64,000 bases of DNA from Liolophura sinensis (lineage: Eukaryota; Mollusca; Polyplacophora; Chitonida; Chitonidae): NCBI RefSeq assembly GCF_032854445.1, contig NC_088302.1, positions 53,908,046-53,972,045 on the forward strand, in the 5' to 3' direction. Both the position numbers and the translations under genes were made by a program. This document shows, piece by piece, positions 1 to 64,000 of this stretch (the stretch's first letter is position 1; each line of letters begins with the position of its first letter). Below the pieces are notes generated by a model. It did no database searches. It was given only the letters and a program-made list of their open reading frames with translations, and had not been told where the DNA came from.

Positions 1-410
1 GTTAAAATTACTGGTCAACTAAATCTCTTAAATCTCTCTACGGAACATTCCTCCATCCATAGAACTGACCGCTGTCGTAAGTGAAATATGAGGTAAATGG
101 TATACATTAAACAATCAAATAAATGATTAATCTCTATTTTAGAACTAAGAGATAAAACACACAGCCATGGTAAAATCACCTAGACAACGCACAGCAGACA
201 GGAGTTGTCCACTGTTTGAGAACGATAGGTCCTATTTTCACAGAAAGGGAACAGTCCCAGCGTTCATGACGAGGACGGCAACTGTGTGTAGATTATCAAT
301 CTGAGCGCACTTCGCGCTGTTAAAGTTTTTGGATGTATATTAGAATTCTTTCTGGTGCACACCTTATACGTTTCCACAGGGGACGCAACTCTGTGTGGCG
401 GAAAACTCAC

Positions 411-545
411 CTGTTCGGCATGCGTGCTGTCGGTGTGTTCTGGGGAACCGCCTTTGCCAGTACGGGAGGTTTGACCCAGGTTTCCCTCGGCTGATTCTAG
501 GACTAACAGTAAACTACTGACCAATATACCGTGCAAGGAGACCAT
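411..545 (-). CDS. Possible first coding exon of a secreted protein (partial gene)
   Basis: Reading the minus strand from an ATG at 545, the first 20 or so residues form a signal-peptide-like segment: Met, a short polar start, then a hydrophobic core (ILVSSLLLVL) and small residues. A hydrophilic stretch rich in Gly, Ser and Thr follows. After exactly 45 codons the frame meets an excellent splice donor (CAG|GTGAGT, boundary at 411) in phase 0. An in-frame upstream ATG exists at 626, but the 545 start places the hydrophobic core at the N-terminus. The rest of the gene would lie beyond the left edge, so no family can be named. The call rests only on the signal-peptide look and the donor; a chance ORF is possible. 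Confidence 0.35.
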
Positions 546-1030
546 GTCTTGATGCAGGAAACCGCGGTGTTCAGATTTACGTGTACATAGTAATTTCACT
601 AAACTATCAGGACCCGCGCTAGTCACTGATGACCCACATGTGCTATGATAAGGCGCTCTATGTAGGCCTCGATCTCCTTGAATACAGAATGTCTCACAAT
701 ATGATGAACTGAAGCTTTAGCAAATAAACATGTCACCTGGTTAAAACCCATACTGTATTCCCGACAGCAAACAAGAATACCATCTGTATATCATGACAGC
801 ATGACTCCCCAGTGAAGACAATCTGTGGAGCCGTACTATGTTGATGATCCGATTCTCCGTCAGCTCAGAATGCTGAACTGTCACGAATTATATCACATGC
901 TACAACATTTTCTCTCCGAAACCTGCTTTTCATTTTTAGACTACAATTCAGTGAACAGTTTCACGTAAAGCAAACTCAACTCACAGAACATTTCATTATG
1001 CGGCGTGAGAAAAGGCATTCGTTTAGCAAT
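546..1030. other. Noncoding stretch, nothing recognised
   Basis: No ORF with family resemblance, RNA gene or repeat was seen here. If the exon at 411-545 is real, this holds its upstream region, but no TATA box or initiator stands out. Confidence 0.4.
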
Positions 1031-1032
1031 GA

Positions 1033-1203
1033 CCGGCCCTGATGGCTCAGCTGATAGAGTGTCCGCTTCGGGGACGGTATATTCAGGGTCAATCCTGGGT
1101 CAGGTCACACCTAAGACCTTGCACATCACATGCTCTCTAAGGACTCCTTTGTCGTCATATGACTGAAACATTGTCAAGTACGACATTAAACCCTGAGCAC
1201 ATA
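1033..1203 (+). repeat. tRNA-derived SINE, family B (internally shortened)
   Basis: The copy begins with a tRNA-like head (A-box-like GATGGCTCAGCTGATAGAG, then a B-box-like GGTCAATCC). It continues with the family marker TCACACCTAAGAC and ends with the 3' block GTCGTCATATGACTGAAA followed by an AGTACGACATTAAACCC motif. Compared with the full copy at 61945-62298 it lacks roughly 150 bp in the middle. Confidence 0.75.
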
Positions 1204-1825
1204 CGAGTATGGATAGGTTTCACAATGCTAGTGATGAACTTATTCGCAAGCTTTCGGAACAGACTTCTCCCATCATCAGGTGTAGTGGCAAACTTTGCAC
1301 TTTGTTCATCACTAGCATTGTAAACCCCAATCACTCACTTACTAACTCGTTCAGCAATGTTGTGTTTTCATTTCTGCTCTGGGATAGCCCTTTTAAATTA
1401 TTAAGGCAGTGGTCAATACATCCCCTGTATAGTAACCCTTGTATGTAGTGGAACTGAAGAAGGCCTTGTTACCTTTGACGTTAATGTAGTAGTGGCCAGT
1501 TTTATCAAACGCCGATACAGTTAGTGATACGATTTTATCAATTAAATCTGTGTGTCCTCATACGGTACGTGTATTTGAACCTCTAGTTCTTCAGTGAGAC
1601 GTTTTCAGTTTTTAAGAATCCGCATACAGGTGACGCCTGAATTTTTTTCAGTTGCACAACAGAACCTTTTCCAGAATAACTGTACCTCCTGCAATTCCTT
1701 CATCAAGACAGTAAGTACAAGTTTGGTGGTATAGATTTTTGACCCACTTTAGAAACCACAATCCAGTAAAGTTGTGGTGACGGGAATGTACGGATATACT
1801 CCTCTGTTTGAAAAAGGACTGATGT

Positions 1826-1920
1826 TTTTTATTTATTTATTTATTTATTTATTTGGTGTTTACGCCGTACTCAAGAACATTTGACTTATACGAAGGCGGC
1901 CAACATTATGATGGGAGGAA
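1826..1920 (-). repeat. SINE family A fragment (3' end)
   Basis: A run of TTTA repeats is followed by the reverse complement of the family A 3' region (GGTGTTTACGCCGTACTCAAG, then the ACTTATACGAAGGCGGCC block). Only the last 100 bp or so of the element is present. It is diverged from the fuller copies, suggesting an old, 5'-truncated insertion. Confidence 0.7.
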
Positions 1921-2780
1921 AGATGTTTTTTTTAAATAGTTCCACCAGAGGATAGATCGTTATGGAATACGTTGCTGTTGCACTGATATTAAACTCCTTT
2001 ACAAGAACCTTATAGTAATATCTCTTGCAGACAAATATAACTTTAATAGGAGCTTTAACCGTCGGAACAATAAAGTATTTTCTCTGATGAACGTCAAATA
2101 GCTTTGGGACGGTAGGACCCTTCAGAACTTGTTTGACTGTCATGTAAGTATTAATAAGGTGGATTCCATTACACAACCTTTTTCTTTACCAGGTCACATC
2201 AAGCGTCAAGAACTGGACGTTCTAACATGTCCGTTTAGACCAATATTTTATGCAAAGTTTTCATGTGGCGAAAGAACAATTTTCTTATTAACTCTCATAA
2301 TTATGTTTCTCTGCTCTCTATGGTTCAGACCTCTAACAAGCAGACTACGTAAATCAACATTGATTAAAGTATTAAGGTTTCCAGTTATGACATGATTACA
2401 CGGATGATAAGTAAAATCTGAAGATTTACAGTCACAATTATATCTACCAAAAGTATGATCAAAATGAAATTGACTGTTTTCGTGTAATTAAATATCTTGG
2501 AAGACATTTGTTTGATATATAAGTAAGGAATTATGGGGGGCTTTCGTATGTTGAAAATATAATATACATAGGTTTGATAAAACATGTGATAAATACATGT
2601 ATCAAGTGTTGATTTCCCAGAAACTTGGCTTATGCTTTTGAGACCATAACATACGCGCTGCATGTTGCTCACTAAGCGATTGCGACAGATTAACCAAAAC
2701 TGTGTGCCTGTTCCAGCTGGCCAAGACTCGATCTCGTAAACTGAAGGACACAAACTGATATAAGCATTATGGCATATTTG
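1921..2780. other. Region downstream of the TRIM gene, no gene recognised
   Basis: Several ORFs of 90-120 codons occur, but none shows a recognisable domain. In particular no SPRY/B30.2 signature was seen, which matters because some TRIM-FN3 proteins carry one after the FN3 domain. The only clear signal is the polyadenylation motif at 2782-2787. Confidence 0.4.
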
Positions 2781-2781
2781 T

Positions 2782-2787
2782 TTTATT
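2782..2787 (-). terminator. Polyadenylation signal of the TRIM gene
   Basis: AATAAA on the minus strand about 100 nt past the TRIM stop codon at 2884, in the position expected for a cleavage/polyadenylation hexamer. It supports the FN3 exon as the last exon. Confidence 0.55.
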
Positions 2788-2883
2788 AAAACGTCAGTGG
2801 CTCTGGAATGTCTGTATTAAACAACATAAATCACACATGAGACCTGGACAGGTAATGCAAATTAATTGTGGGATATGTAGGGG

Positions 2884-5800
2884 TTAGATTATTTTCACAT
2901 CACTATCCCCGTTGCCTGTTTTAAAATACAACAAATGTGACCTCTGGCTGGGACCAGCATTGTTCCTGGCAATGACGTACAGGCGGTATCTATGGTGACG
3001 CTGAAGGCCGCGGATTGTAGTCTGAGCTTTTGATTGGCCAAAGTCCGCCACATCGAATGACTGACGATCATTACACATTCCGTTGCAATAGATGGCTGTC
3101 TCGTAATAAATAGTGAAGTAAGTCACGTGATCTTCGGGTGAAAACAACCAAGCAATGGCGGCAGATGAGTCGCCAAACACACAGTCCTCCGGAGAAAATT
3201 GAGGCGGTGATGGTGGCTCTGAAATTATAATCACAATGTACAATTAAGACACAGAATATTGGGAACATTACCACACATGAGCATATATTTGGAAAGAGTT
3301 TATACACTTCTGGTTTCAGCACTTTTTTTTCTTTCGATGTATTTCTTCAGGTGAAATAATTTAAGATCGGGACATTGGAAGAGCAAAGCGTCGGGTTTGT
3401 TGACTTGACAGGCTAACCACATCGCGGGGCATTTGTCACAGGCTGGTATCCTGTGTGAGAAAATCTCTTGTATATTAATGATTAACAGCAAGTCTTAATT
3501 TTCCGTAGTGTGGAATAGCACGAAATTAAACCTGAAATTCCGAAATAGGAAAAAGAGCGAAACATCCCGAAACAATTTCATATTGCTGAAAATGCAATTT
3601 GATATCAAATGTTGGTAAGTAAAGTTCATGATATTGTCTTTAACAAGAGAGATTCGGTGCGTATTCAAATAACAGCATCAAACAAAACAAAACAAAAAAA
3701 AAAACAATGAAAGAAAATACCTAAATCCAGAGTGAGAGCAAACTTCAAAGGATCGGTGTTCAGTACAAAGTTCCCGGCGGAAAGGACTTGGTGGGATATG
3801 GGTTGGTCATTCGTGGATGGCAGACTATCAAGTCGTTGTAATAATCTGGGGAAAATACCAGACTAGATGAGCATCATTTCAAAGCCACAACAAAACCAAT
3901 CATAATTTTCAACACATGCACTTTATAATACGTTGATTTTGATCGATAAGTTGGTGTGAAAACACTAAACTGTCTTACCTTTTAAAATCTTCACATTTCT
4001 GAAATTTGAATAGAAAGTAGTTTTATTACCAGGACAAAATAGTCACGAATAGTCATAAATAAATAAATGATTGGGGTATAATAAGCGGTGTCCTCTGACG
4101 TTAAACTGGTCCGTACAGTGTACAGCGCCAATTACTTCGAGTGTTCATACAGCAAGTGAGAGGCCTCCGTGGCTCAGTTGGTTAGCTCGCTAGCGCAGCG
4201 TAATGACCCAGTAGTGTCTCACCAATGCGGTCGCTGTGAGCTCAAGTCCAGCTCATGCTGGCTTCCTCTCCAATCGTAAGTGAGAAGGTCTGCCAGCAAC
4301 CTGTAGATGGTCGTGGGTTACCTCCGGGCTCTGCCCGCCTTCCACCCACCATAATGCTGAACACCGTGGTATAAGTGAAATATTCTTGAGTATGGCGTAA
4401 AACACCAATCAAATAAATAAATAAAATAAATAAATAAACAAATCCTAAAGCAAGTGAGCTAGGCTGTGGAGTTTAACAATGACTATTGTCTCCTGCGATA
4501 ATGATGAAAACTCTCCAGGAGCTGAGTTCAGTCTAAGCAGTGATTACAAGATGGCTAACGGATAGCACTTCACCGTAACAAGACAATTTTTAACTGACCC
4601 TCTTTTTCATTTTATTTCTTCATGTGTGGCTTACCTGCCAAACTTTTGCCTCGCTGTCATTCTCTTCCATTTGTAATAATGCTTGGCACTGATCTTCAAG
4701 CGAATCATATTCAAGAATTCTTTGTAACACGGCTTCGGATTGGTTGGGAAGATCTGATGAAGCCACCACAGTCTGCAACTGACCTATCAGATGCTGACTT
4801 CTGTGGTCACGAAGGCGCTTCAACCTTTTCTTTTCCTTTTGTATACAGGAACGCCCTGTCTTCAACAAATGCTGAAAAGACAAATAAATGCTTTGTCATC
4901 AGAGCGTTTAGACACAAGTTTAATGCTTGCATCTTATGAGAACTGACAGAAACTTTTAAGCAATGTGTCAAATCACATTACATTTGGGTTTTGTAAGGTA
5001 TTAATATTGAATGTGGTCATTGATTTATTTATTTATTTGATTGATGTTTTATGCCGTACTCAAAAATATCTCACTTATACGGCGGCGGCCAGCATTATGG
5101 TGGGTGGAAACCGGGCACAGCCGAAGGAAACCCACGGCCATCCGCAGGTTGCTGGCAGACCTTCCTACGTACGGCCGGAGAAAAAGCCAGCATGAGCTTG
5201 ACTTGAACTCACAGCGACTGCATTTGTGAGAGGCTCCTATTATGCTGCGATAGCGCGCTAATCAACTGAGCCACGGTGGCCCCTGCGGTCATTGAGACAG
5301 CGCGGTCATTGAAACACGTGCCCTAGGTGATAATAGGCGATCGTCGGCGCTTTTGTGGCCTTTGCGCTGTCCAACTTTCTACCACATGTCTTCTATCAGT
5401 ATCGTACGTATCTGTATACGTCGCGTGTGAGAAAGTTCGCCAGTAACTTGCCAAAGGTTAGTGGTTTATCCCGGCCATTCCATTCCCCCTTCTTGCTTTC
5501 CTCTCACTGAAATGACTACCACCGTAGACGTAAAAGAATGAATGTTGTTCAAACCAACGACGAAGTAAATAAATAAACAAATTTACACGTAATACAACAC
5601 AAGCTTTAGAACCTAGGTATATACCTGTTGGCTAACTGTGGCTTCTGAGAGGCTGTCAAAGCGCGAGAGTTCCTCCTCCCGGCGGGACTGGAGGTACTCA
5701 GTGATCCAAACCGAAACAGACTGAAACAGTGAAACATTTTGTGGCAGAGGTATTTAACGCCATGATCTGCGTGTAGATGGCACATCGAGTGAACCCGGCT

Positions 5801-7374
5801 AAATACACCTCAAACCAAGTCAAATATTTAACCTTACATAACATTTGCTTTCCGAGGCAGAGGGACCTTTATTTGGAGTTAACAGGCATGGTTTTGCTTC
5901 TGGCTAAAGGCAACACATAAAATATGAATAAATAAAATCTACTCTATCAGGACACTTCCTTCAGATATTATGCATTGAACATTTATTTATGTATGTATGT
6001 GGAATGGTTACCCAGTTAACATAGAGCTTAGTCGAATGAGAAGGCGTACATACCTGTATGTATTCTGAGGCGTTTTGCCCAGGAATCACCGCGTGCTGGA
6101 AGTGTTTAGGGGGATCCCCTCCAGGTGTGGCCAGACAGCACCTCACACAGACGGGCTGGTAACACTGGACACACAGCATGCTGACATTGACGTCTGCGTG
6201 GTCCACACAGAAAGGACTACTCTCTGTCGGTCCATCCTCAGTCGACCCCTCTCCAGGCTGCTCCAAGAACTCCTGCAAGATATTTGATGACCTTTGTCTG
6301 CCGTAAAAGTGATGGCAACATTTACCAGATTTATTAGAGGTAGCTAGATTTATATTAGCAGTTCTTAGATTTACAGACAGTACACAGATTTACATGCATT
6401 ATCTAAATTTACATGCGGCACCTATGCTTACCACACATTTACCAGCAGTGTCTAGCTTTCGGCAGCGATACCCAGACTTGCCATCTGCACCTAGATTTTT
6501 CAGCGACGCCCAGATTTAGCCGCGGTATCTAGATGTATATGCATTATCTAGATTTACATGGGACACCGATATTTACCAGCGGTGACTATATTTACTGCGA
6601 AGGAGTCGGTGGCCGAGGGGATTAGCACGACAGCGCACTCCCACCAATGCGGTCGCTATGAGTTCAAGTCCAGCTCATGCTTCACCTCCGGCCGCACATT
6701 TGAAGGTCTGCAGCATCCTGCGGTTGGTCGTGGATTTCCTCCTGTTTCATCCCACCATAACCCTGGCCGACGTCGTATACGCGAAATATTCTTTACAGCG
6801 TAAAACACCAATCAAATAAATAACATAAATATATTTACTATCAATTCATATATTTAACATCAGTATCTAGATTTCAGCAGCGGTACTCGGATTTAACAGC
6901 GGTACATAAATTTACACTATCAGCATAAGCTAGGATTACCTGCAGCTTCTAAATTCGCCAGCGATATTAAGTTTCACCACAGCAGAACTATTGTTGTCCT
7001 GGGTAAAAAATCACATACTGTAATAAATTCGGATCCACGATGTATTTGTTCGCCTCTGTATCGTTAGTTACAGAATGAGAGAAGTACACGTCAATGAAAT
7101 ACAACCACTACTATGTTACTTGTACCATTACCAATACTATGCACCGTTAAAGGCAATGCCACCGGTAATGCTCTAGCTTCTATACTACCTGGAGAGCATA
7201 GTTCCTGGGAAGATTCTCCACCCCCTCGGGAACCCAGTGGTCAGTCCGACAAGTGGGGCACTTAAGACGGTCATCACGGATCAACCCGTGGGCACAGGAG
7301 TCCCGACAAAGGGTATGTCCACAAGGTAGCACGACGGGGAGAGTGAAGGAATCCAAGCACACGGGACACTCCAT
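2884..7374 (-). CDS. TRIM-family protein: RING, B-box2, coiled coil, FN3
   Basis: Probable E3 ubiquitin ligase. Exons on the minus strand: 7374-7189 (exon begins near 7389), 6272-6054, 5720-5625, 4871-4635, 3998-3979, 3845-3721 and 3218-2884. All junctions are AG/GT, every phase matches, and the sum is 1218 nt (405 aa plus stop). Residues 3-40 are a C3HC4 RING (CPVC, then CGHTLC, CPTC); the middle CRDSC pair is spaced by three residues where two is usual. Residues 84-124 form a CHC3H2 B-box2 (CVDH, CVQC, CVRC, HFQH). Residues 136-250 are charged and helix-like, as a coiled coil should be. Residues 296-395 form a fibronectin type III domain with its core Trp and the YRLYVIARNNAG strand. The 96-237-20 nt exon sizes echo the conserved 96-231-23 pattern of TRIM genes. 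No SPRY domain follows. The start is the ATG just before the RING; five in-frame codons precede it back to a likely acceptor, so an upstream exon is possible. Which TRIM subgroup it belongs to is unknown. Confidence 0.85.
3979..3998 (-). other. 20-nt microexon of the TRIM gene
   Basis: The exon reads KCEDFK plus two bases of the next codon. It is flanked by a pyrimidine-rich acceptor (TTTCAG) and a strong donor (AAAAG|GTAAGA). It is required to keep frame between the 237-nt coiled-coil exon and the 125-nt exon, because skipping it gives an immediate stop. It matches the position of the 23-nt microexon known from TRIM genes but is one codon shorter. Confidence 0.8.
4161..4440 (+). repeat. Full-length SINE family A with target-site duplication
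   Basis: tRNA-like head (CCGTGGCTCAGTTGGTTAGC as A-box region, GAGCTCAAGTCC as B-box region), conserved body, and an AAATAAATAAAT tail. It is flanked by a 10-bp direct repeat, AGCAAGTGAG, at 4151-4160 and 4449-4458. It sits in the TRIM intron between the 237-nt exon and the microexon, so it postdates that intron. Confidence 0.9.
5024..5283 (-). repeat. Full-length SINE family A, reverse orientation
   Basis: The copy starts with the TTTATTTATTTGATTG tail complement and ends with the tRNA-like head complement (CAACTGAGCCACGGTGGCCCC). A 9-bp direct repeat, GGTCATTGA, flanks it at 5015-5023 and 5287-5295. It lies in a TRIM intron. Confidence 0.88.
5395..5582 (+). repeat. Diverged SINE-like element
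   Basis: The order of motifs resembles family A (a GTTCGCCAGTAACTTGCC block, a CCCGGCCATTCC block, then ACCACCGTAGACGTAAAAG and an AAATAAATAAAC tail). The sequence is too different to be the same subfamily. It is probably an older or related SINE in the TRIM intron. Confidence 0.45.
6310..6970. repeat. Degenerate 20-30-bp repeat interrupted by a SINE
   Basis: Variants of TTACCAGCGGTATCTAGATT recur from about 6310 to 6586 and again from about 6840 to 6970. A family A SINE at 6597-6829 splits the run. It lies in the TRIM intron between the RING and B-box exons. The copies are diverged, so this is an old array. Confidence 0.6.
6597..6829 (+). repeat. SINE family A inserted in a degenerate minisatellite
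   Basis: Head GTCGGTGGCCGAGGGGATTA, B-box region GAGTTCAAGTCC, and tail CAATCAAATAAATAAC. A 10-bp target-site duplication, TATATTTACT, sits at 6587-6596 and 6830-6839. The copy has an internal deletion compared with the 4161-4440 element. Confidence 0.85.
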
Positions 7375-7837
7375 GAGGACAGCGTCTGTCTGTAAACAGG
7401 AAGTGATGTCTCCCCTTCAAAAGAAAATACATATTCGACTCAAATGTAGCAAACTGGTGTGTTACTTTTGATTTGTTCACCTAGAAACTTTAGTGTTGTA
7501 GAAAGAAATACTAAATTATTCAAATTATTTCAGAATAATGCGAGAGCACTTCAGAATGGACTTTAGAATCTATCACCAAGCGTAAGATTCTTGTCGGTGT
7601 GTATAGCTGCCTGGTAGACTAGCCCTGTGTTACACATACAACTACAACCAAGGTGAAATTGAACACCACACGTACACATAGCTTTGAGTTGTAAGAGAAG
7701 TATGCGTTTCCCCGCATGATCGGGTATGATATAGGTTCGTTTTGTACATGGGATATAGTGTTACGTTTATTACGTCAGCAGTTAATTTTAGCAGCAACCT
7801 GTGGTTTCCACTCAATCAGGGGAGCAAGCCTGTTTAT

Positions 7838-8960
7838 ATGGTGGAACCTAATGGATGATCAGGATACCGTATCGTGAAACCTAATGGATGATAGGGATAC
7901 CGTATGGTGAAACCTAATGGATGATCAGGATACCGTATGGTGGAACCTAATGGATGATCGGGATAACGTATGGTGGAACCTAACGTAGTATCAGGATTCC
8001 ACATGGTGGAACCTAATGGATGATCAGGATACCGTATGGTGGAACCTAATGGATGATCAGGATACCGTATGGTGAAACCTAATGGATGATCAGGATACCG
8101 TATGGTGAAACCTAATGGATGATCGGGATAACGTATGGTGAAACCTAATGGATGATCGGGATAACGTATGGTGAAACCTAATGGATGATCAGGGGACCTT
8201 ATGGTGAAACCTAATGGATGATCGGGATACCGTATGGTGGAACCTAATGGATAATCGGGATAACGTATGGTGGAACCTAACGGAGTATCAGGATTCCACA
8301 TGGTGGAACCTAATGGATGATCAGGATACCGTATGGTGGAACCTAATGGATGATCAGGATACCGTATGGTGAAACCTAATGAATGATCAGGATACCGTAT
8401 GGTGAAACCTAATGAATGATCAGGGTACCGTATGGTGAAACCTAATGGATGATCGGGATAACGTATGGTGAAACCTAATGGATGATCAGGGGACATTATG
8501 GTGAAACCTAATGGATGATCGGGATACCGTATGGTGGAACCTAATGGATAATCGGGATAACGTATGGTGGAACCTAACGGGGTATCAGGATTCCACATGG
8601 TGGAACCTAATGGATGATCAGGATACCGTATGGTGGAACCTAATGGATGATCGAGATACCGTATGGTGAAACCTAATGAATGATCAGGATACCGTATGGT
8701 GAAACCTAATGGATGATCGGGATGGTGAAACCTAATGGATGATCAGGGGACATTATGGTGAAACCTAATGGATGACGGGATACCGTATGGTGGAACCTAA
8801 TGGATAATCGGGATAACGTATGGTGGAACCTAACGGGGTATCAGGATTCCACATGGTGGAACCTAATGGATGATCAGGATACCGTATGGTGGAACCTAAT
8901 GGATGATCGAGATACCGTATGGTGAAACCTACTGGATGATCAGGATACCCTGTGGTTGAA
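7838..8960. repeat. 33-bp minisatellite with 297-bp higher-order unit
   Basis: About 34 copies of a 33-bp unit (core ATGGTGAAACCTAATGGATG). Because 33 is divisible by three, the minus strand stays open for 254 codons and would read an 11-residue repeat; this is taken as a by-product, not a gene. A marked variant unit containing GGATTCCACATGGTGG recurs near 7998, 8294, 8591 and 8848. The first three are spaced about 297 bp (nine units) apart. Confidence 0.9.
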
Positions 8961-11200
8961 TCTAATGGATTTACCCAGAACGCAACTATCCCATGAGAAG
9001 TAGGATGATGTGTACTGGTTTACTCGAAGATGGGCCCATATGCCTGACAAGCATTAAACATAGGAAATATTCTTGAAATTCCTCAAGCAGCACACATATT
9101 ATAACAAACAGAATCAATTAACCAATCAATCAATCAATCAATCAACCAACCAGTACAACTTAAAACTTATTCTGTCGACACTGATGATGATATGACATTG
9201 TAATCGCTAGGACGAAGATACGGTCGTTTTTTGTTGTTCATGTTTGCATTCATGAAATGTTATCATCAAGATCATGATTGTCAGTTGAGTTGTTTATGGC
9301 TACATTCGCAACTGTATACGTCCTATGAATTCACTATGCACATGGAGAACTGCTTGAATCAGAGTTATGCAAATGAGATAGCCATAAATTGCATAATCAA
9401 GTTTAGAAAGACACTGTTAGTGTAAGATGAGCAAATAAAGTGGGTTGGGGGTTATTTGACAAAACGTATCGTCACTGCCCCAGTGCTGTGGGAGTGATCT
9501 CTCTGATCTACTCAATGTCCCAGAGAGACACACGAGGGCAAGATGCAGTATTTATTATAGATAGTCGGCAAAGGCGCAAATTTTACTGACCCATATTCAA
9601 GATCTTAAGTGTGTGTATTATGAATTTCGGTGAAAACACACTATCAACCATTCTTAATATTCATGGAATTAGTCTAGCTGTGTCTGTTCTCCAGCTATGT
9701 ATCCCCTGTCCACGGCTGTAATTTCCAAATAAGCACATGTAAATACATATTTATCAGTATATCATTTATTTATGGCCTGATGCACTTGAATTTCAAAAAT
9801 GTATGAAATAAACATTGTAAATTGAAACAGAGAAAGGATACTGTGATGGCAGTTTATCTTACCTTATTGTTGAGCTACATGTAATTCTGTGTGAGTAAGT
9901 CCAGCAATACTAGTAACCCTTGCAGCGTGGAACACCAAATAGGAAGAGTATACAGAGTTATCCACTAATATACAGGTAATGATCAAACTGAAACCTGTGC
10001 AATCGCCTCACCACACTTTGATGATATCAGGCCCTATATATAAGATCTTAAAATAGTAAAGTTTTCAGACACTGATACCTGAGATGTTCCGACCTGGTGT
10101 CTACGGCTGCCACAGATTACAGGATACGTGGTTCTGTATTACATTGGGCATTCGTGTCTCTGCTTGTCGCTTGTGCATTGAACGTACTTCCTAGGGCAGA
10201 CACAAAAGACCACAGACCAATAATGATGTCAGCAAATATAGCTAATGATATCATGATCAGAAAAGATTGTTGTATTCACACTTCACAAGTACTAACCTGG
10301 CGTAAAACAATAATCAGACAATAAATATATACAAGTAAATATTATATCTCTATTGACAAACCTTGAGAGGTTTCAGCAAATGTCTGTATTATATAATCAC
10401 GGGAAAGGCAGAAAAGGCGCTTGCATACGCACTGTGGAAGTACAACTTAATTACATACATGTACTTGACTTATGTTCCTGTTGCCAACACAACCACGCAC
10501 ACGGTATCGAGAGGTAATCGGGGTGCAGTGTGTACGCCTGTTGATAAATATCAATAACAGGTAGCCTAAAAGCTGCGCACTGACAAACATGTACACACCC
10601 TTTAGAGACTGTGTATTTCACTTATAAGTTTGATTGAGCCACTTAACTGATGGACATAAGCAAATGAATAGATATTTAGAACAAATGTTTAAAATGAGAA
10701 AGAAATATGCCTGTTAAAAGCATACGGTTACCTGTGCTCATCTGAATGACCATGGTGGTTTACTGGGTTCTACATATCGTATGCACATTTGTACAGACTG
10801 GATGCACAGGTAACAGCTGCTGGAAATCAATTTCTCTCTATATTTGATGTTGCAGTCAGTACTGTAAATTCTACTGCCCTAGTTTCATGCTCAAGTCAAG
10901 GTTTCTTGTCAAACCCACTGCAGCCCCGGCCGTCAAATCAAAACACAGAAAGGGAAGTAACTACCGAAGACTGAATAGTTGAATTCAGCTTATACAATTA
11001 GCATTCAGCGAAGCGTGATCGTAACCTAGTTGAAGCTTACATCAGTTGCCTTAGTAGTCATAACTTGTCATGTTCTCATAATACTTAGCCTGGTTTTATT
11101 TTTACAAGGAGTAGATCAGTATTCATTGATTGTGTTTTCTGCTATAAATATAACATGGAAATCACGTCAGTGTACAGGGATGTAATTTGAGAGAAATGAG
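8961..11200. other. Noncoding stretch with a short AATC microsatellite
   Basis: About 2.2 kb without a recognisable gene. A short AATC tract lies near 9118-9150. ORFs of 60-75 codons on the plus strand show no domain and no splice-supported context. This is plausibly the intergenic DNA upstream of the TRIM gene. Confidence 0.45.
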
Positions 11201-11214
11201 TGTAAATTACTTTC

Positions 11215-11545
11215 ATTTATTTTTTACATGTGTGTTTATTTGCTTGACGTTTAACGCCATACTCAAGAATTCTACACTTACACGATGAATGTCACCGGAA
11301 AATTGTGTGGTAAAAACTTTGCCAAATATGATTTACAGACTTCTCTCTCTAAGTACACGGTATGAGAGAAGTCTTTTAACTAATTCTATGGATTTTGCTA
11401 ACTGCCTGACGACTGCATAAAGACTTGACACCAAGACCTCATATTTCTCTGTCCATGGTCGGATTTGAACCCTTACCTCGTATGTCCTTACGACTGAAAG
11501 GCAACCCCCTTAACAAATCGGCATCAATCTCGGCCCGCTGCTCAT
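11215..11545 (-). repeat. Diverged tRNA-derived SINE
   Basis: The left end resembles the family A tail in reverse (TTTATTTGCTTGACGTTTAACGCCATACTCAAG). Near 11470 the minus strand reads a good B box (GGGTTCAAATCC), and near 11500 an A-box-like stretch. The middle differs from family A, so it may be a separate subfamily. A further tail-like scrap lies at 11660-11700. Confidence 0.55.
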
Positions 11546-12589
11546 TTATTTATTATTTGGATGAACCGTTTCATTGATAACACTCTGCGTGAACCGGCAG
11601 GATCCCTCCGCCTCCGCCTCCGCCTGGTGCATGGCTCTGATGTTCGTATTCGATTTATCGTATTTTATTTATTCGATTGGTGTTTAACACCGTTCGCCAA
11701 CATATTGCAACTTTTGAATCGCAAGAAACACGATGAACTCGCTCAGTAACAGCTTTTGAATCGTAGGATACATTCAGTATGAAGTCAATTAGTAACAGCT
11801 TCTGGATCGCGGTATTCGCTTGATCAGTACTAGCACCTGAATAGCGGGATACGCGTTGTGCTCGCTCAGTAATAGCATCTGAATTGCGGGAAACACGAGT
11901 ACTCGCTCAGTACTCTCTCAGTAACAACTCATGAATGGCTTTATACACGATGCGTAAGTTCAGTAAAAGCATCTGAATCGGGGGTTGCACGATATACTCG
12001 CTCAGTATTAGTTTGTGAATCACTGTATACACGATGTGTTCGATGTGTAACAGCTTCGTAAAAAGACTGTTCGCTAAGCGCCTGACTCATGTATGGTAAT
12101 GATCTGCTTCAGGTCACTGAATTGCACTTCATGTCTATGCAAAAAGTATTACCTGAAAAAAGTTTCAAGGCAAAACTGGCTTTATTTGCACTCGCTTTGT
12201 CGAGATAATTACGATACGAAAACTTTCGTAACAATTAGTTAATTACTTTAGATTTTGCCGACGAAAATGGCATGATGCGAATGGTGAATTATATGATAGG
12301 ATTGGCATGTTCAAATAATTTACTAATTGTTTTTATCACAGAAAGAATGGGCCGTTATGTAGTGGTGAAGGATGTTTGTCTTCCACTCCCCAGGACACAC
12401 AGGTGATTGGTTCAAAAGTGGCATTGGGCAGTGGATTTGTAGTATTTCCCCTACATTCTCACTATTTGCGGTGGATTGTTGACAATAAGTGGTTCTGAGT
12501 AACAATAATCAAATAAATATGTAAATACATAAATAGAACTGACTGATGAGCAATATATGACTTGCTCTTGGTTCAGTAGACAGGCAGTC

Positions 12590-13150
12590 TTAGGGATCGG
12601 CGCACAAACACGATTGGGGCATACACTTACTGGCGCACAAACACGATTGGTGCATACACTTACTGGCACACACATACGATTGGGGCATACACTTACTGGC
12701 ACACACACACGATTGGGCATACACCTACCGGCACACACACACGATTGGGGCATACACTTACTGGCACACAAACACGATTGGGGCATACACTTACTGGCAC
12801 ACAAACACGATTGGGGCATACACTTACTGGCACACACACACGATTGGGGCATACACTTACTGGCACACACACATGATTGGGGCATACACCTACCGGCACA
12901 CACACACGATTGGGGCATACACTTTCTGGCACACAAACACGATTGGGGCATACACTTACTGGAACACACACACGATTGGGGCATACACCTACCGGCACAC
13001 ACACACGATTGGGGCATACACCTACCGGCACACACACACGATTGGGGCATACACTTACTGGCACACACACAATTAGGGTATACACTTACTTGCACACACA
13101 CAATTAGGGTATACACTTACTTGCGCACACTCACAATTGGGACATACACT
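12590..13150. repeat. 32-33-bp minisatellite (copy 1)
   Basis: About 17 units with the core CGATTGGGGCATACACTTAC, joined by CACACACA stretches. The array runs directly into the CA microsatellite, suggesting that the two grew from a shared CA-rich seed. Several frames stay open across it in both strands because stops are rare in the unit. Confidence 0.9.
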
Positions 13151-13154
13151 TACT

Positions 13155-13215
<61 letters not shown>
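13155..13215. repeat. CA microsatellite (copy 1)
   Basis: About 30 uninterrupted CA units. The matching tract in copy 2 (15315-15391) is 16 bp longer, which is the main difference between the two duplication copies. Confidence 0.95.
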
Positions 13216-13569
13216 CTGGGGCATTGTACTTATTGGCACACACACTCGACTAGCGTACACACTTGCAATATTTAATGGCCCAAACACACGATGTGGGTGG
13301 GCCGTGACACATAATAATCTACCCAATGTGGGCCGTATGCAATAAAGACCCTGACACGTTGGACATTCGCCGTGTCTTTGGTCGAACGCTCTGGAGCGGT
13401 GGTTTCTCCTCATACTTTGACGACTTATCCTTTGCTGTGAACAAGTACACACGGAAACTGGAAGGGTATGGTGTACCCAGTCAGTAAAAAGGGATTGTTC
13501 TGACGATAGAAACTTGTGGCCAAGTGCTCCAGTCAGGTTTTATGGAAGCCGACATAATGTATGTAGGTA

Positions 13570-13935
13570 TGTATGTATGTATGGTCGGGGTTTTACGTCA
13601 AGCTCAACAATTTTTCAGTCATATTATGACGAAGTCATTAGGTTTGTGTACATATATTGTGTCTTCTTGTCCACACGAGTCCATGTCGCCAAAGTGCTGC
13701 CCTTACTGAAGTATCAAACCGAAGACACCAGGCATAATACCCCACCCAGCCACATTATACTGACACCGGGACAACCAGTCATATTTCGTTGCTCTAAACT
13801 CTCAGTGTTGAGCGTGAAGCGAAGCAGCAACAAGTACCATTCTTATAGTCTTTGGTATAACCCGACCCGGATTTGATCTCGATTTTCTGACTTCGAGGTG
13901 GACGCTCTAACCCTAAGGCTACCGCAGCGATAAGG
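13570..13935 (-). repeat. Family-B-like SINE, diverged (copy 1)
   Basis: On the minus strand it reads a tRNA-like head (GCGGTAGCCTTAGGGTTAGA, then a B-box-like AGATCAAATCC) and later the 3' block CATAATATGACTGAAAAATTG followed by ACGTAAAACCCC. The layout is that of family B but the sequence is diverged. An identical copy lies about 2176 bp to the right. Confidence 0.6.
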
Positions 13936-14749
13936 AAGACGACAGAGGATATTTCCCTACCTCGCTGTACGGTTCTCTATCAGTTTCATACTTATGTCCA
14001 TATATGTCAACCACATGATAGCCTGTTATTATAACAAATTAAACGTAATTAAAATATAAGGCTCATTTCGTTATCTCTCAGTAACAACTCATGAATGGCT
14101 TTATACACGATGCGTAAGTTCAGTAAAAGCATCTGAATCGGGGGTTGCACGATATACTCGCTCAGTATTAGTTTGTGAATCACTGTATACACGATGTGTT
14201 CGATGTGTAACAGCTTCGTAAAAAGACTGTTCGCTAAGCGCCTGACTCATGTATGGTAATGATCTGCTTCAGGTCACTGAATTGCACTTCATGTCTATGC
14301 AAAAAGTATTACCTGAAAAAAGTTTCAAGGCAAAACTGGCTTTATTTGCACTCGCTTTGTCGAGATAATTACGATACGAAAACTTTCGTAACAATTAGTT
14401 AATTACTTTAGATTTTGCCGACGAAAATGGCATGATGCGAATGGTGAATTATATGATAGGATTGGCATGTTCAAATAATTTACTAATTGTTTTTATCACA
14501 GAAAGAATGGGCCGTTATGTAGTGGTGAAGGATGTTTGTCTTCCACTCCCCAGGACACACAGGTGATTGGTTCAAAAGTGGCATTGGGCAGTGGATTTGT
14601 AGTATTTCCCCTACATTCTCACTATTTGCGGTGGATTGTTGACAATAAGTGGTTCTGAGTAACAATAATCAAATAAATATGTAAATACATAAATAGAACT
14701 GACTGATGAGCAATATATGACTTGCTCTTGGTTCAGTAGACAGGCAGTC

Positions 14750-15310
14750 TTAGGGATCGGCGCACAAACACGATTGGGGCATACACTTACTGGCGCACAA
14801 ACACGATTGGTGCATACACTTACTGGCACACACATACGATTGGGGCATACACTTACTGGCACACACACACGATTGGGCATACACCTACCGGCACACACAC
14901 ACGATTGGGGCATACACTTACTGGCACACAAACACGATTGGGGCATACACTTACTGGCACACAAACACGATTGGGGCATACACTTACTGGCACACACACA
15001 CGATTGGGGCATACACTTACTGGCACACACACATGATTGGGGCATACACCTACCGGCACACACACACGATTGGGGCATACACTTTCTGGCACACAAACAC
15101 GATTGGGGCATACACTTACTGGAACACACACACGATTGGGGCATACACCTACCGGCACACACACACGATTGGGGCATACACCTACCGGCACACACACACG
15201 ATTGGGGCATACACTTACTGGCACACACACAATTAGGGTATACACTTACTTGCACACACACAATTAGGGTATACACTTACTTGCGCACACTCACAATTGG
15301 GACATACACT
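14750..15310. repeat. 32-33-bp minisatellite (copy 2)
   Basis: Same units in the same order as the array at 12590-13150, including its rare variant units. The two arrays were therefore copied as one block rather than expanded separately. Confidence 0.9.
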
Positions 15311-15314
15311 TACT

Positions 15315-15391
<77 letters not shown>
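15315..15391. repeat. CA microsatellite (copy 2)
   Basis: Uninterrupted CA tract, about 38 units, eight units longer than its partner in copy 1. Confidence 0.95.
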
Positions 15392-15745
15392 CTGGGGCAT
15401 TGTACTTATTGGCACACACACTCGACTAGCGTACACACTTGCAATATTTAATGGCCCAAACACACGATGTGGGTGGGCCGTGACACATAATAATCTACCC
15501 AATGTGGGCCGTATGCAATAAAGACCCTGACACGTTGGACATTCGCCGTGTCTTTGGTCGAACGCTCTGGAGCGGTGGTTTCTCCTCATACTTTGACGAC
15601 TTATCCTTTGCTGTGAACAAGTACACACGGAAACTGGAAGGGTATGGTGTACCCAGTCAGTAAAAAGGGATTGTTCTGACGATAGAAACTTGTGGCCAAG
15701 TGCTCCAGTCAGGTTTTATGGAAGCCGACATAATGTATGTAGGTA

Positions 15746-16111
15746 TGTATGTATGTATGGTCGGGGTTTTACGTCAAGCTCAACAATTTTTCAGTCATAT
15801 TATGACGAAGTCATTAGGTTTGTGTACATATATTGTGTCTTCTTGTCCACACGAGTCCATGTCGCCAAAGTGCTGCCCTTACTGAAGTATCAAACCGAAG
15901 ACACCAGGCATAATACCCCACCCAGCCACATTATACTGACACCGGGACAACCAGTCATATTTCGTTGCTCTAAACTCTCAGTGTTGAGCGTGAAGCGAAG
16001 CAGCAACAAGTACCATTCTTATAGTCTTTGGTATAACCCGACCCGGATTTGAGCTCGATTTTCTGACTTCGAGGTGGACGCTCTAACCCTAAGGCTACCG
16101 CAGCGATAAGG
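15746..16111 (-). repeat. Family-B-like SINE, diverged (copy 2)
   Basis: Duplicate of the element at 13570-13935, carried along by the segmental duplication; it differs by one base near the B-box region. Confidence 0.6.
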
Positions 16112-16239
16112 AAGACGACAGAGGATATTTCCCTACCTCGCTGTACGGTTCTCTATCAGTTTCATACTTATGTCCATATATGTCAACCACATGATAGCCT
16201 GTTATTATAACAAATTAAACGTAATTAAAATATAAGGCT

Positions 16240-17287
16240 CATTTGGTTTCGTTATCAAAAGGGCTAGGCTTTATATACATGTATTCAAATATTGTAGAAG
16301 AGAATTAATAAAGTCAAGACATAAAACTGAGCTTTCGGTTTTACGTGTGTGTTTCCGTACACCTGGAACTTCTTTTCTGTGCATATGGACCATTGTAGTG
16401 TGTGTCACTTCATCAGCTCACCATGAGACATTTTAGCTTTTATCGCTGGCTGCATCCACAGATGAACAAGATTAGGGTCACTCTATATTACTGTGTTACT
16501 AATGTATTCCGTAATTATAAATGTATGGTGCATTATCTACCATTGTACCGATTTGAATATTGAAACACGAGAAGGGCATTTTATTCAATTTGTACAAGTG
16601 AACGCTCACCACCACTGAGCCTAGCCTCTAATCTCAAACCCTATCAGCCTGTTGAGAACCGACCCCTGAGACAATTTATGGAAAAAATGTCGAACCATGA
16701 TGAGCCGTGAAATTTTACGCTATTCTCTTCAAAATAGGGCCTACAAGAGGGCTGTGAATGTTTCATTTTGACAACAGTGGTGGACCGTTCACTAAGTCCA
16801 CAACTATGTGCATCCCCCGAAAATGACATCTAATAAATGAAGAGCAGGAAAACTGAAAACTGGGTGGAACTGTTGACTGTGGTTTGTATGCAGGTCTCAT
16901 CCATCATGGCGGCGCCTCGTTTTGACAGAAAATTACCGAATGTGGATTTTCCGCCGTGAAAATCTTCCATAAATTTGACTGGGCTTTGTCGCAGGTAGCT
17001 TTGAGCAGTCGTTGTCATTATTTTGTGGCTATTGTGTCAAGACCATTAATTTCTTTTCATCAAGATAGTTGCTAATTACAATTAGCAGAAATCGAATAAT
17101 AAAGTTAAAAGTTCTATATTCTTCTATTATCCGCTTATTACACTTCAACACTTTCGTGAAATATAATTAACTGTAGAACTATAATGACACAAAATAATTC
17201 AACCAATGGTAAATGTTTCCTATCTAGAACTGTACTGAGGCAATAATGTACTATAATAATGATCTGCATAATATCTTTTGATTTATA
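16240..17287. other. Noncoding stretch, nothing recognised
   Basis: Two minus-strand ORFs of about 60 codons (16644-16829 and 16830-17018) share a short VKF-like motif, but neither shows a domain or convincing splice sites. No RNA gene was seen. Confidence 0.4.
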
Positions 17288-17299
17288 CCTTCATAAAGA

Positions 17300-17573
17300 T
17301 TTATTTATTTTTATTTATTTCATTAGTGTTTTACGCCGTACTCAAGAATATTTCACTTATACGACGGCGGCCAGCATTATGGTGGGGGGAAACCGGGCAG
17401 GGCCTGGGGGAAACCCACCTCCATCAGCAGGTTGCTGACAGACCTTCTCACGAACGGCCGGAGAGGGAGCAAGCATGAGCTAGACTTGAACTCACTGCGA
17501 CCGCGTTGGTGAGAGGCTCCTCGGTCATTATGCTGAGCTAGCGCGCTAAACAACTGAGCCACAGATGTCCCCT
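17300..17573 (-). repeat. Full-length SINE family A, reverse orientation
   Basis: Complete from the TTTATTTATTT tail complement to the head complement (ACAACTGAGCCACAGATGTC). A 12-bp direct repeat with one mismatch (CCTTCAYAAAGA) flanks it at 17288-17299 and 17574-17585. Confidence 0.9.
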
Positions 17574-17789
17574 CCTTCACAAAGAATACACTGTAATGTG
17601 TGGGTGTCAACCTTTGATATAGCTCCTGGGAGTATTTGTAGTACTCTAAGCACAATTAGTAAATATATGTATATATAGGCAATTGGCATTTCGTCCCAAC
17701 AGGTAAATAGCCACATGGTCACAACGGGTAGTCAGGCGATAAATATGGCTCTACTCAGTGTAGCCATATACAAATAGATGTATGGACAA

Positions 17790-18155
17790 ACGAGTGAGTG
17801 AGTGAGTGCTTGTGGTTTTAACGTCGTGCTTAACAATTTTTCAGTCATATGACGACGAAGGAATCCTTCGAGTGCATGTAATGTGCCTCCTTGTTGCAGG
17901 ACGGATTTCCACCGCTCTTTTATCTAGTGCTGCTTCACTGAAACGACTTACCGAAGGCAAGTAAGCCGCCCCGCCAGAGCCAATATACTGATATGGGTCA
18001 ACCAGTTGTTGCACTATCCCCTTTATGCTGAATGCCAAGCGAGGAAGTTACAACTTCGTTTTTTAAAGCCTTGGGTGTGACTCGACCCAGGATTGACCCT
18101 GGATGTACCGGTCCCGAAGCGGACGCTCTACCTGTGCTATCGGGGCCGGTCCATG
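17790..18155 (-). repeat. Full-length SINE family B, reverse orientation
   Basis: It starts with the GAGTGAGTGAGTGAG tail complement and carries the TTTTTCAGTCATATGACGAC block. It ends with the tRNA-like head complement (GCGGACGCTCTACCTGTGCT, then CGGGGCCGG). It is collinear with the plus-strand copy at 61945-62298. Confidence 0.88.
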
Positions 18156-19320
18156 GACAAATGAAAATAGTTTCTAGAAAAACACTTGAATTCATTTTCT
18201 TCGAGGCAAATCCAGCACCTTATTCAAATAGGCAATCAGGAAATTCTCCATTAACGGAAATAGCATACACAGTGCTTGAAAAAGGAACATGGATGAAAAA
18301 ATTTATGCATCAAAATAGTCGCTGTGGAATTAGCAATTCTGTGCATTATTGCTGTTAACGGCAATGCATAAGGTTCGGCATTCCGCGGCCTACCACGGAA
18401 CAACAGGACACATGTTAAACTTTCTCCTGGGATGGTACCAACGAACGGCCTTGATGGCCAGTCCTTTAACGTCTCTCAAACACAGATGCAACTACCGGGG
18501 TTACTGTTTCCTGTAACCGCATCCAACCACCTACGAAAATAAAGGTTTCATAAGGGATGACATCTGGAAAACAAGTTGACTGTGGCCATCAACTTGTTTT
18601 CCATGGAAAGTTGCTCCGTTGTCCTTCAGCACAGTATGTGTGTAAATACACATAAAGGAGCGACAATCAATTTTGACGCTGGTTAACTGATCACCGATCT
18701 CCATGGCATCGAATTCACGTTCTGTATAAATCACTAAGGGTTTTATAGACGCATAAATATTTTACCTGCTTTAGAATGTTTGCATATTGATGCTAAATCT
18801 CTGTTTATACATAAACTTGAAGTAAAATTGCAGATGATGGTTTTTACTGGGTTTGTCGTAATTGGCTATGTCACACAGTATATAACTAAGACTACGTGTT
18901 AAATGGCCGTACTTCGCAGGTTAATCATGTCACTGTTAATCGTTGACTATAGCAGTTGTTTGCTAAGTATCCGAATGTCATCGGTTATATATATGTGTTA
19001 CTCTTTGTCTAACTTGACCGGTTGTGTGCTAATTTAATGATGGTACTTCACTAGTTATAAATGTAATGTTACTCGTTGTGTGACTGGTTTTAACTGATCC
19101 TTGTATGTCGTCTGTGTGATGACAGTAGTCTCACTTGTGGCTGATCTGGTATCAACCACTTTGCATTAGATTGTCTGTCATAAAACGTGTTATCTAGCTA
19201 CCAGACCAATTTTACTGAAAAAGTCTTTGATCAACAGTATAAACTCGCCGCGTTTAACACACAGCCAAGGAAGATCGTCTAAGTTAGTAAAGGTAAACAC
19301 ATATCAATTGTCGCCTTATA
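18156..19320. other. Noncoding stretch with one perfect hairpin
   Basis: No gene recognised. The one notable structure is a perfect 14-bp stem with a 9-nt loop at 18566-18602. Confidence 0.4.
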
Positions 19321-19639
19321 CTCCATGGCCTTTATCCATTTTACACAGACGATGAGGTATAATTCGTTGTACAGGTACCTATCTGGATACTTAAATGTAG
19401 TTTCAGGCGAAAACCAACACGAAAGTGTCATGGATGTCAAGCTCATTTATATTTCCCGATGTTTTACAGCCTTGATAAATGTGAATAATTTACACAGCTA
19501 TAAAGCTTTCTTCTTTCAGAACAAATATCAGAAGTTGGTTTGTCCCGAGAGTTTGATTGCCCTCCATCAATACTGTGTTGACATTTTCAACAACACTCGG
19601 GGCTGAGTCAATTATCAGCTAGTGACACAAGAACAACTG

Positions 19640-20200
19640 CACAACCTGACGACGCCTGTCTGGGATGTTTGAAAATCTTACTCAGGAGTATTTAACTCAG
19701 AGAATGTCGATTTGCTTCGTGAACTAGTTCCCTCGTACCGATATTTGAGCATGACAACCTGTTACACAGATTTATACCGGCAAATCAGACACAGATCCAT
19801 CCCAGCATTCTTGTAAACAGGATTCAGGTCTGAGTTCAGGATCGTACTGGATGAGCCGTTAGCTCCTGAAATCGTAGAGCGAAGGCTGTTGAATCTGTAC
19901 AACATGATCTAGACTTCCGACGAGGCGGTGTGGATCGTGGATGACTTTGATGACCAACACAGCGGTAGAAACAGTTCCTTGACTTGAAACGTTCCATTCG
20001 TCTCGGAAGACAACAGAAGCGTCAGCGCCCAAGAGATTTGGTGAGGATTATCACCGAGAATCCGGCCTTAACATTACCATGTCGAGATTACCACGATGCA
20101 ACCGAATCCGACTTGATCGACGTGAGTGCACGATAGATGGCGTCTTTCAGGGCATTCGACATTCGCAGAGTATCTAATCGTCAATCAGAGTGTGCAAATC
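19640..20200 (+). pseudogene. Decayed coding-like stretch, family unknown
   Basis: Plus-strand translation gives protein-like runs broken by stops and frame changes: a Leu-Arg-Glu-Leu-Val segment near 19720, a DEPLAPEIVERRLLNLYN segment near 19850, and a DEAVWIVDDFDD segment near 19920-19955. The amino-acid make-up looks coding, but the stops are too many for an active exon. A 93-codon ORF just upstream (19325-19606) may or may not belong to it. I cannot name the family. Confidence 0.25.
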
Positions 20201-20639
20201 TGTGTACAGTCCTCAGGGTAGTATAAGGCTAACGACATAGACTCTCCGAAAATCAGCGTTAAAAGTTCAATTGGTAGAATCGAACATTGGCTAACTTTGA
20301 AGGGTCTAGCACTCTCTTGGCCGTGGCTTTGAGGTTACCATGTATCATATGACTGCTTCGATCTCAATGAATATTGTGTATTATTATACCTCATAGGGAA
20401 ATTCTCGGTTTCCATTGGTCGATAGACGGTCACATGATATTCCGCAAAAAAGATGTACCACGATCACGCGCGCCAAGGAATGCAACGTGAGGTTTACAAA
20501 GTATTATCCACGTTGACGAGGAAATATCCTGCGATCTCGTGCTACTATCCAACGATCACGTGCGTTTATTCCACATCAGTCATCTCTCTTTGAGAGCTCT
20601 CTGGCGTAAAGTTCTTCAGTAAACAACCGGACGGTGGTT

Positions 20640-20712
20640 TTAGCTCCATTATTCTGTAAGACCGGTCGGGTCGGAAGTCACGTGACCACCCTTTCGTATC
20701 GAAAACAAAATG
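20640..20712 (+). promoter_or_regulatory. Promoter-like cluster before a short ORF
   Basis: Within about 70 bp there is an ETS-like CGGAAGT, a CACGTG E-box, and an AAAATGGCAGCC motif resembling a YY1 site over a start codon. This combination is typical of TATA-less promoters in animals. No experimental support is available and the motifs are short. Confidence 0.25.
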
Positions 20713-20871
20713 GCAGCCCAATGTTACAGCACTGGTGAAAAGGCCACATTTTGCTACTTCGCTAGCGACCAGTTAGGCCCAGTTATACAAAATAACATCA
20801 CGATAGCTCTACAGAAATATTCACACTATTTAGAAAATATACAAATCCTACGGATACAAGATCACGATTAA
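20710..20871 (+). CDS. Short ORF (53 aa), possible first exon or chance
   Basis: ATG GCA GCC opens the frame in a good start context, and the ORF closes at TAA at 20869-20871. No signal peptide or known domain is visible. It is listed only because of the promoter-like motifs directly in front; a chance ORF beside the inverted repeat at 21001-21138 is at least as likely. Confidence 0.15.
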   Translation: MAAQCYSTGEKATFCYFASDQLGPVIQNNITIALQKYSHYLENIQILRIQDHD

Positions 20872-21000
20872 AAAAATACCGATTTTCTTTACCCACGCCA
20901 TTTGTTACTATGGAGATCACGAGGTCTCCGGCTTCCAATCCGTCTAACAGAATCGACGTACAAATTCGGCGATTTAAAGTACTGTTTTTTTCGGTATAAT

Positions 21001-21138
21001 AAAACATATGGTGCATGCTGTGGGGTGTGACAGCAGGAATTGTCAACTCTTGGCAAGTTATAGTCGCCCGAGGTGAATATAACTTGTCGAGGTGACAATT
21101 CCTGATGTCTCACTCCACAACATGCACTATCTGTATAT
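21001..21138. repeat. Imperfect inverted repeat, about 60-bp arms
   Basis: The left arm 21001-21060 pairs with the right arm 21079-21138. Both carry GGAATTGTC and the GTGCATG.TGTGG block in opposite orientation, around an 18-nt spacer containing CGCCCGAGG. The arms match at roughly 80 percent by eye. It is probably a foldback or MITE-type remnant. Confidence 0.75.
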
Positions 21139-21410
21139 TGTCACGAAATGTACTTTTTATCTCGACCCAGCAAGGAGTGATGTGTTTTTATACAGCGTGA
21201 AAATGACTTGTTTTGGGGGAAATTTCCCCGTTGGCATAGTCCTGTTCGCCAGCCTGCCCTTTTTCGCTCGCTTTCACCATTTTCTTTCCTAACTTACATC
21301 CTATTGTTGTCACACATAATAATATAGCCACTGTTTTCGGACATACGAGAACGGAGGCCAGTGGCATTGATACTAAACATGGGTTATTACCCTATCATTA
21401 TTTCTGAAAT

Positions 21411-21570
21411 GTATGTATTTATTTATTTGATTGGTGTCTTACGCCGTACTCAAGAATATTTCACTTATACGACAACGGCCAGTCTTATTGTGGTAGAGAA
21501 CCGGGATGTGGCAGACATTCACCTACGGCGGTAGAGAAAGCCAGCTTGAGTTTTAAGGACTCAGCTTGAG
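21411..21570 (-). repeat. SINE family A, 5'-truncated, reverse orientation
   Basis: TTTATTTATTTGATTGGTGT, then the ACGCCGTACTCAAG and ATTTCACTTATACGAC blocks, fading out after an AAGCCAGCTTGAG motif. The tRNA-like head is missing. Confidence 0.8.
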
Positions 21571-22534
21571 GACTTCCCTTTCGGCGAAAATGGTCTGTAC
21601 GGTTTATTACTGGTTTGTCGTTTTGTGAATGTGGACCATTCTCCCACGCACACTGACAGGCTACTTTTACAATATCATCCGTAACTGAAGATGCCTTCAA
21701 TGATAACTCATAAACATAACTCTTCTGTGAGACAAATATGTAAGAAAGCCCGTGTATTATCGGCAACTTTACAAAGCTTTGTGCAACCTGTACTGTACAG
21801 GTATTTACACAAATAAATACACAGATAAATACATCGTTTCTTAAATAAATGCACCATATATGAATAAAAAGGATCATATTTAATCATAAAACAGATATTA
21901 CAGATATTACAGAAGACAAAACTAAATATGGAGAAAAAAATAAGACACTTGTCATATAATTCTGATCATTAGATCACTTTTTATGAAAGAAGCCATTTTA
22001 ATGAAAAGTTTCAGCCTTCCTACACGCCATAGTAATCTGTAATCATTAACAGCACATCTGTTAAACTGCACCTAACTTGCTGCTTGAGGCGTTTCAATCA
22101 TAAATCCTAAAGTTTCAGCAACTCTTGAAGAAAGTTGAAGAATAAAGAAAAAATCCGAAAACCACCTGTCAAACTTCGGTAAGAAGTAATTCCAGTAGAA
22201 CTACAACTCAAAACATTCTTCCGTAAATGCACTACCTCTAGTACACCATACAGCCATCAATATAGTGTAATACTCCATGAAACACACAAACACCGTGTTT
22301 CTAAGAATTTTCATTAGTCTTTTCACCCTGGTAAAGACCATTTTACTTGGACGACACCAGGGAGGTTCAATGGTGGATAAAATCAGACACAATCAAACCA
22401 GACCAAGGGTAAGTCAAACTTCTGGACAAAATCGCTGCAAAGCTAAATGCAGATGGTGTTTGAACACATCGTCTGATAGATTAGGGTTTTCTTAATTCAA
22501 CCTGACCTATTTCACAGATGATGTCAAGTTTATT

Positions 22535-22600
22535 TTCACTGAAATTTAATGCCATACTCAGGAATTCTTCACTTACATGAGGGCAGCCAGTGTTGAAGTG
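22535..22600 (-). repeat. SINE family A fragment
   Basis: A short diverged piece with TTTAATGCCATACTCAGGAA and a TTCACTTACATGAGGGCAGCC block, just downstream of the EMC7 gene. Confidence 0.5.
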
Positions 22601-22754
22601 CTAACCAGCAACTATTGATGAGTTATCTCTCTCAGATATGCCATACTGGTGGAAGGCAAGTTGCCTCCAGTGAAACTCATGCAAGACCACACTGGAGAGA
22701 ACAAATGAGCATATAACCCATGAACTATCACATAAATATACTGACATCATATCT

Positions 22755-22760
22755 TTTATT
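22755..22760 (-). terminator. Polyadenylation signal of EMC7
   Basis: AATAAA on the minus strand about 80 nt past the EMC7 stop codon at 22839-22841. Confidence 0.55.
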
Positions 22761-22838
22761 AATTTCATAAACAACACACGTTTGTTATCATCACACAGTT
22801 TGTGTAAAGTATTATTTCTATGAAAACCAACTCTCATT

Positions 22839-25800
22839 TTATCGTTTTTTGCTAACACTGGACTTGGACTTTACAGCCTTTTTTGGCCCTGAGAAAAAAT
22901 TGGTGAACATTTCAGACATGTCTGGCAAATTGTTTCCTCTTGCATTCAACGCAGTCATCTGGGCTTCCATCTCCTGGAAAGGGAGAAAATATCTACTGTC
23001 AACACATGATTAATCAACTGTGAAGTTTCTGCCACTACTGGTAAGCGCCAGGTCAATGAAATTCACAAGCTGTGATTATCATCTGAGAGCAATCATTTGC
23101 CATTGCTGATATAACCTGTTACCTTCACTAAGTACAAAACTGAACGTTCCACAACCCAATAATTCTGTATACAGTAGTTTCATATAACTATTTTGCACTC
23201 CATATTTCTGCATATTATTATTAAAGCCATCCACAGGAGTAATAAAATGCTGAAATATTGTTTTCTGTTAGCTTTCCCATGGAGCTCGGTATCATCACCA
23301 TAACTTTTAGTACAGTTTTGTGGATTCATGTGCTAATAATGATAATCCCCCCAAAAATTCTCGCTCACAGCTGACAAACAGTAACAAAGGGGAGGTAACT
23401 CCATACAGGCTATTTTCCCGCTTAATTGGCAACATTTAAAGCAGCCTTAGCTTCTACATTACAGAAAGGATTAATGTGCAAAGTCAGGATATCAAGTAGC
23501 TATGGATACGATATTATACTCTACTGTTGACGCAAGCTTTTATATACTTTTAGAATTTGTAACTTTGTTAAATGATACTGATAAGCTTACCTTTTTCGTT
23601 TCTGGGTCTGAGGGGTTCATTAGTTTAGGGACCAGCATCACCAAGAACAATGGCAGCACCATCATCATCATCTGACAAGAAAAAACATCCCGAACTAATA
23701 CATATTCTTATGGAGGTCACCGTCACAAGAAGATTATATTTATACTATGGTCATAGTGTAATTACAAGACAACAGGTCTTCACAGCTCAAAGCTAAATGT
23801 GTATTATGTAACATTTCATACTAACCCATATTTGCTCTTTAAACAAAATGTAAGAGACCCCAGATTCTTCTCCAATTCCGAGACCAAACTCCTTACTTAG
23901 ATGTCATCAAGCACAGTACTCTATTTTACTGGCCAATATTCTTACCATAGGGCTAAATAACAGATCCTTCATTCTGAACTGTTCTCTAGCTTGGAAATAG
24001 TTGGCTTTGCCCCGTTCTCTGAACTCCAGCGGGTAAGGCATACTTTTAACAGATGAAGGCTGCAGGTTATTCACACGCCGTGCTCTTATTTTCCCCTTTG
24101 AAGTAATGTCAACTCGTGATGGTTCGAAAACATAGGTAGGATTGGAGACTTCTATGAGGTAAGAACCAGATGGCACATTTACAGAAAAACTGCCATCACT
24201 CCTGTAAGAAGTAAAAGTACAGTTAAAAGTAGAAGAACCAGTGCAAACGATCAGATATCAAGGTTTTTGCAAAGTGCAATTAACGAGTACCTCACTCACA
24301 GTGGGACATCAATAAAGCTACAAGCACATCACTCACACTGGGACATCAATAAAGCTACAAGCACCTCCCCCACACTGGGACATCAATAAAGCTACAAGCA
24401 CCTCACTCACAATGGGACTTCAATAAAGCTACAAGCACCTCACTCACATTGGGACTTCAATAAAGCTACAAGCACCTCACTCACATTGGGACTTCAATAA
24501 AGCTACAAGCACCTCACTCACAATGGGACTTCAATAAAGCTACAAGCACCTCACTCACATTGGGACTTCAATAAAGCTACAAGCACCTCACCCACACTGG
24601 GACATCAATAAAGCTACAAGCACCTCACTCACAATGGGACTTCAATAAAGCTACAAGCACCTCACTCACATTGGGACTTCAATAAAGCTACAAGCACCTC
24701 ACTCACATTGGGACTTCAATAAAGCTACAAGCACCTCACTCACAATGGGGACATCAATAAAGCTACAAGCACCTCGCTCACACTGGGACATCAATAAAGC
24801 TACAAGCACCTCGCTCACACTGGGACATCAATAAAACTACAAGCACCTCACTCACACTGGGACATCAATAAAGCTACAAGTACCTCACTCACACTGGGAC
24901 ATCAATAAAGCTGCATTTGCTTAGCAAATATTACATGAATAAATTATAACATTTAAATATCCACATGTTACAGCAAATGGCATGAATGAAAATAATAAAT
25001 ATCCACATGCTACAACAAATGACATGAATGAAGATGATAAATATCCACGTTACAGCAAATGGTATGAATGAAGATGATAAGATTGTATACCGTAGTTTAC
25101 TGGTTGTCCAGTCTACATAGAGAAAGGCACTTTGACCCTCTATCAGCTACATCTCCTTTATTTATTCATTTATTTGATTGTGGTTTTATGCTGTACAAAA
25201 GAATATTTCAATTACACAATTTCACCAGCATTATAGTTTGATAAAACCGAGCAGAGCCTGGGGGGAAACTCACAAACCATCCTCAGGTTGCTTGCAGACT
25301 TTCCCACATATGACTGGAAAGGAAGCCAAAATGAGGTGGACAAAGTCAAAGTGGTTACATTAGTGAGAGGCTCCTGTGTCATTGTGCTTTGCTGTCAGAT
25401 CATGAAAATTACAGCTTATGAAATGACATCAATATCGGTACAAATGACCAGGTTCAATACAGAGTGGTCTGAGTATGAAATAACCAGATACCTTTCATTC
25501 CAAAGCCTTTAGCCTTTGTCTTTCCATTACTATGGGGAAATAGGCTCCTTGCTGTTAAATGTTTATCTGTTACTTGATCGTTGTTTAACACTCTACTCAA
25601 AAATTTTTCACAGTGGCAGTCAGATTTGAAAAATGGACTGCCCTGTGTAAACAACCTTTGGCAATTCAGACAAACTTTTCTACATATGACATACACAAAT
25701 AGACAACATCCTGGTGGAAGACAATGAATATTTCAGTTAGGACTGGGCAAACCAAATGGCCAAATGTGATTTTTTGGCACCAACATGTTTCTTTAAAACT

Positions 25801-28546
25801 AGGAAATACATCTCACCTTAAACAGCTGTCAAACAGAACTCAGTCTTATAAATCTGAACTCACATATGTCTGTCATTTTTTTCCTTTAACTAACAGCAGT
25901 CAGTTAGGCCCAGGTGGTGATTTCAATATCTCTCTTTATAATGGCATGTGGAATATCATAGCCACAACTGCAGCTAGTCCTACTTGATGGCACCTTCGCT
26001 TTGATATTTTGATGTCATGCGGGGCAAGGATCTTTGAGAAAGGTATGCTGCCAAGGAATAAAGGTGAGGCTGCAAAAAACTGTAGCGCACATATTTGTTG
26101 AGGTCTGTACTTTTGCGGGAGATCCACGATTCATGCATGATTTGCTAGGTGGCTGAACTCTGGCACTCCTCCCAGAAAAGTAAACATTCATAGCTCTGAC
26201 CATTTGGGTTTCTCGCAAGGACCAGAAGGTGATAAAATAACACGGAGTTAAACAAGCGAATGGCTGATTTTTGCTGATTTCTGCAGATTAAAGTACTACA
26301 GGACAATGAAACTATCACATCTGAAGGTTAGGCACATACTTATTACTTTTCCAGACAAAAAAACTTCTTACCTAAAAGTTTTTGTAAAAGTTATTCATGC
26401 TAACATCTTATTAAAGGCCTATCTCGCCTGGGTTAAATTCGGTTTGCTTTCACCTCCAGTACTCTAGTCAGGTGACAAAAGAGTGTGCTGATGATTGGCT
26501 CAGAGCAGCTATGACTTCACTTCAAAGCTATGAATAATGATGCACATGTATGACTGAACTGTAGGACTAAGTGGAACCTAATGCCGACATGAGACTCACA
26601 GCACGCCAGGAAGTATAGATGAATGCAAAATTAGGGGAGACCAGTCTAATTTCTAAAATCGGTGAAACTTTGTTTCCGACCTTGTGCTTCTATATGCATA
26701 TAGATAGTGCACATGCAGGGCCTAAGGGAGACAAGTTCTTCGGAGTTCCGCATGGGGGCACTCCCACATATACCGGAAGTTAGGGTTAGAAACACTTTAC
26801 TAACCCAACAATCATGAACGAAGACCATGTACCTCAAGGGTTTTACCCCCAACTTCTGGTATATGCGTGGGCGCCCCCCACACGGAACTCTGAGAACTTG
26901 CAACTCTCACGCCCTATGGTTGTATATGACCTGTTGTATCGATACAAGTCCTGTGTAAAGACCAAAGTTGCTTCCTGTGTTGCCCATGCATGTCATGCAT
27001 GTCATGTCCCTGACATGCATGTCACATATTCACTGTGAAAAGCAGACTCTTCAAATAATACAATAAATGCAACATTGTATGATGGAGTGTATGTGCAGTG
27101 ATAGTTCAATTAAATTAAACATTGAGGTCTATTTTCAGCAATTTCTGATATTTACCTGCCTCAACGTGTAATCATTGAATTCAAGAATGCAGCAGGTCCA
27201 TTCCACAAGGCACTGTGCGGAACAAAGTGGGCCTATAAATCCACTTTAAAATAGCTGCATACGCCCTCTGGAGTACATTAATGAGAAGAAGAAATTTATT
27301 ACTGCTCCTGCAAATGTTAATCCATTACTGAGTCGAAATGTTGTTGAAATCCACAGAAGTATTTCCTTCTTGCTCGTCAAAATAACTTGTGCTGTCATGA
27401 TGAGTCGGGAGTACTTCAATCGTGAATCCATGCATCAAATGATATGGAAATCACCTAACAAGACCACGCAACCAGTCTTAAATGACAACTTTAGTGATGA
27501 TTTCATTTGTCATCATGGATGTAGAACAGAAAGAACTATTTGTCCAGTCGAGCGAGAAAACTTTTTAGGCTCTAGTGAAGGCTTGCAGCTATCATGAGGC
27601 ACCTGCTTCGTTGTCTATGTTTTCTGCCTGTGTGATCATATACAACTGCGCTTTTGGATTCACCCTAAGTATCACGCGTGCACACCACGAGTTTGAAGGA
27701 AGAAAAGTCAACACTTTATCAGATTTTTAGTCTGAAATTGATTGAAACTTGCAAGAGTGATCGAAAAGACCCATTTCTTCACAGTGCACACCAGACATTG
27801 GCATGTGCTGCTGTTTTGGAATGGATTTAACGGCTAACTTCTTTCTGCAAAGTGCCTTTCAGAATGGACCTACTGCATGTTTTAATTCAATGATTTAACG
27901 CTAAGGCAGGTAAATATCAGAAATAATTGAACACAGGCCTCTACGTTTAATTCAATGCAACAGTGATTACCGTGAGTGAAGTGAGTGCTTGGGGTTTAAC
28001 ATTGTAGTTAACAATTATTCAGTCATATGACAACGCAGTCCTTATAGTGAATGTAATGTGCCCCCCTTGTTGTAGAATGGATTTCCACCGCTCTTTTATG
28101 TTGTGCTGCTTCGCTAAGAGACTTACCAATGGCAAAGAAGCTGCCCCACTCGATCCATTAGGCCTATGTTGAGAATATAATTAATTAATAGCCCCTTAAT
28201 TCTGAACGCCAAGTACGGAAGTTACAACTTTCTCCTTTACGGTCTTAGGTGTGACCCTACCCAGGACTGACCCTGGATCTACGGCATAATCGTAAACGCC
28301 CCGTGATTCGATGTCAGTTGTTACGTTGTTGTTGTTGAACTCACCGTAGGAAGCCAAGATATTCTCCTCCATCAACTAAAATGCGAGTGTTTGTCATCCA
28401 TTCTTTATCTCTAGCTGAAAGAACTTCTACCTTTCCTCTATGCGGAATGTTGAAGCAACTGTGTCTATTTGTTCGGCACAACATTGGCCTATCCAAAGAA
28501 TAAACAGGGAACTTATGAAATCCAACGAAGCCACCATCTTCCTCAT
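22839..28546 (-). CDS. EMC7: ER membrane protein complex subunit 7
   Basis: EMC7 is a single-pass subunit of the ER membrane protein complex, which inserts transmembrane helices and tail-anchored proteins into the ER. Exons on the minus strand: 28546-28345, 24201-23946, 23671-23591 and 22973-22839; splice phases all match. Residues 1-24 are a signal peptide (hydrophobic LDFISSLFILWIG core), starting at the ATG at 28546 or three codons later at 28537. A lumenal beta-sandwich follows, with the family motifs TFRIEG, RILVDGGEYLGFL, SDGSFSV, VPSGSYLIEV and VDITSKGKIRAR. Exon 3 encodes the membrane helix (MMMMVLPLFLVMLVP), and exon 4 the cytosolic tail ending in a basic run. The total is about 224 aa against 242 in human. 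One base is missing in exon 1 near 28437: TTCCGCATAGAG and GTAGAAGTT are in different frames, and a single added G joins them. This is probably a consensus error. Confidence 0.93.
24285..24920. repeat. 37-bp minisatellite in EMC7 intron 1
   Basis: About 17 copies of a 37-bp unit with the core CAATAAAGCTACAAGCACCT followed by CACTCACACTGGGACAT. Two main variants (ACTGGGACAT and ATTGGGACTT) occur in blocks rather than at random, suggesting expansion by copying of short runs. Its left edge lies only about 85 bp upstream of exon 2. Confidence 0.9.
25150..25395 (-). repeat. SINE family A, diverged, reverse orientation
   Basis: TTTATTCATTTATTTGATTG tail complement, GAATATTTCAATTACAC and CCAGCATTATAG blocks, and the AGTGAGAGGCTCCTGTGTC block near the head. 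More diverged than the other full copies; it lies in EMC7 intron 1. Confidence 0.75.
26690..26950. repeat. Inverted repeat element 1 in EMC7 intron
   Basis: The left arm (about 26728-26790, with TTCGGAGTTCCGCATGGGGG and ATATACCGGAAGTTAGGG) is the imperfect reverse complement of the right arm (about 26838-26902). Weaker similarity extends outward on both sides. The spacer is about 48 bp. It looks like a foldback/MITE remnant. Confidence 0.7.
27095..27970. mobile_element. Foldback/MITE-like element with about 190-bp inverted ends
   Basis: The ends match in opposite orientation over roughly 190 bp: TTTCTGATATTTACCTGCCT at 27146-27165 pairs with AGGCAGGTAAATATCAGAAA at 27904-27923. The flanking TGCAGYAGGTCCATTC and AAATCCA.TTTAAAA blocks also pair. 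About 480 bp of unrelated sequence lies between the arms, with no transposase-like ORF. It is most simply a non-autonomous DNA transposon; exact ends and target duplication were not resolved. Confidence 0.75.
27968..28300 (-). repeat. SINE family B, reverse orientation
   Basis: GTGAGTGCTTGGGGTTTAAC tail complement, the TTCAGTCATATGACAAC block, GGATTTCCACCGCTCTTTTA, and the AGGTGTGACCCTACCCAGGA block near the head. It abuts the inverted-repeat element at its left and lies about 45 bp from EMC7 exon 1. Confidence 0.8.
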
Positions 28547-28984
28547 TTTGCCGCATATAGCATTGGTAAATAAAAGAATCAAAGAATGAAGGTCATTTAA
28601 TTCATTCTTGTTAAACCATACAAATTTAAAGCCTACACACTGTACATAAAACGTAAATTGCAACAGCTTCGAAGGGAAAGGTTATGCTGTTTTTAGTCAA
28701 GGGTTACACATTTTTTATTTTTGTTGCTCTAAGCGAAGAAATGTCATTCGGCACTCCAGGTTCTGGGAGCTCTGGTTTAGGAGTGGTAGCACGTGGGGGG
28801 CTGCTCTGCGAGAGAACATGCAGGTAAATCGAAGCGAAACTGATCACATTTATTCAGGAGCATAATTTTTGCACCAGGACGCTTCTGTACCATGGTTAAT
28901 TTTCTGCGTATGTTGTTATAACTCAGACTGGAGGCCCAGTTTGAATGTACACAGGCTGTTGGTGTTTCAAAACGCTATCGCAAA

Positions 28985-29075
28985 CCCCGGTTTCCCTCCA
29001 CTACAATGCTGGCCGCCGTCGTATAAGTGAAATATTCTTGAGTGCGGCGTAAAACACAATCAAATAGATAAACAA
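28985..29075 (+). repeat. SINE family A 3' fragment
   Basis: Carries CCGGTTTCCCTCCACTACAA, GCTGGCCGCCGTCGTATAAG, the AATATTCTTGAGTGCGGCG block and the CAATCAAATAGATAAAC tail; the 5' two thirds are missing. It lies at the edge of the long 29.1-32.5 kb minisatellite. Confidence 0.75.
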
Positions 29076-29109
29076 ATCGCAAAGGGCTCGGCCTCTCAGC
29101 AGTGCCAAT

Positions 29110-30130
29110 GATATAATTTGTTCAGGAGGGAATGTGTGGCTTTGTCTGCCAGTGGTATCGTCTGTAGACTGTTCAGCAGAGAATGTGCGATTTTTCTGCC
29201 AGTGGTATCGTCTGTAGACTGTTCAGCAGAGAATGTGTATTTTTCTGACAGTGGTATCATCTGTAGACTGTTCAGCAGAGAATGTGTGATTTTTTCTGCA
29301 GTGGTATCGTCTGTAGACTGTTCAGCAGAGAATGTGTGATTTTGCTGCCAGTGGTATCATCTGTAGACTGTTCAGCAGAGAATGTGTGCTTTGTCTTCAA
29401 GTGGTATCGTCTGTAGACTGTTCAGCAGAGAATGTGTGATTTTTCTGCCAATGGTATCGTCTATAGACTGTTCAGCAGAGACTGTTCAGCAGAGAATGTG
29501 TGATTTTTTCTGCCAGTGGTATCGTCTGTAGACTGTTCAGCAGAGAATGTGTGATTTTTCTGCCAGTGGTATCGTCTGTAGACTGTTCAGCAGAGAATGT
29601 GTGATTTTTTCTGCCAGTGGTATTGTCTATAGACTGTTCAGCAGAGAATGTGTGATTTTTCTGACAGTGGTATCGCCTGTAGACTGTTCAGCAGAGAATG
29701 TGTGATTTTGCTGCCAGTGGTATCGCCTGTAGGACTGTTCAGCAGAGAATGTGTGATTTTTTTCTGCCAGTGGTATCGTCTATAAACTGTTCAGCAGAGA
29801 ATGTGTGATTTTTTCTGCCAGTGGTATCGCATGTAGACTGTTCAGCAGAGAATGTGTGATTTTTGCTGCGAGTAGTATCATCTGTAGACTTTTCAGCAGA
29901 GAATGTGTTATTTTTCTGCCAGTGGTATCATCTGTAGACTGTTCAGCAGAGAATGTGTTATTTTCTGCAGTGGTATTGTCTGTAGACTGTTCAGCAGAGA
30001 ATGTGTGATTTTACTGCCAGTGGTATCGCCTGTAGACTGTTCAGCAGAGAATGTGTGATTTTGCTGCCAGTGGTATCGTCTGTAGACTGTTCAGCAGAGA
30101 ATGTGTGCTTTATCTGTTAATGATATAACC
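29110..30130. repeat. Minisatellite, ~50-bp unit, subfamily 1
   Basis: About 20 units with the core CTGTAGACTGTTCAGCAGAG followed by AATGTGTGATTTTTCTGCCAGTGGTATCG. Units vary mainly in the T run and in the CGT/CAT triplet. It merges to the right into subfamily 2, with which it shares GGTATC.TCTGTAGACTGTT. Confidence 0.92.
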
Positions 30131-32505
30131 TGTAAACTGTTCAGCAGAGAGTGTATACTTTGTCTGCCATTCTTATTGTCTGTAGACTTGGCAGCAGGGT
30201 GTGTGCTTTGTACACCAGTGGTATAATCTGTAGACTGTTGACATCTGAGAATTTGTGCTTTGTCTGCTAATGGCGTCATTTGTAGTCTTTCGGCAGTGGA
30301 GTGTGCTTGTGTAGATTGTAACAACATAATGTGTACTTTACTGCCGGTGGTATCATCGGTAGACTGTTAACAGCAGAAGGTGTGTGCTTTTAATATATGG
30401 CAATGGTATCATCTGTAGACTGTGGGATTTGTCAGCCAATGATAGATAATAGCTTGTAGACTGTTAACAACAGAGAATGTAATATTTGTCTGTCAGTGTT
30501 TATCATCTGCAGATTGTTCAGCAGAGAATGTGTGCTTTACTGCAGGTGGTATAATCTGCAGACTGTTAACAACAGAGTGTGTGCTTTGTACACCAATGGT
30601 ATCACCTGTAGACTGTCAGCAGCAGAAAGTGTGTGATTTGTCTGCCAGTGGTATTATCTGTAGACTGTTAACAACAGAGGAGAGTGTGTTTTTTTGTATA
30701 CATGGTATCATCTGTAGACTGTTAACAACAGAGAGAGTGTGTTTTTTTTGTCTACCAGTAGTATCATCTGTAGACTGTTAACAACAGAGAGAGTGTGTTT
30801 TTTTGTCTACCAGTAGTATCATCTGTAGACTGTTAACAACAGAGAGAGTGTGTTTTTTTTTGTATACATGGTATCATCTGTAGACTGTTAACAACAGAGA
30901 GAGTGTGTTTTTTTGCATACATGGTATCATCTGTAGACTGTTAACAACAGAGAGAGTGTGTTTTTTTTGTCTACCAGTAGTATAATCTGTAGACTGTTAA
31001 CAACAGAGAGAGTGTGTTTTTTTGTATACATGGTATCATATGTAGACTGTTAACAACAGAGAGAGTGTGTTTTTTTGTCTACCAGTGGTATCATCTGTAG
31101 ACTGTTAACAACAGAGAGAGTGTGTTTTTTTGTATACATGGTATCATCTGTAGACTGGTAACAACAGAGAGAGTGTGTTTTTTTGTATACATGGTATCAT
31201 CTGTAGACTGTTAACAACAGAGAGAGTGTGTTTTTTTGTCTACCAGTGGTATCATCTGTAGACTGTTAACAACAGAGAGAGTGTGTTTTTTTTGTATACA
31301 TGGTATCATATGTAGACTGTTAACAACAGAGAGCGTGTGTTTTTTTGTATACATGGTATCATCTGTAGACTGTTAACAACAGAGAGAGTGTGTTTTTTTG
31401 TCTACCAGTGGTATCATCTGTAGACTGTTAACAACAGAGAGAGTGTGTTTTTTTGTATACATGGTATCATCTGTAGACTGTTAACAACAGAGAGAGTGTG
31501 TTTTTTTGTCTACATGGTATCATCTGTAGACTGTTAACAACAGAGAGAGTGTGTTTTTTTGTCTACCAGTAGTATCATCTGTAGACTGTTAACAACAGAG
31601 AGCGTGTGTTTCTTTCGTATACATGGTATCATCTGTAGACTGTTAACAACAGAGAGCGTGTGTTTTTTTGTATACATGGTATCATATGTAGACTGTTAAC
31701 AACAGAGAGAGTGTGTTTTTTTGTCTACCAGTGGTATCATCTGTAGACTGTTAACAACAGAGAGAGTGTGTTTTTTTGTATACATGGTATCATCTGTAGA
31801 CTGTTAACAACAGAGAGAGTGTGTTTTTTTGTATACATGGTATCATCTGTAGACTGTTAACAACAGAGAGAGTGTGTTTTTTTGTCTACCAGTGGTATCA
31901 TCTGTAGACTGTTAACAACAGAGAGAGTGTGTTTTTTTGTATACATGGTATCATCTGTAGACTGTTAACAACAGAGAGAGTGTGTTTTTTTGTCTACATG
32001 GTATCATCTGTAGACTGTTAACAACAGAGAGAGTGTGTTTTTTTGTCTACCAGTAGTATCATCTGTAGACTGTTAACAACAGAGAGAGTGTGTTTTTTTG
32101 TCTACATGGTATCATCTGTAGACTGTTAACAACAGAGAGAGTGTGTTTTTTTGTCTACCAGTAGTATCATCTGTAGACTGTTAACAACAGAGAGAGGGTT
32201 TTTTTTTTGTATACATGGTATCATCTGTAGACTGTTAACAACAGAGAGAGTGTGTTTTTTTTATATACATGGTATCGTCTGTAGACTGTTAACAACAGAG
32301 AGAGTGTGTTTTTTTTTGTCTACCAGTAGTATCATCTGTAGACTGTTAACAACAGAGAGCGTGTGTTTCTTTTGTATACATGGTATCATCTGTAGACTGT
32401 TAACAACAGAGAGAGTGTGTTTTTTTGTCTACCAGTGGTATCATCTGTAGACTGTTAACAACAGAGAGAGTGTGTTTTTTTTGTGTACATAGTATCATCT
32501 GTAGA
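30131..32505. repeat. Minisatellite, 53-56-bp units, subfamily 2
   Basis: The first 550 bp (to about 30680) hold diverged transitional units. The rest holds about 34 highly uniform units with CTGTAGACTGTTAACAACAG and GAGAGTGTGTTTTTTT. Two linkers alternate, GTATACATGG and GTCTACCAGTGG, and the second recurs roughly every third unit, giving a higher-order period near 160 bp. Confidence 0.92.
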
Positions 32506-32792
32506 CTTCAGAAAGTTAGAAGATTTTGCTCAATCTCTTTCAAAGTTTGAAGTTAAAGTTTTAATTGTTTGACACATGGAATTAATGTACAAATGCTATT
32601 TTCAGGCTTTCCAATCTGAGGTCCTGTGTATGTGCAATTTGCAAGTCCTGTGTATTTGAGTAGAATGCGTGTTTACATGTATTTTCCAATGACCCAATAC
32701 AAATGTAGCAATTCTACATACACCTTCATAGTAAATTTAATTACCCTGACACCTAGGCATCTCTGTGTATCTTTAATTTCATCATGAATGTT

Positions 32793-33007
32793 TGTTTGTT
32801 TATTTGATTAAAACTCAAGAATATTTCACATGTATGACAGCGTCAGCATTATGGTGAGAAGAAACTAGACAGAGCTCGAGGGAAACCCTTGACCATCTGC
32901 AGGATGCTGACAGACCTTCCCATGTATGGCCAGAGAGGAAGCCAGCATGAGCTAGACCTGAACTCACAGCAACTATGCGTGCTAACCCCCTCGGCCATGG
33001 AGGCCCC
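32793..33007 (-). repeat. SINE family A with perfect target-site duplication
   Basis: Reverse orientation, from the TTTGATTAAAACTCAAG region to the head complement (CTCGGCCATGGAGGCCCC). A perfect 13-bp direct repeat, CATCATGAATGTT, lies at 32780-32792 and 33008-33020. The good repeat suggests a fairly recent insertion. Confidence 0.92.
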
Positions 33008-33179
33008 CATCATGAATGTTGCTGAATGTATACATTGAATGATTGAATATTGAATATGTGTGTTTTTTTTTGTAAACCTGAGATGTAACCTCAGGTGTAA
33101 GGTTTAATATGTTTAGGTTACTGTTCTGAGAGATTTAAGAAATTTGCCAAGATTGGTTCCATTACTGGGGGTGTGGTCC

Positions 33180-33765
33180 ATTTTCTGGTTACTCCTCTGT
33201 TCCCAAGGTCTGCCCATTCCCTAGGGTCAGCTCCCTTCCCCGGGGTGTCCTCTGTTCAACGGGGTCTACTCTTTTCACTCCAGTCTGCTCCATTCCCTAG
33301 TGTCCATCATCTCTAATTTCTGGTCTGGTCTATTTGATGGGGTCTGTTCTGTTCCCTGGAGTCTGTTCTGTTCCTTGGGGTCTGCTCTATTCCCTGAGGT
33401 GTTTTCATTCCCTTGGGTCTTATCTATTTCCTGGGGTCTGCTCTATTATCTAATGTCTGCTCTGTTTAAGAGGGCTATACTGTTCCCTGGGGTCTGCTCC
33501 TTTCATTGGGTTCTGCTTCATTTCCTGGGGTCTGGTTTCTTCCCTGAAGCGTGCTTTTTTGCCCCTGGTGTTTGCTCCTTTCCCTGAGATCTGCTTCAGT
33601 CCCAAGGTTCTGTTCCCTGGGTTCTGCTCCATTTCCTTAGGTTCTGCTCCATTTCCTTAGGTTCTGCTCCATTTCCTTAGGTTCTGCTTTATTTCCTTTG
33701 AGTCTGCTCTATTCCCTGGGGTCTGTTTTGTTCCCTGGGGTCTGTTCTATTCTGAGGGATAACTC
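33180..33765. repeat. Degenerate 20-21-bp minisatellite
   Basis: Repeated GGGGTCTGCTCTATTCCCTG-type units with many substitutions, about 28 copies. A short homogeneous run (TCCATTTCCTTAGGTTCTGC, three copies) sits near 33625-33685. It lies about 0.8 kb upstream of the MFSD6-like start codon. Confidence 0.8.
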
Positions 33766-34523
33766 CATTAAATGGGGACTCTGTTGTTCCATAGTGATCT
33801 AGACTCCATTCCCTGAGGCCCTCAAGATTAAAGAACTGGGGAAAGATTAAGTGGCAAAAAAAAAAAAGAAAATAAATAAATAAACAAAGCCATATTTGTA
33901 TATACATGTACAAGTATGGTGAATATATTGATGAACATTTGAAATTTGTGCCTATGTTTGTTATGCACATTGTTCAGATATATTTAAAATGAAAGTAAAT
34001 AAAGGCTTACATGCTTGTGTTTGTATTGCGTTCTGTCTCCTAACCCTATGTATAGTAACCTTTAAGCTATACATATAGTTGCACAGGCTGTTGTGAACAC
34101 CTGTTGGTGAAGGCTGGATGTTGCACCTAGTGCAATTAAAGTATTATACCTGTTGGTTTCCCTGCCCTTTTGATCATGCTTGTCTAATTAGCGTATTTAT
34201 GTAATGACAGGGAGAATAAGAGTGTGTTTTGTTCTGCAGCGTTGACAGCCGCTTCATGCAGTCTCCGATCAATACATGAGCAGAGAGTGAGGTGCCTTCC
34301 GCAACCACCTGACACAGGCTGTATGAACCCTCCCCCCTGCTCTTCCACTACATGTCTTAAGCGAAGCTTGTTTCTGAGCCAGCATTGTAGTGAGGTGGCT
34401 AGTACCATCATGTACCACCAGTAAGATAAGACGGGACAAGAACAGTACCAGTGTTACCTCACTGAAACCCTTAAGGACCCCATTCAAACCAAGCAGAGTC
34501 ATTGTACACAGAGCACACCAAAC

Positions 34524-37500
34524 ATGGCCAAGCTTGGAATCACCTCCGAGAAGCAGAAATGGTGGAACGTCGACAAAACTCTTCTTCCTGTGAAGATGTT
34601 CTACTTTTTTTTCCTTGCAGGTGAGTTTCTCTTCATGTGTTTTGTTTGTTTGTTATGTGTTTTTTGTGCCTCTGTATGTTGGCAAGCAGTTACATTTCAA
34701 TGTCTGAGTCATGCATGTGAAAAAGCATTCGTGCACAAATGTTGCAGATGGAATTCAGGCTTTGCACATGCATTCAGCAATTTTCTGCAGAAAGCAGTAG
34801 TTGTACATGTGATAGTATCAGGTTGTTTCCTTTGATGTCCACATGATGATTACTCATTTATAGAGATTTTCCTTTTATTCATGTTATCAGTAAAATGCTA
34901 TCTTGTGTTACAAGACTTGCACTTGTCTTTGTTAATATTGCATCCATGGTGGTATGGAAATCTGATTGCCTAGGGAAAACCATGTGCAGGGTTAATAAGA
35001 AACGAATCCATGATACGTTTATTCGTGATACATGTTGTATGTTTTACATGTGTATTATGTGATACATGTTGTATGTTTTACATGTGTATTATGTGATACA
35101 TGTTGTATGTTTTACATGTGTATTATGTGATACATGCACATGTATGTGTACAGTGTGTATTATATGTACCCTAACCCTAATTCTTCAACCTTTTCAACTG
35201 TCTAAGTAAGCAATATTTTGGAACATTCAGGGAGAAGTATGGGGTGTAGAGAAGTAGTGTGCACAGTTTTAGGAAGCTGCCATCATTAATAACACGAACA
35301 AATCATTTTTAGCATCATTTTCGTAATAATCAGTGCATAAATTCCCCTGAAAAAGTGCATTAGTGGTTGAGCTAGATTTACAGTACACATGTAGGCCTAT
35401 GTAATGTTGTACATGAAGTACACGTGTAAAATTTATATTTTTGTGACTTGAGTGAACATTACTTGTTTAATTTTAAGTGTTGCTTCACCACCGGCCCGGA
35501 TAGCACAGTTGGTAGAGTGTCCGCTTCAGGACCGGTAGATCCAGGATCAATCCTTGATTGAGTCACACCTAAGACTCTCTATATAAAACATAGAGGTGAA
35601 ACAATAGCCGTTGTTCAGACTTTATGCGCACATGCTTTACCACTACATAAGTATATTTTTAAATTTAATACCTTTTCATTATTAACTAGGTTAATAAATT
35701 CCATGAATCCATTGTAGAATTTGATGACTAATGATATGAATGAATGTATACGGGCATTTCAGAAGATAATCATCCTACATGTACAAGTGTAGCTGCAGTA
35801 TATGGTATGGGTTAATACTTATTTGTGTAAAAACCCAACATGACAACCAAAATCAGTATCTACATGTAGTTGTTTAATTAATGTCAAAGCACACATTTTA
35901 ATAATAAATTGAAAGTTCAGTTCATGTAATATTTAATCTTCTAAGCAATTTATAAACAAAACATGTTCTATTTATGAATACAAAGTCTATATATTTTGAT
36001 GATAACTGTATTGAGAATCAACCTTAACTTATTGTATGTAATTTGGAGATGCCACATTATATCCTTGATGATCATGCATGTTTTTAGACCATCACCTACA
36101 TTTACTGTATGACCGTAGTATCCATGGTCAGGAATAGGAAAGGGGCATGTATGCATGGTTGTAAGTGTCAGGAATAGGAAAGGGGCATGTATGCTTGGTT
36201 GTAAGTGTCAGGAATAGGAAAGGGGCATGTATGCGTGGTTGTAAGTGTCAGGAATAGGAAAGGGGGCATGTATGCGTGGTTGTAAGTGTCAGGAATAGGA
36301 AAGGGGGCATGTATGTGTGGTTATAGGTGTCAGAATAGGAAAGGGGCATGTATGCATGGTTGTAAGTGTCAGGAATAGGAAAGGAGCCATGTATGCATGG
36401 TTAAAAGGGTCAGGAATAGGAAAGGAGGCATGTATGCGTGGTTATGGGTGTCAGGAATAGGAAAGGAGGCATGTATGCATGGTTATAGGGTCAGGGAATA
36501 GGAAAGGGGCATGTATGTGTGGTTATAGGGTCAGAATAGGAAAGGGGGCATGTATGTGTGGTTATAGAGTTAAGGATAGGAAAGGAGGCATGTATGTGTG
36601 GTTGTAGGTGTCAGGAATAGGAAAGGAGGCATGTATGTGTGGTTGTAGGTGTCAGGAATAGGAAAGGAGGCATGTATGCGTGGTTATAGGGTCAGGAATA
36701 GGAAAGGGGGCATGTATGTGTGGTTATAGGGTCAGGAATAGGAAAGGGGGCATGTATGTGTGGTTATAGGGTCAGGAATAGGAAAGGGGGCATGTATGTG
36801 TGGTTATAGAGTTAAGGATAGGAAAGGAGGCATGTATGTGTGGTTATAGAGTTAAGGATAGGAAAGGAGGCATGTATGTGTGGTTGTAGGTGTCAGGAAT
36901 AGGAAAGGAGGCATGTATGCGTGGTTATAGGGTCAGGAATAGGAAAGGGGGCATGTATGTGTGGTTATAGGGTCAGGAAATAGGAAAGGGGGCATGTATG
37001 TGTGGTTATAGAGTTAAGGATAGGGAAAGGAGGCATGTATGTGTGGTTATAGAGTTAAGGATAGGAAAGGAGGCATGTATGTGTGGTTGTAGGTGTCAGG
37101 AATAGGAAAGGAGGCATGTATGCGTGGTTATAGAGTTAAGGATAGGAAAGGAGGCATGTATGCTTGGTTGTAAGTGTCAGGAATAGGAAAGGGGGCATGT
37201 ATGCGTGGTTGTAAGTGTCAGGATAGGAAAGGGGGCATGTATGCGTGGTTGTAAGTGTCAGGAATAGGAAAGGGGGCATCTATGTGTGGTTATAGGTGTC
37301 AGGAATAGGAAAGGGGCATGTATGCATGGTTGTAAGTGTCAGGAATAGGAAAGGAGCCATGTATGCATGGTTAAAAGGGTCAGGAATAGGAAAGGAGGCA
37401 TGTATGCGTGGTTATGGGTGTCAGGAATAGGAAAGGAGGCATGTATGCATGGTTATAGGGTCAGGAATAGGAAAGGGGGCATGTATGTGTGGTTATAGGG

Positions 37501-40500
37501 TCAGGAATAGGAAAGGGGGCATGTATGTGTGGTTATAAGAGTTAAGGATAGGAAAGGAGGCATGTATGTGTGGTTGTAGGTGTCAGGAATAGGAAAGGAG
37601 GCATGTATGTGTGGTTGTAGGTGTCAGGAATAGGAAAGGAGGCATGTATGCGTGGTTATAGGGTCAGGAATAGGAAAGGGGGCATGTATGTGTGGTTATA
37701 GGGTCAGGAATAGGAAAGGGGGCATGTATGTGTGGTTATAGGGTCAGGAATAGGAAAGGGGGCATGTATGTGTGGTTATAGAGTTAAGGATAGGAAAGGA
37801 GGCATGTATGTGTGGTTATAGAGTTAAGGATAGGAAAGGAGGCATGTATGTGTGGTTGTAGGTGTCAGGAATAGGAAAGGAGGCATGTATGCGTGGTTAT
37901 AGGGTCAGGAATAGGAAAGGGGGCATGTATGTGTGGTTATAGGGTCAGGAATAGGAAAGGGGGCATGTATGTGTGGTTATAGAGTTAAGGATAGGAAAGG
38001 AGGCATGTATGTGTGGTTATAGAGTTAAGGATAGGAAAGAAGGCATGTATGTGTGGTTGTAGGTGTCAGGAATAGGAAAGGAGGCATGTATGCGTGGTTA
38101 TAGGGTCAGGAATAGGAAAAGGAGGCATGTATGCATGGTTATAGGGTCAGAAATAGGAAAGGAGGCATGTATGCATGGTTATAGGGGTCAGGAAATAGGA
38201 AAGGAGGCATGTATGCGTGGTTATAGGGATCAGGCATAGGAAAGGGGGCATGTATGTGTGGTTATAGAGTTAAGGATAGGAAAGGAGGCATGTATGTGTG
38301 GTTGTAGGTGTCAGGAATAGGAAAGGAGGCATGTATGCATGGTTATAAGGGTCAGGAATAGGAAAGGAGGCATGTATGTGTGGTTATAGGGGTCAGGCAT
38401 ACAAAAGGAGGCATGTATTCATGATAATAGGGGTCAGGAATAGGAAAGAAGGCATGTATGCGTGGTTGTAGGGTCAGGAATAGGAAAGGAGGCATGTATG
38501 TGTGGTTGTAGGGTCAGGAATAGGAAAGGAGGCATGTATGTGTGGTTGTAGGGTCAGGAATAGGAAAGAAGGCATGTATGCGTGGTTGTAGGGTCAGGAA
38601 TAGGAAAGGAGGCATGTATGTGTGGTTATAGGGATCAGGCATAGGAAAGGAGGCATGTATGTGTGGCTATAGATGTCAGGAATAGGAAAGGAGGCATGTA
38701 TGCATGGTTATAAGGGTCAGGAATAGGAAAGGAGGCATGTATGTGTGGTTATAGGGGTCAGGCATACAAAAGGAGGCATGTATTCATGATAATAGGGGTC
38801 AGGAATAGGAAAGAAGGCATGTATGCGTGGTTGTAGGGTCAGGAATAGGAAAGGAGGCATGTATGTGTGGTTGTAGGGTCAGGAATAGGAAAGGAGGCAT
38901 GTATGTGTGGTTGTAGGGTCAGGAATAGGAAAGAAGGCATGTATGCGTGGTTGTAGGGTCAGGAATAGGAAAGGAGGCATGTATGTGTGGTTATAGGGAT
39001 CAGGCATAGGAAAGGAGGCATGTATGTGTGGCTATAGATGTCAGAATAGGAAAGGAGGCATGTATGTGTGGTTGTAGGGTCAGGAATAGGAAAGGAGGCA
39101 TGTATGTGTGGTTATAGGGGTCAGGCATAGGAAAGGAGGCTTGTATGTGTGGCTATAGATGTCAGGAATAGGAGAGGAGGCATGTATGTGTGGTTATAGG
39201 GATCAGGCATAGGAAAGGAGGCATGTATGTGTGGCTATAGATGTCAGGAATAGGAGAGGAGGCATGTATGTGTGGTTATAAGTATTAGAAGACCAACAGT
39301 TTCATTTAAGCCAACACACATGTTCACAAACCTTTCACACATTCATCTTTATATGTTCAGTTTTGTTGCTGTGTATTTACCTTGTAGAAGTGCAGTATTA
39401 TCTACCAAATTGCTAATGCTTCTTAGTCTATCTCTCTCTCTTTAATATTTTAGCACGCCTGTACAAAGTATGTATTGAGCTGATGTTTTGAATTCATCCA
39501 TCTCCTACAGGAGAGCTCTGTAGTAACCTTGCATCCAAATTCAAGTTCACATCCTCTCAAAAACTACAGCTGAGCCACCCAAGACATTATGTCAAGCCTC
39601 TATTTTAAGATTTGATTATAACATTTCACGGAGAAGAATCCTGTTTGGAAGATACTGTAGTGAGCTCAAGTGGTTCTGTTTTGTGTTTTGACAGGGGTAG
39701 GAACACTGTTGCCATTCATCACATTATTCATGAAACAGCTGGGCCTGTCCTCTGGGGAGACTGGGTTATCTATGGTGTGATGCCCTTTGTGGGATTCTTA
39801 GTGAGGCCTGCCCTGGGGGCTGTAGCTGACAAGCTTCATCAGCACAAACTGGTCCTGATGGTCGTGTGTTTACTCACTGGCGTCTTCTACCTTGTCTGCT
39901 GCTGGTTCCAGCTAACATCAATGAGGATAGCACCAAGATATTCACCAGTATTCACTGTAACAATCAAGACTCCTACATCAGTGACTGTAACACTGGCCCG
40001 TCATGCCCCATGTCCCTAACCCATTATGGTAACATGACCATGGCAAATGGCAATTCATCTGCCACCAGTATGCATGGTCGGAAATGTTCAGCGGTGTGTA
40101 CGTTTGCAGTGCCTGGTGCCTACTCTACCCGCGTCTGCTTTACCTCCACTGTTGGCTCCTTCCCGGACAACTGCCTCAACATTTGGGTGAGTTCCACTGA
40201 GGAGTCGACGGTGAACTTCAGACTTCTTGATGCTGGCGCTGTTATCCACAAGGAGATTCTCCATGACCGCTACAAACTGAAAAAACCAAATGTCGTGAGC
40301 ACCGAGATTATGATCTGAAGAATCTGTCTTTCAGGGGAGAACCGTTCTGGAGGATGGTGTGTGACTCGGAGACAATCCTCAACTGTGATATGTCCTGCAC
40401 CACCACCCATGCACTGGAATGTAACCGTGAGACCACTGCCTATGGACAAACATTCTGGATATTTTTCTTTGTGTTTCTCTTGGCGAATATCGCCTTGGCG

Positions 40501-43500
40501 CCCACCCTAAGCCTGAATGATGCTATTGGCTATGATATTCTTGGGGACAAGAGTCATCGTTGGGAAAACAGAGACTCGGGGAACCATAGGCTTTGCATGT
40601 TTTGCTATTGCATCAACTCTCATAATGGATACACTGAGTAAATCCAATAAAACCATCGACTACAACATATCATTCTACATCTTGGAGGCCTGATGTTATT
40701 CTGTGTGATTGTGGCAGGTTTTCTAAAGGTGAACCCTGATTTGGTGTGTAATAAGATGTTCGTGATGTTGGCAAACTTGTCACCCAGCTAAGGATAGCGT
40801 CCTCCTCCTGACCATTCTCATGTTTGGTGTTTACTGTGGTGTCATAGAGGCCTTTCTTTTCTGGTATCTCCTTGACCTTCAACTCAAGTATTCGGGCCAT
40901 GTAAATGGTAATGCCATCATCATGGGTTTGTGTCTAATGTTGAACTGTGTGGCTGAAGCCCCCTTTCTGTTCATGTCTGGACACATCATTAAAGAATAGG
41001 TCAGTTGTCTTGTATCTACCTGGCATTTGCTGCATATGCCATTCGTTTCATTGGCTACTCCTTCCTGGTGAACCCCTGGCATATCCTCTTTCTTGAGCCC
41101 CTCCATGGTTTGACCTTTGGCCTCCTTTGGGCAGCAGCCACCTCTTACACCAACAAGATATCCCCTCCAGGAACCTCCGGGACCACACAGGGTCTGATCA
41201 GTGGTCTTCATTTTGGCTTTGGTAAGTTGCAGGAATGCGAACTAAAAGATTGTCTTTATCATTACATGTAATTACTCTCCTCAGCTACTAGTATTTAGAG
41301 CTAAATACGTCTTAACGTCTTAATGAAGAAACCGCAAATATCTTGTGTTCTTTTTAACATATGGACAGCAAAGTTATGGTTTGCCACAGAGGTTCATGTG
41401 ACAAGTGTTGCAAATCTTGACTGGTGCGTATAGGTTTGCATGTATTTACATGTGTTTTGTAATGCTTGTCTGATTTGATCACTGTCAAACATCTGGTAGC
41501 CTGTTATGTAGTAGACCAAAGGGCATACGGCCCCAGACCTGTTATTGTGGTTACTGTATGTTACCTCATCAGTTGTGTAATGAAGATAAAACACTGGAAT
41601 GAATGTTGATCATCTGCTTACATGATGACCCTCTTGTTTGCCTGTTAGTGTTTTGTTCAGTATGTTGTGGAGGTTTCAAGGGACAATTCATAGACTTTCA
41701 TTAGCATGAGAATTAATATCAGTTTTGTGAATAGAAGTGTTATTTATTAGAAGGCAGTTTGGCAGTCAGACATAATGTACCGCTATGTAACATGATGCCA
41801 AATAGGCTACGTAAGTTGAAACTTTTTTGTTGGATGTCGACAAGCTGTCTTTGAAAAACCATGGCGTCTGAAGCTGTCAGTTTAGCTCAGATCCTATGAC
41901 AAATAAAAGGATGATTGAGGATATCCATGCATAAGTGAAATTTGTAAGGCAAATATGTACATCTGTACTTGAACACTAATTAAATAAATAGGCAAATAAA
42001 TATTTTACACAGTTGAACAAACAGCCCACTGAGTTAACCTTCAGTACACACTGGATACAGAAAATGTGTCGAGTACTACCATACACCAAATAAATCAATT
42101 AAAACTATGCACCTAATATATCAAGTACTACTATACACCAAATATATCGAGCACTACAATCGAGTACTACTATACACCAAATATGTTGAGTAATACTATA
42201 TACCAAATACATCGAGTACTGCTGTACACCAAATATATCAAGTACTACTATACACCAAATATATCAAGTACTACAATACACCAAATATATCAAGTACTAC
42301 TATACACAAAATATATCAAGTACTATTATACACAGAATATATTGAGTACTACTATACACCAAATATATCAAGTACTACAATCGAGTACTACTATACACCA
42401 AATATATCAAGTAATATTATATACCAAATATATCAAGTACTACTATACACCAAATATATCAAGTACTACTATACACCAAATATATCAAGTACTACTATAC
42501 ACAAAATATATCAAGTACTACTATACACAGAATATATCGAGTACTGCTGTACACCAAATATATCAAGTACTACTATGCACCAAATATATCAAGTACTACT
42601 ATACACCAAATATATCAAGTACTACTATACACAGAATGTATCGAGTACTGCTGTACACCAAATATATCAAGTACTACTATGCACCAAATATATCAAGTAT
42701 TACTATACACCAAATATATCAAGTACTACTATACACAAAATATATCAAGTACTACTATACACAAAATATATCAAGTACTACTATACACAGAATATATCGA
42801 GTACTGCTGTACACCAAATATATCAAGTACTACTATGCACCAAATATATCAAGTACTACTATACACAAAATATATCAAGTACTACTATACACAGAATATA
42901 TCGAGTACTGCTGTACACCAAATATATCAAGTACTACTATGCACCAAATATATCAAGTATTACTATACACCAAATATATCAAGTACTACTATACACCAAA
43001 TATATCAAGTACTACAATACACAAAATATATCAAGTACTACTATACACAGAATATATCGAGTACTGCTGTACACCAAATATATCAAGTACTACTATACAC
43101 TGAATATATCGAGTACTGCTGTACACCAAATATATCAAGTACTACTATACACAAAATATATCAAGTACAACTACACACCAAATAAGTCCTTTCTGATACT
43201 GTTTTATTATCTTGTATGAGAGTGTCATGGACTGGAACATGTAGTGTTCTGCCTAATGACCCAAACTGATTAAGATGCAAAACAAGCATTTTGTGTCTCG
43301 CTACGGCACTGTACAAATATTTAGGAATTTTATAAAGATTATTTTTGAGCTTTTCTTTGTTATTCTTTATAGTTTAGTACAAACGAAGATGTAGATTGAA
43401 AATTTGTAGATATCTGACACAGGAAAAGCTTTAATATGTTGATTCTACAACCTGGGCTACATATGATCTACAAATTTCAAGAGCCATTGAGTTTGAAAAA

Positions 43501-46500
43501 ATGTATGTGAGCCTTGCACAAAAAGGTGCAGGAATCGGGAATGTATTTGTACTTTCTTGGGCAGTACATTTCACTAAGCACAGAATCCTAGTCTATATGA
43601 TCTGAACTGACCAACCACCATGAGTGCCAAGCAGAACAGAATTGTACACCACTTTTCACCTCTATTGTTTGGAGAGATTGGACAGTGCGCAAAACGAAGC
43701 ATTTGCAGGCAACAGTAGCTCATTGTGTAAAAAACGTAGTATTGACCTGAACATATGTGACATCCCACTCGGGAAAATGAGTTGTTATTTGCGTCGCAAT
43801 AGATATTAATCTGTTGCTTTACAAATTCGACTGGCAGTCACTAAAGAGCTCTGTTTTAGATAAGACATGCACTTTGTCCTGATGGACCTGAGGAATCACT
43901 TGCCTTTCACCAATACGGTACATGTACTTTGTCTTGAGGCACTCTGGGAATCATTTGCCATTCACCAATACGATACATGCACTTTGTCTTGAGGCACTCT
44001 GGGAATCATTTGCCATTCACCAATACGGTACATGCACTTTGTCTTGAGGCACTCTGGGAATCATTTGCCATTCACCAATACGGTACATGCACTTTGTCCT
44101 GAGGCACTCTGGGAATCATTTGCCATTCACCAATACGATACATGCACTTTGTCTTGAGGCACTCTGGGAATCATTTGCCATTCACCAATACGGTACATGC
44201 ACTTTGTCTTGAGGCACTCTGGGAATCATTTGCCTTTCATCAATACGGTACATGCACTTTGTCTTGAGGCACTCTGGGAATCATTTGCCATTCACCAATA
44301 CGGTACATGCACTTTGTCCTGAGGCACTCTTGGAATCATTTGCCTTTCACCAATACGGTACATGCACTTTGTCTTGAGGCACTCTTGGAATCATTTGCCA
44401 TTCACCAATACGGTACATGCACTTTGTCTTGAGGCACTCTGGTAATCATTTGCCTTTCACCAATACGGTACATGCACTTTGTCCTGAGGCACTCTGGTAA
44501 TCATTTGCCTTTCACCAATACGATACATGCACTTTGTCCTGAGGCACTCTGGGAATCATTTGCCTGTCACCAATACGGTACATGCACTTTGTGCTGAGGC
44601 ACTCTGGATATTCCCAACAATATCACGTATATAGGATAATGCAATGTGATACTGTAGATGGTACACTTCACAATGTGTAGAGGTCATAAGACGTGGAATG
44701 GGGTTTTGAATTTACCATTGGCTACGACAATTTGTTTAGGTATATGTTCTCAAACATTAATAGTTTACTCCTTAAAGGGAAGTTTTGCGTAAGTGTACAT
44801 GTACGTGTCGAAGCCAGCTATTCAAAGCACCGGGCCAAACTGTCCCAGGGCTCCTGTGGCCAAGGTGGTGAGTATGTCAGTGCGACGCAGTGACACAGGA
44901 GCTTCTCACCAATGCGGTGACTGAGTTAAAATCCAGCTCATGCTGGCTTCCTCTCTGGCTGTACCTGTGAAGGTCTGCCAATAACCTGCAACGATCGTGG
45001 GTTTTTCCTGGGCTCTGCCCTGTTTCTTCTCAGCACAATGCTGGCTGCTGTCGTATAATTGAAATATTCTTGAGTACGGCCAAAACACCAATCAAATAAA
45101 TAAATAAATACATAAATCAAAACAGACCCCAAAAGTACTTTCATGTATTTACTTTTTTTTGTTGCTGAGCCTTACATATAATTTGAGGTAGGATAAAATA
45201 CGGTGGCCTTCTTGGAACACATCTGATATGACCCCCTTGGAATCATTCCAGTAAGCTCTAATGCTTGTTAAGCTCTCACAGTAATGTGAAAAAACTTTGG
45301 GAAATATAGTCTAAAAAGAAAAAATTCATGGTGAGAATAAGTATTTAAAAAGTTGATTTATAGTTGCCATTTTACATTACATTAGAGCGCAATAGTTCAG
45401 AAGTATCATGACATTTCATTTGACCTTGACATTTTACTTTTATATAAATAATTTATTCTTGTGCTTGGCATTTGTACAGATATCATGCTTACGTGTATTT
45501 TGTTAGACTCGCTGTAATCTTCTAACATCATGATACATGAGTTTACCCTTGATTGGCCAACTGATATGAATACATCCCATACAGTGCCTCCTTATCAACC
45601 GACTGTACGGTATCATATTAGCCTGCTGGTGCGGAGGTTACATGCGGAATAGGATTTCAGGTTCTGTTTTCTGGGCTGTTGTCCGGGATAAGATAATCAC
45701 AGCCTCTTGAGTGTGGCTCGCGATTCTAGTAGTCCATCAATCTCACTGACAGATAAGTGGAATGATCATACCACTGTCTTCTATCCACCAATTTGTTCTG
45801 TGCCAAATTCTTGAGATAATATACAGTCTGTCAGACTGGTTTTCCCAACACGTCACATTATCAAGGCAAGATGAGGATGGCATACTGGTAAAAGAATAGA
45901 ATGAATCATCAAATGGCCAGATTAGGGAGCTTTATTCTTTCTCAGTAGGATCAGTGAATAGCTCAGTCGTAGTTTAGGTTCGCTATTGCATGAGATGACA
46001 GCACAGCTGAAATCTCCCTGAAGCCAAGTGGTATAAACTTACTATGTCAGTGGAAGGCGCACTGGGAAAAGCCTTATTTCAAAGCTCATCTTTAACAGAC
46101 AAACAGTGGCATCGGCTTTTCGCAATTTGACCTTGTTTACACCGGGCACTTTCTTTTAATTCACCCATAGGACTGACTGTCATCCCCGAGGCCTGGTCCC
46201 ATTGCGTTGTTTTTGTTTTAATGTGATTGTGTGTTAAATATGATGACAACACAGCATTTTGAATATTTCTAGATCAGTGACGTCTAATAAAATGCAATTA
46301 ACATCACTGCACTTTTTAAAACCTATTGCTGCTTAAGCCATGGTTCTAGGAAGTGTGCAAATTGCTACTATTTATGCATTTACATGAACAGTTAGAATAA
46401 ACCCCTGACTGAGGTAAACAATAATCAAAATCAAATTAAGTGAAATCTTTCTTATATCATATCTCATGTGCATCTGCTGTCTTGTTTTCATCTGTCAAGG

Positions 46501-48945
46501 TAAAGGTATCGGTAGCTTGCTGACAGGGTTCCTATTTGACATTCTCGGTGCCCGCTGGTCCTTCCGTGTCTACGGTATATCTGCCCTCGTCTTCCTCGTC
46601 CTCAGTGTCATTCTACACTTAACCTGCCTGAAGGTGGAGCCTGCGGAGGAAAGAGATAACATCATCGTCAAAGCTCCTCACACGAATTTAAAACCTCACG
46701 GTATGTGTTTACCACTCGGCGAAATACGCCTCGCAGTCATCCACCCCACGTCAGAGACTTGGGAAGGATAACACTACACAGGCATTTACATTACTCATTC
46801 GTTTAACGGAGTATGCCCTTATACTTGATAAAGCTCATGCCCTTTTGGAATAATCAGGTAGGTCCGATAAGGAAGGGAATTAACAGTATTATCGAAATGC
46901 AAACATTTTAGTCTCCCAGTATGATAATACTGCTGCAGAATAGTTTTAAAGTCTTTGTTGACATTGTCCAATAGGTGTGGAATGATATGACAACACGTAT
47001 ACAGTTGCTCAGATACCGGACCGTGAGAGGGTTAAAAGTCATACCCGACCAGATAGAGACGTATGGAAACACGAAAGGCCATAAACTGCTGTACAGTGCA
47101 TTAAATACCCATTGGCCATAAGCTCTTTTGCAACAGATAGTGTGTTTACAAGATGATGAAGGCAGACGCCTAACGACTTTGAAACACTTAAAAGTACGTG
47201 AAATGTTAATATAAAACGAAGAATATGATTTTAAGGAAAATGAAGAAAGATGTGTCGTTTTTAGGAATATTTTATATTTCTTAATATTTTTCGTCAATGG
47301 TCGGAAGTATACGGAAATGACATCATTGATGAGCATATTGGTCACGCGAGACCAGCTTAGTACCCCCAACTCGTGCACTTCTCGGCAGCAAAGTTGTTTT
47401 GACAGTTAACAGTTGACGTCACCACAAAGGCTGCTTAATTTCCGAACTGATCGCTGTGGCCTTAGGAAAACTAGTTTAAAACCAGCCTTTTACTCCGTAT
47501 TAAGAAAAAAGCAAACAAACAGGCGTTCCCTGTATCTTTTTTAGGTCAATGGTTGCCTTCTGTTGTTGGTCCCCTTCCTTAATAATATGAATTTACAACA
47601 TATAAATGAAGCCTAGCCTTGTATACTAAAACAAGCAACTACCAGCTTCTCGCCATTCAATCGCTGCGCTGTACGATGTCTTCTCTGAAAGGACTTCTCT
47701 GAATTAGAAATTTTGTTTCGATCAGTTCGTTCTCATTGGCCAAGACCGTAAGTGGGAAGGTCTGTCACCAACCTGCGGATTCCCCCGGGCTCTGCCCGGT
47801 TTCCACCCACCATAATGCTGGCCGCCTTCGTATAAGTGAAATATTTTTGAGTACGGCGTAAAACACCAATGAAATAAATAAATCATTGGCCGAGAGATAC
47901 CAGTCCAGAAGCCTAGTGAGAACTGCAGGGTTATTAGGCCTATGTGCTCTGTCCAATGACTTGTTATGTAGGACAGGACGTCATTTTATGAACTTCCGCC
48001 CACATTAACCTCAGCTTAAACATCAGCCACAGATATCAGGTAAGTTGCCTGACTTTCTATCTTGCGGAAATTAAAGCCAAACGGTGAATGTTTGTAGTTA
48101 AGATAAAATTCACTCATTAGACTCGATATCTTTTTTTGAAAGAGCCCAACATTTAAGAACAAGATTTTTTTTATTTACAATGAAAGCTATAGGTATTATT
48201 TACAAATGATCAAAAACAAGCTTTTCACAACATGGCTGAAATATTGCAGGCATGGCGTTAAACCATAATCATTAATTCATTTAAGAAAACCCCAGTAATT
48301 TAGATGATGGAATTTTCACAGTTTACTTGGCATTAGTTCAGTCTTGATTCACAGTCTTGAGTCTTGAGAAAATAAAGCCTAAAACCATTAAAGTTTGTTA
48401 ACTGTTGTCTGTGAACATTAAATAAACATTGACATAATAGATCAAGACTAGACCGCGTTTTGATGAGTATACAAGTATTTTGAATGTTAGTACATTAATG
48501 CAGTTCGCTGCTTATGACTACCGCCGGCATTATTGCACCTATATTTAATGGTTTATTTAAGCATATTGGCAGTTGTGTTCAGTCGTTGCCCACATAGCAA
48601 TTAATAAATAACAACATACCCATTCCGATATCCCCCCCCCCCGGATATGTGCCTGATGGTTTCCATGTGTTTATCCTATGCGAATCTCGACCCCGATACA
48701 TTCGTGCATGTGACATTCATTTAAAAACTGCATACATGTTTTTTTTTTTAATCAACAAAAGATATAAAATGTTTATAATTATAGATCCCGATCAGGAGGA
48801 TGAAGCTGCTGCTGGTGATTATCTCCTTGGAAACCATTCAGGCACAGATGAAGTGGAAGTTAGGGCGACAGCTGACGGCGAGGATGTGGAGGAAATGACA
48901 ACAAACTCGGAGGGAGTCGCCCCACCGGAATCTGACCGTCTGTAA
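34524..48945 (+). CDS. MFSD6: MFSD6-type major facilitator transporter
   Basis: Polytopic membrane protein of the major facilitator superfamily; the substrate of this family is not firmly known. Exons: 34524-34620, 39695-41221, 46500-46700 and 48785-48945; every junction is GT/AG in phase 1. The ATG at 34524 has a good context (AAACATGGCC). Family-typical segments in order: KWWNVDKTLLPVKMFYFFF (exon 1), LLPFITLFMKQLGL, IYGVMPFVGFLVRPALGA, a long Cys- and Asn-rich extracellular loop with NMT and NSS glycosylation sites, DAIGYDILGD, EAFLFWYLLDL, LVNPWHILFLEPLHGLTF, ATSYTNKISPPGT (end of exon 2), and GKGIGSLLTGFLFDILGARW (exon 3). Exon 4 is an acidic tail. Exon 2 is broken by about nine frame changes, each fixed by one added base (near 39769, 39895, 40305, 40563, 40577, 40686, 40760, 40806 and 40999). 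With these the length is 664 aa, against about 790 in human MFSD6. An assignment to an MFSD6-like paralogue cannot be excluded. Confidence 0.88.
35030..35135. repeat. 34-bp tandem repeat, three copies
   Basis: Three near-identical copies of a unit containing GATACATGTTGTATGTTTTA followed by CATGTGTATTATGT, in MFSD6 intron 1. Confidence 0.85.
35490..35600 (+). repeat. SINE family B, 5' part only
   Basis: Carries the tRNA-like head (GGCCCGGATAGCACAGTTGG, then TAGAGTGTCCGCTTC), a B-box-like GGATCAATCC and the GAGTCACACCTAAGACT marker. The usual body is missing, but a TGAAACAATAGCCGTTGTTC scrap may be a remnant. It lies in MFSD6 intron 1. Confidence 0.75.
36140..39285. repeat. ~38-40-bp minisatellite, 3.1 kb, in MFSD6 intron 1
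   Basis: About 80 units of the form GTCAGGAATAGGAAAGGAGG plus CATGTATGTGTGGTTATAGG. Larger blocks are themselves repeated: the stretch around 36310-36900 reappears around 37275-37870 (offset about 970 bp), and the stretch around 38370-38660 reappears around 38735-39025 (offset about 360 bp). The array ends about 0.4 kb before exon 2. Confidence 0.93.
42090..43190. repeat. 26-bp minisatellite in MFSD6 intron 2
   Basis: About 42 units of AATATATCAAGTACTACTAT plus ACACCA. As 26 is not a multiple of three, each plus-strand frame cycles through the unit and reads a 26-residue repeat. All three frames are stop-poor, giving overlapping ORFs of up to 306 codons. These are judged by-products of the array. 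Confidence 0.92.
43860..44610. repeat. 55-bp minisatellite in MFSD6 intron 2
   Basis: About 13 units with CATGCACTTTGTCTTGAGGC and ACTCTGGGAATCATTTGCC followed by TTCACCAATACGGTA. The copies are more than 90 percent alike by eye. Confidence 0.92.
44850..45115 (+). repeat. Full-length SINE family A, diverged
   Basis: Head region CTCCTGTGGCCAAGGTGGTG, the CTCACCAATGCGGTGACTGA block, the CCAGCTCATGCTGGCTTCCT block and the CAATCAAATAAATAAATAAA tail. It lies in MFSD6 intron 2. Confidence 0.82.
45116..46499. other. End of MFSD6 intron 2, no feature recognised
   Basis: About 1.4 kb of ordinary intron sequence. No repeat, exon or RNA gene stands out until the acceptor TCTGTCAAG before exon 3. Confidence 0.45.
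46701..48784. other. MFSD6 intron 3
   Basis: Intron of about 2.1 kb holding one truncated SINE (47746-47882). A possible tail remnant of another SINE lies near 48233-48290 (GGCATGGCGTTAAACCATAA). A C run lies near 48631-48642. No coding sequence was recognised. Confidence 0.5.
47746..47882 (+). repeat. SINE family A, 5'-truncated, with target-site duplication
   Basis: Only the 3' half is present, starting at CCGTAAGTGGGAAGGTCTG and ending with CAATGAAATAAATAAA. A 13-bp direct repeat with one mismatch (TCATTGGCCRAGA) flanks it at 47733-47745 and 47883-47895, so the truncation happened during insertion, as with LINE-driven retrotransposition. Confidence 0.88.
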
Positions 48946-49440
48946 CCCACATTAGTAGCTCCGACTTCAAGCTCACCATTTAGAATTGTCACCTTAATGC
49001 CTACCGTTGTATCGTTATGTATTGCTCAACTATAAAATTTAATTAAAAAGTGTATTTTCTAAGGTAAGCGATGTATTGCTGTGTGTAGACAGTTTCGTCA
49101 AAGTACTTGCTTAATCATAACATTTGTCTCAAACATTCGTGAATACGAAACACTGCAGAAGCTCCATACAGTGGCGATGTCTCCCTTTCCATGGGGCCAG
49201 TCTCGACAATATTGTCTAAGGCGTGTTCCGTACATTGTACATTTTGTAAATTCCATGACACTATTGAAAACATTTATTTTTCAAGCCGTTTATGAATTTT
49301 TCAAGCTTATTTTGAACGACACGTGAAGTGTTTCATGTGTGGATATGTAGTGAGGAATGTGCATCTGGGACCTTTAACATATACATTTTTTGGCGTTAAA
49401 TAACAATTAAAATCATAGATTCATCTTGTCTATATTTCTT
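48946..49440. other. Presumed 3' UTR and flank of the MFSD6-like gene
   Basis: Sequence following the stop at 48945. An AATTAAA motif near 49039 could act as a weak polyadenylation signal; no canonical AATAAA was found close by. No further gene recognised. Confidence 0.35.
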
Positions 49441-49463
49441 TTTTTATACATTATATATATAAA

Positions 49464-49465
<2 letters not shown>

Positions 49466-49536
<71 letters not shown>
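49466..49536. repeat. TA microsatellite
   Basis: About 34 uninterrupted TA units. A second tract of TA followed by a long T run lies at 49812-49861. Confidence 0.95.
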
Positions 49537-49537
<1 letters not shown>

Positions 49538-49811
49538 CGTTGGTATTGTATTTCGTTTCAGCAGTCTGTACTCCGATAGAATCCGTATTAGTCGACTTCC
49601 AAGTTAGTATCGTGTTTACCTCAAAACAATCACCTAAAATTTTCACCCGGACAAGGTTTATAACTGGTGATAGCGTGGTGAACACTGTTCCCCTTCTGCC
49701 AAATCTACGACGTGTATCTTACTTCTTACTACCTTTAATTGACGCAGTTTGTAGGTAATGGCTACGAAGTAAAGCGAGATATATTTTGGCATTCCTTTTT
49801 TGGTACAATTT

Positions 49812-49812
49812 A

Positions 49813-49861
<49 letters not shown>
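49812..49861. repeat. TA then poly-T tract
   Basis: A short TA microsatellite directly followed by about 27 T. It could be the reversed tail of a retroelement, but no element body was recognised beside it. Confidence 0.85.
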
Positions 49862-50454
49862 GGTGTATGCTTGCAGTTCAGATTAGTTTCTTGTGTATAA
49901 ATATCAGAGGTTCCACCTTGAGAACCGGGCTAGATACCATTCCTGACCGCAGATCTATAGTCGGTTTCTCATAACCATGTTAGTAGGGGTGGATCTTGTG
50001 TCATTTGCTTATTTAATTCTTTGTAAGACATAACGTATACGTGATATTATGAACAATCACCAGACAGAAAGTCCCAAATTATTGGTGTAGTATTTTCAGT
50101 CTCAGCGCACAAGTCAAGCCTTGTTTTACTGATGAATTAAAAATTTGAGACGGCCTTGTCTCTATATTCACTTCATTCTTGCAGTGCTTTTGTGAAACTT
50201 TATATACATCCTTAATGAAAAGTCTCGCCAAACCTGCAACTTTTTCAAGAAGTGATATGTGAATTGTTTCTTCGCTGATGATGCATACCATTGCGTGGGA
50301 ATATTCGTGTGTGTTCTCAAGATATTGCTATCTGAAGAAACGCCATGACACTACACTTTGAAATGAATTTACTGCCAAATATGTTGTTGTGGTTGGTGGG
50401 AAGGCGGGATTGATCATGTATGTCGATCAGTGATGATGATGAATGATTGATCAA

Positions 50455-50830
50455 TGTCGATGCTGATGGCCTACACAACATGTTCAACACCTTTAGCCGC
50501 TGATGGCCTCCACAACATGTTCTACATCCTTAGCCGCTGATGGCCTACACAACATGTTCTACACGCTTAGCCGCTGATGGCCTACACAAAATGTTCTACA
50601 CCTTTAGTCGCTGATGGCCTACACAACATGTTCTACACCCTTAGTCGCTGATGGCCTTCACAACATGTTCTACACCCTTAGCCGCTGATGGCCTACTCAA
50701 CATGTTCTAGACCCTTAGCCGCTGATGGCCTACACAAAATGTTCTACACCTTTAGTCGCTGATGGCCTACACAACATGTTCTAGACCCTGAGCCGCTGAT
50801 GGCCTACACAACATGTTCTAAACCCTTATG
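50455..50830. repeat. 37-bp minisatellite
   Basis: About ten units with GCTGATGGCCTACACAACAT followed by GTTCTACACCCTTAGCC. Ordinary noncoding sequence lies on both sides. Confidence 0.92.
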
Positions 50831-51224
50831 CTCAAGCTGGACAATAACCATGTGGCTTTTGTAAACTTAACTTCTGCAATGGTTGGCGGTACACGAAAAA
50901 AAATACTAATCTGGCGCCTGGTTCTGTAATTTTCAACTGTTCCACATTTAATGTACCAAAATGATCAACGATGACAAGATATAAATAATCATTATTGTTT
51001 TTTGTTTAATTCTTGGTCAGAGAAACGTCGGTGTGATTCATTTTCAATAAGTCCTCGTTACAATCCAAACATTTGACTGCATTTATTCCAGTAAAGAAGC
51101 TGATTGTATTTACAGCTTAAGTATTTCTGCAGTAGCTTACAGGGCTCACTTGATTTTTATGTTTTTTTTCTGAAACTGCAGGTCGTTATTAAAGCACAAA
51201 CTGTATACTCACAAATGCACGAGA

Positions 51225-51362
51225 TAATGTCTTCCAGCAACATTTGGATGGTCTTGGGTTTCCCTGGGCTCTCTCCGGTTTCCTCCCACCATAATGCTGG
51301 TCGCTGTCGTATTATTAAAATATTCTTGAGCACGGCCTAAAACGCCAATTAAAGTAAATAAA
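51225..51362 (+). repeat. SINE family A, 5'-truncated
   Basis: Contains GGTTTCCCTGGGCTCTCTCC, CCACCATAATGCTGGTCGCT, the AATATTCTTGAGCACGGCC block and a CCAATTAAAGTAAATAAAA tail; the head is missing. Confidence 0.8.
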
Positions 51363-52009
51363 ATCAATCAGAAGATATAGCCAACACAACCAGATTCGAT
51401 CAGTGATCGTGTGAAGACAACACTTAATTATGCTGGTTGCATTTAGCCCTGAGAGTGGTTGGCCGTGTTCCCAGCTCAGCTTCCACATTAACCGCTCTGA
51501 ATCGTTACATTCACTAATCCGGGGGCTATAGGTTCTATCGCCAGGAGTGTCTCAAGTGCCAAAGTTGTACACTGCAAACACGCCTTCCCCGTGATGTTAA
51601 AGTGATTTTTACTGCATATCACCTCACTATCTGTCAATAAAACAAGAACATACGAACATCTGAACCGCCATTTTAAGACCACGTTACTGGGTGTCTATGG
51701 TGGAATCTGCTGCTCTTAAAAAAATCAGTGTCATGTTTTTGCACAACTGCTATTGGTTGCAATTATACAACTAAGACTCCAAAGCACATTGTCAGTGGCC
51801 ATCATGATGGTGTACAAGTTGCTTTTAACAAGCTGGAAATATTTCTGGAAATCTGTTTTTGTAGTGTGCAATTTTTGACATGTTGCGGACAGCAAACTAG
51901 GAAAGGCCGAGTTCCAGGTTAGGAATAGAAGAGTGCAGATCTGTATTCTTGAAAACTGAACTTTGAAGAGTGAGACAAATCTAAGATATAGTGTGGATCT
52001 AACCCGATT

Positions 52010-55000
52010 TATTAAACATTAGTCAAGTTAATGTCGTAGTAGGAACTGGATGCGTATAGCCTTGAAAAAGTTGCAAACCATTCTAATGGGACGCAAATAG
52101 CTTGGCACCGTATGACTGATGTCATTGTAGCTTTTCGCTTCCACTTCTTCACTCTTTGATGGAATTCAGTTTGGTGACTAACTTTATGTTGAACTTTTGA
52201 ACAGTAATAAGCGTTCTTCTCCCCACATCGTGGTAATCGGCCCCTGACCAATGATGTGACAGACCCCAATCCGACTGTCTCTGGTTCAGGTATGATTTAC
52301 AGTGAAGAGGTCTGGGAGGAACCTGGAGACGGTCGGTGGTGGTTTACTCATAGAACTCCGGATTCCTCCACTCATCAAAACGGCCTCAGTCATATTGGTT
52401 ACAAACTAGTGAGTGCGGGGTCAACTATCAACGTAACAATTTACGTTTTATTTCAAAATCATAACATGAAAACAGGACCAACATGTGCAGACTGCTCATC
52501 ACTGAAGTGGAGTCTTTACTCACTTTTTACCGACACTTACTAAACCAACACTCGTCAAGTTCCACTTTGCACACGCGATCCAAGGATCGGGAACCACTTT
52601 AGCGAGAACAACTACATCTGCAAGGGGTCTATGAGGTGTAATGAGTGATAACCGTTGTTTTCTAGAGAAATAACGAGTCCTAATACCGTCTATTAATGTT
52701 AAACCCATTTCGAAGGATACACGTCGGTTTATTACCGGAATTGACTGTCTGGTCCATGAGCTGTCTGGTCAAAGAGCCCGCCTTTTCCATCGACCGGTGG
52801 TGTACCCTTGTTACTAGCGACACCATGGATCTTTGAAGGTTATAAGGAAATAATTTCACCGAGAAGCTTGTCGATATAAAGATGTACATGTATGTATTAC
52901 AACGCTATATTACGCTGTGGGTGGCTGTTTCCACCCCGACATACGTTTGGTGTGCGTAGTGAGCGGCCTCTCGTCTGGGTGTTTGTAAGGCATTAGTACC
53001 TATTGAAAATATTTATTTTTTTGTAAAACCTGTTGAAATAGTTATTTCAAAATAGGTGTAAATGCAACTCTTATGGTTGCAGTTTCAATTGTAATTGCCT
53101 ATTGAAATAAATTATATAAATTATTTAGATACTTGAAACCCCCGGAAGTAATACATATTGAAGCAATCTGATGTCTTAACCATCTTGCGTTAGTGTGGTA
53201 TAATGTGTCGTTTGTAGGGTCTCCATTTTGACATCAAACTGACCCACTGTCCATTGTTGATTCGGGATACTTGATAAATTTCATGGAGGAAGTATCATTT
53301 ATACTTAGGGGGGGGGGGGGGGGGGGGGAGTATTTGTGGAACAACCCGCATAAAAGCGAATATAAAAATGCTTCTCTCCTCTGTGAAAATTAACACAAGG
53401 AGATGTGTACATGTTCCTTTATTTTCCTTGTTTCTTAACGCCTATTACATAACCGCATCACATGCAAACTACAGGTACATAATTCTTTTGGCATACTGAA
53501 ACAATAATTTTTGCTAGATATTGGAGTATTACTGCTGTGTTGAGCGTGTCAAAGGATATGTTTTGTTGTGACTACTACAGCAATATTTTGTGGTGCATAA
53601 TGGAATTCGTTGTGCAGTGTTTAGTGCAATCATATGAGCAAATTACCAGACCCTATCTGGATATTATGGTACGTGAGTTGCTATTTATGTATTTTTGTTA
53701 TATTACTTTACATTAAGATTTTGTATGTATAACGAGTGTTTAAAGATATGAACAGAGAAGTATACAGCATAACACGAAAGAAACATATTTTAAAAACGGC
53801 CTCAGAGGCCTTTCTCAGCTCTCACAGCCCATTTTGGGTGAAATCTATGGACTTCCCCTACTCAAGAGTAATCAGTTTGTCTTCTTCCAGTGAACAGCCG
53901 CTAAAGAGGCCATATATTAACCAGACACGGTGAACGGTGCCAGTATTCAGTGTCGATACATTGTTATTAAATCTTGATAAATAACCCAATGGTGTTAGTG
54001 CTGGTTTTGCCCAATCAAGTCCCAGCAGCCCCAAGCTTGAAAGAAAGAGATGAGCGACACCCTTGTATGCGCCTCGGACTAAATGCTAACATAGAGTCAT
54101 CAATACTTATGAACACGGTAACTTATTTACTTGTTACGTAAGGATCGTGCTTAATTAAATAAACTGCCCTTTGCAGAAAACAGTTGCGATCTGGCTTATT
54201 AATGGAAGCCAATTAATGGTTTCAACGAAACTCAGCGGATTCAGGCTCCGTGTATCACGCTTCTAAGGGCTGGAAGGCCTACGGATAAACAAGAGGAAAT
54301 AAACAGTTAATGGGAAATATATAATGTGATAATCATACATTTTAACATCGATGGTCGTTGGTTTGAAAGCAACAGGCATAAGGTACCAGTTATGCTGAGT
54401 ATGAAAACAAAATCATTTTATTGCCATAAGGAATGTATAGGCGGTAAGGTTAATAGTTGTGATCGCACAGAGACAGAAGAACCGTGAAAACGCGAAGTAT
54501 GAGTCTGGAACGCGCCTTCCGATATCCGCCTTAAAGTAGCAATAATAAGTGCAAGGAAAAAGAAACAATATATTAACATTTCTCGCTGTGTCTCATATTT
54601 GTTTTTTTTTCATGTGGGAATAAAGTGAAACCTTCACGAACGCTGTCTGTCTTCTGAGAATACCCCGCAAATGTGAATGTGTTTGAGGCAAATGTTTAAG
54701 CAGCAAGCTTAACTACGCCCCAGCCCCAAGCCAGTTTTTTTTTTTATCAGTTTGTCTAGGGACCATACAAGTAGAATTAGCAGCGAAGATTCTCTGAGTT
54801 GCAGTGTGACCAATGCTGTCAGACTTGTCCATGTTCATTTTTCTTCTCCACGTATTATTTTAGAACATCGAGAGGGAATCATGCAGAGTTAAACCTGGGC
54901 AAGGACTAGGTTGCCATCAATTGGACTGCTCATTCTGTTTTCATCGATCGTTTTCCGGCTGTTTTCAAGAAGGAACTTAATGCAGTGGAATCGTTCGTTA

Positions 55001-55170
55001 AATCATTTAACACTAAAACAGGAGTTCGATTGCGATCAATGGACAGATACTTATCTACAAATTAAAGACTGACTGGGTAAATCATAGACATATTTAGATA
55101 GGTGTACGTCCAAGTTCCCAAGTCGTTGTCTTCTACAGAAAGTAATTCATGTAGCATGTTCAGGCATTCC
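52010..55170. repeat. Long repeat family, copy A (about 3.1 kb)
   Basis: Collinear with copies at 58230-61140 and 61150-63500, at perhaps 65-80 percent identity by eye. Shared landmarks: AATGTCGTAGTAGGAAC near 52030, CGATCCAAGGATCGGGAA near 52576, GTGAGCGGCCTCTCGTCTGG near 52960, ACATATTGAAGCAATCTGAT near 53152, GAGGCCTTTCTCAGCT near 53806, ACATCGATGGTCGTTGG near 54346 and AGAAAGTAATTCATGTAGCA near 55137. No intact protein was recognised. A run of 21 G lies inside it at 53308-53328. Confidence 0.7.
53308..53328 (+). repeat. Poly-G run of 21
   Basis: Uninterrupted G tract inside repeat copy A. Its length is likely unreliable in any assembly. Confidence 0.95.
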
Positions 55171-57335
55171 GTCCAGGTCAATATTGATAGAGGCTTGTGG
55201 AGAAAATCAGTTCCGTTAGTCGATGAGTTTGATTAGGTTTTCTAAGAATTCGTTTAATATTTCAAACTCGCTTGTTTAATGATATCACGAGGCAACGCAC
55301 GTGCCTCTTCTAAAAAACCAGTGAACTGAATGGGTTAGTAAAGCTGGATTTACTTGTTTGGCACACCAGATGTTGTCGGAGATTGTCAGGTTGGTTGTAT
55401 TCAAATCACAACCCATTTTTACCTTCAAATAGTTTAGAATGCTTAGCACTGTACCTGGTCTCTGTGTAGCCCTCACATGTGTATGGCGACTCACGCATCG
55501 GAAGAAAACGACCACAAGACCTATAATAAAGTTGTGTTTATCACAGACGAACCGCATGTCAATATTTACGCATGAATCATGAACTAATACAAAAAAAAGC
55601 CTGGAGTACATGTGGAACTGGGGTGCCTGGAGACAGCGGTCAATGAACCAGTCGGGACTTTCAGCTGTAGAGCTTTAAACTGAAGGCCTGAGATAAATAT
55701 GGAAATTGCATACAGCTTTTGAGATCAGGTGATGATGACCCAAGGCACTACAACATTGTTCTTCTGGTAATAGAATATAGATTTTCCTGTTTGTAGACGC
55801 TGACCGACGTACACTAAAATGCCTTGACTGGATACTGAAAGCGAACAGAAGCGGAAAGCAAATGACATAGAACTTCTGAAATATAAGGTAGCAGAATCCC
55901 CTCATCGCTTGTCCATGTATTTGTACACCAATACACGAACATACACGAATATTTCATCTAGATAACGGGGTTCGGGTTTATCGGTGGAATAGGCGAGTCG
56001 GAGCAAGCACCGTACCTAGTTTGGGGCATAAAAACTGCCTAGCGTAAAACGTGTCAGGAGGAATTCGCACACCACACAACTTTACTAGCAAATTATCACT
56101 AGTCCGAGGGTGATATTCAGTCAAAGTTGATGGACGTACGAGGACATCGCTTATAAAGACTGTTCGGCAATGCATACGGCTTTTAAAAAATAATAATAAA
56201 TAATATATTTATCTATTTATTTATTTATTTGATTGGTGTCTGACGCAGTACTCAAGAATATTTCACTTATACGACAGCGGTCAGCATTATAGTGGAAGGA
56301 AACCGGGCATAGCCCGAGGGAACCCACGACCATCCGCACGTTGCTGGTAGACCTTCCCACATGCGAAAAATAATATAAGCTGTGCAGATAAGTGTTTTCC
56401 TCTACCTCTTCCTGGACTATTTTATGTTGCACTGTTTAGTATAAAACGGGGATTTTGAAGTGTCCGATACTCACCCGATTATTTTGATCAGTCTAATTTA
56501 TTTAAATTTATTTCACAAACCATTTAAATAGAAGTTTCATGCCTTGGCGTTTTGCTTTTTGTGCTTATGCTATATATTCACACTGTGTTCTTCAAGCCTT
56601 TAATAAATAATATTATTATAACTCACGTAAATTTATCGTTCCCCCATAGCATTAAGTCACGACACGTGGGGTTCGGCATTTCGTAATGTTGCACGCTGTG
56701 ACGTAATTAAAGAAATGACGTAGCTAAACGTCGTACATCACATTTTAGCTTGTCTCCCCTTTGTGTTGTACTACGTCACATCTGTCATCTGCTGTGAGAC
56801 GCTATTGTGAAAGTCCCTACTTCCCTACCCTAACCCATTCATGTATGGAAATGTAAATGAAGTCTTGAGTGATGGGTTATCCGGTATGATAAAAAAAGTA
56901 TTGCATGTTCCACTCTGAAACACACACAGAGTGAGTGTGACCTGAAACTATAAAGCTCCTTAAAAATAAGTCTTCTGTGCTGCGTCAGACTGTTTCTAGA
57001 GGCATAATTAGGTCTTACTGTGAATCAGGTAAAAAAAAGGTACACGAACGTTTTCTAGGCCTTTCAAGGTGTTTATCCTGACAAAATCACCAGGGACTGA
57101 CGAAGAGGTGGTGAGCGTATATATAGATGTGACGGCTATAGGCTCCGCCACAAAAATGATACGATGCAGGGGGATACTGCATCGCGTGTGACATTGTGTA
57201 TAGGTATATTATCGCGGACAGTGACTAGTAGAAGAAGATCCTTACTCAGCTAAGAACAGTGCTAAATCATATGTTTCCTGACAATGGATGGAATACATTT
57301 TTATCTTAGGCCTCAGTCATCTTCAAGTCTTTGTA
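55171..57335. other. Noncoding stretch with one SINE and clustered CRE-like sites
   Basis: No gene recognised. It holds the truncated SINE at 56208-56367 and three TGACGT motifs (both orientations) within 56690-56780. A TATATATAG near 57119 could be a TATA box, but no coding exon follows it convincingly. Confidence 0.4.
56208..56367 (-). repeat. SINE family A, 5'-truncated, with target-site duplication
   Basis: TTTATTTATTTATTTGATTG tail complement through to GCTGGTAGACCTTCCCACA. A 10-bp direct repeat, AAATAATATA, lies at 56198-56207 and 56368-56377. Confidence 0.85.
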
Positions 57336-57344
57336 GAAAGGGGG

Positions 57345-57910
57345 GTAAATAACGTCTGACTTAAGCTTCTGTGTTATGTCTTTGACCATACACATAATAA
57401 CCGAGTAACAACGTCTGACTCAAGCTTTGTTCTGTTTTATGTCTTTGACCATATACATGATAACCGAGTAAACAACGTCTGACTTAAGCTTTGTTCTGTG
57501 TTATGTCTTTGACCATATACATGATAACCGAGTAAACAACGTCTGACTCAAGCTTTGTTCTGTGTTATGTCTTTGACCATATACATAATAACCGACTAAA
57601 CAACGTCTGACTTAAGCTTTGTTCTGTGTTATGTCTTTAGCCATACACATCATAACCGAGTAAACAACGTCTGACTCAAGCTTTGTTCTGTGTTATGTCT
57701 TTGACCATATACATGATAACCGAGTAAACAACGTCTGACTTAAGCTTTGTTTTGTGTTATGTCTTTGACCATGTACATGATAACCGAGTAAACAACGTCT
57801 GACTTAAGCTTTGTTCTGTGTTATGTCTTTGACCATATACATAATAACCGAGTAAACAACGTCTGACTTAAGCTTTGTTCTGTGTTATGTCTTTGACCAT
57901 ACACATAATG
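57345..57910. repeat. 64-bp minisatellite
   Basis: Nine units with AACAACGTCTGACTTAAGCT and TTGTTCTGTGTTATGTCTTT followed by GACCATATACATGATAACCGAGTA. The copies differ at only a few sites, so it is young or well homogenised. Confidence 0.93.
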
Positions 57911-58229
57911 TTTAGAAAATTCTCAATGCCAAAAGGGTAACACAACGAAAATCCTGACTAAATATTGAATTTCTTCAATATTGAGAGACTTTGTCCTATG
58001 AAACCTGAGTTTAAATCTGAGAAATTTAAAGTTTTAATTTTTCATAGTGTGATCCGTATTGACGACAACAAACTATTTGCTGTAATACAACATGGGTTTG
58101 GCAGCGAACTGTTATGTCTCAAATAACGACAGTGGGATAATGAGATGGTATATCTGATCGAATTGTCTGCCTTTTTTTTATCAACCCGAGGTTTGCCTAA
58201 GCTGAGAAGATAACCGATCTGGTTTGGAT

Positions 58230-61140
58230 ATGACCCGATATTCTGCATGAGTCTGGTAAATGTCGTAGTAGAACCCGGAAGCATATAGTCTTGAGAAAGT
58301 TGTGTACCACGCTATAAGAGGACGTCAACAGCTTGTTGCCATATGGCCGACGTCACATTAGCTTTTTGCTTCGTATTCTTTAAGAAACACTGTTTTTAGC
58401 ACATTTTTTTCCAGTATTTACAATACAACTGTTTCTGAATAGGGATTAGTACTTTGTTTAATATAAGAATCGTTCAATGCTTTCAGTGATCCCACACAAC
58501 TTGATGAGATTCAATATGGTGACTATCTTTGTACACTCTTGGTGACTCAGGAAAAAGTGTTTTTCTCGTCGCACCATGCGTATTGGCCTTTAAAATGATG
58601 TAACATTGAGGTTTGAGGTTGGGCTAAAGGTTACACGTGTAGTCGAGAGCTTTGTCAGAAAGCTGACGAAGGTCGGTGGTTTACTCCTGGGAGTCCGGAT
58701 TACTCTACACATAAATCTGACCTTATTAATATTAGTGATAAATTATCGTGCGGCGTCAAATGTCTCCTACCAAACGTCAAAACTTGAAATCAGGAATAAT
58801 ATAAGCAGGCTGCTGATATCTAACTTGGAGCTCTTTACCTTCCAAACCAAATTCCAATGGGCACACGTGATCCAAAGATCGGGAATCAGTTTGGCGAGAA
58901 CATCTGTAGCTGCCAGGGGCCTAATACTCGCTTGGCCTGCGTTCTGAGCGGCGTTTCGTCTGGGTGTGCAACGTTCTTGACAAACTCCTGATGGAATACA
59001 CAACTCCTGATGGAATACACAACTCCTGATGAAATACACAGCTCTCACTGAAATATTATTTCAGCTGCAACCCGTTTCAATAATGATGCCGATTGCAACT
59101 GCCCAGTGAAATGAATAATTCCATGTTTAGATACTTGTACCTTTCACAAGTAACATACTTTGAAGTAATTTCATGTCTTAGCCATTATACGTTGCATATG
59201 GTGTTAAATCCTCACTATACGGCAAGAGAAAAAAACATGGCCAAATACTCTTCGTGGAAATATAGAACATCACAAAGCATGAGTTTAGTTATTGGAGGGA
59301 GGCTCATTTTGTTCTACGCATTTTGAAGCAGATAATCCGAGGACTCAAGAAAAGCTGTGACGTCAGTCTGTCCATTGCATCGCCAATAAATGAAAGAGAA
59401 CTAACTTTGTCTTATGTCTTTAATGTCTTTGCCAGTTTCATACTGTCCACGGCCTTGTCCATACTCACGGATGCCCCAAACCAGGAACAGTGATATTCGA
59501 AACACATTACATGTATGCTATTAACTCTTCACCTACAGCCTTGAATGCCATCGTATGGGTCAAAAGTCTACAGTGATTCTAACCTAGTACAATCTGTATG
59601 GCCTTACACTGATACCCGCAATTGCTGTCTTCACCATGCGAAACTCCTCCTGAGTGTCAGCTTTTGTGCTTTATTTCAGCAGTCCGCTTTTTTACATATT
59701 GTATGGGGAAAATCTGCATTTTGACGTTAAATTGACCTTATTATGGGTATTTCTAAGACCTACGACAACCTGCACAGAAGATAACGTGAAAATGCTTTTT
59801 CCTCTATGGAAATTCATACTCGAAAATACCGAAGTTTGTTGATGTATTACATATTACTACATAACCCCGTCACATACAAAACACAGCTCAATGCTTTTTC
59901 GAGAGTACTTAGACAACATTTCTTTGAAAAATATTCAAGCATTGTTTTGCAGTGAGTGAACACTACTTCGTGGTATGTATTGACGCCCTGTTCCGTGGGT
60001 AACTGAGTTGTTATTTACTTATTTATGTCACTTTTTCATCACTATTTTGTATATAAAGACAAACTCTACTGGAAAAGAAGGTTTAAAAGCTTATATACGC
60101 ATAATGGAGAAGAAAACAGTTTATGGGAAACATATAATGCGTTTATGATATTTCTTAGCATCGATGGTCGGTATTTTGAAAGCGTCAGGCTTAAAATACA
60201 AATTACACTGAGTTTCTGTTCAAACCTTTCCTCTCTAATTCACAGATCAGAAGATTTTGTTGGAAAAAATGTATGGTAGCCTCCTCTTTGGAACACGCAG
60301 AATAAATGAAGCGACCCACATTCCATTTACATGGTTTCATTAAAATGTAAAAATAATGGAATTGCTTTCCCATTACTCCAAATAAAGCAAACACTATTTG
60401 CATTTACATATGAATGTGAATTCAAAGTATGCCTTTGCCTATTTAATAGCTTTTGTTGTTAAATTTGACGTGAGAGGCAATTATAGTGGTTTTCTCTTGG
60501 CTCTCGCATAAAACCTGTGTGACCATAGGCGAGATATGAGACGAATTCATAAGACATTGGCAAATAAGGTGTGTTGGAGGCAGATGTTGACACAGCGAGC
60601 TTAAATATGCTCCTCCTTCCCCATCCCGGCCATTGATCAGGTTGCCTGTGGATCACGTAGAAGTAGGAGCGAAGATTTTCAGAGTTAACGTGAGCAACGC
60701 TGTCAGAGGCGCCCCTGTTCATCTCGCTTCTCCATTCATTATTTCAAAACATCGAGATGGAATCGATCATGATGCTCATCCTGTCTTCATTCAATCGTAC
60801 TCCGGCGGGAAAAGCTGAATTTGCTGTTTTTAAGAGGGCAACCTAATAAAACACAATCTTCCATTAAATTGTTCAAAACTAACACGAATTAAAAGTTATT
60901 AAAATTAAAAGCGAGGAACTTATCTATCCCGAATTAAGATAATCATATCGTTTTGTCTTTCTGACAAATACAGGAGGCTTTTTCATATTTCCTCACTATT
61001 CCATTTATAATTATGTGTAACTTTGAGTAACAAATGCATAGATACCGTTCTACAAATTAAACATTGATTGAGTAAATCGTAAACATATTCAGTTCAGTGT
61101 TCCAGTTCATGTCTTTTGCAGAAAGTAATTCATATGGCAT
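58230..61140. repeat. Long repeat family, copy B (about 2.9 kb)
   Basis: Collinear with copy A and, from 58945 on, with copy C. Landmarks: AATGTCGTAGTAGAACCC near 58259, GTGATCCAAAGATCGGGAAT near 58867, GAGCGGCGTTTCGTCTGG near 58947, CTTTGAAGTAATTTCATG near 59158, AGCATCGATGGTCGGTATTT near 60157 and AGAAAGTAATTCATATGGCA near 61120. A 19-bp tandem repeat (AACTCCTGATGGAATACAC, three to four copies) lies at 58983-59042. Confidence 0.7.
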
Positions 61141-61944
61141 GTAGGCGTATGGTGTGTGTGTTGTGAGCGGCGTACCGTCTGCCGTCTGCATGTACGATCT
61201 TTGTGGTAACTTTTATTGAAATATAATTTCGACAATAGATACAACAGCAACTGTTTTGGGGATAATTATTTCATTAAGTTTACATGGGGCAACCCCTATT
61301 TAAATAATATTTCAATATGGGTTGCATCTGCGATTGAAATATCTATTGAAATAAATTATTTCAGTAAGATACATTTATCTTCCAGAAGTAACGCATATTG
61401 AAGTAATTTGATGCTTTAACTACTACACGTTAATGTGGCATAATGTCGCCAATGTCGGGTAAAAACAACAACAACATGGCGACATACAGTGTGCCGAAAT
61501 ACAGAGTATCACAAACCCATCCAGTGTCCAGTAATTGGATGTATAAGCTCCTTTTGTATTATGATAAAGTGATTTGTGGTTGTACTTCAGAGTTACATCG
61601 TGTGAAACAAATTGGTAAAGAAGGCAAAACACCTATATCCCCAGCCAATACTTAGCTGGTTGACACAAACCTTTACTTCACATGTTCGTTGCATTCTCTT
61701 CGAATTAGTGCCTAGTGCCTTAAGCTTCAGATATTTAATCGGGAAAGTCTACATCCTGACACAGATTTGAAGCATATTCGAAGCTCTATGAGAAGTGGAG
61801 TTATTTATTCATTTATGCAAACTTTTCATCAAAAGCTTGTTATAAAAGCCACACTTGCTTTCTGGAGAAAAAATGAACAAACGATTACATATAGCATAAC
61901 ACGAAACAAACATATTTTAAAGACGACTTCTGAGGCCTTTCTCA

Positions 61945-62298
61945 CCGGCACGGATAGCACAGTTGAAAGAGCGTCCGCTTCGGGAGCGGTAGAGCCAAGA
62001 TCAATCCAGGCCCGAGTCACACCTAAGACTTTAAAACAGGAAGTTGTAACTTCCTCGTTTGGCGCTCAGCATGAAGGGGATAGTGTAACGACTGATTGGC
62101 CCGTATCAGTATAATGGCTCGGGCAGGGCTACTTACTTGCCTTCGGTTAGTCGTCACAGTGAAGCAGCACAAGATAAAAGAGCGGTGGAAATCCGTCCTC
62201 CAGCAAGGCGGCACATCACATACACCCAAAGGATTCCTTCGTCGTCATATGACTGAAAAATTGTTGAGTACGACGTTAAACCCCAAGCACTCACTCAC
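61945..62298 (+). repeat. Full-length SINE family B with target-site duplication
   Basis: tRNA-like head (GGATAGCACAGTTGAAAGAG, B-box-like AGATCAATCC), TCACACCTAAGAC marker, a body with AGCGGTGGAAATCCGTCCTC, the GTCGTCATATGACTGAAAAA block, and a CACTCACTCACTC tail. A direct repeat of 14-16 bp (CTGAGGCCTTTCTCA core) flanks it at 61930-61944 and 62300-62314. Copy A of the long repeat shows the empty site (CAGAGGCCTTTCTCAGC). Confidence 0.95.
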
Positions 62299-63239
62299 TC
62301 TGAGGCCTTTCTCAGCTCACACAGTCAATGTTGAGTGGAGTCTATATGCTTTCTCCACCCATGAGTGATCAATTCGTCTTCTTCCTGAAAGCGGCCGCTG
62401 AAGAGGTAGTATGTTGGCGGGACACAGTGAACGGAACCTGTCTAAATTAAATGTCGACACACTGTCACAAGTCTGGACAAATAACCCTGAGGTGTTAATG
62501 TCTGTTCCCCTCAGCCCGATGCTTGTGAGAAAGAGTTGAGCGACATCTTATGCACATAGCCCTCAATGGAGCAAAGAATTATCAATACATGTGAACTCGG
62601 TGGCTTTCCGTGATACCACGAAAAAATCGTGCTTGTTTAAATGATTTACAGAAAACAAGCTTGACCCATGGAGGCCAATTAATGAATTCATCGGAATTCA
62701 ATGGATTCTCGGGGTATCGCAGATCGTTTTATAAGCCAAGGACAGAAAATAAACAGTTTATGGGAATCATTTAATATGTTTATGATATTTCTTAGCATCG
62801 ATGGTCGGTATTTTGGAAACGAAAGGCATAAAGTAAAGGTTACACTGAACGTAGAAAAGGATTTTATCGTCATTTCTGTTCAAAGCTTCCTCTCCAATAC
62901 ACAAATTGGCCGTTTGTGTTGTTAATTATGGATTACAGCGTTCTCTGGGGAACACGCCGAATAAATAAACCTATCTATATACTGTATTCTCATGGTTTCA
63001 TTAATATGTAAAAACAATGGAGATTTATTGCGATCGCTGCCTAGGTTTTGCTGTTAATTTCTTATGCAAGAAGGTAGGTAGACAGTGGTTTTCTTCAAGC
63101 TCTCACCAGAAATGAAATATTCTTAGCTACGGAGTTGCAAATGAAGTTAATAAATCAATGAAGCATGGACAAACATTTGAAGGGCCCATCTACAATGTTG
63201 CTATTTACGAAACAAACGCTGAACTGTTTTAGAATGCAC

Positions 63240-63330
63240 AGCCGGTTTCCTCCTACCATTATGCTGGCCGTCGTCGTAAAACTGAAATATTCTTGTGTAC
63301 GGCATGAACCACCAATCAAGTAAACAAATC
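63240..63330 (+). repeat. SINE family A 3' fragment
   Basis: GCCGGTTTCCTCCTACCATT, the GCTGGCCGTCGTCGTAAAAC block, AATATTCTTGTGTACGGC and a CCAATCAAGTAAACAAATC tail. Confidence 0.75.
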
Positions 63331-63864
63331 AAATCAGAGTGCACGGTCGACATGAAGATCATTGTTGTGGCCCTGCAAAGACATAAGAAACACGTGAACA
63401 CGTGAAGTACGAGTCGTGAAGCATGTCAGTCGATATCTGCCTCGAAATGACAATAATAACCTAGTAACAATATTGCTCGCTGCGTTTATTACGATTTTAC
63501 ATATCGCAATATTGTTAGGCCACTAATGGCACGCATACTCGTTTAGGCTTTACCTCACCAAAGGACTATTATTATTATAAACAAAGCTGACACAGAGTTT
63601 TTGTGTTTTCTGACATCACTTTCTGCCTCATCGCCGTGACTATGGGCCCCAGTGACCAAGGCGTTCATCTTCCGTTATTTGCTGTTGCTCTATTTATTAC
63701 ACAGAGGAAATTAGCAAACGTGTGGTACTTTTTATCTTACTGTTTTTCACATCGTATACTGATGTTTTTTGTGGCTGTTATAGACATCTATACCTAACCT
63801 TGTCTTTAATAAAGAGTATTGACTGAACTAACAGGAGTATGGTGGCTTATAACGTCCATTTCTG

Positions 63865-63985
63865 ACCGCGCCTTCCGCGAGGGGGGAGGGGTGGTTAAGA
63901 AAACCGCGACCTCCGTATCTGCGCGAACACGCTGGACCGCGCCCTCCGTGGCTCCCGCGACCCTCGCGGGGTCGCGCGAGGTGCG
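63865..63985. other. Abrupt GC-rich block
   Basis: About 120 bp of roughly 70 percent GC with many CpGs and nested palindromes (CGCGACCCTCGCGGGGTCGCG near 63957-63977), in an otherwise AT-rich region. It may be the edge of a CpG-rich promoter, an element terminus or a different repeat continuing beyond the window. No ORF was recognised. Confidence 0.5.
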
Positions 63986-64000
63986 ATTTTATTACAACTG

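Follow-up and report, generated by a model that had tools for sequence, protein, structure and literature searches.

Is the reading frame of a conserved transporter gene in Liolophura sinensis broken in the animal, or is the sequence of its second exon wrong in the assembly? The question is raised by an MFSD6-like locus in a 64-kb window (GCF_032854445.1, contig NC_088302.1, positions 53,908,046 to 53,972,045, forward strand), by which we mean the whole stretch of DNA analysed and in whose coordinates all features are given (Table 1). The gene consists of four exons, the second of which changes frame repeatedly. Most likely the transporter gene is an ordinary one whose exon sequence is locally wrong, and no new biology is involved. 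If the sequence is in error, automated annotation could split a conserved transporter or label it a pseudogene, and exon 2 would falsely count as gene loss. If the losses are real, a deletion-only record of decay would be unusual and worth dating.

Table 1. Features of the MFSD6-like locus and intervals of the frame steps in exon 2, in window coordinates.
Feature	Position	Strand	Remarks
Exon 1	34524..34620	+	ATG to donor GTGAGT; frame open
3.2-kb minisatellite	36126..39282	+	In intron 1; ends ~410 bp 5' of exon 2
Exon 2	39695..41221	+	Bulk of the transporter domain; frame changes at nine steps, all toward one missing base
Step 1 (1>0)	39695..39780	+	Stop-bounded; best place near 39766
Step 2 (0>2)	39830..40019	+	Stop-bounded; best place 39891-39897 (L002, joint profile)
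Step 3 (2>1)	40267..40318	+	In a variable loop; could be -1 or +2
Step 4 (1>0)	40536..40641	+	Place near 40543-40566
Step 5 (0>2)	40517..40589	+	Place near 40578
Step 6 (2>1)	40651..40693	+	Place near 40682-40685
Step 7 (1>0)	40755..40791	+	Steps 7 and 8 could equal one two-base loss
Step 8 (0>2)	40766..40811	+	Steps 7 and 8 could equal one two-base loss
Step 9 (2>1)	40993..40999	+	Narrowest interval, stop-defined
Exon 3	46500..46700	+	End of the transporter domain; frame open; donor GTATGT; MFS_1 match below cut-off
Exon 4	48785..48945	+	Tail and stop codon; frame open

The family of the gene emerges once the frame steps are bridged. When the exons are spliced and an X is placed at each step, the read-through comprises 664 residues and a stop, that is, the 665 codons, stop included, that the first-pass annotation had predicted for the sequence with nine bases added. 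It matches PF12832 (MFS_1_like) with 244 bits over profile positions 4-373 of 373, exceeding the curated cut-off of 25.2 bits, and there is no in-frame stop in 502 readable codons. The protein is preserved between the breaks, as had been proposed. We take MFSD6 to be the name for this branch of PF12832. The last open piece of exon 2 reaches 69 bits on its own. Three of the six pieces of the exon match PF12832, one far above the cut-off, one barely and one below it, and these matches follow the order of the profile in differing frames; among the remaining pieces, one resembles a related family below the cut-off and two match nothing relevant. The description of exons 1, 3 and 4 as clean and of the splice sites as intact also holds, since the three exons are open and all three introns are GT-AG. 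The acceptor phase of exon 2 is that of two intact paralogues, L002 and L004.

Between 39650 and 41300, the map of stop codons leaves a single order of frames, 1>0>2>1>0>2>1>0>2>1. These are nine steps, all in the direction of a one-base loss, and the nine frame changes counted at first pass are thereby recovered. Starting from the spliced phase, a stop-free exon 2 requires at least 7 shifts when both directions are allowed, 9 when only -1 is allowed and 12 when only +1 is allowed; the lowest number over the three starting frames is 6. For comparison, 250 windows of the same length were taken from both strands of the same 64 kb, a few of them overlapping exon 2. Their lowest numbers over three frames have a median of 18 and a 1% point of 8, and one of the 250, located in a tandem repeat, likewise reaches 6. 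Judged by stops alone, two pairs of steps are each replaceable by one +1 shift. On PF12832, measured with the 263-residue second part of the protein, this replacement lowers the score by 14.9 bits at 40561/40578 and by 5.0 bits at 40762/40800, in favour of two -1 steps each time.

Intact relatives in the same genome (609 Mb, 632 contigs) provide a reference for the size and direction of the events. There are 19 PF12832 matches in this genome, of which 10 hold at least one stop, reflecting either introns or breaks. A tblastn search of seven 10-kb stretches, five of them with other family matches, found no adjoining pieces in different frames. Paralogues L002 (533 residues) and L004 (511 residues), both on contig C8, carry this large exon unbroken, in a single frame. 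Exon 2 was aligned to them with a frameshift-aware procedure that penalizes losses and gains equally, at penalties of 10, 12, 15 and 20. Against L002, every event at penalties 10 and 12 is a -1, nine in all; at higher penalties some pairs merge into -2, which brings the number to eight at 15 and seven at 20. Against L004 alone, -1 also dominates, with five or six such events at penalties 10 to 15. This alignment reads the pair near 40786 as one +1 at all four penalties, resolves step 2 into two events (39876 and 39889), a -2 followed by a +1, at penalties 10 to 15, and adds a +1/-2 pair near step 3 at penalty 10. Control alignments of L002 and L004 with each other, in both directions, yield three events each at penalty 10 and none at 12 or 15.

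The joint profile of L002 and L004 gives eight or nine events, all of them losses save step 3, which is called +2. Once L003 and L001 are added, low penalties bring more mixed events within the variable loop, and with all four paralogues in the profile the first half of exon 2 is dropped at penalties 10 to 15. We put the weight on L002, L004 and their joint profile. We conclude that exon 2 holds eight or nine events and that their direction is firm outside the loop, while the size class of step 3 and of the pair 7/8 is uncertain. The original statement that all events are single-base deletions therefore holds in the alignment to L002, where nine -1 events are found, and is less secure for step 3 and the pair 7/8. 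Alignment with L002 and L004 is gapless around eight of the nine sites, which rules out small frame-restoring introns.

Is the assembly poor in general? As an error meter we used ten of the window's tandem arrays, 10.9 kb together, which we chose from 53 rows. They hold 20 low-frequency one-base deletions and 18 insertions, and the rate seen in exon 2 would add 55.6 deletions. The minisatellite in intron 1 has four such deletions and five insertions, versus 13.3 deletions expected at exon 2's rate (P 0.003). Two arrays located 0.9 to 3.4 kb 3' of the exon have two deletions versus 5.2 expected and one versus 4.7 expected, neither difference being significant (P 0.11 and 0.052). Another array, at 29479-30267, would fit the rate of exon 2 (P 0.61). 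Long open frames elsewhere in the genome are also of good quality. Among the 150 listed matches to 7tm_1, drawn from the best 147 of 1078 candidates scored, with high-scoring and hence intact matches ranking first, 105 are open across nearly the whole 260-position profile; the count was made by hand (start at 4 or earlier, end at 258 or later, no stop), and the other 45 were not checked for breaks. For HSP70, the five top-ranking matches of 49 cover the full length in an open frame; this list, too, puts high-scoring and hence intact matches first. At the rate of exon 2, about 1% of 780-base stretches would stay unbroken. Both lists favour intact copies, but hardly with a bias of that size. Error across the whole assembly at the rate of exon 2 is ruled out by the ten arrays, HSP70 and 7tm_1; any consensus error must be local. 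The poor stretch must also be narrow, because the array before the exon is clean and those after it have fewer deletions than expected. Aligning to paralogues of the same genome with no preference for direction, and reading tandem arrays as an internal gauge of error, offers an inexpensive means of telling a local fault from an assembly-wide one when no reads are used.

Losses in a single direction, a gapless fit to the paralogues, the absence of stops, canonical splicing and open exons 1, 3 and 4 favour consensus error over decay. The whole-profile match, the shared acceptor phase, conserved positions kept at the level of the intact paralogues and the lack of a second exon copy in the DNA search point the same way. 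Working from the assembled sequence, we give a probability of roughly three in four to an intact MFSD6-like gene with a local consensus failure in exon 2. The gene would then be an intact MFSD6-like major facilitator transporter whose second-exon sequence is wrong at about nine places, with poor consensus quality confined to about 39.7-41.0 kb, where, for example, few reads, or reads of one haplotype only, may have been usable for polishing. We infer both this technical cause of the local failure and the single open frame that reads would give back.

Errors of this kind have parallels, among them the indel errors that PMC8445201 attributes to neighbouring allelic variants in a collapsed assembly. 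Indel errors in long-read consensus sequences are short and frame-breaking, and PMC8081667 describes them as sometimes limited to poorly polished stretches, with an unpolished average of Q30-35; at about six per kb, exon 2 is denser in breaks than that average. In five rows for bacterial nanopore assemblies in PMC12007338, deletions and insertions number 1708/900, 263/36, 559/187, 98/28 and 124/71, a deletion share of 0.64 to 0.88. At these shares, by our own arithmetic, nine losses out of nine have a probability of 0.02 to 0.32. Exon 2 departs from the deletion errors of that source in that its sites are not enriched in base runs. Among the seven sites placed to a few bases (steps 2 and 3, whose placement is looser, were left out), four touch a run of at least three equal bases, versus 2.6 expected (P 0.24), and the earlier assertion that most breaks lie in or next to short runs does not rise above chance. 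The argument for consensus error rather than decay, as first made, consequently keeps its single direction, lack of stops and undamaged splicing, and loses the link to base runs and any appeal to general error. The good long open frames across the assembly (HSP70, 7tm_1) lower the prior for such a cluster of errors.

That same quality of the assembly lends some credit to the chief competing explanation, a young unitary pseudogene with real single-base losses, in which the transporter is no longer made. Good open frames elsewhere and a clean array before the exon make a local real change plausible, and the family has other members in the genome. A broken frame in a multi-exon gene that retains its introns is also what unitary pseudogenes look like. 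Exon 2 is unlike them in having no insertion against L002, no in-frame stop and intact splice sites, and the start codon is undamaged as well. Under the deletion and size shares assumed here for neutral decay, nine one-base deletions out of nine have a probability of about 2e-6 to 6e-3. The missing stops and the kept conserved sites weigh little here: in simulated decay with 85 random substitutions, 16% of the runs remain free of stops and the 79 matches fall by about 8, and the observed conservation (81 of 141 positions in exon 2, 81 of 136 in L002 and 81 of 142 in L004) has low power. Of the damage that decay was expected at first pass to bring, insertions are missing in the alignment to L002 and the splice sites are unharmed; step 3, however, may be a +2, and the pair 7/8 may be a single -2, or a +1 as read against L004 alone. 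On balance, we regard a young pseudogene as unlikely, yet as the strongest competitor. A more novel version of real loss, in which a local process took out single bases only, with neither insertions nor visible substitution decay, and an otherwise constrained transporter was lost very recently, we consider highly improbable.

Two further possibilities were considered. The assembled exon could merge two diverged alleles of which one is broken; a share of the steps would then be genuine in one haplotype, and the rest would be faults of the consensus. Indel errors arising through allele mixing are described for a collapsed assembly (PMC8445201). We saw no direct sign of two alleles over exon 2, and the assembly offers no second copy for comparison. 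In a DNA search of the 609-Mb genome, which can miss repeats, exon 2 was found once, in the window itself, and an intact second copy or haplotig was rejected on this basis. We regard mixing of alleles as a marginal candidate. Alternatively, a functional gene might be decoded through repeated -1 ribosomal frameshifting, as all nine steps run in the direction that -1 slippage would give. Yet none of the seven closely placed sites has a canonical slippery heptamer in the incoming frame, and there is none between the stops that bound steps 2 and 3. The heptamer at 40280 is out of frame for step 3 and the one at 40562 for step 4; the latter fits the frame nowhere except inside the broad interval of step 5. 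Programmed -1 frameshifting was rejected for this lack of fitting X XXY YYZ heptamers at the placed sites. Moreover, where paralogues carry this exon, it reads open with no shift, and we know of no precedent for nine frameshifts in one exon. Frequent frameshifting as described for Euplotes ciliates runs the opposite way, +1 (PMC4759687, PMC10235951). Repeated frameshifting as a way to decode exon 2 is, in our estimate, very improbable and the least credible of these explanations.

Several observations concern the family and the surroundings of the gene. Among solved structures, YegT and LacY match weakly and are unhelpful for placing the sites. A 76-residue piece had no relatives in the viral contigs searched, and our literature search found no paper naming both MFSD6 and mollusc. 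The window's further open exons, EMC7 and fn3, were detected through their openness and count little. The gene shares with MFSD6 and MFSD6-like transporters a match to the whole PF12832 profile and a long loop, as in human MFSD6, where PMC5627054 describes a long extracellular loop between membrane helices 3 and 4. In the read-through, about 180 residues separate step 2 from the next profile-matched segment, a stretch that would correspond to this loop. Unlike human MFSD6, which has 791 residues (PMC5627054), the protein here has 664, and its exon 2 is out of frame as assembled.

The members of the MFSD6-like family seem to share the same exon layout. In the genomic stretch around the large exon of the paralogue L004 (L015), a match to the next exon lies at positions 6980-7090, ~1.4 kb downstream of the large exon, and in the corresponding stretch of the paralogue L002 (L016), such a match is found at positions 7115-7300, ~1.2 kb downstream. 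Since the next-exon match trails the large exon in both paralogues, this arrangement is seemingly common to the family.

Large minisatellites precede the MFSD6-like gene and also lie within it in the window (see table), and near 36-38 kb the GC skew is 0.71, the plus strand being strongly rich in G. The two copies of the head-to-tail duplication share 99.2% identity; they differ by two mismatches and a single gap, which reflects an AC repeat of unequal length. This duplication could be real and recent, or else a false one made by assembly. The exons with the fibronectin type III and B-box matches possibly belong to a single TRIM-like gene.

Repeats, duplication and additional exons in the window
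Feature	Position	Strand	Score (bits)
Large minisatellite	30547-32507		
Large minisatellite	36126-39282		
Large minisatellite	42159-43184		
Large minisatellite	43865-44607		
Head-to-tail duplication, ~2.16-kb unit	11914-14073, 14074-16248		
EMC7 (ER membrane complex subunit 7) exon, open	23910-24257	minus	88.5
Open exons, fibronectin type III domain and B-box match	2887-3243, 5964-6389	minus	26.6 (fibronectin type III); under cut-off (B-box)

Elsewhere in the same assembly, the HSP70 match L022 (G000:C1:28756494-28757417) adjoins a run of N (1504 of the 3924 locus bases), which is probably masked or gap sequence. The open frame given for this match is 42745 aa.
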